From Spiroplasma endosymbiont of Panorpa germanica (GTDB lineage: Bacteria > Bacillota_I > Bacilli_A > Mycoplasmatales > Mycoplasmataceae): a stretch of 64,000 nucleotides of DNA. The stretch covers positions 868,001-932,000 of the forward strand of contig NZ_OZ026461.1 in assembly GCF_964019765.1 (NCBI RefSeq), given 5' to 3'. The position numbers and the translations under genes were made by a program. Under the pieces are notes generated by a model, which saw only the letters and a list, made by a program, of their open reading frames with translations, was not told where the DNA came from and did not search any database. Of the stretch, positions 1-64,000 are shown piece by piece (position 1 is the first letter of the stretch; each line of letters opens with the position of its first letter).

Positions 1-32
1 AACTCAACTTCATTACCTGTAATTTTTGCCAT
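1..32 (-). CDS. 5' end of a truncated gene
   Basis: Only the first ten codons are inside the window; the gene continues beyond base 1. The start is ATG at 30-32, preceded by a good Shine-Dalgarno (AAAGGAAAG on the minus strand). The visible residues are MAKITGNEVE. This is too short to identify. Confidence 0.55.
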   Translation of the reverse strand, partial: MAKITGNEVE

Positions 33-942
33 TTTTCTTTCCTTTAATTGATTATTAGGTTTAGACCTTAAAATAATTATACCTTGTTTGAATCAAATTA
101 AAAAGGGACATAGTAACTTATTTACCGCTGGATTTGAAAACATTAAGGGAATTTAGATGAAAAATCATGTGAAAATCATTTTGTTAAAAGTTTTACTAAA
201 TAAACTATGTTTGTACAAATATTGTATGTGTTTTTAATGTTTAGGTTAGACTTTAAAAATTAAAAAATTTAAAATATTCCTGTATGATGTTAAATATTTT
301 TCAAAGTTCAAATAATTTACTTTTTCACTGGAAAACAATACAAACTTTAAGAACTTAAAAAGTTTCATACACTTGCCTTCAGTACTGGGACTTGAGATGA
401 TGATATAGTTAATAATTTTTAAAAAATAGGTTTAACTAAAAGGGTTATCTTGGTTTAAACAAGTAGTGATTTTGCTAGTGCTTTTCAAAAAATACTAATT
501 AAAAAATCCGAAATCTCTGCATATTAAAAAAACCAAAAACAATTTATCGATATAAAAAATTGTGAGTCGGTTATTTAGTGGTCTTTGCTAAATACTATTT
601 CACTACTTTAATTGACATTAAAGCAGCTTTTAATTTTTTTTTAATTTCTTCAAGATAATTCAGAACTCAATCCGGGTTTTTATTTTTTTTGTATATTTAT
701 TTACTTTTTCCACGTTTCAACATCCTGTAATAAACAAATGTTTATTTTATATTCTCTAACTCTGATTTCAAAAGCTATTCTACTCATTTCAAAATTTAGT
801 CTATTTTCTAGTTGTTCTTAGTTTTTACATTCGATTACTATCATTTATAATTTTTAGTTTATTCAAAGTTTTTCTTAGAAAATATTAAATATTAAATAGG
901 AAATTTGAAAAGAAGAAATATTCCCGTTTTGTTATTTTCACA
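33..942. other. AT-rich gap without a recognisable gene
   Basis: About 900 bases with frequent stops on both strands even with TGA read as tryptophan. I see no ribosome-binding site with a following reading frame. By position this is where the body of the oldest copy of lipoprotein array A should lie, but no similarity to the intact copies is visible left of about 943, so that body is deleted or fully decayed. Confidence 0.5.
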
Positions 943-1241
943 AATCAGAACTTACATTGCGATAATAAAAACTATTTTTATCTTGAAGATACTCTTAATT
1001 ATCTAACAATTATTTAATCGCAAAACCTTACAACAATGGATCATCTTCTACAATTCATGCATAAGGCAGGAACGCCTCAAACATTGCAGTTTTAAAAATA
1101 GTAGCGACTTCACCAATAAAATTATTTAGAGCTTGGTTGTAGTCGTATTGTTTAACAGCTTTTCCCTTAGTTTTACAACTAACAACATAAATTGTGTGGG
1201 CACCACCATTAACGAAGTTGCAAGTATTTGCAGTAATTTTA
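943..1241 (-). pseudogene. Relic of array A lipoprotein, N-terminal part
   Basis: The stretch aligns base for base with the first ~100 codons of the three intact array A lipoproteins (for example 3228-3522), with many substitutions. The start codon is lost (TTGAAAATT where the intact copies have ATG), an in-frame TAA replaces a sense codon near 1011-1019, and a one-base change removes the PIYAV frame. It lies 2,281 bases before the first intact start, so it is the remains of a fourth tandem copy. Its -35 box upstream has also degenerated (TTCAAA). Confidence 0.8.
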
Positions 1242-1332
1242 AATTTTCAATCTCCTATTTTAAATATTAACAATTATACCTTTAAGGGTACTTTATTTGA
1301 ATCTGGTTTTATTCTTATAAAAAACAAAAAAC

Positions 1333-1655
1333 TAGCTGTGATTTAATAACAGTTTCTCAAATGAAGGTTTTAGAGATAATATGTGTGACCAATAAATTAT
1401 TTGAACTCCAGTTCCAGAGACTTTTACTCCCAACGCTTTTGCTGATTTTAGTTTTGGTTCATCCACCAAAACTGCATTAAATAAAGTTGCTCGTAACAGA
1501 GCTTCACAGTTCTCAAGACATTCAATGTTGACATCTTTTACTAAACCATCAATAACGTTTCTAAGTGGTGTGATATCATGGACGTGGATTTGAACAGATT
1601 TCGAACCAGTACTTTTAATAAAGTCTTATGAAGCTTTGCTTGGATCTTAAAATTC
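1333..1655 (-). pseudogene. PTS IIB/IIC 3'-end fragment, unit 0
   Basis: Recognisable decayed copy of the 3' two thirds of the IIB gene at 8249-8614, joined by an internal deletion to a piece matching the 3' end of the IIC gene (compare 1603-1650 with 8490-8700). Stops and frameshifts rule out function. It was carried along when the lipoprotein gene was duplicated. Confidence 0.75.
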
Positions 1656-1680
1656 AAAGATGAGTAAGTTTTGAAATTAA

Positions 1681-1707
1681 TTAAAAAATCGACTCAAAAA
1701 GTCGATT
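1681..1707 (-). terminator. Rho-independent terminator of lipoprotein A1
   Basis: Eight-base inverted repeat AATCGACT / AGTCGATT with a five-base loop, followed on the minus strand by a T-run. It starts 22 bases after the A1 stop codon. Confidence 0.85.
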
Positions 1708-1728
1708 TTAGTCAAATTATTACAGTGG

Positions 1729-3522
1729 TTATTTTCTCCATTCTAAAACGAAGTATGATCAATAGTTTTGTGATAGTCCAATCGTCTTCATGCCCTGTTT
1801 AAGTTGTATTACCCTATTTTCATCATCATTTTTATTTGTATAAAAGTATGTTGTTTTATCAACTACACCGTTATAAGAAAATAGATATGTTTTTAATTCG
1901 ACTCTATTTGTTGGCTTTCCTCAACTTGTATCTCCAAAATGAGTTCGACGTTCCTTTGTGCTATTATGACGGCCATGTTGTATGTAACTTGGGAACTCCC
2001 CGGTATCAATCATTTCAAACTTTTGAACCATTCCTAATTCTTCTAAAAACACATTAGCTTCAGGGACATCAAAAAAATATTCTTCATCGCCTGGTTTAAA
2101 CCAAATTCGAAATTTCGAGATTTGTTTTCAACCTTTTGGAATGCTGATGTAATGGGCTTGGTCATCAGGAGATTCTTTAAGTTCTCTTCCTTCCATGTGG
2201 TAGAATTTTTGTTGATAATCAAATGAATCACTTATAAATTTTTCATAATAGCTTCTAGTACTACTATAGCTGGTTTTTTGACGAATAAATAAAACTCTTT
2301 CAGAAAAATCATAGGTTTGTCCCTCCATTACGAAAGACAAATTTTTTAACTCAGCTCCGTAAGAAGCAATTGTTAACTTATCTTCATCATCTTTAATTTC
2401 AAATTTTGATTTATAAGTTGATAGCAATGTTTGAATAACCCTATTATCTGCTATGTTATTTTCTAGATTATATTGATTAATAGATCTTGAAATTCCAGAA
2501 TCCTTTTTAATTTTTTCATCTAAAAAACTTTTTTCAGCAACGTTATCTATAACCGGTCTTATTCAATCACCAGTGTCATCATTGGAAGCGTTTCTTAAGA
2601 ATTTATCTTTATCCTCACCGTTATAAATCATTGCTTTGTGCGAAGTAAGATAACGCTCCTTAAACTGAGCAATTCGAGCTTCAGTTTTATATCGACTTGC
2701 ATTTTCTACAGTGTTAGAATTTACAACCAAGGATAATTCGCTTGTGTTAATTTTTTGAACATTTGAATTACTTGTAGCAAATATTGCCAGTTCCTGAGTT
2801 AGGTTGCTTTTCAAATCTGCACTTGAACTAATTTTGTCTGCAATAGCTCCTTGTTCACCTTTGTCACTGACAAAAGAATATTTATTGGCTAATGTTTCGT
2901 TAATTAATTTATCATAGCCCTCAGAAATATCTTTAGCTTTGTCAGCTAAAGATTTTGCAGCAAAAATATTCATAGTAGCTGTTGTTGCAATCTCTTGCAA
3001 TCCTTTTTCTCCTGAAATTTCTTTGTAGGTAATTAAACTTGTAAATTTAATAGCCAATGATAAATTCTTGTCTTTTTTGTAAATCTCGATTGATTTTATA
3101 TCAATTCCATTTTTTAATGGGGTTGAAGAATCCATTGTTACTAAATTATAGTTAATATTGTTGCTAACTTCTTGTGCTAATTTTTGATTAATTTTCTCTG
3201 TTGGAATAATGTTGTAAATACCAGCACTTACCTTGCGATAATAAAAACTATTTTTATCTTGGAGATGCTCTTCATTATCCAACAATTCTTGAATCGTAAA
3301 GCCTTCCAACAATGGATCATCTTCTGCAATTCATGCATAAGGCAGGAAAGCCTCAAACATTGCAGTTTTAAAAATAGCAGTAACTTCACCAATAAAATTA
3401 TTTAAAGCTTGGTTATAGTCATATTGTTTAACATCTTTTTCTTTGGTTTTACAACTAACAGCATAAATTGGTGTGGGCACCACCATTAACGAAGCTGCAA
3501 GTATTTGTAACAATTTTTTCAT
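1729..3522 (-). CDS. Array A surface lipoprotein, copy 1
   Basis: A predicted membrane-anchored surface lipoprotein of 597 residues; function unknown. The signal peptide begins MKKLLQILAAS and ends in a lipobox with the acylated cysteine at residue 24 (AVSC). TGA codons at the breaks are tryptophan. Landmarks are a YDYNQAL segment after the cysteine, SSTPLKNG near 135, the SDKGEQG loop, DEDKLTIASYG, and the motif RQKTSYSSTRSYY near 395-410. That last motif recurs in all large lipoproteins of this window. The start is set by ATG with AGGAG eight bases upstream. It is nearly identical to copies 2 and 3 through the middle, but the last ~160 residues diverge in patches. Confidence 0.9.
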
Positions 3523-3550
3523 TTTAAATCTCCTATTTTACATATTAATA

Positions 3551-3579
3551 ATTATACCTTTAATGAGGCTTTATTTCAA
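3551..3579 (-). promoter_or_regulatory. Sigma-A-type promoter of lipoprotein A1
   Basis: TTGAAA, 17 bases, TATAAT on the minus strand: a near-consensus pair, 29 bases upstream of the A1 start. The same element precedes copy 2. Confidence 0.85.
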
Positions 3580-3606
3580 TCTGGTTTAATTCTTATAAAA
3601 ACAAAA

Positions 3607-3950
3607 TCAGTTGTGATTTACTTCCAATTTTTCAAATGCATGTTTCAGATATTATATGGGTAAGCAATAAATTACTTGAACTCCAGTTCCAGCAACTTTT
3701 AATCACGATGCTTTTGTTGATTTTAGTTTTGGTTCATCCACTGAAATTGCATTACATAAAGTTGCTTGTAACAGAGTTTCACAGTTTTCAAGACATTTAA
3801 TGTTGACATCCTTTACTAAACCATCGACAATGTTTCTCAGTAGTGTGATGTCATAACCATCCATTTAATCACATTTTGAACCAGTAGTTTCAATAAATCC
3901 TTCTGATACTTTGCTTGGATCTTTAACTTCAATAAATAGTGGATTTGCAA
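3607..3950 (-). pseudogene. PTS IIB/IIC 3'-end fragment, unit 1
   Basis: Decayed copy of the IIB gene tail (parent 8249-8500) fused to a short stretch of the IIC 3' end (parent 8640-8700). It is nearly identical to the fragment at 5888-6230, so these two units separated recently. There is no intact frame. Confidence 0.8.
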
Positions 3951-3956
3951 CTTAAT

Positions 3957-3982
3957 TAAAAAATCGACTCAAAAAGTCGATT
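3957..3982 (-). terminator. Terminator of lipoprotein A2
   Basis: Same AATCGACT / AGTCGATT hairpin and T-run as after copy 1. Confidence 0.85.
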
Positions 3983-4003
3983 TTAGTTAATTTTTTAGAA
4001 TGA

Positions 4004-5803
4004 CTAATCTGTATATTCTATAATAAAGTATGATGGGTAATATATTGCTGATTTCATCGTCTTTGAACCTTTCTCCAGAGCTATTACCATATTAAGATCA
4101 TCATTTTTATTGGTATAAAAATTTGTAGTTCTATCTACCGCACCGTTATAAGAAAATAGATATGTTTTTAATTCAACTCGATTTGTTGGCTTCCCTCAAT
4201 TAGTATCTCCAAAATGAGCTCGACGTTCAATTGTGGTATTTTTATCAGTATGTTGTAGGTAAGAGGGGAACTCGCCAGTATCAATCATTTCGAACTTTGA
4301 AAACAATCCTAATTCTTCCAAAAACTCATTAGCTCCTTGAAGATCAAAAAGCATTTGTTCACCACCTGGTATAAACCAATTCCATTTATTTGATTTTAAT
4401 CCTTTTTTTCAGGATCTTGGAAGAATTATAAGATGTCGCTGTTCATCAGGAGATTCTTTAAATTCTACATCTTCCATGTGATAGAATTTTTGTTGATAGT
4501 CAAATGAATCACTTATAAATTTTTCATAATAGCTTCTAGTACTACTATAGCTGGTTTTTTGACGAATAAATAAAACTCTTTCAGAAAAATCATAGGTTTG
4601 TCCCTCCATTACGAAAGACAAATTTTTTAACTCAGCTCCGTAAGAAGCAATTGTTAACTTATCTTCATCATCTTTAATTTCAAATTTTGATTTATAAGTT
4701 GATAGCAATGTTTGAATAACCCTATTATCTGCAATGTTATTTTCTAGATTGTATTGATTAATAGATCTTGAAATTCCAGAATCCTTTTTAATTTTTTCAT
4801 CTAAAAAACTTTTTTCAGCAACGTTATCTATAACCGGTCTTATTCAATCACCAGTGTCATCATCGGATGCGTTTCTTAAAAATTTATCTTTATCCTCACC
4901 GTTATAAATCATTGCTTTGTTCAAAGTAAGATTACGCTCTTCAAACTGAGCAATTCGAGCTTCAGTTTTATATCGACTTGCATTTTCTACAGTGCTAGAA
5001 TTTACAACCAAGGATAATTCGTTTGTGTTAATTTTTTGAATATTTGAATTACTTGTAGCAAATATTACCAGTTCCTGAGTTAGATCGCTTTTCAACTCTG
5101 CACTTGAACTAATTTTGTCTGCTATAGCACCTTGTTCACCTTTGTTGCTGATAAAAGAATACTTATTGGCTAATGTTTCATTAATTAATTTATCATAGCC
5201 CTCAGAAATATCTTTAGCTTTGTCAGCTAAAGATTTTGCAGCAAAAATATTCATAGTAGCTGTTGTTTCAATTTCTTGCAATCCTTTTTCGCCCGTAATT
5301 TCTTTGTAGGTAATTAAACTTGTAAGTCGAATAGCCAATGATAAATTCTTGTCTTTTTTATAAAGCTCGATTGATTTTATATCAATTCCATTTTTTAATG
5401 GGGTTGAAGAATCCATTGTTACTAAATTATAGTTAATATTGTTGCTAACTTCTTGTGCTAATTTCTGATTAATTTTCTCTGTTGGAATAATGTTGTAAAT
5501 ACCAGCACTTACCTTGCGATAATAAAAACTATTTTTATCTTGGAGATGCTCTTCATTATCCAACAATTCTTGAATCGTAAAGCCTTCCAACAATGGATCA
5601 TCTTCCGCAATTCATGCATAAGGCAGGAAAGCCTCAAACATTGCAGTTTTAAAAATAGCAGTAACTTCACCAATAAAATTATTTAAAGCTTGGTTATAGT
5701 CATATTGTTTAACATCTTTTTCTTTGGTTTTACAACTAACAGCATAAATTGGCGTGGGCACCACCATTAACGAAGCTGCAAGTATTTGTAACAATTTTTT
5801 CAT
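4004..5803 (-). CDS. Array A surface lipoprotein, copy 2
   Basis: Surface lipoprotein of 599 residues, cysteine at residue 24, read through several TGA tryptophan codons to a TAG stop. Residues 1 to ~425 are almost identical to copy 1. The block from DEDKLTIASYG to DYQQKFYHME is residue-for-residue the same. After that the sequence switches (copy 1 ...GRELKESPDD, here ...DVEFKESPDE) and stays divergent until the conserved ELG...KFEMIDTGEFPSY and HFGDT..GKPTNRVELKTY tail motifs. This pattern suggests gene conversion of the core and diversification of an exposed C-terminal face. Function unknown. Confidence 0.9.
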
Positions 5804-5831
5804 TTAAAATCTCCTATTTTACATATTAATA

Positions 5832-5860
5832 ATTATACCTTTAATGAGGCTTTATTTCAA
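5832..5860 (-). promoter_or_regulatory. Promoter of lipoprotein A2
   Basis: TTGAAA-17-TATAAT on the minus strand, identical in boxes and spacer to the promoter of copy 1. Confidence 0.85.
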
Positions 5861-5887
5861 TCTGGTTTAATTCTTAGAAAAACAAAA

Positions 5888-6230
5888 TCAGTTGTGATTT
5901 ACTTCCAATTTTTCAAATGCATGTTTCAGATATTATATGGGTAAGCAATAAATTACTTAAACTCCAGTTCCAGCAACTTTTAATCACGATGCTTTTGTTG
6001 ATTTTAGTTTTGGTTCATCCGCTGAAATTGCATTACATAAAGTTGCTTGTAACAGAGTTTCACAGTTTTCAAGACATCTAATGTTGACATCCTTTACTAA
6101 ACCATGGATAATGTTTCTCAGTAGTGTGATGTCATAACCATCCATTTAATCACATTTTGAACCAGTAGTTTCAATAAATCCTTCTGATACTTTGCTTGGA
6201 TCTTTAACTTCAATAAATAGTGGATTTGCA
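5888..6230 (-). pseudogene. PTS IIB/IIC 3'-end fragment, unit 2
   Basis: Near-identical sister of the fragment at 3607-3950, derived from the IIB/IIC genes at 8249-8700. It has internal deletions and stops and is not coding. Confidence 0.8.
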
Positions 6231-6238
6231 ACTTAATT

Positions 6239-6263
6239 AAAAAATCGACTCAAAAAGTCGATT
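6239..6263 (-). terminator. Terminator of lipoprotein A3
   Basis: AATCGACT / AGTCGATT hairpin with T-run, 22 bases past the A3 stop. Confidence 0.85.
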
Positions 6264-6284
6264 TTAGTTAATTTTTTAGAATGA

Positions 6285-8084
6285 CTAATCTGTATATTCC
6301 ACAATAAAGTATGATGGGTACTGTTTTGCTGTTTTCATTGTCTTTTTAGCACTCTCCAGAGCTATTACCATATTAAGATCATCATTTTTATTGGTATAAA
6401 AATTTGTAGTTCTATCTGCCACACCGTTATAAGAAAATAGATATGTTTTTAATTCAACTCGATTAGTCGGCTTCCCTCAATTAGTATCTCCAAAATGAGC
6501 TCGAAGTTCAATTGTACTTTTTTGAGAAGTATGTTTTATGTAAGAAGGGAACTCGCCAGTATCAATCATTTCGAACTTTGAAAACAATCCTAATTCTTCC
6601 AAAAACTCACTGGCTCCTTGAAGATCATAAAGTTTTTGTTCCTCACCAGGTTGAAAAAAATTCCATCTAGATTTTCTTATGTATCCTTTTCAGTTTCTTG
6701 GAAGAATTATAAGATGTCGCTGTTCATCAGGAGATTCTTTAAATTCTATATCTTTCATGTGATAGAATTTTTGTTGATAATCAAATGAATCACTTATAAA
6801 TTTTTCATAATAGCTTCTAGTACTACTATAGCTGGTTTTTTGACGAATAAATAAAACTCTTTCAGAAAAATCATAGGTTTGTCCCTCCATTACGAAAGAC
6901 AAATTTTTTAACTCAGCTCCGTAAGAAGCAATTGTTAACTTGTCTTCATCATCTTTAATTTCAAATTTTGATTTATAAGTTGATAGCAATGTTTGAATAA
7001 TCTTATTATCTGCAATGTTATTTTCTAGATTGTATTGATTAATAGATCTTGAAATTCCAGAATCCATTTCAATTTTTTTATCTAGAAAACTTTTTTCAGC
7101 AACGTTATCTATAACTGGTATTATTCAATCACCAGTGTCATCATTGGAAGCGTTTCTTAAAAATTGATCTTTTTCCTCACCGTCATAAATCATCGCTTTG
7201 TTCAAAGTAAGATTACGCTCTTCAAACTGAGCAATTCGAGCTTCAGTTTTATATCGACTTGCATTTTCTACAGTGCTAGAATTTACAACCGTGGTTAGTT
7301 GGTTTGTGTTAATTTCTTGGACATTTGAATTATTTGTTGCAAATGTTGCCAGTTCCTGAGTTAGGTTGCTTTTCAACTCTGCACTTGAACTAATTTTGTC
7401 TGCTATAGCACCTTGTTCACCTTTGTTGCTGATAAAAGAATACTTATTGGCTAATGTTTCATTAATTAATTTATCATAGCCCTCAGAAATATCTTTAGCT
7501 TTGTCGGCTAAAGATTTTGCAGCAAAAATATTCATAGTAGCTGTTGTTTCAATTTCTTGCAATCCTTTTTCGCCCGTAATTTCTTTGTAGGTAATTAAAC
7601 TTGTAAGTCGAATATCCACTGATAAATTCCTGTCTTTTTTGTGAAGCTCGATTGATTTTATATCAATTCCATTTTTTAATGGGGTTGAAGAATCCATTGT
7701 TACTAAATTGTAGTTAATATTATTGCTAACTTCTTGTACTAATTTTTGATTAATTTTCGCTATTGGAATAATGTTGTAAATACCAGCACTTACCTTACGA
7801 TAATAAAAACTATTTTTATCTTGAAGATTATCTTCATTATCTAACAATTCTTGAATCGTAAAGCCTTCCAACAATTGATCATCTTCTGCAATTCATGCAT
7901 AAGGTAGGAATGCCTCAAAAATTGCAGTTTTAAAAATAGCAGTAACTTCACCAATAAAATCATTTAAAGCTTGGTTATAGTCGTATTCTTTAACATCTTT
8001 TTCTTTGGTTTTACAACTAACAGCATAAATTGGCGTGGGCACCACCATTAATGAAGCTGCAAGTATTTGCAATAATTTTCTCAT
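6285..8084 (-). CDS. Array A surface lipoprotein, copy 3
   Basis: Surface lipoprotein of 599 residues, with the cysteine of the lipobox at residue 24. It lies next to the parent PTS operon and is probably the copy from which the array grew. It differs from copies 1 and 2 at scattered sites in the N-terminal half (MRKLL start, DNLQDKN, PIAKINQK) but shares the invariant central block and the RQKTSYSSTRSYY motif. Its tail is closer to copy 2. It has its own promoter, so it is not simply read from the PTS operon, which ends at a terminator between them. Confidence 0.9.
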
Positions 8085-8112
8085 TTAAAATCTCCTATTT
8101 TACATATTAATA

Positions 8113-8141
8113 ATTATATCATTAAGGCAGTTTTATTTCAA
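8113..8141 (-). promoter_or_regulatory. Promoter of lipoprotein A3
   Basis: TTGAAA, 17 bases, TATAAT preceded by TGA on the minus strand. The boxes match the other array promoters; the spacer differs. Confidence 0.85.
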
Positions 8142-8164
8142 TCTGGTTTAATTCTTATAAAAAC

Positions 8165-8222
8165 AAAAAATTCCTTTAACAGAAATAAATGCTAACATTC
8201 GTAACTATTGAAAGGAATTTTT
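8165..8222 (-). terminator. Terminator of the glucose-type PTS operon
   Basis: Arms AAATTCCTTT (8168-8177) and AAAGGAATTT (8211-8220) enclose a 33-base loop. A T-run follows on the minus strand. It separates the PTS operon from array A. Confidence 0.75.
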
Positions 8223-8248
8223 AACCAATAAAATTAGTTGTGGTTTAC

Positions 8249-8614
8249 TCACAGTTTTTCAACCGCAGGTTTTAGAGATGATATATATGGACCATAAATT
8301 ACTTGAACTCCAGTCCCAGCAACTTTTACTCCCAACGCTTTTGTTGATTTTAGTTTTGGTTCATCCACTAAACTGGCGTCAAATACTGTTACTCGTAAAC
8401 GAGTCGCACAGTTATCAAGCAATTTAATGTTGGCATCTCCTCCCAAACCGTCAATAATGTTTCTAAGTAGTGTGATGTCATAACCATCGATTTGATCAGA
8501 TTTTGACCCACCTTTTTTAGAGGTTGTTTTTTTACCATCACTGTGTCCCATTAATTCATTTAGTTCATTATGAATAATTTCTGGGTTATCGTATTTAATG
8601 TAAATTTTAGCCAT
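8249..8614 (-). CDS. PTS system, glucose-family IIB protein
   Basis: Cytoplasmic phosphotransfer protein of 121 residues. It accepts phosphate from a IIA protein on a cysteine and passes it to the sugar bound by the neighbouring IIC. The phosphocysteine motif NCATRLRV is at residues 68-75 (C69), followed by the family's GV.V.G..VQVIYG segment. The first ~45 residues are a charged, lysine-rich lead not typical of IIB. The gene starts three bases after the IIC stop, with its ribosome-binding site inside the IIC 3' end. No IIA gene is in this operon, so a IIA encoded elsewhere must serve it. The preceding IIC carries a second IIB-like tail without the cysteine, which makes this protein the working IIB. 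Confidence 0.85.
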   Translation of the reverse strand: MAKIYIKYDNPEIIHNELNELMGHSDGKKTTSKKGGSKSDQIDGYDITLLRNIIDGLGGDANIKLLDNCATRLRVTVFDASLVDEPKLKSTKALGVKVAGTGVQVIYGPYISSLKPAVEKL

Positions 8615-8617
8615 TTT

Positions 8618-10522
8618 CTAACCCTCAACTTTCATAGCTTTTGAACCAGTAGTTTTAATAACACCTTCTGATACTTTGCTTGGATCTTTAACTTCGATGA
8701 TTAGTTCAGTTTTTGAATGATCTAAATCAATAATATTGTCTTTTCCTCCAAGTGCTTTTAATAATTTTTCAGCATTAGCTGAGTCTTTTTTAGTTCCTTT
8801 TGCAAGTGATGCTTTTAAAGCTTCAACTGCAACGTTTTCTTCACCAACTTCTTCACGACCTGGTGTTTTGTAATCTTTAGCTTTGATAATTCATCAGAAT
8901 CCGAAGAAATATGATGGTGACATGATTAGTAATCCGTAGATTGGAATTCACATTGCCCCAGTTCTACCAGCTCAACTACCGAAGATTGCTCCTCCACTAG
9001 TTCCTGTTGAGTATCCTGGGATAATTCCAAAGAAGATTCAGTCAATAAATCCAGCTGCGAATCCTTGTCCAACTGTAACATTTAATAAGTATGCCATCAT
9101 GAAACTTATTCCGGCCATAAAGGCGTCAAATAAGTATAACATTGGTGCTACGAATAAGAATGAGAATAGAATTGGTTCAGTGATTCCAGTTAAGAAACTA
9201 GTTGCGGCTGCAGAAATTAAAATTCCTGAACTTTGCTTACGGTTTTCTGGTTTTGCCATCATAATCATGGCAGCAGCTCCGAATGGATATCCATATTGCA
9301 TAAAGGCAAAACGTCCTGACATAAACATTGTTCCTACTTCGTTTGTAAAGTGGTTGAAATTAATCATTCAGCTACCAGCTTCACCAGAAATTTGGTTTGC
9401 AAAGTTAGCATTTCAAACAGTGTTCATTTCTAATGCTGCACGAGCTTCATCTGTCATTTGTCAACCGTTTCCGCCCATTCATTTCATTTGTTCAAAGAAA
9501 ATTGTGTATGCTCCAGAAGTCATTGTTCAACCTGTAATTACATTGTTTGAATCAATGATTGGAGTTAATCATTCCCCTCCAGCTGATGTATATCAGAATG
9601 GAGTATATTGTACATGGTGTAGTCCCATTGGAATTAGAAGACGTTCAGTAATACCAAAGAACATAGCAACTAGTGCTCCAGCTGTTCTAGAGAATTCTTC
9701 TTGTCCTCCAATTCCCATAAGTGAACCCATCCCTGATCCAATTAAGTACAGTAATTGTAAGAAGGCAGGTCATACGAAGAAGAATCCTAAACCTGCTGCG
9801 ATTCCAAAGAAGAAACCAGCAATTGGTACAAATTTTTCTCCACCAAAGAATCCTAAAACTCTTGGTACTTTAATATTATATGTGCGGTTGTGGATTACTG
9901 ACATCCCTCAACCAATTAAAATTCCTCCAAGAACAGATAGGTCAAGTGTTGGGGTAATTCCTAGAACGCTTTTCAACATCCCTTTGTTAGTTCCCTCACT
10001 AACCAATCCATACTTACCAGCTAATCCTCATGGGTCAAATTGAACCACTGCATCTCCGGCTGTATTTGTTGTTGGTAAGAATAGTGCCATTATTGTTGAA
10101 GACATAACTACGTATGCAACAAATGCTGAAACGGCTGCAACACCTTTAGATTGTTTTGCAAATCCAAAAGCTACCGAGGTACAAAATAGTACCCCTAAAC
10201 AACCAAAAACGATATCTCCGATTGACTTCATTATGTTAAAGAAGTTAACTGCTCCATCCCCTCAATTATTTTGTTGAGCGGCGGCTGCAAATCCTCCCCC
10301 AATTCCCAGGAATAGACCCGCGATTGGAAGAACTGCAATCGGAAAAACGATTACTCTGGCTAAATTTTGTAATTTTGAAAAACTTGCTCCCTTAAATTTG
10401 TTTCAATTTTTTCCAAAATTAGAATTAGCAAAAGCTTCTTTTTTTTCAGCTTTTTTGGCAATTTTGTCCTCTTTTGAGAGGCTTTTATCGTTTTCTAGTG
10501 TGACGATTTTATCGTTTGCCAT
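8618..10522 (-). CDS. PTS system, glucose-family IIC with a degenerate IIB tail
   Basis: Membrane permease of 634 residues that transports and phosphorylates a hexose or related sugar. After a charged N-terminus come about ten membrane segments. Family landmarks are the ARVIVFPIAVLPIAGLFLG opening, the GLHH loop (GLHHVQYTPFWY), and FLTGITEPILFSFLFVAP. The last ~70 residues fold-match a IIB domain (LLKALGGKDNIIDLDHSKTELIIEVKD), but where IIB has CxTRLR this protein has HSKTEL, so it cannot be phosphorylated there. The start at 10522 has AGGAG seven bases upstream. The substrate is not deducible; glucose or GlcNAc are the likely choices. Confidence 0.85.
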
Positions 10523-10567
10523 AAATTCTCCTTTTATTTGTTTAGATATTTTTTTATAAAGTGTTTA

Positions 10568-11083
10568 TTATTTTGGTTCACTCAATGTGAAAATGAATGA
10601 TCCTTCACCTCTTCAAAGTCCGTTTCCATCAACGGCTTTTAAAGTAACCTTTATAAAGTTAGTGTCAAATAAATCTCCACTAGCCTTATTCTGAATTGAA
10701 TCTTCTGTTTCGGGTACTTCAGGTACTACTTCCTCTGATTTTGAAGCATAGAAAGATTTTGTAAACTCTCCATCTTCTTTATCATCTCCAGTTACTTCAA
10801 AAGTAAAATGAACATTTTCTTTTGAACCACTTACGATTTCAGCAGTTACCGATCTTACAGCCGCCACAAACGTATCAACTGGCATTTCCTTGCTAAAAGA
10901 ATTAGATCCTGATTCATAGTATTTACTAATGTTTTCACCATCTCGGTCTCATCCACGTAATTTAGCTTGAATTGCTGGTGCATATTGATCAAATGATGCA
11001 ATTTTAACATCACAAGAAACCACAACACCTGCAGCTGAAGCTGTTAGGGTGAAACCTGCTAATAGATTTAATAACTTTCTCAA
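10568..11083 (-). CDS. Small lipoprotein leading the PTS operon
   Basis: Lipoprotein of 171 residues. It starts at TTG (11081-11083), chosen because a strong AGGAAGG lies upstream and the reading gives a complete signal peptide MRKLLNLLAGFTLTASAAG with cysteine 24. The mature part is acidic, contains a VPEVPETED linker and ends RGEGSFIFTLSEPK after a TGA tryptophan. It sits 45 bases before the IIC gene with no terminator between, so it is probably the first gene of that PTS operon. A surface role in sugar capture is possible but only inferred from position. Confidence 0.75.
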
Positions 11084-11227
11084 TTTGAATTTCCTTCCTA
11101 CTGTACTAATATCTGTACTTATTTATTATATAGTTATTTTCCAAAAATTATACAAAAAATATAAAAAAAATAGAAATTTTGGAAACTTTTAACCTTGTTG
11201 GAAAAAAGTAAACTTGATATTATAGCG

Positions 11228-11254
11228 AAAAAAAAACTAAGTTTTAGCTTAGTT
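11228..11254 (-). terminator. Terminator of the infC-rpmI-rplT operon
   Basis: AACTAAG / CTTAGTT stem with a six-base loop, followed on the minus strand by eight or more T. It lies just after rplT. Confidence 0.9.
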
Positions 11255-11261
11255 AGTTTCA

Positions 11262-11621
11262 TTATTTTGCTAAAGATTTTTTAGCAGTTTCAATAATTGC
11301 CTCGAATTGTTTTGGTTCGTTAATTGCTAATTCTGATAGCATTTTACGATTTACCTCAATTCCAGCCAATTTAAGACCATTCATAAATTTTGAATAGCTC
11401 ATCCCGTGAGGACGCACTGCAGCATTAATCCTTACGATTCATAAACTTCTAAAGTCACGTTTACGTAATTTACGCCCGACAAAGGCATAGGCCATAGAAC
11501 GAACTACTTGTTCATGTGCTTTTTTGTAACTTGATTTTTTTGTACCGTAGTAACCTTTGGCACGCTTAATTCAACGTTTTCTTCTTGCTCTGGTTACTTT
11601 ACCAAATTTAACTCTTGCCAT
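11262..11621 (-). CDS. rplT: 50S ribosomal protein L20
   Basis: L20 binds 23S rRNA and is needed for early assembly of the large subunit. The 119 residues match the family length and character: [19 protein letters not shown] at the basic N-terminus, then [30 protein letters not shown] and the C-terminal LELAIN-like region ([14 protein letters not shown]). It is the last gene of the infC-rpmI-rplT operon and starts 17 bases after rpmI. In other bacteria L20 represses this operon through the leader mRNA. Confidence 0.97.
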
Positions 11622-11637
11622 ATAATTTCGCTCCTAC

Positions 11638-11832
11638 CTATCCTTGTAATAAACCTTTTAAACGTTTCATATCTGTTGAATGAACAAATATTACTTTTTT
11701 AAGGTGTCTTTTTTGTTTTGTTGATTTGTTTTGTGCTAAGTGTGAACAATAAGCTTGACCACGTTTTCATTTTCCAGCAGCATTTTTTCTTACGCGTTTT
11801 GCTAGAGAACTTTTTGTTTTCATTTTTGGCAT
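11638..11832 (-). CDS. rpmI: 50S ribosomal protein L35
   Basis: Small basic large-subunit protein of 64 residues, the usual length. It begins MPKMKTKSSLAKRVRKNAAGK and ends MKRLKGLLQG. It lies between infC and rplT in the conserved order, with AGGAGG before its start. Confidence 0.97.
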
Positions 11833-11854
11833 AAATAAACTCCTCCTAATTTGA

Positions 11855-12388
11855 TTAGCCTTTTTTCGGCACTACATAGACATCTAAGAATCTAGCTGTT
11901 AGTTTGGGTTCTTTTTCTACCTTACAAACATCGTCAATAATTGCTAAGAAAGCATTCAAAGTTTTTTGACCAAATTCTTGATGTACTATTTCTCTTCCTT
12001 TAAATTTTAGAGAAATTTTAACTCTATCTCCATTTGAAAGAAATTCGCGAGCTTTTTTAGCTTTGGTTTCTAAATCATGTTGTCCAATTCCTACAGTTAA
12101 ACGAATTTCTTTGTTTTCTGTTCTCACTTGATTTTTCTTGTTTTCTTTTAGCTTACGCTTTTGCTCATATTTAAACTTTCCGTAATCTAAAATTTTTGCA
12201 ATCGCCGTGAAATTATCTTGTTGACTAACTTGCATTAAGTCTAAGCCCTGTTCCTCAGCCATTTTGATTGCTTCCATCTTTGGAATTGGTCCAATTTTGT
12301 TTCCATCATTATCGATGATTAAAACCATTTTTGCTCTGATCTCACGATTGACAAAATCCGACTTTACGTCCTTTTTGATATCTGCCAT
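11855..12388 (-). CDS. infC: Translation initiation factor IF-3
   Basis: Binds the 30S subunit, prevents premature joining of 50S and checks the start codon. It has 177 residues, with an N-terminal domain containing NREIRAKMVLIIDNDG and MEAIKMAEEQGLDLMQVS. A lysine-rich linker (KRKLKENKKNQ) and a C-terminal domain beginning KEIRLTVGIGQHDLETK follow. All are standard for the family, and length is normal. The ATG at 12386-12388 has AGGAGG upstream. It heads the ribosomal operon. Confidence 0.97.
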   Translation of the reverse strand: MADIKKDVKSDFVNREIRAKMVLIIDNDGNKIGPIPKMEAIKMAEEQGLDLMQVSQQDNFTAIAKILDYGKFKYEQKRKLKENKKNQVRTENKEIRLTVGIGQHDLETKAKKAREFLSNGDRVKISLKFKGREIVHQEFGQKTLNAFLAIIDDVCKVEKEPKLTARFLDVYVVPKKG

Positions 12389-12534
12389 TTAATTCCTCCA
12401 TTAAAATAAAAAATGTGCCATTTAAAGACTAATAGCACACTAAAATATTATTAACTATTTTTAGTTATAATAATCAGATTTTACCGCATCATTTAATTGA
12501 CGGTGAGCTTGTGCTACTTCTTTAAACCTTCTTA
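12389..12534 (-). promoter_or_regulatory. Structured infC leader, possible L20 autoregulatory element
   Basis: The transcribed leader is about 140 bases long. It contains the distant complementary pair TAGCAC (near 12511-12516) and GTGCTA (near 12431-12438), and a nearer ACCG / CGGT pairing around 12485-12502. Leaders with long-range pairing precede infC in many Firmicutes and bind L20. I infer the same here from position and pairing; there is no T-run that would make it an attenuator. Confidence 0.45.
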
Positions 12535-12562
12535 ATTATGACATATTCAGAAAAAATGTCAA
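12535..12562 (-). promoter_or_regulatory. Promoter of the infC operon
   Basis: TTGACA at 12557-12562 and CATAAT at 12535-12540 on the minus strand, 16 bases apart. The -35 box is a perfect consensus. Confidence 0.85.
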
Positions 12563-12701
12563 TATTTATCATTACTTTATAGTTAATTTTTAAAACAATG
12601 GGTTATATGTGTATTTTAACAATTTTGATTGTTGGACCAATTTTTAATAGTTCACTAATCAAAATAGACAAAAATATTATAAGTATCTAAGATCTTTAAT
12701 T

Positions 12702-13193
12702 TTAATCATTTTCAATGTCAAAATTTAAAGTATCAATGTAAATTTTAGTTAATTTATCAATTGTATCCGAATTTGCGTTAGTTCTGATATCTCAAATTCC
12801 TCAGTTAAATATTAAATCTTTAAAAATTTCTATTTTATCAAAAGGCATCACTGGTATCTCTGGTACCAAAAATCCAGGATAGAATTTTCAAAATTGAAAT
12901 AATTCATAAAAAAGTTGTGCTTTTTCAATTAAGTATTCTTGATGTTTTGGGCTTTTTTTAGCAGATTCTAGAAATACATTTAGGTCATCTTTTAGTGTTG
13001 AGCCTTCGAAAATATGCTTTATTTCTTCATCAGCAGCTCTACTTAAATTAATTAGATTATTCCATTTCTTTTCAAACGTTTCTAGGACATCCATTGCAGT
13101 ATTTGTTATTTTTAAGGTATCACACGATATTACACTCAAGGTAATTGGTGAGACCATGGAGATAGATGATAAAAAAATTAGTAGTTTTTTCAT
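12702..13193 (-). CDS. Small lipoprotein, unknown function
   Basis: Lipoprotein of 163 residues with the signal MKKLLIFLSSISMVSPITLS and cysteine at residue 24. An upstream in-frame ATG at 13256 exists, but the start at 13193 is preferred because GAAGGGAG precedes it and the signal peptide then begins normally. The mature part is helical and acidic, ending IDTLNFDIEND. No homology to the large lipoproteins is evident. The next gene downstream is infC with its own promoter, so this gene is probably a single transcript. Confidence 0.75.
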
Positions 13194-13309
13194 TTTAATA
13201 CTCCCTTCAAAGCTTTGCGCCTTCAGATATATTAACTCAGAACTACTAATTATCAAGACTTTAAGAAGTTTTTGTAATTTTTTAAGGTTTTTAATTATGA
13301 ATAGTGTAT

Positions 13310-14017
13310 TTATTCAAATCTTTTTATGTCATCAACTAAAGGGTCTTCACGTTCTAGGCTTCTCTTCATGTTATTTTTTTCTAAAAAATTCAGGTAATCT
13401 AAAAGTTTCTCATTTAACTCATTTTGACTTTTTTTGACTTTTTTGTCATCTGGATTATTTGAAATATCATATTTTAAATCCCTGATTAATTGTTCAAATC
13501 TATACTGTTCTAAACGCAGATTGAACATTTTAGTCTTATGTTCATCACTGTATTTTTTTTCCGGAATTTTGGTTACTCCTTCAAAATAATCTAAATCAAT
13601 ATGTTTACATCCAACATGGTGGTATCCAGCCGCAATTGCTTCTTTCATTGTGGGAGCTTGGGAATGTTCATCAGCAATAATAATAACCGTATTTTCCCAT
13701 GGTCGACAAAGAGCACATGGATCTTCTTCTTCTCGAACATAAACAACTTTTGAAAGTCTTAATGATTGTTTTTTACCAAATCAATTGTAAACTCCCATGT
13801 AGGGTTCGTTTTGCTTATCTTTAATTTTCTCTTCTTTTTGTTTTTCTAAAAGTTCTTGGCGAACTTCCTTGCGCTTGGTTATTTTGCCCCAAGGAACTAT
13901 CATAAACAATAGAAGAACAAAGGCTATAATTATTAAAATAATTCATCATGGTAAGTTATTTATTTCGCTTCCATTAGGTTTTGTAGCATTAATGTTTTGA
14001 TTAATTATTGTGTTCAT
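13310..14017 (-). CDS. Membrane-anchored protein with phage minor-capsid-like domain
   Basis: Protein of 235 residues. Residues 24-43 are one strong membrane segment (WWIILIIIAFVLLLFMIVPW), followed by a charged coiled stretch to ~70. Residues 101-147 hold CALCRPW, then AIAAGYHHVGCKH and YFEGV. This C-x2-C ... H-x2-C-x-H ... YxxG pattern, and the QYRFEQLIRDLKY helix after it, resemble the C-terminal part of tailed-phage minor capsid / head-morphogenesis proteins (C-x2-CxxW, GxxHPNCRH, YxPG, QR..ER.IR). No other phage genes are nearby. It is the last gene of a three-gene operon and overlaps the preceding stop by 17 bases. Decayed copies lie at 16786 and 19716. The actual role is unknown. Confidence 0.7.
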
Positions 14018-14210
14018 TTAAAACCTCGTAGTATTTTTGAATTAAATCGATGTTGACTTGCTGCTGGCGATCACATTTCGCACATTTAAAAACACCAATT
14101 TTATCATTTTGAATTGATTGATCTGAATTAATTAAGAACTTTTGGTAGTCTCAACACTTTTTGCAAAATAAATATATAAAACTGCTTTCTGATACTAATT
14201 CTAATTTCAT
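14001..14210 (-). CDS. Small zinc-ribbon-like protein
   Basis: Cytoplasmic protein of 69 residues with two CxxC knuckles, CKKC near 17-20 and CAKC near 43-46, the layout of a zinc ribbon. It begins MKLELVSESSFIYLF after a GAGGG ribosome-binding site. It overlaps the capsid-like membrane gene, so the two are translationally coupled. Decayed copies follow the same order in array B. Confidence 0.7.
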
Positions 14211-14224
14211 ATTTTTCCCTCTCA

Positions 14225-14497
14225 TTAATTTGAAATGTAGTAACTAACCCCCATTCCAAACATAAAAATTCCTGCTGCTATTGATAAAAAAATCATAAAA
14301 ATAAAGAAATAATGCTGCCAAAAACTAAAGATTTTGTATCTTCCTGATTCTGTTGTGAAGTCTGCTTTTTCAAATTTACGCTTTACTTTTCATTTTCTAT
14401 AGATAAAAATAAAACCAATTCCTAAAATAATAGCTAAAAAACTAAAACCAATCAATAAATTGCTTGTTAGTTGTGAAATTTCTCCCGATAGCAACAT
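14225..14497 (-). CDS. Small membrane protein, first gene of capsid-like operon
   Basis: Protein of 90 residues with two membrane helices (LLIGFSFLAIILGIGFIFI and HYFFIFMIFLSIAAGIFMF) joined by a basic loop of ~30 residues. The start is supported by AAAAGGAG. It ends 15 bases before the zinc-ribbon gene. Not recognised as any known family. Confidence 0.7.
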
Positions 14498-14645
14498 ACC
14501 AAAATCTCCTTTTTAATATTATAACCGATTAATTAAGATACCACTAATTAAATAGATTATTTGACTCTAGTAAATAAAATTAAGGTTAATATTTTAAGAT
14601 AATTACACCTGAGGCCAAAATTAATAATTAATTGACTGAACAAAT

Positions 14646-14683
14646 AAAAAACAACCATAACAAATAATGTTGTGGTTGTTTTT
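14646..14683. terminator. Terminator after lipoprotein B1
   Basis: A long inverted repeat, AAAAACAACCATAACA and TGTTGTGGTTGTTTTT, with T-runs on both sides. It serves lipoprotein B1 on the minus strand and recurs at the end of each array B unit. Confidence 0.85.
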
Positions 14684-14748
14684 GTATTATGTTTAATATC
14701 TTGACCAATTTCAAAATAAAATAATAGTTTTATTTTTGTTAATTTATT

Positions 14749-16485
14749 TTAAATAAATTTTCAAGGATTTGGTTTTTCGAGATTTTGTGTTTTGGCAATA
14801 TCATATCTATAACCAAAATTAATTCCCATCCCCTGTTGTGCATATCCATAGCTGCGTGAGAAAAATTGAAAGTAAATATCTGGAAAAAAGTATTCCAATT
14901 CCCTATCATAGAAATAGACATAACCCTCTTCATTAAAGACTGTTTTTGAAATACGAGTGCTTCCAAAACCGAGTTTCATTTCTAATGTTAAATTTAATTT
15001 TTGTCTTATTTCCTCAGACTCAGGATTGGCGTCTAATAAATCTTGAAAGTAATCATAACCACTCAAAACTTGTAAAGGCTCAAATTCGTTTCAGCTTTCA
15101 GGTTTATTAAGGAAAAATGTTAATTCGGGATTTTGTTCCTCGGTTTTTTCATTAATATTATAAAATTTTTGTGCGAAGTTTAAAGAATCTAAATAAAAGT
15201 TTCGTGCTAATTCCTTTGTATTTTCAAAAGTTTTTAATTGCTGCCTCACAGCAATTGTCATATCAGATAGCTCAAAATTCTCACCATTATATTCCACTTT
15301 ACTATTTTTAACAGATGTTTTTAGTAAGGCGATTGTATTCTGGTCTTTGTCCATATCTAAAAGAAAATGCGACTGCTGTTTTTCTAAAGTAGATTTTAAA
15401 TTTTTTTCGTTATTAAAATGAAAATCTAATACGAATGGATTTAAATCTATTGCCATGTCAGGATAAACCTTGAGACCTTCTTCTAAACCGGGTATTAATG
15501 AAATTGAAAAACTACGAACAAATGAACTATCCTTTTCTACTAGGCCATCTAATAGATCATCAATTTTATCTTGTTGACCCATTAGAGCTTGTCTAACCGT
15601 TTCAATATGATTTAAACCTTGACCTCAAGTTCACTTATTATTTGGAAATTGATATGATGAAATAACTGCCGAATTTGTGGCTGTAGTTAATGTTGCAGAT
15701 CCCAAACTTGCAATTCCCTCCACACTTTCAACAGCCTCTTTTATAATTTCATTAGCTTGTTGTTTAAGCGAGAAGTCTTCATCAATTGCAAGGGCAGTTT
15801 CCTCTATGTTACCTTTATCGCTTTTGAATATAAAATTATTAGAATTTTCCTCATTATTTATAGCGTCAGCGTATTTATTATTAGCTTCTTTAAGAATTTC
15901 TGCTGTTTTTTTCTCTACAAAAATAGTCATTTGCGCTGTGGATTTTATTGGTTCAAACTCCTGTTGTTCGGACTGATTTTTATATAAAATTTTTGAATCA
16001 ATTTCTACGCTAAGTGTTACAGCGTTATTTAGAGGTTTTGGGATTATTTCAATTTTAGAAATTTGATATCCACCTTGCAAGGGATTTTGGTTATTATAAA
16101 CCATCTTTTTGTAGTTAATATTTTGAACTACTTGGCTATTTACTTCACTTAATATTTTATCTCAGTTAATTATTGCTCTAATTTGAGTGTTAAGATCTTT
16201 GAACTCTTCACTATCGTTTTTAACCACACCCTCAATACTATTAAACTTTTCAACATTTCAACCTTCAATGGGAGAATCCTCTTCGCTTATAAAAATAAAT
16301 TTACTGAAATCCTCTGCAATATTTTTTTGAAAAATTTCTCTAATAATATCAATCATTTGATTTTTATTTTGTTCATAATCATATTCGTCATCGATTTCTC
16401 TTGGTTTCTTTTGACAAGCAACAACGCTCATGGGGGTAGAAACCGTAATAGTTGCGACTCCCAATATGCTTAATAATTTTTTCAT
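14749..16485 (-). CDS. Array B surface lipoprotein, copy 1
   Basis: Surface lipoprotein of 578 residues, signal MKKLLSILGVATITVSTPMS with cysteine 24, function unknown. Features in order: acidic DDEYDYEQN after the anchor, NPLQGGYQISKIEI near 130, FKSDKGNIEET, MDKDQNTIALLK near 380, and VRQQLKTFENTKELARNFY, the family version of the motif shared by all large lipoproteins here. The C-terminus contains SGYDYFQDLLDANPESEE and a short GYRYDIAK tail. TGA codons are read as tryptophan at four positions. Confidence 0.9.
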
Positions 16486-16514
16486 TTTTCCGCTCCTTAT
16501 ATAAATATAATATT

Positions 16515-16543
16515 ATTTTATATGCTTATAAATGTTATTGCAA
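16515..16543 (-). promoter_or_regulatory. Promoter of lipoprotein B1
   Basis: TTGCAA, 17 bases, TAAAAT on the minus strand. The same boxes occur before B2 and before the unrelated-array lipoprotein at 43496. Confidence 0.75.
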
Positions 16544-16589
16544 TGGAAAATTTTTTTTATTTAAAAACTATTAAAGTCCAGAATCAGCA

Positions 16590-16785
16590 GTTTTTTTTAG
16601 TATTATTTAATCTTTTTAAACTGCCATCTAGTTTTTGGGCCAATAAAATTATATTTCTTTTCTTCATCCTTAAAGTTATCATTCAAAATAGTATGGTACT
16701 ATCCTTTGCAATGCGATTCATTATCATCAATAATAAAAATATGATCTATATTGTAACTTGATTTTTATTTACCCGTAATAGCATT
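16590..16785 (-). pseudogene. mupG 3'-end fragment
   Basis: Matches the last ~65 codons of the intact mupG at 22468-22680 (the segment covering the GPNTRYQFKK C-terminus and the NRGDIVIIN region), with a deletion and stops. It is a passenger of the array B duplication. Confidence 0.8.
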
Positions 16786-17430
16786 TTCTTTAATTGCTGG
16801 TGCTTGATAATGTTGGTCAGCGATAATAAAATAGTATTTTTCCGCGGCCCACAAAAAACAAATAGGCAGTCTTCTTCTTGAGCATAAATAACTTTTGACA
16901 ATCTTATTGGTTGCGTTTTGCTAAACCAATTATAAGCCTCATTTTTCTTATCTTAAATGTTGTCTTCCTTATTTTTTCTAAAATTTTTTGTGAATTTGCT
17001 TGCGATTGGTTATTTTACCCGAAGGAACTACCACCAATAAAAGAATAGAAAAGGCTATAATTATTAAAAAAATATCAGTTTTGTCTCCTTAATTGCTTGA
17101 TTTGAATTTATTAAGAAATCTTAGTCGTTTTAGCAAAATAAATATATAAAACTACTTTTCTACAATAATTCTAATTACATATTTTTAGTTCTCATTAATT
17201 TGATATGTAGTAACCTTCTCCAATTCCCAAAATAAAAAACGATGTTGCCAGAAACTAAATACTTCGTAGCTCTCTTATTAAGTTGTAAAATTTGCTTTTA
17301 GAAAATTACGCTTACTCTTCATTTACTATATATAAAAATAATGCTAATTGATAAAATAACAACCAAGAAACTAAAACTAATTAATAAATTACTTGTTAAT
17401 TTTGGGATTTCTACCGCTAGCAAAATGCAA
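16786..17430 (-). pseudogene. Decayed capsid-like operon, array unit 1
   Basis: 16786-17090 matches the capsid-like gene at 13629-13950 (codons from about 130 back to 25). 17095-17185 matches the zinc-ribbon gene, and 17190-17430 the two-helix membrane gene, in the same order. Multiple stops and frameshifts are present. Confidence 0.8.
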
Positions 17431-17568
17431 AAATCATCTTTTTAATTTTATATGTGATTAATTAAGATACTGCTCACTAAATATATTGTTTATAATTTAT
17501 AAATAAAATATTTAATTTTATTAATGACTTAGGAAAAATTAGGGATTTTTGCGAGAACAGCAGAATAC

Positions 17569-17605
17569 AAAAACAACCATAACAAATAATGTTGTGGTTG
17601 TTTTT
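17569..17605. terminator. Terminator after lipoprotein B2
   Basis: Same AAAAACAACCATAACA / TGTTGTGGTTGTTTTT hairpin as at 14646. Confidence 0.85.
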
Positions 17606-17670
17606 GTATTATGTTTAATATCTTGACCAATTTCAAAATAAAATAATGTTTTGATTTTTTTTAATTTATT

Positions 17671-19416
17671 TTAAATAAATTTTCAAGGATTCGGATTTTC
17701 GAGATTCTGTTTTTTGGCAATATCATATCTATAACCAAAATTAATTCCCATCCCCTCTTGTTCATTTCCATAACTGTGTGAGAAAAATAGAAAGTAAATA
17801 TCTGGAGAAAAGCTTTCCAGTACTTTATCATAGAAATATACATAACCCTCTTCGTTAAAGACTGTTTTTGAAATGCGTGTCGATGAAAAACCGGTTCTCA
17901 TTTGTACTGTTAAATTTAATTTTTGTCTTATTTCCTCAGACTCAGGATTGGCGTCTAATAAATCTTGAAAGTAATCATAACCACTCAAAACTTGTAAAGG
18001 CTCAAATTCGTTTCAGCTCTCAGGTTTATTTAGGAAAAATGTTAATTCGGGATTTTGTTCTTCGGTTTTTTCATTAATATTATAAAATTTTTGTGCAAAG
18101 TTTAAAGAATCTAAATAAAAGTTTCGTGCTAATTCCTTTGTGTTTTCAAAAGTTTTTAATTGCTGCCTCACAGCAATTGTCATATTAGATAGCTCAAAAT
18201 TCTCACCATTATATTCCACTTTACTATTTTTAACAGATGTTTTTAGTAAGGCGATTGTATTCTGGTCTTTGTCCATATCTAAAAGAAAATGCGACTGCTG
18301 ATATTCTAAAGTAGATTTAAAATTTTTTTCGTAATTAAAATGACGATCTAATATGAATGGATTTAAATCTCTTGACATGTCCGGATAAACCTTAAGACCT
18401 TCTTCTAAACCTGGTATTTCTGAAATTCTAAAACCACCATTATAAAAAAATGAAGGATTACTTTCTACTAAGCCATCTAACAGCTCATCAATTTTATCTT
18501 GATTACCCATTAGAGCTTGTCTAACCGTTTCCAAAGGGCCGCCACCTTTACCTCAAGTTCAATTAATTTGTGGATATTGATATGATGAAATGATTGCCGA
18601 ACTTTTTGATGATGTATCCAATGTTGCAGATCCCAAACTTGTGATTCCCTCCACACTTTCAACAGCCTCTTTTATAATTTCGTTAGCTTTTTGTCTAAGT
18701 GAAAGGTCTTCATCAATTGCAAGGGCAGTTTCCTTTATGTTACCTTTATCGCTTTTGAATATAAAATTATTAGAATTTTCTTCATTATTTATAGCGTCAG
18801 CGTATTTATTATTAGCTTCTTTAAGAATTTCTGCTGTTTTTTTCTCTTCAAAAATAGTCATTTTCGCTGTGGATTTTATAGGTTCAAACTCTTGTTGTTC
18901 GGACTGATTTTTATATAAAATTGATGAATCAATTTCTACGCTAATTGTTACAGCGTTATTTTCAGGTTTTGGGAATATTTCAATTTTAGAAATTTGATAT
19001 CCACCTTGCAAGGGATTTTGGTTATTATAAATCATGCTTTTGTAGTTAATATTTTGAACTACTTGGCTATTTACTTCACTTAATATTTTATCTCAGTTAA
19101 TTATTGCTCTAATTTGAGTGTTAAGATCTTTGAACTCTTCACTATCGTTTTTAACCACACCCTCAATACTATTAAACTTTTCAACACTTCATCCTTCAAT
19201 GGGAGAATCCTCTTCACTTATAAAAATGAATTTGCTAAAATCCTCTGCAATATTTTTTTGAAAAATTTCTCTAATAATATCAATCATTTGATTTTTATTT
19301 TGTTCATAATCATATTCGTCATCGATTTCTCTTAGTTTCTTTTGACAAGCAACAACGCTCATGGGGGTAGAAACCGTAATAGTTGCGACTCCCAATATGC
19401 TTAATAATTTTTTCAT
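17671..19416 (-). CDS. Array B surface lipoprotein, copy 2
   Basis: Surface lipoprotein of 581 residues, cysteine 24. It shares the central block from FLLDMDKDQNTIALLK to NKPES with copies 1 and 3 almost without change. The segment just before it differs strongly (VESNPSFFYNGGFRISEIPG here, VEKDSSFVRSFSISLIPG in copy 1), as do the patch after NLTVQMRTGF and the last 40 residues. The pattern of fixed core and variable patches is what surface exposure plus gene conversion would give. Function unknown. Confidence 0.9.
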
Positions 19417-19445
19417 TTTTCCCCTCCTTATATAAATATAATATT

Positions 19446-19474
19446 ATTTTATATCTTTATAAATATTATTGCAA
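19446..19474 (-). promoter_or_regulatory. Promoter of lipoprotein B2
   Basis: TTGCAA-17-TAAAAT on the minus strand, as for copy 1. Confidence 0.75.
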
Positions 19475-19524
19475 TGGAAAAATTTTTTTATTTAAAAACT
19501 ATTAAAGTCCAGAATCAGCAGTTT

Positions 19525-19715
19525 TTTTTAGTATTATTTAATCTTTTTAAACTGCCATCTAGTTTTTGGGCCAATAAAATTATATTTCTTTTCTTCATCC
19601 TTAAAGTTATCGTTCAAAATAGTATGGTACTATCCCTTGCAATGCGATTCATTATCATCAATAATAAAAATATGATCTATATTGTAACTTGATTTTTATT
19701 TACCCGTAATAGCAT
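19525..19715 (-). pseudogene. mupG 3'-end fragment
   Basis: Sister of the fragment at 16590-16785 and derived from mupG at 22468-22680. It carries the same internal deletion, so the deletion predates the second duplication. Confidence 0.8.
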
Positions 19716-20370
19716 TTTCTTTAATTGCTGGTGCTTGATAATGTTGGTCAGCAATAATAAAATAGTATTTTTCCGCGGCCCACAAAAAACAAATAGACAG
19801 TCTTCTTCTTGAGCATAAAGAACTTTTGACAATCTTAATGGTTGCGTTTTGCTAAACCAATTATAAGCCTCATTTTTCTTATCTTAAATGTTGTCTTCCT
19901 TGTTTTTTCTAAAATTTTTTGTGAATTTGCTTGCGATTGGTTATTTTACCCGAAGGAACTAACACCAATAAAAGAAGAGAAAAGGCTATAATTATTAAAA
20001 AAACATCAGTTTTGTCTCCTTAATTGCTTGATTTGAATTTATTAAGAAATCTTAGTCGTTTCAGTAGTTTTAGCAAAATAAATATATAAAACTACTTTTC
20101 TACAATAATTCTAATTACATATTTTTAGTTCTCATTAATTTGATTTGTAGTGACCTTCTCCAATTCTAAAAATAAAAAACGATGTTGCCAGAAACTAAAT
20201 AATACGTAGCTCTCTTATTAATTTGTAAAATTCGCTTTTAGAAAATTACGCTTACTCTTCATTTTCTATATATAGAAATAATGCTAATTGATAAAATAAC
20301 AACCAAGAAACTAAAACTAATTAATAAATTACTTGTTAATTTCGGGATTTCTCCCACTAGCAAAATGCAA
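19716..20370 (-). pseudogene. Decayed capsid-like operon, array unit 2
   Basis: Near-identical sister of 16786-17430, covering relics of the capsid-like gene, the zinc-ribbon gene and the two-helix membrane gene. A nine-base insertion near 20060 distinguishes it. Not coding. Confidence 0.8.
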
Positions 20371-20509
20371 AAATCATCTTTTTAATTTTATATGCGATTA
20401 ATTAAGATACTGCTAACTAAATATATTGTTTATAAGTCATTAATAAAATATTTAATTTTATTAATGACTTAGGAAAAATTTAGGGATTTTTGCGAGAACA
20501 GCTGAATAC

Positions 20510-20546
20510 AAAAACAACCATAACAAATAATGTTGTGGTTGTTTTT
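20510..20546. terminator. Terminator after lipoprotein B3
   Basis: Third copy of the AAAAACAACCATAACA / TGTTGTGGTTGTTTTT hairpin. Confidence 0.85.
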
Positions 20547-20612
20547 GTATTATGTTTAATATCTTGACCAATTTCAAAATAAAATAATAGTTTTTATTTT
20601 TGTTAATTTATT

Positions 20613-22352
20613 TTAAATGAATTTTCAAGGATTTGGTTTTTCGAGATTTTGCTCCTCGGCAATATCATATCTATAACCAAAACTAATTCCCATACCCTTT
20701 TGTGTATTTCCATAACTGACTGAGAAGAATTGAAAGAAAAGATCTGGGGTTGCGTATTTCAATACATCATTATAGAAATAGACGTAACCCTCTTCGTTAA
20801 AGACTGTTTTTGCAATTAAATTTGCACCTCTAGCATATTGCATTAGTACTGTTAAATTTAATTTTTGTCTTATTTCCTCAGACTCAGGATTGGCGTCTAA
20901 TAAATTTTGAAAGTAATCATAACCACTCAAAACTTGTAAGGGTTCAAATTCGTTTCAGCTTTCAGGTTTATTCAGGTAAAATGTTAATTCGGGATTTTGT
21001 TCCTCGGTTTTTTCATTAATATTATAAAATTTTTGTACGAAGTTTATAGAATCTAAATAAAAGTTTCGTGCTAATTCCTTTGTGTTTTCAAAAGTTTTTA
21101 ATTGCTGCCTAACAGCAATTGTCATATCAGATAGCTCAAAACTCTCACCATTATATTCCACTTTACTATTTTTAACAGATGTTTTTAGTAAGGCGATTGT
21201 ATTCTGGTCTTTGTCCATATCTAAAAGAAAATGCGACTGCTGTTTTTCTAAAGTAGATTTTAAATTTTTTTCGTCATCAAGTCTAAAATCTAATATGAAT
21301 GGATTTAAATCTATTGCCATGTCCGGATAAACTAAGAGACCTTCTTCTAAACCGGGTATTCATGAAATTGGAAAACTACGAACAAATTCACTATTCTTTT
21401 CTACTAAGGCATCTAGCAGCTCATCAATTTTATTTTGTTTACCCATTAGAGCTTGTCTAACCGTTTTCAAAGAGCTGTCATTTCGACCTCAAAATCAATC
21501 ATTATTTGCACTTTGATATGATGAAATGATTGCCGAACTTTTTGATAATGTAGTTAATGTTGCAGATCCCAAACTTGTGATTCCCTCCACACTTTCAACA
21601 GCCTCTTTTATAATTTCGTTAGCTTGTTGTTTAAGCGAAAGGTCTTCATCAATTGCAAGGGAAGTTTCCTTTATGTCACCTTTATCGCTTTTGAATATAA
21701 AATTATTAGAATTTTCTTCATTATTTATAGCGTCAGCGTATTTATTATTAGCTTCTTGAAGAATTTCGGCTGTTTTTTTCTGTTCAAAAATAGTCATTTG
21801 CGCTGTGGATTTTATTGGTTCAAACTCTTGTTGTTCGGACTGATTTTTATATAAAATTGTTGAATCAATTTCTACGCTAAGTGTTACAGCGTTATTTAGA
21901 GGTTTTGGGATTATTTCAATTTTAGAAATTTGATATCCCCCTTGCAAGGGATTTTGGTTATTATAAACCATCTTTTTGTAGTTAATATTTTGAACTACTT
22001 GGCTATTTACTTCACTTAATATTTTATCTCAGTTAATTATTGCTCTAATTTGAGTGTTAAGATCTTTGAACTCCTCACTATCGTTTTTAACCACACCAGG
22101 AATATTATTAAACTTTTCAACATTTCAACCTTCAATTGGAGAATCCTCTTCGCTTATAAAAATAAATTTACTGAAATCCTCTGCAATATTTTTTTGAAAA
22201 ATTTCTCTAATAATATCAATCATTTGATTTTTATTTTGTTCATAATCATATTCGTCATCGATTTCTCTTGGTTTCTTTTGACAAGCAACAACGCTCATGG
22301 GTGTAGAAACCGTAATAGTTGCGACTCCCAATATGCTTAATAATTTTTTCAT
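20613..22352 (-). CDS. Array B surface lipoprotein, copy 3
   Basis: Surface lipoprotein of 579 residues, cysteine 24, the copy next to the intact mupG. The fixed core and the VRQQLKTFENTKELARNFY motif are as in copies 1 and 2. Variable patches include MQYARGANLIAKTVF and YNDVLKYATPDLFFQFF. Its promoter (TTGTAA-17-TATAAT) differs from that of the other two copies, so expression level may differ. Function unknown. Confidence 0.9.
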
Positions 22353-22381
22353 TTTTCCCCTCCTTATATAAATATAATATT

Positions 22382-22410
22382 ATTATACACACTTATAATA
22401 AGCATTACAA
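22382..22410 (-). promoter_or_regulatory. Promoter of lipoprotein B3
   Basis: TTGTAA, 17 bases, perfect TATAAT on the minus strand. Confidence 0.75.
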
Positions 22411-22427
22411 TGTAAAAGTTTTTGTTT

Positions 22428-22463
22428 AAAAACACCAACAAAGCTAGCTTTGTTGGTGTTTTT
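22428..22463. terminator. Terminator of mupG operon 1
   Basis: An 18-base perfect palindrome arm (AAAAACACCAACAAAGCT and its complement) with a T-run, directly after the mupG stop. Confidence 0.9.
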
Positions 22464-22467
22464 AGTC

Positions 22468-23568
22468 TTATTTTGTTTTTTTAAACTGATATCTAGTATT
22501 TGGGCCGATAAAATTCAAGATAAAGAGTTGTTCTGGTTTAATTGAGCCAATAAAATTATATTTCTTTTCATCATCTAAAAAGTTATCCTTTAAGATAATA
22601 TGACACTCACCTTTATAATGTGAATCTTTATCATTTATAATAACAATATCACCCCTATTGTAAATTGATTTTTGCTTACCCACAAGAATATCTTCATTTT
22701 TATAATAAACCCTAGTCATTGTATAGCGAATAAACATTTCTGTAATATCCATTCGTCTAAAATGTAAATGGCTAAATAGGATTTTTTCTTCAGCTAAAGA
22801 TAATTTATTTTCTAGTTTTAAATCAAAAGTAATTTCGTCACGATCTATTTGAGAAACCAATTTTAATTCTTCTTCACTGGCATAAGCATTTCCAAAGAAG
22901 ACAACGTCAATTTCATCACAATATAATAAAATCTTAGCTTGGCTAACTACATCATAAAATCTCATGAACTCTAAAGTTGGAAACTCTTTATTTCCTAAAG
23001 CTGGTCCTTGAGTTCCAAAATGACTACCAATAAAGGCAGCGGTGCTTAATCGATGTTTTAAATATTTTTTATTAGCTTCTGAGAAAAAATCATAAGGGAT
23101 GGCAGTATTTTTTTGAGGATAAAAATTATGACAACCACTTAAACGATTTTTAATTGGTTTAAAATCCATTACATTGGTAATTAAATTATCATTATTTGAC
23201 ATATTCAATTGCACATCAATTCCATAGCGATTATGGGTTAATTCTGCAATCTCACTTGGCAAACTTGGTGAATCTAATCTAATACAATCAATCCCCATTT
23301 CCAAGCATTTTTTGGGGTCTTTTAAATCAATTCCTAGACGTTCCAATGAAACATTTTCAAAATCAGCAATTGTATAAAAGCCAATACTTTTAGCATACTT
23401 TAAGGACTTGTTGATTTTTTGAATTAACTCAATTGGTTGATTATTTACATGAAAGTAACTTGTAAACACTTGAGTATAACCCAGAGATTTAGCTAAGTCC
23501 AAATAAGCTTTGTCCTTTTCAAAAGTTGATTGCTCTGGATAGATTGATATTCCTAATTGTTTTTTCAT
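22468..23568 (-). CDS. mupG: MupG-family (DUF871) 6-phospho-glycosidase
   Basis: Cytoplasmic hydrolase of 366 residues. Characterised MupG cleaves MurNAc-6-phosphate-GlcNAc into MurNAc-6P and GlcNAc. The family signature is clear: MKKQLGISIYPEQSTF at the start of a TIM-barrel-like N-terminal half, IRLDSP near 115, LNMSNND, GCHNFYPQKNTAIP near 160, GPALGNKEFPTLE, then a smaller C-terminal domain with HFRRMDITEMFIRYTMTR and YNRGDIVIINDKDSHYKGE. Length is normal and it contains no TGA codon. It follows a IIB-IIA-IIC operon with a hairpin between, so its substrate should be the 6-phospho-disaccharide made by that PTS. The substrate could also be another phosphorylated disaccharide. Confidence 0.8.
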   Translation of the reverse strand: MKKQLGISIYPEQSTFEKDKAYLDLAKSLGYTQVFTSYFHVNNQPIELIQKINKSLKYAKSIGFYTIADFENVSLERLGIDLKDPKKCLEMGIDCIRLDSPSLPSEIAELTHNRYGIDVQLNMSNNDNLITNVMDFKPIKNRLSGCHNFYPQKNTAIPYDFFSEANKKYLKHRLSTAAFIGSHFGTQGPALGNKEFPTLEFMRFYDVVSQAKILLYCDEIDVVFFGNAYASEEELKLVSQIDRDEITFDLKLENKLSLAEEKILFSHLHFRRMDITEMFIRYTMTRVYYKNEDILVGKQKSIYNRGDIVIINDKDSHYKGECHIILKDNFLDDEKKYNFIGSIKPEQLFILNFIGPNTRYQFKKTK

Positions 23569-23582
23569 AAAAACGCCTTTCT

Positions 23583-23609
23583 AAAAAACAGATTCTTAAG
23601 AATCTGTTT
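23583..23609 (-). terminator. Terminator or attenuator between IIC and mupG
   Basis: AAACAGATTC / GAATCTGTTT stem with a T6 run on the minus strand. It lies in the 52-base gap between the IIC stop and mupG and may set a lower mupG level by partial read-through. Confidence 0.75.
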
Positions 23610-23620
23610 CAATCATATTT

Positions 23621-25822
23621 TTAAACTTTTTGAGCTTTAGCTTCTAAAGCTTTACTTTTGGTTTCGGCTTTAGCTGCTTGTTTTTCCATATATTTATCTC
23701 ATTTAGGTTTGTATTTTTCAACTTTGCTATCACGAGTAGCTTTGATTTCTTGAGCTTTTTGTAGGTATTTTTCTTCTTTTGCTTTAGCTTTTTTATTGTT
23801 GCTTTCAATCGCTAAGGCAAGTTTTTCTTTATTAACCATACGTTTTTCTCAGAATTCATTTACTGTCGCTGCATCATTTAATGCATTTTCTGCTTTTAAT
23901 TCGTTACCTGAAACTTTTCTTTCAGTAATAACTCCATAACGATATTCTGGATCATTGTAGTAACGCATTTCTTGGTTGTATTGTTCAATGTTAGCTGCTT
24001 TTAATTTTTTGAAGTAGTTTGCATTGTCAATTAATACAAATGGGAAGTAGAAGATAATACTTACCCCTAGACAAATGGTTGCTGGAATAATCGCCATCGC
24101 ATCAATTGAAGTTAATACAGCTCCAAAGATTCATGGACTTGTTCAAGGTGTTGCTACATATGAATATTTAACAATCCCTAAAACATCTGGTGAGAATAAT
24201 CATCCAATAATTAGGTTAACAATTGGTGAGAAGATAAATGGTGCTACATAAATTGGGTTTAAAATTAATGGGTATCCAAAAATAGTTGGTTCATTAATTT
24301 GGAAAACTCCAGCTGGTAAAGCATATTTAGCAACTTCTCTTAATTCTTGACGTTTTGAAACGGCAAATGTCATAATTAGAAGTCCTAAAGTAGCTCCACT
24401 TCCCCCAACATACATATATGAGTCAAAGAAAGGTTTTGTAAATGCCCCCATTTGACCTGAATCTGCAGCCATTTGGTAACCCATTGAAGTTACTAGGGCT
24501 GCATTAATTCCTAAAATCATTCATCAAATTGGTTCAAAGATCCCAGCCATTAGGTTTGATCCATGAACTCCAAAGAATCAGAAGAATCCAGTGAAGAATA
24601 CAAAGGCAATGGCTAAACCAATTCCCCCACTTCCAGTTGCAAAACCAATGAATGCAGCTGTAAAGATTTTATAAATAAAGGCTCCAGCACCAAATTGTGT
24701 GGGTCCTAAAACAATTGTTTGAAATGATGCTGATAAAATGTACCCTCCGTTAGCAGAATCTAAGTAGAAAGACATTTTAGCAGCCTCATTTAGTCATGCA
24801 AAGTTTGAGTGACCTTGTAAAGTTGCAATCGCTGTAGTTCAAACAGCTTGGTCAGCGGCTCCTAATGCATTATAAGTGTCAACAAAAGCTTTTTGGTTTT
24901 CTAATGAATTTTCTAGTGCCAATATTTGTAGCATTGGTGTTAATAATTCTTTATATTCCACAAAAGCTTGTAAAGCTCCTTTGTCTGCAAATAAAGCGTC
25001 AATATTATTTCCATCAATTGTTCCAAACATTTCACCAAATTGTTTTGAGGTTAAAGTAAAGTAGCTTCCACTATTTACAAATCAACCTCCACCAACAATT
25101 GCCATTGAAAGGAAGATAATGTTAACTGCTCCCACAGTTCCTAATGTAATTACCACGGGTAAGAATACAGCAAATGATTTACCAACTGCTGGGGGTACTC
25201 CGTCTGGTAATTTAATATTTAAGGCACGAACTCCTGATAAATAAATAAAGAATTCGGTTGCCAGTAATCCAAATAGTATTGCTTGAATTAATCCAACTGC
25301 TCCCATGAAGAAAGTAACTTCCCCCATACAAGCAAGTAGGAATGCTGATAATGAAACAAAACCAGCAATAATTGGTGATTTAAAATTACGACTTAATGCA
25401 ATAAAGTATCCAAATAGGAAAGCAAAGTAAATTGCCATCATTCCTACAGTTACTGTATTGATATGTCCGAATGCCAATCCCCCAATTTTAGACGCTTGTC
25501 CTCATCCATTTGAAATGTCACCAAGTAATTCAGTAACTCCATCTCATGAAACACTAGGATTTGCAGCTTTACAAATAAGACCTAGAAGTGAAACATATCC
25601 ACTTCCAGCCCCACCAAAGATAATTGCATTGATTAGAATTCCAATCGAACCTGCAATAATCAGTGGAATCATAGTTCCAAAAGAATCTCGAATCGCTGCT
25701 AAATGACGTTGGTTACCAACTTTAGCCATTCCCGGGACAAGCGATTCACTTATTCATTGTTTAAAGGTGCGTTTTTCTTTTTTTCGCACCTTTTGGACAT
25801 CAAATTTTTCAACTTCTGCCAT
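23621..25822 (-). CDS. PTS system, lactose/cellobiose-family IIC
   Basis: Sugar-translocating permease of 733 residues, well above the usual ~430-450. The N-terminal MAKVGNQRHLAAIRDSFGTMIPLIIAGS and the GVFQINEPTIFGYPLILNP motif near 475-495 mark the lactose/cellobiose family. Two extensions account for the length: an insert of ~100 residues in an outer loop (NSGSYFTLTSKQFGEMFG to NEAAKMSFYL, about 235-345), and a charged tail of ~140 residues after ~594 (rich in KAKAKEEKYLQKAQE, coiled-coil-like). Its IIB and IIA lie directly upstream and a mupG downstream, which points to a disaccharide such as MurNAc-GlcNAc or chitobiose-like sugar. Confidence 0.85.
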
Positions 25823-25881
25823 GATTAATACTCCTCTCCATATTTTTTTAAATAAAAAGTATGTTTCTTAGTTAATATTTT

Positions 25882-26202
25882 TTATTTACCTATTTTTTTA
25901 TAGACATCAATAAACTCTTTTGCCAATAGAATAATAGTTTGAGTTGTTAATAATTGATCTTCGGCATGAATAAACAAAATCGGGAAGGTGATTTTCTCTC
26001 CTCCAGCTTCAGCGCTCACAATATCCATATGAGTTTTTTCTGCAGTTAGAATTGATTTTTCCGCTTCTTCAATTAAGTTTTCCGCTTCTTCATAACGACC
26101 ATTTTTAGCAGCAACAATTGCTCCCATTGCATGGCCCTTTGCTTCCCCAGCAAAGGCAATAATTGTAAATGAGATTTCCTCAAAATTTCAAGTTTTACCC
26201 AT
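25882..26202 (-). CDS. PTS system, lactose/cellobiose-family IIA
   Basis: Cytoplasmic phosphocarrier of 106 residues, helical and trimeric in the family. It takes phosphate from HPr on histidine 79 (LFIHAEDQLLTTQ) and passes it to IIB. The GEAKGHAMGAIVAAKNGRYEEAE opening is typical. The start at 26202 follows the IIB stop by five bases. Confidence 0.9.
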
Positions 26203-26207
26203 CACAA

Positions 26208-26504
26208 TTAACCTAACATTCTTTGTGCCATTTCGCACGCTTCCTTGGCTTTTGCTAAAGCATATATATTTGCAGGAATAACTTCAACTGGTTTATCAGT
26301 TAATTTTTTTAAATCTCCAAGAGCATAACTTACTTGTGGGCCAACCATAACGATATCTCATTGGTCAACTACAGTTTTAGCTTCTTGCATTGACATAGCC
26401 TCAATGGTTCATTCCAAACCTTCTTTACGAGCATAATCTGTCATTTTCTTGACAAGAGTACTTGTACTCATACCTGCTGAACAGCATAGTAAAATTTTCT
26501 TCAT
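26208..26504 (-). CDS. PTS system, lactose/cellobiose-family IIB
   Basis: Cytoplasmic phosphocarrier of 98 residues. The phosphocysteine loop is KKILLCCSAGMSTSTLV, with C8 as the likely phosphorylated residue and C7 an extra neighbour. VGPQVSYAL near 60 is the usual second loop. It is the first gene of the IIB-IIA-IIC-mupG operon and has AGGAGG before its start. Confidence 0.9.
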
Positions 26505-26538
26505 TTTATTTTCCTCCAATAATTTTTTCTATATTATT

Positions 26539-26547
26539 AGTATAACA
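26539..26547 (-). promoter_or_regulatory. Extended -10 promoter of mupG operon 1
   Basis: TGTTATACT on the minus strand (TGn plus TATACT), 35 bases before the IIB start. No convincing -35 box is visible, as is common with extended -10 promoters. Confidence 0.55.
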
Positions 26548-26629
26548 ATTATAGAATTTTTTTCCACTATTTTGACCAAAAAAGATTTTTTTCTCTACTT
26601 TATGCTAAAATTATTAAAAGAGGTTAATT

Positions 26630-26821
26630 ATGGTTTCAAATCTAATTTATTATTGTTTTATTCCAATTGGATTGTGGTTGATATTTTTTCTAACAGTCTA
26701 CATTTTGGAGACTTTTTTTCAAGTATTTATGCCTAAAAAGATTTTTTGACTACTTCTAACATTTGTTATTGTTACTTTAATAGTTATTGGCTTGGTGATC
26801 GGATCCTTACAATTTGAGTAA
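26630..26821 (+). CDS. Tiny two-helix membrane protein
   Basis: Plus-strand gene of 63 residues, divergent from the PTS operon, with a good AAAGAGG nine bases before ATG. It encodes two hydrophobic helices (LIYYCFIPIGLWLIFFLTVY and LLLTFVIVTLIVIGLVIG) around PKKIF, with one TGA read as tryptophan. It ends just before a terminator. Not recognised. Confidence 0.6.
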
Positions 26822-26859
26822 GAAAATTTTACATTAAGGCAAGCATTGAAAATAACCTT

Positions 26860-26887
26860 ATCCTTGCAAATTTTGTAAGGATTTTTT
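26860..26887 (+). terminator. Terminator of the tiny membrane gene
   Basis: ATCCTTGCAA / TTGTAAGGAT stem with T6 on the plus strand. Confidence 0.8.
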
Positions 26888-26985
26888 AGTTCAATTACTA
26901 TTACTAGTTCTTTAGTATATCACCTAAGAATATAATCACAAAATTATCAAAATAACATTCTTCATTAAAACTTCCATTTTTTAGA

Positions 26986-27050
26986 CAAAAAAAACACCTC
27001 TAAACGAAATCAGAACAGTGTTTTTTACTGTTAATTTTGATTTAGGTGTT
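26986..27050 (-). terminator. Terminator of lipoprotein C
   Basis: A two-tier hairpin: outer AACACCT / AGGTGTT and inner AACAGT / ACTGTT arms, followed on the minus strand by eight T. Confidence 0.8.
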
Positions 27051-27074
27051 CAATTTATGAGGGGTTTTTAACTC

Positions 27075-28943
27075 TTAATTAAAGTCCTTAATTTTTCAAT
27101 TAGTTGGGCTTTCCCCAAATGTATTCTCTTGCATTTCAGTTCTTCTTGGTATCAGTTTATCATGAGAAAGCAAAGTTCTAAGATAACGGAAATCAGTTCC
27201 GCTTGTTTGTCAATAAACCGCCATCTCCTTAATTTCCATTGAGGAATTTTGGCTCATATTGTATGTATAAATATAACCCTTTGAATTTATTCTCAAAAAG
27301 GAATTTATATTAGGACCAACTACTCCGTAAGTTCCATAAGCATTTATAAATTCGCTAACTAAAGGGTTACTTTTAGAGGCATTTTTAACAGCTTCTTCAA
27401 ATGCGGCATCAAATATAGTTACAAATGAATATAATCGCGTTACCTCTAATTGACTCATAAGTTCTTCGGGTAATGTTAAATTATAAGTGAAATTGGGATT
27501 TTCCTTTACATCGAAGTTGGAGAATCCAAAAAATTCTCTAAAAAATTCTAAATAGGCAACATTAAAATTATAATTAAATTCTTTTGTATTTTGAAAGCTA
27601 GTTTTTTGTCGATTAACAATAAAATAGTTAGGCATTTCAACGGTAATTTCATTTCCACTTTTAGTCTCGTTATAAGAAACTGATATTTTTTCTAAATCTG
27701 TTCCAAATATTGCAATCGTCTGTTTGTCTTTATCTTTATCAATTTCAAAACTTGAATTTTTTATCAATTTTTTTAGTTGTAAGAACAGATAATTATCTTC
27801 GTTAAGACTTTCGGCAATGTTGTAATGATTAACAAATCATGAGCTGTTTGCATCTTCAAGTAGGTATTCTTTAACTTTAGGAAACAAATCAAAATTACCA
27901 TTGTTAAAAGTTCTTGTTAAATCGCTATCAGGCTCGGTATTTATTCTTTTTGCAAAATTTTCTATTTGTTCAGAACCCTTTGATGTGATTGCAGAAACAA
28001 AACCTTCAAGCTTTAAATCAGATTCCATATTTTTTCATTCCCAAGCAATTGAATTTTGATTAGAAGGCGTCTGAGCATAAACAGAATTGACTTCGCTTGT
28101 GACCAATCCATAATTGTCTGAGTTAATTTCAAATTTATCAAAATTTGCATTTTGATCTAACGCTTTGTTTAAAGCGTTATTTATTGAAGTTTTTATACTT
28201 GCATTATTGTTAATCTCATTTGTAGTATTTAAAAGACTACCATTATTACTTGTAAAACTAAAACTATTAGCATACTCTTCACTTTCAAATTGGTGTCTTA
28301 TTTGTTCATTAAGTTCATTTAAACTATCAGAAATATTAACATCGTTGAAAATATTCATGTTGATTGTGTGTCTAACGAAATCAGAAGTTTCTGGCCTACC
28401 ATTAGAGTCTTGTAAAGATAGAGGAAACTCAAATTTAAATATCAGCATAACTGCATCGTTTGATTTTTTTGTGATATTTATGCTACTTAAACTAAATCCA
28501 CTTTTTAAGGGATTTTGACCATTGATCAAAATTGGTTTGTAATTGATATTTTGCACAATATCTTTATTAATTTCTGAAACCATTTTATCAAAGTCAACAA
28601 TATTTTTAAGATCTTTGGAAATATTACTAAAATATTGTGAATTTAAGGGTAGGTCAAAACTCTCGACTCCTTCATTTTCGGTTAAAACATCTAAAAGTCT
28701 CTTTATGCTGATACTTTCGAATTTGTCGTTAGCAGCTTCATTATCAATAAATAGGTATTTCTCAAAATCTTTGTCTAAGTTTCTAATTATTATTTCAGAA
28801 ATTTGCGCAATTAAGTCCTTTTTTATTGCATCATAGTCAAAATCTCCAACATCGGTATTTTTATCTTTTTTACAAGCAATTACACTAGTTGTTGAACTAG
28901 CTATTAAAGTAATTGCCCCTAAAATACTCAATAATTTCTTCAT
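27075..28943 (-). CDS. Surface lipoprotein C
   Basis: Surface lipoprotein of 622 residues, signal MKKLLSILGAITLIASSTTS with cysteine 24. The start at 28943 is preferred over an in-frame ATG five codons earlier because GGAGG lies before it. It carries the superfamily marks seen in arrays A, B and E: GDFDYDAIKKDLI after the anchor, INGQNPLKSGFSLSSINI near 140, FTSNNGSL, DKDKQTIAIFGTDL and NRQKTSFQNTKEFNYNF. It is a single copy that starts 107 bases downstream of the TauE-like gene. An extended -10 (TGTTATAGT) lies upstream. Confidence 0.88.
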
Positions 28944-29049
28944 TATATATTCCTCCATTTATAAAACTATAACACATATTCGTGTAATATTGTAAAAAAT
29001 ATCATGTTTTTTAAAAAAAGACAGAATGTAATAACTAAAGTAAATGATT

Positions 29050-29883
29050 TTAAATGAAGAAATCTACAATCATTTTAATAGCTGATAATCAAATTAGGAT
29101 AATAAGTACCCACTTTATGTAAATTTCTTTTTTTAGGTATTTCTTTAAAATTAGTGCTAAAATTGTTCCTGATATTACTCCAATTATCATTGGCAACCCA
29201 ATTGGTACCAATAGTTCGAAATTTTCAAAATTTTGATAATTTGTCAACAAGGCAATTAAAGATGATCCAGCGATTAACGCATGAGATATCGGACTTGCTT
29301 GTTTCATTGATAATTTGCATCAAATTAATAAAAAAGGCATCAATATCGGTCCGCCCCCCATTCCAGTGAGTGAGGTTACAAATCCGCCAGTCATAGCAAT
29401 TGTTATTAATTTAATTGAACTAATATAGCTCTCATCATTTACTTTAATAAATCTAAATCCAGAAATAACTTGATTTTCATTGATTTTTTTTAATGTTCTA
29501 TTTTTGAAAAAATACTCCACAAGTACCAAAAGTCCTCCAACAACTAGTAGAAGAAATCCTATAATCAATTTTAGAATATCAGCATTAAATAGTGTAACCA
29601 CATAATTGCCAAGAAACACCATTGGTAAAGAAAACACAATACCAACTAAAATAACTTTATAACTAATAGATTTCTTAAACAAATTAAAGCCCACATTAAT
29701 CGCAGCAGAAGCGAAAACTAATAATGTCGAAAGAAACTTGATCTCTTCAACTGAATTAGATTTCAAAAGTAAGAGTAGGATGGGGACAAAAAGTACTCCT
29801 CCACCAACTCCAGATAAACTTCCTAAACCCGAAACTAAGGCCGCTATAATTAATAGTGTAGGAATTTGTCATACTAATTGCAT
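29050..29883 (-). CDS. TauE/SafE-family anion exporter
   Basis: Membrane carrier of 277 residues with about eight helices and the family's two repeated glycine motifs: GLGSLSGVGGGVLFVPILLL near 20-40 and SLTGMGGGPILMPFLL near 165-180. Family members move sulfite, sulfoacetate and other small organic anions. It is the last gene of the murP-murQ unit. MurQ releases D-lactate from MurNAc-6P, so export of lactate (or acetate from GlcNAc-6P deacetylation) is a reasonable but untested role. Confidence 0.8.
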
Positions 29884-29886
29884 ATT

Positions 29887-30099
29887 TTATCTCCTTTTTT
29901 TATTGAATAATTCAAAAATTATTCAAACAACACTCATTATTACAAACAACAGTGAACCAACGCCCATTAATATATATCCTAAAATAGCAATTTTAAAGCT
30001 CAATAAAACCACTCCGGTTAAAAGACAAAAAACCGCTATTAGCCCGATTGTGCAAATAGCAATTTTTTGAGATTTTAAAAGCGAACCATAAGATCCCAT
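29887..30099 (-). CDS. Small two-helix membrane protein
   Basis: Protein of 70 residues with two or three hydrophobic stretches (IAICTIGLIAVFCLLTGVVL and ILGYILMGVGSLLFVVMSVV). It starts three bases after the murQ stop, and its 3' end supplies the AGGAG for the TauE-like gene. It is coupled to both and could be a subunit of the exporter. Not recognised. Confidence 0.65.
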
Positions 30100-30102
30100 T
30101 TA

Positions 30103-30999
30103 CTAAATTAAACCTCTTAAACTTTTGTGGTTTTTTTCAAATAGTAATTGAGCTTCTTGATAACTTACTTGATTTGTAATCATTATAGAGGCAAATTTGC
30201 AATCCATATCAGCCTCTTTTAAAATTGCTAAAGTTTTTTCGTTGTCACTTGTTTGGGTAAGTTCGTTAACTATTTTAATGCATCTAGCAACTAATTTTTC
30301 ATTGGTAGCTTTAACATCAATCATTAGATTATCATATACTTTACCACTTTTAATCATTAAAGTTGTTGAAATCATATTTAACACCATTTTTGTAGCAGTT
30401 CCTGATTTCATTCTTGTACTTCCAGTAACAACTTCGGGTCCTGAATTTACTTCAATAACCCCATCACTGTATTTTCTAAATTCTGAATCAGTTGTCATAC
30501 ATAATCCAACACTAAAAGCATTGATTGACTTAGCATATTTTAAAGCCCCTATAACATAGGGTGTACGACCTGAAGCTCCAATGCCAATTACTGTATCATT
30601 GCTTGTTAGATTTATATTCTTCAAATCCTGAACTGCTAATTCTTCAGAATCTTCAGCTCCTTCAATTGGAATACGCAAAGCCAAATCTCCCCCGGCAATA
30701 TAGCCAAAGAATTTATCTGCCACTCCATATGTGGGTAACATTTCACTAGCGTCTAAAACCCCAATTCTTCCCGAAGAACCAGCTCCCAAATAAATTAAGC
30801 GGCCATTATTTTGGAACTTAATAAAAATCTGATCAACAATTTTACCAATTGTTGGGATTTGTTCTTTTACTGCTTGAGAAATTTTGCTATCCTCTTGATT
30901 AATTAAGGTTAGAATTTCATTAGTAGTTTTCAAATCTAAATCATGGGTATTTTCGTTAACCGACTCTGTTAATATTTTTTGTAAATTTAATTCCTTCAT
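30103..30999 (-). CDS. murQ: N-acetylmuramic acid 6-phosphate etherase
   Basis: Cleaves the lactyl ether of MurNAc-6-phosphate to give GlcNAc-6-phosphate and D-lactate in the cytoplasm. The 298 residues are full length. The SIS fold is visible as LIYLGAGSSGRIGVLDASE near 68-86, with IEGAEDSEELA near 112-122, GIGASGRTPYV, and the active-site stretch GPEVVTGSTRMKSGTATK near 187-204. A C-terminal three-helix domain follows. It lies 16 bases after murP. The presence of this enzyme in a wall-less lineage implies use of foreign peptidoglycan sugars. Confidence 0.95.
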   Translation of the reverse strand: MKELNLQKILTESVNENTHDLDLKTTNEILTLINQEDSKISQAVKEQIPTIGKIVDQIFIKFQNNGRLIYLGAGSSGRIGVLDASEMLPTYGVADKFFGYIAGGDLALRIPIEGAEDSEELAVQDLKNINLTSNDTVIGIGASGRTPYVIGALKYAKSINAFSVGLCMTTDSEFRKYSDGVIEVNSGPEVVTGSTRMKSGTATKMVLNMISTTLMIKSGKVYDNLMIDVKATNEKLVARCIKIVNELTQTSDNEKTLAILKEADMDCKFASIMITNQVSYQEAQLLFEKNHKSLRGLI

Positions 31000-31015
31000 A
31001 TTAAAACTCTTTCTA

Positions 31016-32743
31016 TTAAATTTTTAAACTAGCTAAGTTTTGTCTCTCACTTAGCGGAGTTTTTTGATACCAAACAATTCAAGTAACAAATATTCCAATG
31101 ACTGTTATGAAAGCAAATCCATAACCAATTTTTACCATAAGACTAACATCACTATTTTTCTTAAAGATTGTTTTCATTTTGTTTGAACCGTTTAAAGCAA
31201 TTTTTGAATAACTAAACCAGCTAAACGTTGCTCCTAAAATATAGGTTAACAACAATCCTGATAAGTAAGTTAGAATCCCAGCTACAACATTACCATCAAT
31301 TGTTGTCATCATAATTGCAGCAGTTAATCCACCAGGTCCAGTGGCGGCATTCATTCCAACGTTTATCCCAGCTCAATAACTCATAGCTCCCATATAGAAA
31401 CCTCCGATTGAGGCTGTTAAACAAGCAACAATAAATGGTCGCACTCTTGGTAAAATAATTCCATATAATAACGGTTCTCCAATTCCTAAAAATCCAGGAA
31501 TGATTGCACCAGTTATTTGTTTTCTTAAAGTGGATCCTTTTTTAGCCATTAATCAAAGTCCAATACTTACACCAACCATCGAAGTTCCACCCATACACAT
31601 GATTGGGAATAAACCGTTTACTCCAGTTTCTTCTATTAAAGCAAAATATACTGGTAAAAATCCTTGATGTACTCCAAAAGTTAGAGCAATCAAGAAGATA
31701 CCCGCTAAGAAAGCAGCTCCAAAGGGATTTTGATAAATATTAATAAACAATCACGAAATCGCTGTGAATAAATATCCTGCTAAAGGAATAATTAACAAGA
31801 AATTAATCAATACCATTAAAAATATTACAATGATCGGAGTTAAGATTGTATCAATAGCTCCAGGCATAAAACGACGAAAGCCTTTTTCAATGTTAACAGT
31901 AACTCCTGCTGAAATCATGGCTCCAATTAATCCAGCATGAGCTGCCCCAAGAATAGGAACTCCTGCGCTAGTATAGTTAACAAATCCAACGGTAAATCAA
32001 TTTGACTCGATATTAGATTTGGCAATTAACATTCCTAAGAAGTTATAACTATCTTCTTGTTCTACAAATATCCCAACAATTGTTGGTCCAACAAATGAAC
32101 AATACATGGCAGCCATTAAAGCTGCAATTCCTGGATTGCCACCTCACTCTTCACCAATTCTTCAACCAACAGCAATAATAAATACATTAGTTAAAACAGT
32201 TAATGAAATACTCATAACTTGTCATCAACTTTTTAAAGTTTCATAACCTAACCAGTTTGGTCCGGTCTTATCAGGAAGTAAAGGAACTTGTGATAACATG
32301 ATTCCTGCAATTCCTGAAAGAATTCCTGCACCAATAAAAGCTGGTATTAAAGGGGTGAAAACTTTTGATATTTTACTTAAAAAGTTTTGAACTTTGTTTT
32401 TATTACGGTAGTTTCCTTTATTCTCATCACTAACTTCTTGAGCTGTTTTAATTTCAAAGGCATCTAGATTTTCATCTACACTTTTTTGAGATTTTAAATT
32501 TACGATCTTAGAAAATTCTAAACTGACCTTATTAACAAACCCTGGCCCTAAAATTATTTGCAGCTGATCTCCAGCAACTACTACCCCTAAAACTGCGGGC
32601 ATAGTTTTTAAAACTTCTAAATCAACACCGTCTTTGTTTTTGACATTAACTCTAAGCCTTGTCATACAGTTGGTAAATGAATTTATGTTTTCTTTGCCGA
32701 TGATGTCACCAATTTGCTGGGCAACACTTTTAGCATTTTTCAT
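31016..32743 (-). CDS. murP: PTS system IIBC, MurNAc/sucrose-like family (MurP)
   Basis: Permease of 575 residues. Residues 1-85 are a IIB domain with phosphocysteine C26 (NCMTRLRV). Then comes a linker, then a IIC domain from ~125 (KVFTPLIPAFIGAGILSGIAG) with about ten helices. IIB before IIC is the domain order of MurP, TreP and SacP. The first TGA tryptophan falls after LKS. There is no IIA domain, so a crr-type IIA encoded elsewhere is needed. Its position directly before murQ supports MurNAc as substrate, which would arrive as MurNAc-6P. A -10 box TATACT lies near 32770-32775. Confidence 0.85.
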
Positions 32744-32805
32744 ATAAATCCTTCTCTCTATAACCTAATAGTATAATTACTAAAAAATAATACAATGTAA
32801 AAAAT

Positions 32806-32831
32806 AAGTTATGGAACCAGTTCCATAACTT
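32806..32831. promoter_or_regulatory. 26-base palindrome between rpiR and murP
   Basis: AAGTTATGGAAC-CA-GTTCCATAACTT: two 12-base arms with a two-base centre. It lies 5 bases after the regulator's stop codon and about 30 bases upstream of the murP -10 box. It can be read as the operator of the RpiR protein or as a terminator of its gene, since the minus strand continues ATTTTTTAC. Confidence 0.55.
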
Positions 32832-32836
32832 GAAAA

Positions 32837-33628
32837 TTATTTGGCATATATATTGTTAAATAAGATTTTACTAAATTTTTCAGGATTAGAATTGTAAATA
32901 AAGGTGAACAGTTTTATTACTAAATAGAACATTGAGATTTTTGATTTCAATCCTACCAATCTTAAAGTATTTTCTGAATCATCTAGCTTTAAAATTACAT
33001 CAGCTAAATCTAATAGCAAACTTTTTTCATCACGAGTAAAAGCAATAACCTGGCATCCCTTTTTCTTGGCAGCTTTGACGTGCTTAATAACCTCATCAGT
33101 TACCCCAGAATAAGAGAATGCAAAAAGAATATCTCCAGACTTCAAGTTATTGATGCTTATAAAAGTGCCATGATAGTCGGGATTGAATTCACTGGCGAAC
33201 CCCAGACGATCTAATCGGGTTTTTAATTCCATCGCCACAGAGTTATTACCTCCCACCGAAGAAATTATTATTCGATTAGATTTTTCAAGCAAATCCTGAA
33301 CTTTTTTAAATTGTTCAACTTGATTTAAATTAAAGGTTTGTCTAACGACATTAAAAATAAATTCGGTTTCAAAATCTTCATCTGGTTTTTGTTCAAATAA
33401 AGCTTTGCTTTCATTTTGCAAAAGAAACTTAAACTCTCTAAAACCATCAAATCCATTATCTTGAAAGTATCGCGTGATTGACGCCTTGGACATATAACAG
33501 TTTTTAGAAATATCATTAATCTCTAAATCTTGTTTGGCCTCCAATTTTTTACATATGTATTCAAGCAAATCTGATTTGACACGATTGTTAGTTAAAAAAG
33601 AGTAAGCTGATTTTTTCAATATGATCAT
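32837..33628 (-). CDS. RpiR-family regulator of the amino-sugar genes (MurR-like)
   Basis: DNA-binding repressor or activator of 263 residues. An N-terminal helix-turn-helix (INDISKNCYMSKASITRYFQ near 38-57) is followed by a SIS sugar-phosphate domain with IIISSVGGNNSVAMELKTRL near 118-137 and DILFAFSYSGVTDEVIKHVKAA near 165-186. This domain order is that of MurR, which senses MurNAc-6P. It sits between the kinase and murP and is the obvious candidate to control both the upstream and downstream genes. Confidence 0.85.
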   Translation of the reverse strand: MIILKKSAYSFLTNNRVKSDLLEYICKKLEAKQDLEINDISKNCYMSKASITRYFQDNGFDGFREFKFLLQNESKALFEQKPDEDFETEFIFNVVRQTFNLNQVEQFKKVQDLLEKSNRIIISSVGGNNSVAMELKTRLDRLGFASEFNPDYHGTFISINNLKSGDILFAFSYSGVTDEVIKHVKAAKKKGCQVIAFTRDEKSLLLDLADVILKLDDSENTLRLVGLKSKISMFYLVIKLFTFIYNSNPEKFSKILFNNIYAK

Positions 33629-33640
33629 CTCCTTTTAAAT

Positions 33641-33659
33641 GAAGGTTTGCAAAACCTTC
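33641..33659. promoter_or_regulatory. Inverted repeat in the rpiR leader
   Basis: GAAGGTTT-GCA-AAACCTTC, 12 bases upstream of the rpiR start. It may be an operator for autoregulation. The arms differ from the palindrome at 32806. Confidence 0.4.
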
Positions 33660-33761
33660 CACATTATTGAATAGATTTTAAAACTAAAATCACTATTATT
33701 ATAATTCTTTTTTAAAGATAATACAACTTAAAAGTGTAAATAATTATTTTAGATTTAATAT

Positions 33762-33787
33762 AAAAAAATGAGACAAATGTCTCATTT
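33762..33787 (-). terminator. Terminator after the kinase gene
   Basis: AAATGAGACA / TGTCTCATTT stem with a run of seven T on the minus strand, directly after the kinase stop. It separates the seven-gene PTS operon from rpiR. Confidence 0.85.
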
Positions 33788-33792
33788 AATTT

Positions 33793-34620
33793 TTAATTTA
33801 AAATAGTTATATCTTTGGAAATTTTGGTGAACTCAGATAAAAAAGCTTTTTGGTATTCTCTAGATTTTAACAGTCCTCCGCTGACAAAGAAAGGCAGGTT
33901 TGCATCAAAGTTAGATTCCACCAATTGTTTGGCCAACTTCGCAGTAATTTGCTTAGCCACCAATTCTTTTTCTTTTGAAAATTCAGTTAGTGTTGTTAAA
34001 ACATAAACGCTAAATTCCGAAATGGTTTGTTTAAAATTTTCTGGACTTAAGTATAGTTTTTTAATTTCCTCAAAATTTTTTATTTTAAAGAAATCCTGAG
34101 TCACTTTTATAAATTTACTATCTAGTTTGTTATTTTCAAAATCGATAATCCCAAAACGAATTCAAGTATTACCAAAATCAAAGGCTGATCCATTATCGCC
34201 AAAGAAGTGTCCTCAACCACCAAGTAGTCTAATAGAGTTTTTTTTCTTTTCTAAATTAATAGAACCCGTACCTAAACTGATGAAGTTGAACTCTTCTACA
34301 TTGATAAGTAAATTAGCTTGTAATTCAATGTCGGTTAGAAAATGAATATCAACAAATTGGGATTTGAAAATATTTTTAATTATTTTCAAATCATATATTC
34401 TGATTCCTGGAATCCCAAAGTATATTTTTAAATCTTTATATGGTTTTAAAATTTCAGTAATTTCTAAAAGGTTTGCTAAAGTTTCCTTTTCAAAAGCTAC
34501 AAGATTTAATCTTGGACCTGACTGAGTAGAAATGATATTTTTAAACTCATCACAGAAATGAATTTTAGTACTAGTAGCTCCCCCATCAACATAAATAACT
34601 TTGCATTTTATCATTTTCAT
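33793..34620 (-). CDS. BadF/NagK-type amino-sugar kinase
   Basis: Cytoplasmic ATP-dependent sugar kinase of 275 residues in the BadF/BadG/BcrA/BcrD fold, the family of GlcNAc kinases and of clostridial MurK. Visible motifs are the phosphate-1 loop VDGGATSTKIHF near 10-21, ISLGTGSI near 117-124, GGWGHFFGDNGSAFDFGN near 134-151 (two TGA tryptophans here), and VSGGLL near 250. It begins six bases after mupG 2. In the MupG route the released GlcNAc is not phosphorylated, so a kinase is exactly what is needed next; it could alternatively act on MurNAc. Confidence 0.8.
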
Positions 34621-34626
34621 GATTCC

Positions 34627-35733
34627 TTACTTTGTAATCTTAAATTTAAATCTAGTTCAAGGCTTGATGTAATCTAGTAAAAATAATTGGTCTGTTTTTA
34701 CTTTTGCTACTAAATTTTTTCGATTATCTTTTTCTACATCATCAATAATAAGTTGTAGTTCACCCTTGTAAAGACTAAAGTTGTTATTACCAATGATAAT
34801 GTCTCCCTTTTTAAAATCATCATTTAACTCTTTTACAGGGAAGTCATCATTTTTGAACTTAACTCGACTTTGTGTCGAACGAATAAATTTAGGATTTACA
34901 TCACCGCGACGGAAGTGAATTTCTTTATTTAAAATCTCTTCCTCAATTTTAGTGGCATTTTTTTGTAAAGCTATTTTAATTTCTGGTATAAATCGATCTA
35001 AGTTACCTAAGTCTATAAGTTCTTGTTCAGTAGCATAGGCATTAGAAATAATAATGTCATCATTTAAACCGCTTGCTCAAAGAGCAATAGCTTGAGTGGT
35101 AACATCCTTATCTCTTAAACTTTCTAGAGTACAGCAATTGTCATCGATTGCTCAGTTAGAAACTTTGTTTTCGTTTAAACTAGAAATAAAAGCAGTTGTT
35201 CTTAAACCTAAAGCTCTAAATTTTTTAGAAGTTTGGATAAAGTAATCATCAGTTAGCCCACAGTTTTTTTGAGGGTAAAAATTATGACTACCTTGAACGC
35301 GATAATGAATTGGTTGATAGGATAACACATCATTTACAAAATAATCATTGTTATCCATATTTAATTCCACAGCAATGTTGTGGTCATTAAAAGTTAGTTT
35401 GGCTAAGTTAATAGCTTCGATTGGAGAATCAAAACGTATCACATCAACACCAAGATCAATAAAGAATTTTAAATCATTGTTAAATTTTATTTCATTAAGA
35501 ATTCTGGAGTTAACATCTATAGTGATTGACATGTTTTTTGATTTACCATAACTAAATATTTCCTTATACTTTTTTAAAATGTCTTTTGATTTTGAATCAC
35601 TTAGATCAAGTTGTAGTAAAGCACTTCATAAAATTGAAAATCCATTTGCTACAGCCTTATCGATATAATCTTTCATTTCCGATATTACCATTTTTTCAGG
35701 ATAAATAGCGATACCCAATTTTCTGTCAAACAT
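34627..35733 (-). CDS. MupG-family (DUF871) 6-phospho-glycosidase, second paralogue
   Basis: Hydrolase of 368 residues: MFDRKLGIAIYPEKMV start, VIRFDSPIEA near 117, GSHNFYPQKNCGL near 160, ISNAYATEQEL, and a C-terminal domain with HFRRGDVN, STQSRVKFK and KGDIIIGNNNFSLYKGE. It lacks the GPALG..FPTLE loop of the first paralogue and has NWAIDDNCCTLE instead, so the substrate may differ. It lies in the large operon before the kinase, nine bases after the membrane gene. Its product would be MurNAc-6P plus GlcNAc if the family function holds. Confidence 0.75.
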
Positions 35734-35742
35734 AAATTTCTC

Positions 35743-36051
35743 CTAATCTATTGTTATTGGAGTTTTAGAACTGCCATTTCTTTTTCGAAATGATCGATTC
35801 GAAACTAGATTCAAGAATATTCCAATATATATCCCAAATAGAACTCCGGTAATAGTTTTGGTATAAACATTATCTGCTCAAAGCATGAATAACCCAACGG
35901 CTAAAAGCATGACGGCTATCATTCCAATTGTGCCAAATAATATTAATCCTAATTTAGTTCTTTTGATATATTTTTCTGCTAAAAAATAACTAATAATAAA
36001 TACTACCATTCCTATTGCCAGAGCAATTGTGAATTGTATTCCTTCTTGCAT
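35743..36051 (-). CDS. Small membrane protein in the PTS-mupG operon
   Basis: Protein of 102 residues with three hydrophobic helices (FTIALAIGMVVFIISYFLA, LGLILFGTIGMIAVMLLAVGLF and ITGVLFGIYIGIFLNL) and a basic C-terminus. Its ATG overlaps the IIC stop (TAATG), so translation is coupled. Unrecognised; its position suggests an accessory of the permease. Confidence 0.65.
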
Positions 36052-38102
36052 TATTTCATCTCGCTTGCCATTAATTTTTTATCATTGAATTCATTAGCTA
36101 AGTCTACTCGTTTAGTTCAGTATTCTAGTTTTAATTCGCTGTATTTTATTTTAGTATCAATTAAAGTGGCTGAGTTCTTATCAGTAGTTTTTATTTTGTT
36201 AACAATATCAGTTTTGTTCTTAATTCAGTTTTTGATCAAGATGTCTTTTTCATTTTTGAAATCTGACTTAATAACTTTGTACTGATTTTTAAATTCTTTT
36301 TTGTGAATTTTTTGTTTGTTACGAACTTGCAGTTCACTTTCTGCCATAATAAATTTATTTTTATTAGATTGCAGTTTCACAATATCGTTTTGATATTTTT
36401 GTGTCTTAACAACTTCTCAAATATTTTCGTTTTTACGGTATTTAGCTAAAGCTACTTCTTTTTCAAATTCCAAATTCCTTAGAGCAATTTGTAAATCAAT
36501 TTTTAATGCATTGTTTTTTAATTTGTTTTCTTTGTTAACTAGTTTATCACCAGTTGAAGTTGATAAAATTTTATTTTTAAATTCTTTTTCTATAGTTATT
36601 TTTTGATAGTTGAACTTAATTCTAATTTCATCTATTTTTGTTTTGTTAGTTTTTTCTAATTTGTTTGGTCACTTAATTTTTAATGATAGTGAACCTAAGA
36701 ATGAATAGTGTTCCTCTTTGTTGTAAACTTTTCCCTCAGAGAACAGTTCTTGTTTTAATAAACTTTTATCGTATGCCATCATAAATGGTGCATAACAAAC
36801 CGTTGATATTCCGATTGTCGCGAGCGGAATAAAGACTGCTTTTCAATCTACTCCCGCTGAAAGAATCGCTCCAATTGGTCCTGGTAAAGTTCAAGGAGCT
36901 GTGGCCACAAATCTTACATTTAAAACTTGCATTAATAATGCTCCCACTAAAATACAAATTTGTGGAGTTATGATAAATGGTATGAATAAAAAGGCATTTA
37001 ACATTATTGGGAAACCAAAAATTACAGGTTCATTAATATTAAAAATACCTGGGACAATACTTACTTTACTAATAGATTTAATTTGTTTTGATTTAGCTAG
37101 TAGTAGAGCTGATATTAGTAATCCTAAAGTAGCTCCACTTCCCCCAACTCAAACCCCTCATTGAAGAAACTCTTCAGGATAAAGGTAAGGAATATCTAGT
37201 CCAGCATTGAAAGCATCGTTGTTGGCACTAATTGCAGTAGTTCAGAATGGTCTCAAGAAAGATCCCACAACACTGGCTCCTGAAATCCCCAACATTCAAA
37301 AGATAGTAATTAATAGGGCAGTTAACATAACCCCAGGCAAAGTTCCAGTTAAGGCTCCTTGGATTGGAGTTAAAATTTTTCCTAAGTCATTAATAAAATC
37401 AAATCCTAATCAAAATCTAGTTAGACCAACAACAGTGGCTCATAGAAGGATTGGAATTAATATTATAAATGAGTTCGAAACAGATTTTGGAACCACGTTT
37501 GGCATTCTAATTGTGATGTTGTACTTTTTGCATAAACGATAAAATTCATACATCGCAATACCAGAAATAATAGCAACAAATAGTCCTTTTGAACCAATGT
37601 TGGCCATATTCATAGCTCAAACTCCTCCAGCTAATCCACCTTCAGCATTTAAACCAACATATAACATGTCAGCTCCTACTCACATCGCAAAAGCGGTGAA
37701 AGTTAAAACTCCTCCAGTGGTCGGGTCCATTTTATAAGATTTTGCTAATTCTGACCCAATGGCAAAGGCAGTCACAAATGACATTAATCCCATTGTCATT
37801 CGATTGATTTGTTGGAAAGTTGTCACTAACCTTGGGGGAAGTATTGAACTTAATAAGTCACTACTTCCACTTCCGATTGGGAAGTTTAGGATAATTAGAA
37901 ATAAAGCCCCGATAATAATCAATGGTATATTGGCTACAACTGCATTTCGCAAAGCCAACATGTGGCGTTGGTTAGCAAACTTGGTTAAACCCGGCATTAC
38001 ATTATTATTTACTCATGATTGTGATAATTCTTTTTTCTTATCTTTAACTTGAGTCTCGAGACCGAATATTTCTTTTTCTTTATCGGTCTTTTCGATATTC
38101 AT
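36051..38102 (-). CDS. PTS system, lactose/cellobiose-family IIC with long tail
   Basis: Permease of 683 residues. Residues ~35-440 are the family core: LTKFANQRHMLALRNAVVAN, PGIFNINEPVIFGFPIMLN near 345, and the IGAILSAGVDWKAVFIP region. After MAYDKSLLKQ a tail of ~240 highly charged, helix-rich residues (KNKTKIDEIRIKF ... NEFNDKKLMASEMK) follows, with no membrane segment. It is probably a cytoplasmic coiled coil. Its IIB is directly upstream, while its IIA starts the operon. Confidence 0.85.
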
Positions 38103-38120
38103 AATTTTCTTCTTTCTAAG

Positions 38121-38432
38121 CTATTTAGCCAATTCTAATTTTATTTCTTCATATAATTGCTTTGCTTGTGTAGCAACATAGAGTTTAGGATCTATTTGAA
38201 TACACTTGATATTTTTACTATCACAGATTTTTTTGATTTCATTAAAACGAAATCTAATTTGAGGTGAAACTAAAACAATTTCATAATCAGTAAAGGTGTC
38301 ATTTGAAAAACCTCCAGCAGAAATTCCTAAAGCATCTCACTTAATTCCCTCAGGAATGGTAATGTTATCTAAAGCTTGAGCCATCATGGTAGTTGAAAAA
38401 CCACCCGAACAGGTCAATAATCCTTTTTTCAT
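38121..38432 (-). CDS. PTS system, lactose/cellobiose-family IIB, second copy
   Basis: Phosphocarrier of 103 residues with phosphocysteine C8 in KKGLLTCSGGFSTTMM and VSPQIRF near 57. It starts after GAAAGGA, and a small hairpin (38449-38466, AATAGAAT / ATTCTATT) lies just upstream of that site. It ends 18 bases before the IIC gene. Confidence 0.85.
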
Positions 38433-38540
38433 AACTATTTTCCTTTCTAATAGAATAAATTCTATTGATTTAATTATCTTTAATATTTTTTTTTAAACAA
38501 TATTTACAAGTCATTTTAAAATTAGTTTCATAAATAGAAA

Positions 38541-39644
38541 CTAAGACATTAATTTAAAGCGTAGTCATGGTTCAAATAAATTTAAAAGACTTAAGTTTTC
38601 TTCTGATAATTTTGCTACTAAGTTTTTATCCTCAGATTTTGGTATCCTAGTCTTAACGATTTGTAATTCGTTTTTATATAAACCAGATTCATCATTGCCA
38701 ATTAGAATATCTCCCACTTCAAAGTATTTAACTTGTAAAATCCTTTTTGGATTAGATTCGTTTTTGTACTTAACTCTTGTTTTGGTCGATCTTATCAAAT
38801 AGTCATTGATATCCCCGCGATTTTGGTGTTGGTTTTCAAACATAACAATTTTTTCAATAGGATTTAAGTTGCTTTCTAGTTCCACATCTAATTCAAAAAT
38901 AAATCTATCAGTTTTTCCCAACGTAATAATTTCTTCAGGCAAGGCCGGACAGTTTGCAATAATCAAATCATCAACTTGCTTTGTCATTCACATAAATTTA
39001 GCTTGCACAGTAATCGGTAAATTACGACATCACTCTAATGTCGGGGTTCTTTTACTATTAGGTCAAGAGCAAAATGCTTTAGGATTTTGCGAAGTCAAGT
39101 AACTTGTCGTTTTTATACCATTTTCCACAAAAGGTCGAGAAGTTTTTTCAAAGAATTTAAGACTTAGACCTGTGTAGTTTTGTGGATAAAAATTTTGACA
39201 CCCTAACAAATTTCTTTTTTTAGGATCATAACTGAGAATATCTTGTAAGGCAAAATTAGGGTTGCTCATTTGTAACTCGAATTTGATATTTTCTTGGTTA
39301 TAACTCAAATTAGCAATGGTCTGAGCATCCATCGGCAAATCTAATCGCACTATATCAATTTGATTCTTCTGAAATCAAATTGAATCTGAAATTGTAATTT
39401 TAAGGATATCTAAAATTCTTTGATTTACATCTACGGTAATGTTAAAACCGATTTTTTTAGCTACCTTGATAGCATTCAGAATTTGTGGTAACAGTGTTGT
39501 AGCGTTATTTTCCAATAAGTTAATTGGTAAAAAAGTAAAATAAGCTCTTGTGAAGTTATTTTCAAAGGCAAATTTTAAATAATTTTCTATTTCCTCAACA
39601 CTCATCTTGTCAGGATAAATGCTTAAACCTAGTTGTCTTTCCAT
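38541..39644 (-). CDS. MupG-family (DUF871) paralogue with variant HNFYP motif
   Basis: Hydrolase-like protein of 367 residues: MERQLGLSIYPDKMSVEE start, IVRLDLPMDAQT near 98-109 and the central motif GCQNFYPQNYTGLS near 145, where the histidine of HNFYP is glutamine. SKRTPTLEWCR follows, and the C-terminal domain shows NRGDINDYLIRSTKTRVKYK and GDILIGNDESGLYKNELQ. It lies between the IIA and IIB genes of the same PTS. The His-to-Gln change may alter or abolish activity, or shift specificity. A weak hairpin TAGTTTC / GAAACTA overlaps its stop codon. Confidence 0.7.
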
Positions 39645-39699
39645 AATAATCCCCCTTTTGTCAATACAAAAATGACTAAAACTATTTAGTCATTATATT

Positions 39700-40017
39700 T
39701 TAAGATTTAGTTATTTTGTAAAGCGAGATTATCTCAACTGCAAACTCAGTTGCCAACTGAGCAGTAATCATTTGATCTTCTGAGTGCATGTATAATGGGG
39801 AGAAACTTACTTGATTCCCTTGCGCCTCTTGAGCGATCACTTCCATGTGAATTTGACCAGCTATTGCCAAACTTTTTTGAGCTTCTTCAATAAATTCGTC
39901 AGCTTTTTCAAAATCTTTTTCTTTAGCAGCCTGTATCGCCATCATAGCTGATGATTTGGCCATCCCCGAATTAGCAATTAAGCCCATAGAGATTTCTTCT
40001 AATTTTTCTTTATTCAT
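39700..40017 (-). CDS. PTS system, lactose/cellobiose-family IIA, second copy
   Basis: Phosphocarrier of 105 residues with phosphohistidine H78 in LYMHSEDQMITAQ. It is the first gene of the seven-gene operon IIA-mupG-IIB-IIC-membrane protein-mupG-kinase. The first two G of its ribosome-binding site lie in the 3' arm of a hairpin. Confidence 0.9.
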   Translation of the reverse strand: MNKEKLEEISMGLIANSGMAKSSAMMAIQAAKEKDFEKADEFIEEAQKSLAIAGQIHMEVIAQEAQGNQVSFSPLYMHSEDQMITAQLATEFAVEIISLYKITKS

Positions 40018-40029
40018 TTCGCATTTCCT

Positions 40030-40064
40030 CCAATTAAATTTTATTACTTTTAAAATTTAATTGG
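40030..40064 (-). promoter_or_regulatory. Hairpin overlapping the IIA ribosome-binding site
   Basis: CCAATTAAATTTTA (40030-40043) and TAAAATTTAATTGG (51-64) form a perfect 14-base stem with a seven-base loop. On the minus strand the second arm ends in the first two G of the GGAGG ribosome-binding site. It could limit translation of the operon's first gene. Confidence 0.55.
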
Positions 40065-40144
40065 GTTTTAAGGTTAATTGTGTAACCAGTTTCTCAAAAT
40101 GAAAATAAGCTAATAGGTATTTAAGGTTTAGCTAATAAGAGAAC

Positions 40145-40173
40145 AAAAAAACCGAATCAAGGTTCGGTTTTTT
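40145..40173. terminator. Terminator of the PAP2 gene
   Basis: AAAAAACCGAA / TTCGGTTTTTT stem with a six-base loop. T-runs on both sides make it usable from either direction. Confidence 0.85.
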
Positions 40174-40204
40174 GGTATTAAAACATTTGTATTAAGCAAA
40201 TCGG

Positions 40205-41593
40205 CTATTCACTTTGTTGGCTTTGATTAATAACTTTGAGCTTCTCAATTTGTTCTATTCCCAAATACTTGTCTACTTTTTTTTCTCATTTTTTAGATTT
40301 AAAATTTGAAACAAATATCTTATTATCTTCTTGGAAGAAAATAAAAATTTTATTGTCAATTATTTCAAAAAAATTATCTTCCCTTTTTTTATTACGTTTT
40401 TTTAATACTATTTTCGAACTAGTAACATTACTAATTTTTAGCGAAACAATCAATGCGAATGTGCAATATGCAAAAGAAAATCATGTGTCTGAAATATAGT
40501 GAGTTCTAGCAACAACAAGTAAATTTACCATTAAAATTTCACTAAAGAGCCAAATACTAAACAAGGTATTGGTTGTTATTTTACGTTTTCTTTCGTCTTT
40601 AATTAATGCATTGGCAAATAAAGCGTAGTATATTCCAGTAAATCCCGAGACTGTGTGACCTGAAGGAAAATCTTGGTTTAGTCAACATAAAGGTTGCTTA
40701 TATTCATGATCAAACTTAATTCATCAAGTCAATCACCTTAGATTTGTTCAATATTGTAGGTTTTGAAATCAATTACCGTTTACTTCATACCACTTGTAAT
40801 AGCCATCTGCTTGTGTCCAATAATTTGATTCATTGTAGCTTTGCAATATTTGTTGTTTAAGATCTGGGTGCTGGGGTTCTAATTTTTTAACCTCTGGGGT
40901 TAAATCAATATCCACAGCAAATCCAGTTTCATCTAAATGAACTTTGCCAATATATCTTTCAAATTTAACATTTAAGTAATAAGGTCTTCCGAATGTTTGC
41001 TTTAGTAAATAATTAATGGAGAAGAAACTAATTATTCCAAACAAAATTGAACTAATTGCTAATATTCAAACTCTGTTTTCAAGCAGAATAGATGATTTAG
41101 AAATTTTTAAGCGCATTAGCAAAATAAATGAAATTAACAATGATGCTTCGATAATAAAAATACTTATTCTCGAGATAATTTTAAAAGTATTGTCAGTTAG
41201 GTACTCAACATCAATTCCTGGGCCTCATCCGGTATTTTCGTTAATTACCCCAATTAGTCTATTTAGATTGTAATTCAAGAAAAACGCAAAAGTCAGCACG
41301 TGTCCTACATAAATGAAATTATATATTTTTTTGTTTTCCTTATACCTTATAAAAAAACTTTCTATTAAAACAACAAAAGAGATCGAACATACCAAGAATA
41401 GAGCCGTAAATCCCATTTCATTGTAAAAAACAACCCAAAATTTCATAAAGTCATTTTTGATTCATTCACCCATTACATCAGCAAATCAGCGGTCAATATT
41501 TCCAAATGATGTCAATATAAACCCAACAAAAAATACCAGGGCGATCGAAACTGTTGTTATCATATACCAGCTTTTAAAAATAGATTTTTTCAT
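40205..41593 (-). CDS. PAP2-family membrane phosphatase
   Basis: Membrane protein of 462 residues with the three PAP2 phosphatase motifs: KQTFGRP (198-204), PSGHTVSG near 310, and RTHYISD near 360 with the general-base histidine. About six to eight helices surround them. Between motifs 1 and 2 lies an unusually long outer segment of ~85 residues. The C-terminal ~90 residues are charged and cytoplasmic. The family removes phosphate from lipids such as phosphatidic acid or undecaprenyl pyrophosphate. It starts 34 bases after lipoprotein D and probably shares its transcript. Confidence 0.85.
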
Positions 41594-41627
41594 TTTTTCC
41601 TTTTGTATAATTATATTTTGCTAATAA

Positions 41628-43496
41628 TTATTCTATTGATTTAAATTTTCACGGGGTTTTGGCATTGCCTAGTTCATCCATTTTTAGATCATCTCTGTGT
41701 CCCAATGTAAAGTTTATATAAGAATCTGGTCCTTGATATGAATAGTTGTAATCACCAGTGCTATATGAGGTTGCCAAATAGTATTTTATTCTTTCTCCTT
41801 GTGAAGAATAAAGGTAAATATAGCCGTCGCTATCTACTTTAAAGTAGACGTCTTTGTCAGCAAAACCAAAACCATTAATATAGTCTTTAAATGAACTGAT
41901 GCTATATTTAGATTTTTCAAGCTCTAATTTGTTCAAAGCTTCTTCGACCATTAGTTGAAAGACTTCCTTAGCTTTATATGATTTGTCTGGAACCATCACA
42001 TCATCAAATTTCTTTGGTTTTTGGAACTGGAATGTGTAATCAAAGTCTTCTTTTTGAACATCTTGATCTGCGAAGCCAAACAATTCTCTGTAAAAAATTA
42101 AGTTGGCTTTAACATATTCATCATATAGTTCTTGAGTATTATTAAAGCTTGTGAGCTGGTGATTAACAATAAATTGGACTGGCATTTTTAAAGTAATTTG
42201 CTCACTATATTTATTTGTATATGTTAACTTTAAGTCTCTAATTTGAGTTCCATAAAGTCCTATTACACGGCGTTGCTTTTCAGTTGAATTTCCATTATCT
42301 AAAGAAATTTTTCTCTCAGAAACGGCATTTTTTAAAGAAGTCATGTAATCATAATAAGCTCATAGATTAAAAGAGTTAATTACCTCTGACGAAACTTTAT
42401 CTTTACTAGATAAATACTTTTTCAAGTCTTTAGAAATGTAGGCATTGTTGTATAGGGAGTTTCGACGTGAAATTTCTTTCGCCCCATCATTTAGAGTTTC
42501 ACCACCATTTTTCATAATATCTTTGATCAATTCAATTCTATGGTAGTAATCGTCTTTTCAACTTAGCTCCGGTCGATCATTGTTATGGGTAAATTGTTGT
42601 GCTAAAACTATATGATTGCTATTGACAACCTGAATGATGTCTTTTGGTTCAAATTTAAAATCTTTACCATTGATTCTGTTATTTTCATTTGAAAATAAAA
42701 CCTTTTGTTCAATATCATTGACAAGAACATCTTCGAAATTTGATAGTTTTTCAATATTATCACTAATTTGCAAAGAATTATATGAGTTACTTTCAAATCC
42801 AAACTCATTTGCATATTGATTAGAAAGGTTTCTTTCTAAATCTTCACCAATTCTGATAAAACTATCAGCAGTTTCCTCGTTTTCAAATAATGTCATTGAA
42901 AACTCAAAATTAATATCTCTAGTGGAGACATTCTGAGTTGCATCTAAAAACTCCACTGTTGTTGTCAGTGTAGATTCAAAATTTAAAATTCTATTATCTG
43001 CGCTTTCATCACTAGTTTTTTCTGTAGCAACAACTTTTTTAACTTCAATACTTTTTGTAAATGGGTTTTTACCATTTTTCAGAAGCGTTCTAAAGTTGAT
43101 GTTGCTTGTTATTCTTTGATTTGCATCCTTATTAAGTTGATCTAAATCAATTACTTGATCAACAAATTTAGAGAAGTGCTCTATTTCGGGTGAATTTTCA
43201 GGAAAGTCATAACCCTGACCATTTTCTATTTTAGTTCCTAAAAATTCTCAAAGTTTATCGAAATCTAAACTTGGGTAGAAATTTTGAGCATTATTAACAC
43301 TCAAGTAAAAGAATGGCTGAAAATTTTCTGCCAAATTTTGTTGGAAAACTAGTTCTGTAATTCCCAAAAATTTACTTAATATATCTTCATAATCAAAATT
43401 CTTGATTTTCGATGGATCTTTTTGACAAGCAACCACACTTAGGGGTGCGAACGTTATTAATGATGTTGCTGCCAGGACACTTAGTAGTTTTTTCAT
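41628..43496 (-). CDS. Surface lipoprotein D
   Basis: Surface lipoprotein of 622 residues, signal MKKLLSVLAATSLITFAPLS with cysteine 24. Superfamily marks are KNFDYEDILSKF, LLKNGKNPFTKSIEVKKV near 145, GFESNSYN, RRVIGLYGTQIRDLKLTY and NHQLTSFNNTQELYDEY. It is closest in length and tail motif (ELFGF) to lipoprotein C. It is a single copy between msrA and PAP2. Function unknown. Confidence 0.88.
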
Positions 43497-43532
43497 ATCG
43501 TATCTCCTATAATTATTTATATCTATTATATA

Positions 43533-43561
43533 ATTTTAACTATTTTTTTAATTAATTGCAA
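43533..43561 (-). promoter_or_regulatory. Promoter of lipoprotein D
   Basis: TTGCAA, 17 bases, TAAAAT on the minus strand, the same box pair as lipoproteins B1 and B2, although the genes are otherwise different. Confidence 0.75.
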
Positions 43562-43597
43562 ATCTATAAATTAAATATCATAATGGTGAAAATTTAA

Positions 43598-44080
43598 TTA
43601 TAGTTTGATATGACAATAACCGTTTGGGTTTTTTTCTAAATATTTTTGATGTCTTCCTTCTGCTTTTATGTAGTTATTTAAAGCTTTGACTTCTGTTAAT
43701 ATCGGCTTACTATACTTTAAGGCGATATTTTTTAGAGATTGATCGATGATAGTTTTAGCAGAATTCTCATCCGCTATATTATAATAAATACCTGTACGAT
43801 ATTGAGAACCAAAATCATTACCTTGACGATTTTTTAAGGTTGGATCAATAATAGATCAATATTTTTCTAAAATAGATTCTAAACTTATTATCTTATTTTC
43901 AAATTCAACTTGACACACTTCTACAAAGCCAGTGTTTTCTGAACAGACTTCCTCATAAGTAACAAATTCTCTGTTGCCATTGGCATATCCAACAGTTGTT
44001 TTTTTAACACCTTCAATTTTGTCAAAATAAGCTTGGACACCTCAAAAACAGCCCGCTGCTAATGTAATTGTTTGATTCAT
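43598..44080 (-). CDS. msrA: Peptide methionine sulfoxide reductase A
   Basis: Cytoplasmic repair enzyme of 160 residues that reduces methionine S-sulfoxide. The catalytic GCFWG has C11. [46 protein letters not shown] and the C-terminal [17 protein letters not shown] follow the family throughout. Length is normal. Confidence 0.95.
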
Positions 44081-44280
44081 TTTTTTCCTCCTTTGAGCGA
44101 TTGATTAATTAATTCTACTCCAAATTTCGGCGATAGACTAAGAAATTAATTATTAATTTAAGATTTAGTGTTAATAGAAAAACGTTTAAAATTGATTTGT
44201 TCATATGAAAATACTTCCATAATTTCTTTTTATATGCTAGTTTAAATCGGTGTTTATTTCTATAAATAAGGCAAAATTTT
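44081..44280. other. Gap upstream of msrA
   Basis: About 200 AT-rich bases with no frame of note. It should hold the msrA promoter, but I see no convincing box pair. Confidence 0.4.
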
Positions 44281-44727
44281 TTATTGATTTTGTGCTGAAT
44301 TTAATCAATGGGAATACTATTTTTTAATGGTGTTATTTTATCCATTATTATTGGTAAATTGTTAATTCATAAGGATGGGTTTACAATCAAATATCTATTT
44401 ATCTCAAATTGTGGGATTATTTTATAAATTTTTTGAGCAACTTTTTTGTAGATGCTAAAAATTAGCACTGATAAATCATTAACATTTTCACAAATTTTAT
44501 TTATGTGAAACCTGGATGCAAATTTTTATCTTAAACTCAGCTTCGCGATTTAAAGGTTTCATAGGAAAGGGTTTGAAGATATTATTACTATTTTTGCACA
44601 AATTATTTTATAGGATAATTGCAATCGACCCAATTGACAATTTCTTATTTTTTACATAAAACTACAGTTAGTAATTTATATACAATTAAACTTACAGTTG
44701 CTCAAATTCTTAATATTTTATTCATAA
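44281..44727 (-). pseudogene. Relic of array E lipoprotein, N-terminal third
   Basis: It begins (minus strand, 44727) with MNKILRIWATVSLIVYKLLTVVLC, a decayed form of the MKKLFSILATSSLVVSAPLTVISC signal of array E, then hits a stop. Further on, 44310-44460 aligns with 46225-46370 of E1 (the IYSIIPSNEINKN to GTPLKNGIKI stretch read backwards) with gaps. It marks an older third copy. Confidence 0.7.
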
Positions 44728-44746
44728 TCACCTCTATTATATAGTT

Positions 44747-44776
44747 AAAAACCCTTATGAAGTAATAAGGGTTTTT
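44747..44776 (-). terminator. Terminator of lipoprotein E1
   Basis: AAAAACCCTTA / TAAGGGTTTTT stem with T-run. Confidence 0.85.
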
Positions 44777-44790
44777 GTGATATTGTTAAT

Positions 44791-46632
44791 TTATCCTAAA
44801 ATGCCATGGTTCGAGGTTCATGGACTTCAACTCTTCAATAGTTGTTCTTGTTTTTCTTTCTCGTCAGATGATAATTTAAAATTAAGTAGATAATGTATAT
44901 TATAAATGAAGAACTTGGGTTTATTTTGTCGTTTCAATCCTGATGAAAAGAAATAAGTTTCTACTCAGAAAAAATTTCATCGAGTATTGGGAGCCACTAA
45001 AAGCTGGAGTTGTTGAGTATATCGACTATATAAAAATCTGTCGGGTCCAAAAAGCATTCCTGGAGCAACTCATTTTGAAGTTAAATCAAATTTTTCAGCG
45101 TAATAATTAGCATTTTCATTTCCTGTCAGAATTTGATTTGAGATTTCATCTGTAAATACTTGCTCTGTGGATACTCAAAATTGGGGACTTGATAACGGAA
45201 GTTCCAAATAGTATTGTGTATATAATACTTCTTCACGATCTTCAGAAATACTTTTACCCTCTAAACCAAAAAGATTTCTTTGGTAATAATAAGCCGCTTC
45301 CATGTAAGCGTTGTAAAGATCTTTAGTTGTACTAAAGGTTGTTTTTTGTCTATAACAAACCATTCCATTTGGTAAATCATAGTATTCATCATCTAATTTA
45401 AAACCAACTTCTGTGATATTTGCTCCAAATAAGGCGATTGTTCTTTTATCGCTTCTCATTTCTAATTCGAAAAGTGATCTGTAAGAAGTTAAGGCTGACT
45501 TTAAAGCACTATTATCATAGTTATATTCTAAATTATAGGGATTAATCGACTTAGAAATAGATGGGTCTTGCTCAACGGCTTTTAATAGTTCTTCTTCATA
45601 TTTATCATTTTCATTAGCCACATTTCAATCTGTAAAAAGAGCACTTTTTCGAAATGTATCACTATTTATTTCATTAAAATATTCTTCCTGGAGAGCTTTA
45701 TTTCCAGACATCCCCTTCATTACTCATCGATAATGTTCTATTTCATCATCTATGTCTCCTAGCAAAGCATCTCTTCTAGACTTTGTAGCAAATCTTGAGG
45801 CATCTAAGACTGTGTTAGGGTTTACCTTAGTTTTTAAATTATTGACAACCATTTCTGGATTTAGGATTTTATCAATTCCGGTTTGAAGATCAATTTTATT
45901 AATTAATCCCATTACTTCTTTACTAACGATTCCTTCTTTTTCTAGTCTATTTGAGGTATTTTCCAAATTACCCTTATCACTTTCAAAAGAATATTCATTT
46001 GCATGGTCGGCTCCGTATAAAATATCATTAAATCTTTCATTAATTTTTTTACCCGCTTCAAGTACGTTGGGAACTTCTAGAATATTAATTGAAGTAAAAG
46101 TTTCAATATTTTGTGAAGTTCTCAATCCGCTACTGTCCAAATAGAAAATGTCGGTTGATATTTCTATAAATAGGGTAAAATTTCTTCCCTTGGACTCACC
46201 TTGTAGTGACTTGATTTTAATTCCATTTTTTAACGGGGTTCCTTTATCAATTACTATTGGAGAGTATTTAATATCTGATGCCAGATTTTCTGATAAGTTT
46301 TTATTTATTTCATTTGAGGGTATTATACTATAAATTAGGTTTGAGACTTTTTTATAAAAGCTTGAGCTTTGGTCCTCTAAATCATCTGCATTTTCTCTAA
46401 TTTCATCCATTGATAAGCTTGGGGGTAAATTTTTATCTGACATTCAGTTTCAAGGTATGAATGACTCATAAATTTGGGACTGAAAAATAATCGCAGTTTC
46501 AGCTACAAATTCGTTTATTAAATAATTGTAATCAATTGTTTCAGTAATCTCCTCTTTTTTACAAGAAATAACAGTTAGTGGTGCTGAGACAACCAGACTG
46601 GAGGTTGCTAAAATACTAAATAATTTCTTCAT
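44791..46632 (-). CDS. Array E surface lipoprotein, copy 1
   Basis: Surface lipoprotein of 613 residues, cysteine 24. Superfamily marks: TIDYNYLINEF, DKGTPLKNGIKIKSLQGE near 135, FESDKGNLENTSN near 205, SDKRTIALFGANI and YRQKTTFSTTKDLYNAY. The C-terminal ~110 residues (from APGMLFGPDRFLY) include VETYFFSSGLKRQNKPKFFIYN, which is also seen in lipoprotein F as YFFSNGLKSKSKQTYFSFG. Function unknown. Confidence 0.88.
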
Positions 46633-46673
46633 AATTTACCTCTTTAATATAATTATAACATAATAATATAACG

Positions 46674-46703
46674 AAAAACCCTCATGAAGTAATAAGGGTT
46701 TTT
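46674..46703 (-). terminator. Terminator of lipoprotein E2
   Basis: AAAAACCCT / AGGGTTTTT stem, a near copy of that after E1. Confidence 0.8.
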
Positions 46704-46717
46704 GTGATAATGTTAAT

Positions 46718-48559
46718 TTATCCTTTATTGGTAGTGTTTGCTAGGGTTCATGGACTTCAACTCTTCAATAGTTCTCCTCGTCTTTCTTTCGCATCATATG
46801 GCAACTCAAGTTTAAGTAGATACTGTGCGTTATAAATGAAGAACTTGGGTTTATTTTGTTGTTTCAAACCTGATGAAAAGAAATAAGTTTCTACTTGGAA
46901 ACAATTTCATCGAATATTGGGAGCCACTAAAAGCTGGAGTTGTCTAGTATATCCACTATATAAAAATCTATCGGGTCCAACAAGTGTTCCTGGAACAACT
47001 CACTTTGAAGTTAAATCAAATTTTTCAGCGTAATAATTAGCATTTTCATTTTTTGTCAGAATTTGATTTGAGATTTCATCTGTAAACACTTGCTCTGTAG
47101 ATGCTTGAAATTGGGGAATTGATAATGGAAGTTCCAAATAGTATTTTGTATATAATACTTCTTCACGATCTTCAGAAATACTTTTACCCTCTAAACCGAA
47201 AAGATTTCTTTGGTAATAATAAGCCGCTTCCATGTAAGCATCGTAAAGTTCTTTAGTTGAACTAAAGGTTGTTTTTTGTCTATAACAAACCATTCCATTT
47301 GGTAAATCATAGTATTCATTATCTAATTTAAAACCAACTCCTGTGATATTGGCTCCAAATAAGGCGATTGTTCTTTTATCACTTCTCATATCTAATTTGA
47401 AAAGTGATCTGTAAGAAGTTAAGGCTGACTTTAAAGTGCTATTATCGTAGTTATATTCTAAATTATAGGGATTAATCGACTTAGAAATAGTTGGATCTTG
47501 CTCAACGGCTTTTAATAGTTCTTCTTCATATTTATCATTTTCATTAGCCACATTTCAATCTGTAAAAAGAGCACTTTTTTGAAATGTATCATTATTTATT
47601 TCATTAAAATATTCTTCCTGGAGAGCTTTGTTTCCAGACATCCCCTTCATTACTCATCGAAAATGATCTATTTCCTGATCGGAGTTGGGGAAAGAATCTC
47701 TTATAGACTTTGTAGCAAATCTTGAGGCATCTAAGACTGTGTTTTGATTTAACTTGGTTTGCAAATTATTGACAACCATTTCTGGATTTAGGATCTGATC
47801 AATTTCGGTTTGAAGATCAATTTTATTAATTAATCCAGTTACTTCTTTACTAACGATTCCTTCTTTTTCTAGTCTATTTGATGTATTTTCTAAATTACCT
47901 TTATCACTTTCAAAAGAATATTCATTTGCATGGTTGACTCCGTATAAAATATCATTAAATCTTTCATTAATTTTTTTACCAGCTTCCAAAACGTTGGGAA
48001 CTTCTAGAATATTAATTGAAGTAAAAGTTTCAACATTTTGTGAAGTTCTCAATCCGCTACTATCTAAATAGAAAATGTCGGTTGACATTTCTATAAATAG
48101 GGTAAAATTTCTCCCCTTAGACTCCCCTCGAAGTGACTTGATTCTAATTCCGTTTTTTAATGGGGTTCCTTTATCAATTACTATTGGAGAGTATTTGATA
48201 TCTGATGCAAGATTTTCTGCTAAGTTTTTATTTATTTCATTTGAGGGTATTATACTATAAATTAGGTTTGAGACTTTTTTATAAAAGCTTGAGCTTTGGT
48301 CCTCTAAATCATCTGCATTTTCTCTAATTTCATCCATTGATAAACTTTGGGGTAAATTTTTATCTGACATTCAGTTTCAAGGTATGAATGCCTCATAAAT
48401 TTGGGACTGAAAAATAATCGCAGTTTGATCCACAAAGTCGTTTATTAAGTAATTGTAATCAATTGTTTCAACAACTTCCACTTTTTTACAAGAAATAACA
48501 GTTAATGGCGCTGAGACCAATAGACTTGAAGCTGCTAGAATACTAAATAATTTCTTCAT
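46718..48559 (-). CDS. Array E surface lipoprotein, copy 2
   Basis: Surface lipoprotein of 613 residues, same length as copy 1 and mostly identical to it. Differences gather near the anchor (VEVVETIDYNYLINDFVDQ), around SIRDSFPNSDQEIDHFR near 300, and at the C-terminal end (TLANTTNKG against TSNHGILG). Cysteine 24. A weak -10 (TATAAA) precedes it. Confidence 0.88.
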
Positions 48560-48621
48560 AATTCACCCCCTGATAAATTTATAAAATAATAAATGTAATA
48601 AACTCTAAAAAATTAATCATC

Positions 48622-50604
48622 CTAGTCCAAGTAGTCATACGGATTAAAATTAAACATCATCTTTCGATCGTTTACTTTTCATACTTTTTCGTCCCAACTT
48701 AGATATTCCAAATCTGATCTTTTACCAAAACTGAAATAAGTCTGCTTTGATTTTGATTTTAAACCATTTGAAAAGAAATAAGTTCTTAGCTCAGGAGCAT
48801 AAGTTGGGGCTCTCAAGTTAATAGTATCTGCCCTGGATATTAAATCAAAATTATTGTTTTTAACTATATATCTTCTCTGTAATCTATCTCCATAACTAAA
48901 GATCAAAGAGTACTTTGTATATGAATCACTAGATCCACTAGTAAAATCTGAAGATAAATTAAATTTTCTAACGTCCTGTGATTCGCTGAATAATTTGTAT
49001 TCAATTAATTGACTCATAATTTCAGAATAAAAAAGTGGTGAATCTTCCTTGTATTTTTTTGCCATAAAGGTTCTTAAATCATCTGGAACGTCTAACACCA
49101 CAAAGTGATGTCTGTTGTTGTATTCACTTCATTTAATATCTCTTGGTTTCTCATCACCCAAATAAAAGTCCTTTAGATAACCTTCAAGGTCGTTAAATAA
49201 AAAATCTTGTTGGAAAGTAATGGCAGCTTTTAAAAATTCTTTGTAAAGTAGTTGTGTATTACCATATGAAGTATTTTGCTTAATAGGAACAAAATAGTTC
49301 TCCAGGTCCATTGATACAGTTTCACCCAAAGATTTAAAATTTATTTTTGTTCCAACAAATTCTCCCCCATAAGCAGCTATAGTTTTGAAATCTTTTTTTT
49401 CATCAATAGCAAATTCATAGTTTGAACTTTTTATTTGTTTTTCTAAGGCACTACCTTTTAGGTTGTCTATTAAATTAAAATGATTAATCGGCTCAGAAAC
49501 AGTGATATTTGAATTTGAATTAATTTTTTTCATAACACTTTCTGGTATCTGATGATCAACTCATTTTTGATCTGTAGAGGTTAATTTATCGATAAAAGAC
49601 TCAGTAGCTCCTTCTTCTTTTTTCATCACTGGGCCCATTAATTCTTCCCATCACTCGGGATGGACGTAATCATAATCGACTTCTCAGCTTGTGGGTTTTG
49701 ATGGTGACCAATCTGGATCAAAATCATCTTGACGTTCTAAATTATATTTAAATTTTGAATTTGCAATTGAACCCACCTGAGCAGTTGAATTATTAACTTT
49801 TAATTTTGCTGTTTCAAGGTCTACACTATACTTTGGATTATCATTTGCAGATTTAATAACGTCCCCTACTTGTTTTTTTAATTCTTCATCGACATCCATT
49901 TCTTTTGCATTAATCTCTAGATCGCCAGAATCAGAAATGAAAGTAAAATCATTTGCAGATTGTGATAGTTTTGTTTTGATATTTTTATTTAATTCTGTTA
50001 AGTCTGAAGCAACATCTTCTTCTGAAACAATATTTATGATTCCTTGATAATCGGCTGTGTAGCTTGCATATTCATCGTTATTTCCAGTTAAAACTTCGTA
50101 GGTTCCAGTTCAAGTGAAATAAACCGATACTAATGCACTTTGCTGAGTAATGATTTTCAGATTATTAAGTTCAAACTTTTGAAAAAATTTCCCACTATTT
50201 TTTATAATCGGTTTGTAATTGATATCAGAGATAATGCTTTCACTAATTTCGCTGTTCAGTTTTTCGTAATTAATTATTTCGTTCAAATCGTTTTTAATAT
50301 TTTTAAAAAAATCAGAGTTTTGGTCTTTTAAATCGGGATTTTCATCCTGATTTGCTAAATTCTCAAAGCTAATGAAGTCAAAAACAGAGAGCGCTTGATC
50401 TTCAGTGACTATTTTGTGATTTAAAAAATCCTCTTCCAAATTTCTGTTATAAATTTCTTGAACTTGGGATACTAAATCATTGGTTAATTCCTGATAATCA
50501 AATTCATCTTCAATAATTCTTTGCTTCTTGTTACACGAAACAACAGTTAATGGCGCTGTTATAGAAATGGAAATAACGCTCAAAATAGATAATAGTTTTT
50601 TCAT
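48622..50604 (-). CDS. Surface lipoprotein F
   Basis: Surface lipoprotein of 660 residues, the longest here, signal MKKLLSILSVISISITAPLT with cysteine 24. It has EFDYQELTNDLVSQ, FTFISDSGDL, KDFKTIAAYGGEFVGTKINF and IKQNTSYGNTQLLYKEF, the divergent versions of the superfamily motifs. A tryptophan-rich insert (HPEWWEELMGP) around 310-320 is specific to it. It lies upstream of array E and may be its distant founder. Confidence 0.88.
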
Positions 50605-51179
50605 TTTTTAGTCCTCTTTCAGAATTCCCACACTATTTATTTTATGGAAAATTATAATTTTAATAGTAAAATTTTACTTTTTAGTTGATTATTTGTCGAA
50701 GGTTTTAATTATTTAACTTTGGCGCTTAATCTATTAGACAAGTATTTTTAATTTACATATTAATTATATATAAATAAGCGAATAATTCAAGGTAAAATAT
50801 GGATAATCTGAGTTAAAATACATCTAATTGAGAATGATTGACACACTTATTTGCCTTGTTTATTAAGGAATAACTCTTTGATAATGTCTTTGATTAATTT
50901 TTTAAAAAACAAAATTTGAAAAAATTACCAATTTAAAAAATTTTTAGAAAAATCAACACATTTTTCGATAATGGTTTATTATCAGAGTAAGGTTTTGAAC
51001 AAAGAGAAAAGTACTCTACCTCTTGATTTAAAGTATGACTGATATTATGTTAAATCCCTATTATTTAAAAGATGCTTTAGATCTTGCAAGAATATTAATT
51101 TATTACTCCCGCTAAAATTATAAATTTAATTTTATTGCAAATATTTTTATTGTCAAATAGGAATTGGAGGAGGTAAAAT
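50605..51179. other. Divergent gap between lipoprotein F and peroxiredoxin
   Basis: Some 575 AT-rich bases holding the back-to-back promoters. A 50-codon plus-strand frame (50971-51123) reads plausibly as protein but has no ribosome-binding site, so I do not call it. Confidence 0.4.
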
Positions 51180-51605
51180 ATGAACTGAAAAACTGAAAAA
51201 TACTTGCTAGATAACGGGGACACTAAAATGATTAGTGAGCTGACTGGCGAAAAAGGATTGGTATTATTCTTTTACCCAGTTGCAAATGCAGATCATTGTT
51301 CTATGGAATTGAAAGCTTATGAAAAAAATGCCATGGCTATAAATAACAAAGGGTATAAAATTGTGGGAACATCAAGAGATGATAAAATGGCGCAAGAAAT
51401 ATTTGCAAAAACTTGCAATATAAACTATGCATTAATAAGCGATACTGATTTAACCCTACATAATGAATTCAAAGTGCTCACTAGTACTGAACCCGCTGAA
51501 GAAGACAGATCAACTTTTATTTTAGATAAAGACCTGAATATATTACACGAATTTAGAAGTGTTGACACTACTAAACATATTGATGAAGTCTTAATGAAGT
51601 TATAA
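51180..51605 (+). CDS. Peroxiredoxin, BCP/AhpC-like
   Basis: Thiol peroxidase of 141 residues in the thioredoxin fold. The ATG at 51180 is chosen because GGAGGAGG lies just upstream; the first residues MNWKTEKY use a TGA tryptophan. LFFYPVANADHCSMELKAYEKN places the peroxidatic cysteine at C40, where the family has TPGCTxE. There is no cysteine five residues on, so the usual BCP resolving residue is missing; another cysteine follows at about 80. LISDTDLTLHNEF and RSTFILDKDLNILHEF complete the fold. Plus-strand, alone. Confidence 0.85.
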
Positions 51606-51614
51606 TAAAAAAAT

Positions 51615-51653
51615 AAAAAGCCCTTTAACATTAAATAGTTAAAGGGCTTTTTT
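51615..51653. terminator. Bidirectional terminator
   Basis: AAAAAGCCCTTTAAC / GTTAAAGGGCTTTTT stem with T-runs on both strands, between the convergent peroxiredoxin and ABC permease genes. Confidence 0.9.
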
Positions 51654-51693
51654 AAATTGATTTCAAGATTAGTTTATCATGGTTTAAATTTAA

Positions 51694-53217
51694 CTATCTT
51701 GAAAACTTATAACGATAAGGGAAGTAGCAAATTCCTAAAATTGTGATGCTTAAAATTGCATAAGCAAAATACATCCCAACCACACTAACAGGTTCACTAA
51801 AATCATAGTGGATTTCATCATCTTCCAAATATTCCTTGGTTATCTTAAGGTTCAGAATTTGACCAGAAAGGTATTGATAATTTGATATTTGGGTGTATAA
51901 AGATTGTCTGCCATAGCTTTTTCCAAAATACATTAGCGATAAATTTCCAAAAATAGTGAATGTATTATATTTTCTAAATGCATTTAACTCACCTTTTAGT
52001 TTATCAAATTTTTTTTCAAAAAATTCATTTTTTGTAAGTTCTGTGTACAAAAATATTTGATTAATTCATGAGAAAAAATTGTATTCAAAGGAGCTATAAT
52101 AGTTTTTTTCAATTAAAGAACTATACTTTCCGGGACTACTTATGTTTCCTCTTGTATTTATATCCATTTCTCGTAAAAATCAATGATTATCAAATAAATC
52201 ATCTAAAAGGTTGTTTATAAAATTGTATTTTTTTTCAGTATTTTTATTTTCTAAAGATTTTTTAAATTTTTTTAGCTTTGCATATTCTTCAGAATTTGTT
52301 AAACTATAAAATTCTTCAAACCCAGTTGATCATCTTGGGCTATTCTCAAAAATTTGATGAAAGTATAGTGCCATTTCGCTGTAGTTAGGATATTCTTTAT
52401 TATAGACCATCCCTTTACCCCATGCTGCTGGTCCAACTAAAAATTTTTCTTCAGATTCCCATCGTGGACCCTCATTTTCATCTTCTATTTGCTCGTAAAT
52501 TTCAATTGCTTCTTTATATATATCAAGAGAAAAAGGAGAACTTTTTATTTCATCAGCCATATTTTGATTTGTATATATTTTTAATATCTCTTCTCCAGAA
52601 GGTGTTTCATTTAGCTTTGTAAAAACAGAAGAAACGGGTCCAACCATAATAATCGAAATCTCTAATAAAGTTATCACAAATATGCTTAAAATTAAAATGA
52701 CCACAGGTTTTAAAAAAAGCGATAAAATAACTATTAATGAAAAAATCATCAAACCCCAAATTAAATATCAACCCACCGGATTAAAGTACAAACTTTTACA
52801 AATAATACCTTTGATACTAAAACCGTAAAAAATTGAATTTAATAAAAGAATCGCTGTTAAAGTTATCAAGTAGATTGCTGCCAATACTGTCAATCTTGAG
52901 AAATAAATCTCTTTATTTGAATAACCGACGCGTTTTTCTAAGGCAATAATTTTTTCATCGTAATGTTCACAAAAAATTTTAATTCCAATCATGCAAATAA
53001 AAACAGTTAAAAATAAGGTAATAATCATTGGAAAACTATTTAGAAGTGGTTTTCGCTCCAAAAAGGAAGTAGAGCTTAAATACATCATTCAAATGCTTAT
53101 GAAATTCAAAGCAACATTTGTAATTATAGTTAGTGAAAACAACACAATAATACCTTTGTTTTTAATTAACCTTAAAAAAAGGTTTTTACATAAGTTTAAA
53201 TAGTGATTATTTTTCAT
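51694..53217 (-). CDS. ABC exporter permease with large extracytoplasmic domain
   Basis: Membrane protein of 507 residues. About six helices lie in the first ~190 residues, then ~280 hydrophilic residues (from PVSSVFTKLNETPSGEE to DDEIHYDFSEP), then one last helix before PYRYKFSR. The hydrophilic part is aromatic- and glutamate-rich and presumably faces outside. The gene overlaps its ATPase by 11 bases, so the two form one exporter. The substrate is unknown; peptide or lipoprotein export and immunity are options. Confidence 0.75.
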
Positions 53218-53935
53218 TTTTAAGCTTCCTCATAATTTCAGACTCGCTACTTTGACCAATTACTTTGGCGTAAGTTTCTTTTATATTTTTTAAGTCTTTG
53301 CACTTAGCTTCATAAACAATTTCTCCGTCTTTGAAAACAACAATATTATCTAAGAGTTGGGATACCTCTTCAATTAAATGGGTTATAATAATGATTGTTT
53401 TATTTTCAGACTTCAAATATTTCATGGCGGTTATTATTATATTTTTGTTTTCAGAATCTAAATTAGCTGTTGGTTCATCAAAAAAGTATATTTCCGATTC
53501 AGCTAAAAACAGAATAAATAAAGAAAGCATTTTTTTCTCTCCCGCTGATAGCCTTTCAATTTTTGATTTACAGTGCTTGTTATAATCAAAAATTCAATCT
53601 AATTGAGATATTTTTTCTTTACTTAATGGTTTCATGAATCTTAGTCCTAAATAGTATTCGCAATATTCTTTGACTGATAGAGTTTTAGGTAATTCATTAT
53701 TTTCTGTAAAAAAATGCAGTTTCGAATAATCTTGAGGTTTAATTTGGTGATCACCTAAATTAATTTCACCATCATTTGGAACCAATTCGTTAAAAATTAT
53801 TTTTAAAAGCGTTGTTTTTCCAACTCCATTATTTCCCAACAATCCCGTTACTTTGTTTGCTTCAAAATTTATATTTATATTTTTAAGAACATCATTTTTC
53901 TTAAAACTTTTATTAATATTTTTTACACTAAGCAT
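53207..53935 (-). CDS. ABC transporter ATP-binding protein
   Basis: Cytoplasmic ATPase of 242 residues powering the adjoining permease. Walker A GNNGVGKTT (34-42), Q-loop region FTENNELPKTLSVKEY, signature LSAGEKK (129-135), Walker B EIYFFDEPT near 148 and the switch histidine in IIITHLIEEV are all present. The subfamily resembles small exporters of the CcmA/NatA type. Confidence 0.93.
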
Positions 53936-54358
53936 GGTAGATCCAACTTTCCGTTAAAATAATATTTGTATTTGATAAATTATTTATTCATTGATTGATA
54001 AAGTTTCATTTTAAAAATGACCTCCAAATAACAACCGAGTTTCTCAATTCATACTTTCATAAACTGTAAATCTTTTTAAATTCTGAAACTATAGTGTAAT
54101 TATACATCACATTTATTCTATATTATTATTAAAATTAATAAAATAACTTTAAGATTCATTATCTATTTTTTAAAAGTGTTTTCATATTATATACAAGCAG
54201 AAGTTGGAGCAAGTTTCTTTTCGATTACTAGAGTTTTCAAAACTATTGGATTTGAATATTTTAATTTATTTTGAAATAGCATTTACAACTAAATTTTTAT
54301 GACTATAATTAACTTAATTCAAGATTAAAGAAAGGATCAAGAATGGAGTAAAAATAAT
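53936..54358. other. Divergent gap
   Basis: About 420 AT-rich bases between the ABC operon and a plus-strand gene. It must contain both promoters; no reading frame with a ribosome-binding site is seen. Confidence 0.4.
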
Positions 54359-54928
54359 ATGACAAATAAACTATTTTCTAGTATTATAATATCTTGAATT
54401 TTGCTGATGATTTTATTCAATTTGACTCTGGGATGAACCTTTGCATTGCAAGAAAATTTTAGATGGGAGTCAGTAGTGATTATGTTAATCACTTTGGGAA
54501 TATTATTATTGATGACTATTATTTATTTTTTTAGAAATTATGTTAGAAAATGCCCTAAGTCAATTAATAAAACCTATAACTTTTTTTTCATGAATATTGG
54601 TAAGTTTAAAATAAATCAAAAAATATTTTTTATGCTAATGTGAATTATTTCTGGTTTACTAACGGTGTGATCCTCTTCATTTACTTTATTTTTAACTTTT
54701 GCTTCAATAAATTTAATCACTATAAACAATTTGACAATTTATATGTTATTAGTAGTTGGATTAGCAAGTTAAGCATTTTTCATAACCGGTTCTATTTGAA
54801 TAATAGTAATCTTTCAAAAATCTTCTGACTTCTATAATGATGTAAGATTCGCATTCCTTTTGATGCCTTTTTTTGGATGAATTTATTTCTTTACATACCA
54901 ACCAACAAAAAGCGAACTTTCAATTTAG
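54359..54928 (+). pseudogene. Membrane protein interrupted by an in-frame TAA
   Basis: The frame opens at ATG 54359 after GGAG and reads 137 residues with four hydrophobic helices to TAA at 54770-54772. The same frame then continues 51 more sense codons, including one more helix (AFFITGSIWIIVIFQ), a tryptophan TGA and FFGWIYFFTYQPTKSELSI, before TAG at 54926 and a terminator. The continuation looks like the true C-terminus, so a single base change probably truncated the gene. Unrecognised family; plus-strand. Confidence 0.6.
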
Positions 54929-54973
54929 TTTTCCACTTTTTTTAACTGTGCTTCCCTAAATTAATCAGACATT

Positions 54974-55005
54974 AAAAACCCTTGAAAATTATTTCAAGAG
55001 TTTTT
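54974..55005 (+). terminator. Terminator after the interrupted membrane gene
   Basis: AAAAACCCTTGAAA / TTTCAAGAGTTTTT stem with one mismatch and a T5 run. Confidence 0.75.
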
Positions 55006-55105
55006 AAATTTGTCAGTATTTTTAACAATTAATAATTTGAAAAATAACTATTTTAATTTTTTAGCAAAGATAAAATAAGAGCACCATACAATAAATTGAT
55101 GTTCA

Positions 55106-55756
55106 TTATTTTTTTTGATAGTTTTTTTTATCAATAACTATTCAGTAAATTGATGAAACAATAGTTATTATAGTCAAGATCAAGGCTACAATATTTAATG
55201 GTAAATATTTATAATAACTTACCGATTGATTAATTGAATCTTTCAATATCTCAAGTTCTATCTTTAGTTTTTCAGTACTGAAAAAATCTTTTCCAAAAAT
55301 ATCAAATATTTGTTTTATGAAATTTTCATCAAAATTATTTTTATTCAAAGTTCCACAAAGAGCGATTAATATAAATAAATTGAAAAATGTGGAAACGTAG
55401 ATAAAAAGTCTTGCTCATTTAAGCTCTATACCATATCATGCAGAATGAAATGCCAGACATAACACACCCATAATTACGAAAAGAAACAACATAACCATTT
55501 TATGACCTAGCTTAAATAAATTATTCCCAAAATCTCAAATAAGATATCTATAAGATATAAATGCCTTATTGTAGATATATACATTTTGTACTATAAAACC
55601 GTTGAAAAAATCATCTTCAATATTTGGTAAATCTCTTATATAAATTTTGTCCTCTATCATTACTACAAAAAATGCAAAAGAAAGAATAAGTGAAGCTCCA
55701 ATAACGAACCATAAAATCACTACTCACTTGTCTTTTGATTTAATTAATTTTTCCAT
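55106..55756 (-). CDS. Paralogous membrane protein, triplet member 3
   Basis: Protein of 216 residues, function unknown. N-terminal helix (VVMILWFVIGASLILSFAFF), then IYIRDLPNIEDDFFNGFIVQN near 40-60, two further helices, a soluble stretch (FDENFIKQIFDIFGKDFFSTE) and a last helix before a basic tail. The DLP-x2-E-x-D-FFNGF motif and the four-helix layout are shared with the two genes just upstream. The three form one minus-strand group with gaps of 57 and 31 bases. Confidence 0.7.
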
Positions 55757-55813
55757 AATTTATTTATTCCTGTCTTCTTTTTTATTTATCACTTTATATT
55801 TATCCTATTTTTT

Positions 55814-56491
55814 CTAATCATCGTCTTGTTCATCTAAAAAGAAGATTTTATATATAAGTATTAGCACTATAATTAGCAAAGTTAAAAAACCTATAGTCAA
55901 CATTATAATCACGAAAGTTTGATATTTGTGATCATAAATCGACTCTAACCCTTTTACAGCATTGGCTATTTGTTCTTCAAGTTGTTCAGCTCCAACATTT
56001 TTAATTAGATAATTTTTCTCATAATTTCCAAAGATTATTTTTCTAAAAGTTACTTCAATAATATTAGGATTTAAGAAAAGTATTAATTGTACTAATATAT
56101 TTGTAATCAATATGAATGTGATTGATCCAAAAAATAAAATATGTTTCTCGGTTATCTTGTTTTGCTTTATGTCTTTTATTCAAATAAACTGAATCGAATT
56201 AATAACTAACAGCGGCAAAACTGTGATATAGCCGATTAATTCAAAATCAGTTATTGGCAGTTTTCCAAATGAAAATAACATTGACCCGGCAGTGAACGTA
56301 GTTAATTTTGTGCCTCTACCATCTTGATTCACAAAACCATTGAAATAATCACTTTCTACATTTGGAATATCCTCGAGAAAAACACTATCAAATGACATAA
56401 TTATAAACAAAATTGTTATTAGCAATGAAAATAATAATGACAAGGCAAGTATTACTGCAAATGCTATACTTAATTTTTTATCATACTTCAT
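55814..56491 (-). CDS. Paralogous membrane protein, triplet member 2
   Basis: Protein of 225 residues. After the first helix comes VFLEDIPNVESDYFNGFVNQD near 38-58, then a short outer loop, two helices, a soluble segment (FGNYEKNYLIKNVGAEQLEEQ), and a final helix ending in an acidic DEQDDD tail. It aligns along its length with members 1 and 3. No known family recognised. Confidence 0.7.
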
Positions 56492-56522
56492 AAATAGTTG
56501 TTCTCTCTATTGGAAAATCTCA

Positions 56523-57257
56523 TTATTTCCATTCTTCTAGTTTTTCTACTTGATTCTCCAGGTTTGATTTATTAATTATTTTCTTGGCAAGTAGTAAATT
56601 GAAAGTTATTGCATAAGTACCAAGAATTAAGCTAATTGATCCAAATACAGTTGAAGCAATGATTAACCCATCAGTTCTCGATTGATGCAAATCTTTTAAC
56701 CCATCAATAACTATTTTTGATTGTGCATTTAGTTCGTCAATACCTATTTTATCTATTAAAAATGTTTTATCAAAAGTTTCAAATAGTGTTTTATTAAAGA
56801 TTATTTCAAATAAATCACAATTCAAATAAGTGATGCAGTGGAAAAAATAAAATATTAGAAATCCTAGTGGTATACAAAATAAATAAATGTTTTCAATTCC
56901 CCAAATGCGAAATTCTTTTTTTCAGCTTTTCATTATTTTGAATACCGGGAAAAATCAAACAAGACACATCGGTAATACTAAAAGAACAAAAAAATCATAA
57001 TACTCATAAAAACCAGTTGTTGGAACTCAGGGACTAAAAGGCATTAAAATATTGTTTGGAAAGAAATAAAAATAATTAATATACTTTGAGTTTTGATTAA
57101 TAAATCCATTAAAAAAATCTTCATCAACCCCTGGTAGATCTTTAATGTCTATCACTTGTAATGAAAAATAAGCAACAAGAGACAGAATAGAAGTTAAGCT
57201 AATAAAAAAAGTTAGTAACCAAAAAAATATTAAATTGTGAGTTTTTAGTTTTTTCAT
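56523..57257 (-). CDS. Paralogous membrane protein, triplet member 1
   Basis: Protein of 244 residues, first of the triplet. IDIKDLPGVDEDFFNGFINQN near 36-56 follows the N-terminal helix; WVPTTGFYEYYDF and two aromatic helices come next. The soluble stretch TFDKTFLIDKIGIDELNAQSK corresponds to YEKNYLIKNVGAEQLEEQ in member 2. A last helix precedes a charged end. The FFNGF segment directly after helix 1 faces outside by the positive-inside rule. Confidence 0.7.
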
Positions 57258-57914
57258 TGTTCACCTATCTATTTTATTATATATATATTTTCAAATAAAA
57301 ACAATTAGACGGAAAAAAGATTTTAATAGAACCTCTAAAGTTTTGTAAAAATTCACCAAATTATAATCGAAAAATTATTTCGTTTACCTAAATAAAGCAA
57401 GGCTAATTTTAATTGTTAGGTAAAAATATTTTCAATGTAAAAGTAAAAACTGATTTTAGTGGATTGGCTTTTTAGTAATTGTAATTTAAACAATTATAAT
57501 TTTTGCATAACTGAAATTTTATCCATGGATTGCCTTAATTTATTAATCAATTTTCTTTCGCCATTTTGTTGAAGTAAGGTGTTGTAGTCCTCAGACAATA
57601 ATCATTTTTAATGATCTTAAGAAACTTTTTGGATAGTCAAAAGTTAATCGAAGCTAACAAAATATTTATTAGTTTTTTTATTATAGCCACAAGCAACATA
57701 TTGAAGTTTAAATATTTGATGATAATTCGATGCTAATTTAAATTGTTCTAAATTTTATTACGAGATATTTTTATAATTTTAATCAAACCATTAATAAATT
57801 GAAAGTTTATGTAAATAACGAATTCAACTAAAGATTGGTATAAAGTTACATAAAACAACCGAATTAACACTCTCAAAACATAAACTTCTATAATTTTCCA
57901 AAAAGCACAAAAGC
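57258..57914. other. AT-rich gap without a gene
   Basis: About 650 bases upstream of the membrane triplet and downstream of the beta-glucoside operon. Short frames only; no ribosome-binding site with a frame. Possibly a fully decayed gene. Confidence 0.45.
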
Positions 57915-57952
57915 AAAAACCAAGAATTTATTTTCATAAATTCTTGGTTTTT
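57915..57952 (-). terminator. Terminator of the beta-glucoside operon
   Basis: AAAAACCAAGAATTTA / TAAATTCTTGGTTTTT stem with T-run, abutting the permease stop codon. Confidence 0.9.
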
Positions 57953-60253
57953 TTAAACTCCATAATTTAAATTAAGAGACTTTATTTTTTGATCATATTT
58001 TTTAACAATTTTAGTTTTAGTTTGATCATTTTTAAATTCTAAATTATTCAAAATTTCATTAATTTCATCCCCTCATTGGTTTTGATAATCGCTTAATTGT
58101 TGCAGTGACAAGTCAATATCAACTGTTATTATTTCTTTTTTCTCTTCAAAACTTGTTAACAAAGTTTGATTTTTTTCACTAAGATTTTTTTGCTTTTTAA
58201 GCTTAGTTATTTTTTCTTTATTTTTTTGATCTGCTAAGATTTTAGCTTCAAGTAGTTCAATAAAACTAGTTTGTTGTTGAATTTTTTCACTAACAGAATT
58301 TAAGCTATTTTGATTATCTTCACTTAATTCTTTAACAACTTTGCTTAAGTGTTTATTTAAACTAACAACACTTTTGTACTCATCTGCACGTTCACGATAT
58401 GTTAGTAAAGTAAACAATAAGGCTAACCCAACAACTCCAGCTCCCAGGGCTAAATAAATCCAAATATTTGTCAAACTATTGAAACCTAATGCAGAGAACA
58501 CCCCATTACCTGTATAGTTGTTCATCTCTAAGTTAATTAGACCAGCAATAAATCCTCCGATTCCTGCAGCTGTACAAGCACTAATAAATGGTTTTCCTTT
58601 TGGCAAAGTAATCGCATATAATGCTGGTTCAGTAATTCCAAAAACAGTTGCTATTGGGAAAATTCCATAAGCATTTCTTTTAAAGACTAAATCTTTACTA
58701 CGAATGGCAGCTCCCAATACTGCTCCACCCTGACCAAATGCAGCAAGCCCAACACATACAAAGTAGATTGAAGCTTCACCTGTGTTAATCATTGATTGCA
58801 TAACAATTGTTGATAAAGCTAAATGCGCTCCAGTTAATACAAGTGGTTGTAATAAGAAGGCAACCAGAAGTGGTCCGATTCCAAAAGGAATTTTTAGTGA
58901 TACCAAAACCCCTTTTGCTAAGATTTCTTCAAATAAAGTTACAAAAGGTCCAACCACGAAGAATGCAACACTAATTGTGACTCCAACACTTACAATTGGA
59001 GTAAAAATATTTGAGACACTGTCAGGCATTCATTTTTCGACTCAGCGATTTAAGTAAGCGTAGCCAATCACAGCAATAATATAAATTAATACTGAATTTT
59101 CATATCCTTTTCAACTAATACTGCGATCACCAAAAACATTAGCAATAATTGGTCATTCAACCCCAAATAATAGTCGACTTGATAATGTTAAACAAATTAG
59201 TAACGCTAATATTGGATTAGCATCAAAATATTTAGCGGTGGTGTATCCAAAAAATACTCCCAAAAGCATAAATCCAACTCGTGAATTAATAATTAAGAAT
59301 GCTGAGAACGGATCTAATGTTCCTAAACCTTCTCATCCTGGTTGTGCTCAACCTAGTTGTTGGAATAAGGCGGCCACCCCACTGCTTAGTCCAGTGTAAA
59401 ACATTAGTGGCAAACATGGAACAACAACCGCCACCACAAATTGTAATAAGCGACGATATCAAACAACCTTAGTCTTATTGGCTGTTGGTATATTTTTAAT
59501 ACTTGCTTTTAAAATTTCATCTAAGGAGTTTTTAACTTTACGAACCTCAGAACCGATTACAATTTGTAATTCGCTTCCATTCCAAACCAATCCTTTTACT
59601 AGTTCATTTTTACTAATAGATTCAGTATCAACTTTATCTTTATCTAAAATAGTAAATCTTAATCGAGTTAAACAGTTACGATAATCACTAAAGTTTTCTT
59701 GACCTCCAACTAGATTTAAAAATGAGCCCGCACTTTCATTAATAACCTTGGCTTTTAAAACCGACTTTTTAATATTGGTTTCATCAGCTTTTAAAGTTAG
59801 TGAACCAATAATTGTTCCAGCTTTTACTGTACCGTTTGTTATTGATTTTGTCAATTGATATTTTTTTAAAATATCATCTTCAATTACTAAAGCAGTTTGT
59901 GATGAGATTTTTTTAGTTTTTAATAACTTCAAATCAACATCAACTACTTTTTCTTGAGCGACAAATTTATCATTGACATTTTTGTAAAGATTAAATCCTT
60001 GCCCGTTTAGTTTGACTGTGTCAATACCAATGTGCATCAACAAATTAATATCATCATTTTGAAAATAAATGGCGTGTTTAGTTTCAAAAATCATTGGAAT
60101 AGTTCCAGATTCAAAAACCGGATAAAAAGTATTGTTAGTTGGAGTGATACAAAATCCATCACCAAGACTTTTACTTGAAAAAGCTTGATCATCCATGGCA
60201 CTAATATCATTAATAACACCATCACAAGGTGCTAGTAGTTTAATTGTCTTCAT
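57953..60253 (-). CDS. PTS system, beta-glucoside-type IIABC permease
   Basis: Permease of 766 residues with all domains in one chain in the order IIA, IIB, IIC. Residues 1-150 are a glucose-type IIA with the two active-site histidines H60 (TKHAIYF) and H74 (LMHIGIDTVKLNG). Residues ~175-255 are IIB with phosphocysteine C194 (NCLTRLRF). The IIC core follows, with GITEPALYAITLPKGKPF. A charged, coiled-coil-like tail of ~115 residues ends the protein. BglP-type permeases usually run IIB-IIC-IIA, so the leading IIA is a rearranged order. The start overlaps the stop of the phospho-glucosidase gene (TAATG), so the two are translated together. Confidence 0.88.
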
Positions 60254-61707
60254 TACAATCCCTCCTTTATAGAAGTATCCCCATTTGATTTAATTACTTT
60301 TTTGTATCATTCAAATGATGTTTTTTTAATTCTTTTTTTAGTTCCGTTTCCATAATCATCTTGGTCAACATAAACTAAACCGTAACGTTTTGACATTTGA
60401 TGAGTGGAGAAGGAAATAATATCTAAAGCGGATCAAGTTAAATAACCTCAGCACTCAACACCTTCACTTACCGCTGACTTGATTTGATCAATATGATCTT
60501 TCATATACTTAATTCGATAGTGATCGTTTACAACTTTTAAATCAGGATTATCCTCTTTAACTCCGATGCCATTTTCTAAAATGAATAACGGTTTTTGATA
60601 GCGATCATATAAATCTAACATGGCGATTTTTAAACCAACTGGATCCACTTGTCAGCCCCAATCAGTTTTTTCTAAATACTCATTAACCCCAGTAGCAGCG
60701 ACATTTCCTCCAGTAACTTTCATATCGTCGCGATAAGTCGCAGTTCCCGAAGAGTAATAACTAAAGCCAATAAAATCTGCATTGTAATTTTTTATTAATC
60801 CCAATTCTTCTGGAGTAGTTTTTAATGTAACCTTGAGTTGATTAAATAAATCTGTTGCATACCAAGGGTACTCTCCTTTTAAAAATACATCAGCAAAAAA
60901 ATAATTTTCTTTTTGCATTTTTTTATAGTTTTCTAAAACATCTAATGGATGACAAGTCAGTGGGTAAGATAACATTCACCCAAGCATAGTTCCAAATTTA
61001 TTTTCACAATCAATTTCTTTTCCCAATTTAATAACTTTGGCATTGGCAACAAACTGATTATGAAAAGCATTATAAGATTGATTAACTAAATCTTTGGTGT
61101 CATCATATATTGCTGTATTGTCAAAGCCCAAATGATTAAATTCATTGAAAGGCACTCAGTATTGAACCTTGCCCTTAAATCTTTTCATCACACTAGTTGC
61201 ATAGTTAACAAAGAAGTCAATAACTTTTTTATTATTTCAGCCACCATAATTTTGGGCAATCCCTAATGGAATTTCATTATGCTGGAGAGTGAATAAAACT
61301 TTAATATCATACTTTAAACATTCGTTAACAACATTTTCATAAAACTTTAAACCAGCTTCGTTAGGTTTGTCTTCATCTCCGTTAGGAAAAATTCGCGTTC
61401 ATGCAATTGACATTCTAAATATTTTTAATCCTAACTCCGATAAGATTTTAATATCTTCTTTATAAGTCTTGTAAAATCCAATTCCATTTCTTTTTGGAAA
61501 GTAATAGTCGTTGACTGGGTCTAAGTACTTAGCTATTTTTTCTTGAGTCATTGTAATTCCTTCGATGACATTATTAACATCAAAATTTTTATCAATCGGT
61601 CAAGCATCAGCAGTTGAAATTCCTTTGCCATCAACGTTAGTGTAACCCTCTGCTTGATTGGCAGCAATTCCAGCTCCTCATAAAAAATCTTTTTTTAATT
61701 CTTTCAT
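60253..61707 (-). CDS. GH1 6-phospho-beta-glucosidase
   Basis: Cytoplasmic hydrolase of 484 residues that splits 6-phospho-beta-glucosides delivered by the following PTS. It opens KKDFLWGAGIAANQAEGYTN, and GIGFYKTYKEDIKILSELGL and FRMSIAWTRIFPNG are family blocks. The acid/base glutamate is in VPFNEFNH near 188 and the nucleophile in LFILENGIG near 370; WGYLTWSALDIISFST near 425 is the aglycone and phosphate region. Length is normal. It is the first gene of the two-gene operon. Confidence 0.9.
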
Positions 61708-61777
61708 TTCATCACCCAATTAAATTATTACTCCAAAATTGTTTTAAAATTTAAAAAGATTTTATTGGGAAAAAGTT

Positions 61778-61801
61778 TTGCATATTGCAACTTGTTGTCA
61801 A
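61778..61801 (-). promoter_or_regulatory. Promoter/operator region of the beta-glucoside operon
   Basis: A perfect -35 box TTGACA (61796-61801) lies next to the palindrome TTGCA-TAT-TGCAA (61778-61790) within the spacer. The palindrome is placed where a bound repressor would block RNA polymerase; the RpiR gene just upstream is the natural candidate. The -10 box is not clear. Confidence 0.45.
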
Positions 61802-61806
61802 AAAAA

Positions 61807-62610
61807 CTAGAGTAAGAATGTTGGTTCATTTCCTCTAGTTATTTTTGAATTAATGATATTAATTATTTGTTGGTTAATGTAGTTAAAATAAATTTCTTTG
61901 TAGTTGCTATCAAATCGTGAATCCACAGGATCAATGATAATAATTTTATCACGAGCAATGTTTTCAAACTTTTTTGATTGTGATAGTGAACAAATCACAT
62001 AAACATTTTCTGGCCAATGAACGTTAGCAAACACTTTCATTAAATACTCATTGTCAACTCCTGATACATAAATAATCATAATGTCGTTGACTTTCATTTT
62101 TTTTATTACAAAAGAAAAAGTTTTTTTGTTTTTAGGATTCCAGCAAGGCTTGTCAATTGAAAGTAAGTACTCATTCAAACCTTCACTAACATTAATATTT
62201 TCATAACTTGAGAGTAAATAAATATCTTCGGCTTTAATTACGGCTTCTGCTAAATTAACAATTTTATTTATTTGGTGGTTAATGTTTTGGATTTGTTCAA
62301 TAAAAGTTTTATGAAACTCTTTAAATATTTCATCGCTTGTTGTTGGAGTGATAATACTATTTTGATTTAAAGTAATTTTTTCAACTTCTAATTTCAAGAC
62401 AATAATAAAATCTTTATATCCTGAAAATCCAAGACTCTGACAAAATCTAGTTATTGAAGACTTGTTTGTAAAACAACCAGAAGCTACATCTGAAATACTC
62501 ATGTCTCCAACTTGATGTACATTTTGTAGTAAAAAAATCGCCACGGTTTTATAGAGCGTATTTTTATCTAGGTTTTTGTATTTATTTAAATCTTCTAAAA
62601 CTTGTCGCAT
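61807..62610 (-). CDS. RpiR-family regulator of the beta-glucoside genes
   Basis: Regulator of 267 residues. The N-terminal helix-turn-helix reads MSISDVASGCFTNKSSITRFCQSLGFSGYKDF near 37-68. The C-terminal half has a SIS-like layout (AEDIYLLSSYENINVSEGLNEYL), but the usual GxGxS loop is replaced by SSYEN, so the sugar-phosphate site may be changed. It lies 12 bases after the aquaglyceroporin-like gene and just before the glucosidase. Confidence 0.82.
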   Translation of the reverse strand: MRQVLEDLNKYKNLDKNTLYKTVAIFLLQNVHQVGDMSISDVASGCFTNKSSITRFCQSLGFSGYKDFIIVLKLEVEKITLNQNSIITPTTSDEIFKEFHKTFIEQIQNINHQINKIVNLAEAVIKAEDIYLLSSYENINVSEGLNEYLLSIDKPCWNPKNKKTFSFVIKKMKVNDIMIIYVSGVDNEYLMKVFANVHWPENVYVICSLSQSKKFENIARDKIIIIDPVDSRFDSNYKEIYFNYINQQIINIINSKITRGNEPTFLL

Positions 62611-62622
62611 ATATTCAATCCC

Positions 62623-63378
62623 TTATAAAATTAGTAAAAATATTGTACCCATAATAATTGCTGCCAATAATGGAGCCGCTACGGGGATTCATGCATATTT
62701 TCAATCTGCTTTTATTTTACCCTTAATTGGTAATAAATGATACATCACTCGCATTGTTAAATCCCGAGTTGGAGAAATAGCTGAACCAGTTGTTCCTGAA
62801 AACGACAATCCAATTGCTAAAATAGCTATAAAGGTAAAAATGAATGATGTTTGAGGATTTAAAACATCATTGAAATTAAAAATGATAAAAACATAAACAA
62901 TTAAAAAAATTATCGTGGCTAAAAATTCAGAAGCAAAACTAAAAAAGTTATTATAGTTTTTAGCAGCTGAGCAAAAACTCATTTTCAAGTAAAATGATTC
63001 TTCAGATTTAGCAGTTATAGTCATATTAACTCAATAGATCATTATCACTACTAGTTGTCCAAGAATATATCCCAAAATTTGGGCCACTAAAAATATTGAG
63101 ATCAACCAATAAGAGGGAAAGTATTTTAATCAGTCCATAAAAATAAAAGCAAAAGTAATGGCAAAGTTTAGATGACTGACTCCACCAAGCATTAAACCAA
63201 CAACAATTCCAATAGTAATTCCACTCGCCCATCCAAAAGCAACTTGCAATAAGTTTGATTTAACATTGCGACCATACGAATCTTTTAAAAAAGTATTGGC
63301 CATAATTCCATTACCAATGGCTACCAGTAGAAAACTACCAACAAATTCACTTAAAAAATAAACATCCCAATTTGTCAT
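62623..63378 (-). CDS. MIP-family aquaglyceroporin-like channel with altered NPA motifs
   Basis: Membrane channel of 251 residues with six helices and two half-helices, as in GlpF. The first pore motif is HLNFAITFAF (NFA for NPA) near 70. The second is SAISPTRDLTMR (SPT for NPA, but retaining the arginine of the selectivity filter) near 220. FVGSFLLVAIGNGIMAN and FASEFLATIIFLIVYVF are the paired E-bearing helices. Both NPA prolines or alanines are changed, so the pore may admit a different solute. It starts the run into the RpiR and beta-glucoside genes. Confidence 0.75.
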
Positions 63379-63438
63379 GATAACCTCCGTTAAATTAATT
63401 ATATAATTTTGGGTAAAATAATAAGTTAATTGAAAAGT

Positions 63439-63477
63439 AAAAACAACTAATTGCCCAAGTGGGAACTAGTTGTTTTT
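63439..63477 (-). terminator. Terminator of the partial gene at the right edge
   Basis: AAAAACAACTA / TAGTTGTTTTT stem with T-run on the minus strand. Confidence 0.85.
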
Positions 63478-63494
63478 ATTGAAGCTTTAAAAAG

Positions 63495-64000
63495 TTAATA
63501 AATAGTTCTTGAAGCTTTCAATATTTTCTCAAAATCAAAATCTCAAACTATGGGCCTTTTTTTTATATTATCAAAAAAGAAATCTAAAAATTCTATGCAA
63601 CTTTCATAAATGAAATTCTTATTTTTTGAATAATCAACAATGAATGTAGTGTAATGACTTTTATGATCATTTTTAGCATAACTCAGAGAAGAATCAAAAT
63701 CTGATTTAAAAAAAGGTAATATGTATAATAAAGGTAATTGTACTTGCTTTGCTGTTTTTAATTTAAAAATAGATCCTATACCATGTGGTGGTTGGGTCTC
63801 AATTTGAAAAGCATTGATGGAATTTTTGTAATAATTTAAATTACTTAAAAAACGATCAAAGTTTTGCTTTACCTCCTCTGTTTCATTTTCCAAATTAAAC
63901 AGACTTGAAAATCAGCTATCATCAATTTCAATACTCTTAATTGCATTTTTGTAATCTTCAAAATGGTCTTCTTTCAATTTAAAAATTTGAAAAAGAAACA
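63495..64000 (-). CDS. Unrecognised cytoplasmic protein, 5' end outside window
   Basis: The frame is open from the right edge to TAA at 63495-63497 (168 codons visible), reading through two TGA tryptophans. The product is soluble, rich in phenylalanine, lysine and aspartate, with QFQIETQPPHGIGSIFKL-like and HYTTFIVDYSKNKNFIYESC segments. No motif was recognised. Its start lies beyond base 64000. Confidence 0.65.

Follow-up and report, generated by a model that had tools for sequence, protein, structure and literature searches.

A membrane-anchored phage minor-capsid domain linked to a sugar PTS permease in wall-less bacteria

Introduction

What is a domain of phage heads doing on a membrane anchor in the chromosome of a wall-less bacterium, among genes that are not those of a phage? 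In phages a minor capsid gene of the MuF2 type sits directly downstream of the portal gene, and the MuF domain has been described as one of unknown function (PMC5576092). SPP1 gp7, of the MuF1 type, belongs to the same superfamily (PMC5576092); it binds the portal and is packed inside the head (PMC6316719). Cells have probably taken over a phage structural protein in the case of the encapsulins (PMC8987985). Encapsulins, however, form shells and are related to the major capsid protein, whereas the protein described here, F1, carries a minor capsid domain and is placed at the membrane. In the open-access literature we found neither the operon nor a takeover of a MuF or minor capsid protein described.

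The locus lies in a genome of 1.05 Mb from the Spiroplasma family, a placement based on named relatives, and was analysed within a stretch of 64,000 nucleotides (G000:C1:868001-932000), referred to below as the window.

Results

F1 carries the C-terminal domain of phage minor capsid proteins behind a membrane helix

Under code 4 the minus strand holds three real, overlapping open reading frames, F1, F2 and F3 (Table 1). A sequence-only reading of the locus had described F1 as a 235-residue protein, and the reading frames, hydropathy and an AlphaFold2 model bear out its layout: a single N-terminal membrane helix, C101-x2-C104, H134-x2-C137-x-H139, YFEG and then a QYRFEQLIRDLKY helix. In the model, which has a mean pLDDT of 80, residues 1-90 are the membrane helix and a linker, and the helices at 158-187 and 191-214 reach pLDDT values above 90. 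The 20 residues behind the membrane helix have a net charge of +2 to +9 in each of 20 family members (20/20), compared with about 0 ahead of it; by the positive-inside rule, the helix would be oriented N-out/C-in and the domain would be cytoplasmic.

Table 1. Features of the F1 locus and its surroundings (window positions)
Feature	Position	Strand	Evidence
infC-rpmI-rplT, downstream neighbours common to relatives	11262..12388	-	synteny
F1 (235 aa), MuF2 protein (C-terminal part of Phage_min_cap2) with a membrane anchor	13310..14017	-	PF06152, phrog_581, hhalign, Foldseek
F1 C-terminal helical hairpin, residues 158-214; also within the phage domain	13376..13546	-	AlphaFold2, alignment with phage proteins
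F1 C/H domain, residues 90-155: C101, C104, H134, C137, H139	13553..13750	-	invariant columns, 20 relatives
F1 membrane helix, residues ~24-42 (hydrophobic to ~44)	13892..13948	-	hydropathy 3.0 at residue 26
F2 (74 aa), cytosolic and zinc-ribbon-like; constant partner to F1	14001..14225	-	four Cys, AlphaFold2
F3, two-helix membrane protein, 90 aa	14225..14497	-	two hydrophobic segments; precedes PTS permease in relatives
Decayed tandem copy: mupG 3' end, F1, F2 and F3 remnants	16618..17426	-	tblastn, internal stops
Another decayed tandem copy with the same parts (mupG 3' end; F1, F2 and F3 remnants)	19549..20366	-	tblastn, internal stops
mupG (6-phospho-N-acetylmuramidase), upstream neighbour	22468..23568	-	PF19200 + PF05913, synteny
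MurNAc-type PTS permease with a MurQ-like SIS protein; amino-sugar salvage surroundings	30103..32743	-	

The proposal that F1 has the C-terminal domain of phage minor capsid proteins but lacks the portal-binding part held in Pfam, PHROGs, tblastn, HMM-HMM and fold comparisons alike. The score of F1 against PF06152 (Phage_min_cap2) is 31.1 bits, where the curated cut-off is 26.3; the match covers profile positions 221-353 of 366, and the N-terminal half of the profile (1-220) is missing. The same profile recognises 19 of 20 family members at E <= 0.01, and the PHROGs family phrog_581, ‘minor head protein’, matches F1 at 2.4e-8. By tblastn against phages, residues 90-224 find Listeria minor capsid proteins at 1e-5; the counterpart in phage A006 is gp4, whose gene comes after the terminase genes and gp3 and ahead of the gene for the major head protein. 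Aligned by hhalign with eight phage minor capsid proteins, the F1 family gives a probability of 99 and an E of 4e-18 over 140 columns. The alignment spans the C/H region, the helical hairpin and a terminal L-x-R-x3-R-E segment, and it is therefore the whole domain that is shared, not a motif. The predicted structure is likewise related to the phage domain: searched with Foldseek against BFVD, the model finds a best E of 4.7e-8, and the named significant viral matches are all minor capsid or capsid maturation proteins. It is virtually certain that F1 is the C-terminal domain of a phage MuF2 minor capsid protein. In the PDB, neither F1 nor the phage profile found a meaningful match by sequence or fold.

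F1 differs from the phage proteins of PF06152/MuF2, such as gp4 of A006, in what surrounds the domain. The CxxC-HxxCxH-YFEG-hairpin domain runs to the C-terminal end in the same way, but where the phage proteins have a portal-side N-terminal half F1 has a membrane helix, and the gene, rather than standing beside portal, terminase and capsid genes, has been kept long-term in host genomes. Similarly, set beside SPP1 gp7 by published descriptions of the latter, F1 has no portal partner here. The gene is not directly 3' of a phage portal gene; its neighbours are F2, PTS genes, mupG and infC-rpmI-rplT, and no phage head or tail gene was recognisable among those tested, as the sequence-only reading had stated. 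Its view that the domain was recruited to the membrane within a non-phage operon is supported by these neighbours together with the profile and fold comparison.

F1 is the sole PF06152 match in its genome, and every match above the cut-off in the 320 genomes of the order is an F1 gene. In a tree with sampled phages the F1 sequences occupy one side of a branch with support of 100/99, which fits a single takeover of the phage domain behind the whole family. Viral contigs scanned with the F1 alignment yielded no relative; genome contigs yielded no match to the single F1 protein and three loci to the alignment.

A candidate metal site

C101, C104, H134 and C137 are invariant across the members of the F1 family and the aligned phage proteins. 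The fifth residue, H139, is a histidine in all of these except the two copies from a distant genome (G293), where it is a cysteine. A His-to-Cys swap is typical of metal ligands, and together with the conserved C/H residues it makes metal binding by F1 plausible. A conserved set of candidate zinc ligands is present in F1 (with His or Cys at 139) and, as four cysteines, in F2. Metal binding had been suggested before as one possible task of the domain; the ligand-like residues keep this suggestion plausible, and the binding itself, presumably of zinc, we infer from them.

F2 is the constant partner of F1

The two coupled genes encode, as had been described, a zinc-ribbon-like protein (F2) and a two-helix membrane protein (F3). 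In the window F2 overlaps F1 by 17 nt and F3 overlaps F2 by 1 nt; among relatives the F2-F1 spacing ranges from a 23 nt overlap to an 8 nt gap. F2 has two C-x2-C pairs, of which all four cysteines are invariant, as is Y65-Y66-x2-L69, and its AlphaFold2 model (pLDDT 74) is ribbon-like, with two beta hairpins and a helix. Searches of the PDB with F2 by sequence and by fold gave only weak, mixed matches. F3 resembles the MPN207a family of PTS accessory proteins (NF046005) in being a small two-helix membrane protein that lies, in relatives, by a glucose-family PTS permease, but its scores, 21.2 bits in the window and 33.2 in the best relative, stay under the curated cut-off of 45, and F1 and F2 are unrelated to MPN207a.

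F1 is present in 26 of the 60 genomes of the family, where it forms one clade. It is also found in two copies in G293, which belongs to another family, and in a shortened form in G056; 31 of the 320 genomes of the order match F1, and those beyond the 26, G056 and G293 are weak partial matches. F2 occurs in exactly the same 26 family genomes and in G293, and one extra match to it, in G182, is weak and contains stop codons. F1 is intact in 25 of the 26 family genomes that hold it, and its dN/dS is near 0.1-0.2 in genus g9 and also in the genus of the window, in which dS is almost saturated. We therefore regard it as close to certain that F1 has a host function that is not that of a phage.

In most relatives F2 and F1 follow a PTS permease

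Most relatives have the genes arranged as F3 - PTS permease - F2 - F1, frequently with mupG ahead and infC-rpmI-rplT behind. F2 and F1 are always paired, and in this arrangement the permease lies between F3 and F2. In 20 of 27 intact F2-F1 pairs the permease is 11-106 nt upstream of F2. Its best model is the N-acetylglucosamine IIBC model TIGR01998; since the score is below the equivalog cut-off, the substrate is likely to be an amino sugar or glucose.

Counted at >= 52% identity over most of its length, with split genes joined and genomes classed by hand, the permease was found in 25 of the 26 genomes with F1 and in 8 of the 34 without it (Fisher p = 7e-9, a value that ignores shared ancestry). 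The one exception with F1 and no permease, G006, is an 85% complete assembly in which the contig starts just before F2. In genus g9, 17 genomes hold both F1 and the permease and three hold neither (17/17 versus 0/3, p = 9e-4). In G046 permease, F2 and F1 are all broken, the permease by the loss of about 108 residues and the other two by frameshifts. In G293 one F1 copy lies in an operon of the order PTS - AgaS-type isomerase - EIIA (crr) - nagA - F2 - F1 - small two-helix protein, and the other lies outside any PTS operon amid unrelated genes.

The association is not absolute. Within the genus of the window the permease has left this locus for G000:C1:463174-464952 while F3-F2-F1 remain near mupG, which is why the sequence-only reading missed the PTS context. 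In G028 the permease no longer adjoins F2-F1, and F2-F1 are still intact; between permease and F2-F1 lies an insertion of about 15 kb (L123:9803 onwards, and L038 up to 9506) with a transposase and phage-like genes, including a weak match to a major head protein. Conversely, eight genomes hold the permease without F1 or F2, and so the permease does not need them. In relatives of this kind it stands beside ptsI-crr or beside nagA- or nagB-type genes, nagB being confirmed and nagA read from sequence only. Taken together, a functional tie between F1 and the PTS is probable, and we hold it with good confidence.

The surroundings of the operon

Including that of the window, 20 of the 28 F1-bearing loci compared have infC-rpmI-rplT within 10 kb (<=10 kb) of F1, and in many relatives mupG is directly upstream of F3. 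The window itself contains a tandem unit (13300-22600, minus strand) of mupG 3' end - lipoprotein - F3-F2-F1, of which two repeats share about 91% identity with each other; a single F3-F2-F1 set is intact and two are decayed, and the lipoproteins of the repeats stay open.

Further upstream (22468-40000, minus strand) is an amino-sugar salvage region, in a bacterium that is wall-less, with three mupG-like genes, a MurQ-like SIS protein, a MurNAc-type PTS, an RpiR-type regulator and a lactose/cellobiose-type PTS. Another local amplification (1729-8084, minus strand), which lies downstream of a glucose-family PTS permease with EIIB (8234-10522), consists of three tandem proteins of 597-599 aa among EIIB fragments; one of the three, when tested, had no NCBIfam or Pfam match.

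Discussion

An anchor in place of the lost half, a constant zinc-ribbon partner and a PTS followed through evolution lead us to the reading of F1-F2 as a membrane-tethered accessory of an N-acetylglucosamine-type PTS permease, with F1 a domesticated MuF2 C-terminal domain; we give it somewhat better than even chances. According to this proposal the phage domain would have been joined to one membrane helix to give F1, and F1 would act with the zinc ribbon F2 at the cytoplasmic face of the membrane on the permease (EIICB). The metal-stabilised domain and helical hairpin of F1, parts in phages of a head protein that sits on the portal ring, could dock on the permease or on its phospho-donor, and the docking could tune the assembly, the stability or the phosphotransfer of the permease. 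Both the contact and the direction of any effect of F1 are presumptive, and for direct modulation of the permease by F1 the chances appear evenly balanced. Since the permease is kept in related genomes that lack F1 and F2, the pair would be a modulator and not a required subunit. A bolder version, in which a domain of phage head assembly was turned into a dedicated accessory subunit of the permease that depends on zinc and docks perhaps as its ancestor docked in the phage head, is tentative and rather doubtful.

Alternatively, F1-F2 may be a general membrane-side adaptor, for example in proteolysis or protein quality control, which is co-inherited with the PTS and does not act on the permease. 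That F2-F1 persist apart from the permease, both in G028 and in the genus of the window, and that one G293 copy lies amid unrelated genes, agrees with such an adaptor. It does not, however, sit well with the joint absence of F1 and permease in three g9 genomes, with their joint breakage in G046 or with the independent placement of F2-F1 in an amino-sugar PTS operon of another family (G293), and we consider it unlikely, although it is the strongest competitor to a permease accessory.

Phage interference, which had been put forward tentatively for the domain earlier, found no support. F1 might block incoming tailed phages, for example as a membrane-bound mimic of their minor capsid protein or as the guard of a PTS permease that serves as receptor, and it is after all a genuine phage head domain at the membrane. 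Nevertheless, it has no N-terminal half (profile 1-220), it is kept under purifying selection beside metabolic genes, and conservation, co-occurrence and joint decay tie it to the amino-sugar PTS. No defence family matches it beyond the membrane helix; the sole PADLOC match is a weak one to ZorA (E 0.0015), confined to residues 24-71, which include that helix. A role in phage interference is therefore improbable. Still less probable is a likeness to phage proteins that comes from a common small metal-binding motif and not from phage ancestry; the search for a solved structure of the domain found none to compare, but the 140 aligned columns include the hairpin and the L-x-R-x3-R-E tail, and the named fold matches were without exception of the minor-capsid type. 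Lastly, that F1 is a decaying prophage remnant with no host function, as its phage origin, the decayed extra copies next to it and the phage-like insertion in the G028 operon might suggest, is contradicted by purifying selection, by intact genes in all but one of the family genomes that hold it and by the fixed partner F2, and is scarcely credible.

As a host protein in genomes of about 1 Mb that has the MuF domain only, F1 offers this domain isolated from phage assembly, in a form whose function is testable. If it is indeed a permease accessory, this would be a new kind of takeover, from minor capsid protein to sugar transport, and would add two unannotated accessory genes to amino-sugar uptake in wall-less bacteria.

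Two other loci have parts of F1. The shortened F1 of G056 (L050:9498-9866) is a 122-aa protein with the anchor and CxxC...HxGCxH, without the hairpin and without F2, and lies near ptsI-crr, an aldolase, a SIS isomerase and a PTS. In G051 (L118:11231-12592) an F1-like anchor is fused to a SIS-type sugar-isomerase-like protein which adjoins aldolase and PTS genes; this 453-aa protein was rejected as a relative of F1 since the match covers the membrane anchor only. The F1-type anchor may be a reusable module of PTS loci.

Follow-up and report, generated by a model that had tools for sequence, protein, structure and literature searches.

Relics of flanking genes and a fossil junction between tandem lipoprotein genes of a Spiroplasma endosymbiont

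Why do the spacers of a tandem lipoprotein array hold broken pieces of the two genes that stand at its opposite ends? The question is raised by a locus in the window, which is the whole stretch of 64,000 nucleotides analysed here from the Spiroplasma endosymbiont of Panorpa germanica. The source genome is a single contig of 1,054,068 bases with 99.8% completeness, and it reads TGA as tryptophan (code 4). On the minus strand, the array runs in the order mupG, lipo3, spacer S2, lipo2, spacer S1, lipo1, A, B, and C (Table 1). Read with code 4, none of the three lipoprotein genes is interrupted, and an LP_plasma lipoprotein signal was found in the lipo1 copy. An assembly artefact is unlikely to be the source of the array, because the genome forms one nearly complete contig and because the units differ from each other, at 30 of 1031 aligned sites between S1 and S2 (2.9%) and at 198 columns among the lipoprotein copies.

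Table 1. Features of the array and of the genes at its two ends (positions in the window).
Feature	Position	Strand	Remarks
mupG	22468..23568	-	366 aa 6-phospho-N-acetylmuramidase; intact upstream parent; Pfam MupG_N 1.8e-80, MupG_C 2.7e-32
Duplication end point within mupG	22687..22698	-	12-nt zone partly homologous to C; three-way register
Own terminator hairpin of mupG	22426..22465	.	Decayed in the spacers
lipo3	20613..22352	-	Lipoprotein, 579 aa, code 4
Spacer S2	19417..20612	-	Relic A-B-C' joined to relic mupG 3' end
Fossil junction of S2	19711..19722	-	Three-way register
lipo2	17671..19416	-	Lipoprotein, 581 aa, code 4
Spacer S1	16486..17670	-	Relic A-B-C' joined to relic mupG 3' end
Fossil junction of S1	16780..16791	-	Matches the S2 junction
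lipo1	14749..16485	-	Lipoprotein, 578 aa, code 4; AlphaFold2 mean pLDDT 86.3
lipo1 hypervariable part, residues 266-375	15361..15690	-	
lipo1 hypervariable part, residues 481-565	14791..15045	-	
Terminator hairpin 3' of lipo1	14647..14683	.	Bounds the homogenised block downstream; counterparts at 17564-17610 and 20505-20551
A	14225..14497	-	Membrane protein of 90 aa with a weak resemblance to MPN207a that stays below the cut-off; source of relic A
B	14001..14225	-	Small protein rich in Cys, 74 aa; source of relic B
C	13310..14017	-	235 aa; membrane anchor and Phage_min_cap2-like C-terminal domain; downstream parent
Duplication end point within C	13634..13645	-	Three-way register

Relics of the flanking genes and their junction

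Both spacers could be aligned to both parents, in agreement with the earlier note, which had described a 3' fragment of mupG fused to codons of a "capsid-like" gene (C), with the two parents flanking the array; intact mupG and C indeed stand at its two ends. S2 matched the A/B/C side at 492 of 667 positions (E 4e-119) and again at 233 of 309 (E 3e-57), and the match of the spacer to mupG and its downstream region comprised 224 of 331 identical positions (E 2e-37). With such E-values, these alignments are not due to chance. The spacers were 73-75% identical to A, B, and the first part of C, and, with gaps counted, 68% identical to the end of mupG and its downstream region; the mupG share of each spacer consists of the last ~220 nt of the gene and the region downstream of it. 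Relics of the whole operon had also been proposed, and A, B, and the 5' part of C (C') are present, but with internal deletions: about 38 nt are missing inside A, and the end of B and the start of C are gone. The relic C frame contains 2 TAG and 2-3 TAA codons within about 107 codons, and the relic mupG frame contains 1 TAG and 1 TAA within 52 codons. These stop codons, together with decay that falls on the window's own lineage (bootstrap 100), bear out the proposal that the flanking genes were carried along and left to rot.

The two halves of each spacer meet at a join point that is a hybrid of parental sites lying far apart; the array stands between its two parents, and its repeats are direct. 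On the coding strand, the 5' part of C comes first and is followed by the 3' part of mupG, with the codon phases of the two genes equal at the join. In the three-way register, C homology extends to 13640 and mupG homology is back by about 22692. The end points expected in the earlier note, 13630 and 22680, were thus placed in the correct genes but about 10 nt off. When the two end-point zones are compared, the parents share 9 of 12 bases, a value reached by about 1% of random position pairs (p about 0.01), while the longest exact run is 4 (p about 0.12) and decay blurs any microhomology. Because this microhomology is weak, the class of the first recombination event is uncertain. Compared between the two units, the junction is identical, so that the differing junctions which the earlier note would have read as independent events were not found. 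Since S1 and S2 are only 2.9% apart and the parents are about 25% away from both, the identical junctions represent one old event and a late copy of it, not two witnesses.

The label "capsid-like" holds for a shared domain and not for the gene as a whole. C matches Pfam PF06152 (Phage_min_cap2) at 1.5e-7, over the cut-off, along profile positions 221-353 of 366, and over residues 90-224 it resembles minor capsid proteins of Listeria phages (28.6%). The rest of the capsid profile is unmatched, and the N-terminus is a hydrophobic helix, the only part for which the model of C is usable (mean pLDDT 59.5). The gene is present in 16 of the 60 genomes searched, its own included, and it has Cys and His residues that are invariant across 7 homologues. 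Just 2 loci turned up when genome contigs were scanned using the alignment of C, in Williamsoniiplasma lucivorax and in a Spiroplasma MAG. The neighbours of C in relatives are infC-rpmI-rplT, B, A, PTS genes, and mupG, with no phage genes among them. The partial profile match, the spread among genomes, and these neighbours disfavour a prophage gene, and judging from its sequence C appears to be a conserved protein of the membrane whose C-terminal domain is of the phage minor-capsid type.

Ancestral site and probable order of events

In the relative G002, the A-B-C operon starts 63 bp after mupG with no lipoprotein gene between them, and mupG adjoins A in the more distant L090 and L091. In G001, the gap between mupG and A is occupied by four different small frames that resemble lipoproteins and by a frame on the plus strand. 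Because its contents differ among these genomes, the gap has been filled differently in sister species, and the gene order in relatives indicates that the lipoprotein entered a locus in which mupG-A-B-C had been contiguous. Among the 40 genomes searched, full-length relatives of lipo1 were found in the 3 genomes of the genus, with at least 26, 34, and 29 matches; in 8 others, the match was confined to the surroundings of the signal peptide. No match to lipo1 was found among 72,556 plasmid records at 1e-5. The earlier note had missed both the lipoprotein newcomer between mupG and A and the much younger age of the copies relative to the junction.

A maximum likelihood tree was built from 1028 shared sites of the spacers, the window's own genes, G001, and G002. 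S1 and S2 were together sister to the window's own A-B-C/mupG with a bootstrap of 100, and placement of the spacers with G001 or G002 was rejected (AU p < 1e-4). The parental branch had a length of 0.068, the spacer stem one of 0.241, and the S1 and S2 tips were 0.014-0.016 long, so that the divergence between S1 and S2 is about 6% of the junction age. Given the long stem, the short tips, and the few sites that differ between S1 and S2, the third unit is recent, and the spacer was already old when it was copied. Changes were also polarised by G001 at the sites that were free of gaps and equal in S1 and S2. The spacer lineage had 47/32/35 changes at codon positions 1/2/3 and the parent lineage 17/6/25, as expected for a decaying spacer and constrained parents. 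When likelihood was calculated by codon position, the spacer stem reached 0.38 at third positions against 0.20 at positions 1+2, a difference which means that constraint on the copied A-B genes may have lasted for some time after the duplication. The even spread of the polarised spacer changes speaks against lingering constraint on the copied A-B.

Taken together, the locus can be explained by an old illegitimate duplication, a late homologous copy, decayed flanks, and homogenised genes, and we give this whole account a probability of about 85%. A lipoprotein gene that brought along a promoter and a terminator would have settled between mupG and the A-B-C operon. One illegitimate recombination between a C site and a mupG site would have doubled the segment between them, namely the 3' end of mupG, the lipoprotein gene, A, B, and the 5' part of C. 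The new middle A-B-C'/mupG' would have been redundant, and it has decayed. At a much later time, the long lipoprotein repeats may have undergone unequal crossing-over of the RecA type, which would have produced the third copy and copied the decayed spacer with it. Exchange among the lipoprotein copies would keep their scaffold alike, and selection might keep or raise differences in two loop-rich segments.

The same product would result if the lipoprotein segment had been cut out as a circle, closed by a joint between C' and mupG', and had then re-entered through homologous recombination within the lipoprotein gene. Such a circle yields the same junction and the same flanks, but it requires two events where one suffices, and we regard it as unlikely. 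Even less probable is the acquisition of the spacers from another strain or species having its own A-B-C/mupG fusion; their identity of only ~75% to the window's parents would suit a foreign source, but they group with the window's genes in the tree, the alternative placements being rejected, and they are less similar to G001 (63%) and G002 (59%). That S1 and S2 come from independent duplications is hardly conceivable, as the junction is the same base for base, nearly all deletions are common to both, and the divergence between them is small; no point in support of this origin was found.

Homogenised scaffold and variable segments

The three lipoprotein genes are 91-93% identical, with dS of 0.112-0.132 and dN of 0.064-0.088, and the similar block has sharp edges, running from about 33 nt 5' of the start codon (promoter -10 region) to the terminator. 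Third positions of the functional parents have changed by 0.121 on one lineage since the junction was formed, and therefore about 0.24 would be expected between independent lipoprotein copies. The divergence found at third positions of the scaffold was 0.049-0.071, which is 3-5 times below the prediction from the junction age. The lipoprotein block is thus homogenised, and the copies are 3-5 times younger than the junction. The informative sites form a clustered mosaic, with 90 adjacent equal pairs against 63.8 after shuffling, and none of 10,000 shuffles was as high. Copies younger than their duplication, sharp tract edges, and mosaic sites are the marks of concerted evolution, and all were found here. 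The genome has a recA gene that is open over the whole family profile, and judged by this gene content RecA exchange between the copies is possible.

Divergence is uneven along the copies, with residues ~266-375 and ~481-565 diverging far more than the rest. Within residues 276-300, pN was 0.280 against a pS of 0.064; with a Fisher p of 0.052 on the one-pair scale, clean positive selection is borderline only. In the variable segments, codon positions 1+2 diverged by 0.163-0.245 and position 3 by 0.134-0.141, whereas the scaffold shows the opposite (p 0.013, 0.008, and 0.0004 for the contrast, in three non-independent pairs). Third positions in these segments also exceed those of the scaffold, and import or escape from conversion therefore competes with selection.

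Similar segments vary in other arrays. In 8 other tandem arrays from three species, pN/pS was 0.78 in residues 276-300, 0.40 in 301-375, 0.64 in 501-560, and 0.27 elsewhere, the first variable segment being absent as such in the arrays winA and L107. Positions changed in at least 3 of the 8 arrays overlap the variable positions of the array studied here more often than expected (34 against 15.7, p 2.7e-7). In the lipo1 model, which is good, these recurrent positions are enriched in coil (odds 2.5, p 9e-5), as are the variable positions of the present array (odds 1.68, p 0.015). Relaxed constraint in loops plus chance, acting without diversifying selection, may account for the uneven divergence, and we put its chances somewhat short of even. 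It fits the excess of pN over pS being strong only in residues 276-300 and the ratio there staying below 1 in the other 8 arrays, but relaxed constraint alone should not push positions 1+2 above position 3, as is seen in the variable segments here.

Comparison of lipo1 with solved structures gave no clear PDB match (Foldseek best E 0.088; VIA best Z 6.5, rmsd 5.7, 105 aligned), and a sequence-profile search for a known fold gave 0 matches. A diversity-generating retroelement is disfavoured, as the reverse transcriptase PF00078 was found in 0 of 1 genome searched (its own), with the control positive in 3 of 14. It is tempting, though rather doubtful, to see the arrays as a surface-diversification system of the Spiroplasma clade, in which co-expressed tandem lipoproteins would be kept alike in scaffold by promoter-to-terminator conversion while a partner, either an arthropod host or a phage, would drive two loop-rich segments apart. 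If so, the rotted spacers would be a built-in clock that exposes surface diversification.

Comparison with known systems and with other arrays

In the join-point model, treated in PMC11111574, a tandem duplication by illegitimate recombination at short homology is followed by RecA-dependent amplification. The array resembles this model in its direct tandem units, hybrid join point, intact parents at the ends, and later expansion by long repeats. In contrast to the model, the join point here is a fossil, about 25% decayed and much older than the adjoining repeats, and it lies in genes outside the selection that kept the array. Mycoplasma variable lipoprotein families such as vlhA, vsa, and vpma (PMC4534519) likewise have tandem paralogous surface lipoproteins with a conserved frame, variable parts, and recombination between copies; in the present array, by contrast, no copy is broken, and promoter-like and terminator sequences accompany each of the three. 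Silent donors, an inverting promoter, or a phase-variable repeat were not seen in the array, and only direct repeats, with no inverted repeats of at least 60 nt, were found in 9000-27000. The tandem antigens of Ehrlichia are not known to be related to the lipoproteins of this array. According to PMC4534519, they form arrays of 17-22 tandem, mostly complete genes with their own promoters. Such arrays are similar to the present one in having complete tandem genes, a promoter for each, and spacers, but the copies here are far fewer, and the spacers are relics of named flanking genes.

The mechanism is thus ordinary and already known, and the interesting part is the use of the spacers as a clock together with the variable lipoprotein family. 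A literature search by title found nothing on this array or on spacer relics as a clock. Exchange between tandem copies usually resets their age, whereas here the dead DNA between the copies retains the true date, and through the trapped relics a single genome suffices to measure concerted evolution. The large lipoprotein family of insect-associated spiroplasmas, with its recurring variable segments, is a candidate for host or phage interaction.

A total of 10 tandem lipoprotein arrays were examined for spacer relics. In winC, L096, L101a, L101b, L102, and L107, the spacers measure 85-271 nt and no flanking-gene relic was identified in them; L097 (with longer flanks, L112) has long spacers without flank relics. 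In array A of the window, the PTS genes that lie upstream have left relics in the spacers (8227-8510 and 8639-8705), and the spacers of array L108 in G002 (with longer flanks, L113) hold pieces of flanking places. Because these two other arrays hold similar flank relics, the approach may work across the clade.

Tandem lipoprotein arrays and their spacers

In array A, one of the tandem lipoprotein arrays of the window, the spacers carry relics of a PTS IIB-like gene and of the 3' end of a PTS EIIC gene, and the source genes of both lie upstream of the array. The array also contains a fourth, truncated lipoprotein copy, which retains about 390 nt of the lipoprotein start at 87% identity and has no full reading frame. 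In a tandem lipoprotein array of G002, a relative of the same genus, the spacers match separate flanking places, one of them a stretch of about 370 nt that lies 3.4 kb before the array. A third tandem lipoprotein pair was observed in the window, whose members are 88% identical to each other and are separated by a spacer of only 85 nt.

Coordinates of the features described
Feature	Sequence	Positions
Array A spacer relics (PTS IIB-like, PTS EIIC 3' end)	window	3523-4003, 5804-6284, 1245-1722
Truncated fourth copy, array A	window (L110)	946-1331 (6947-7332)
Third lipoprotein pair	window	44791-48559
G002 array, spacer matches	L113	10000-10769, 12570-13451
mupG-A gap, G001	L089	6735-10302
Gene C	window	13310-14017

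The mupG-A gap and gene C

The gap between mupG and gene A is filled differently in sister species, and in G001 its occupants are four other small lipoprotein-like frames, together with a frame on the plus strand. In the window and at loci L088-L093, the gene C product begins with a hydrophobic helix and carries, at its C-terminus, a phage minor-capsid domain with invariant Cys and His residues, and the gene is accompanied by B and PTS/mupG genes. Gene C is possibly a domesticated phage domain.
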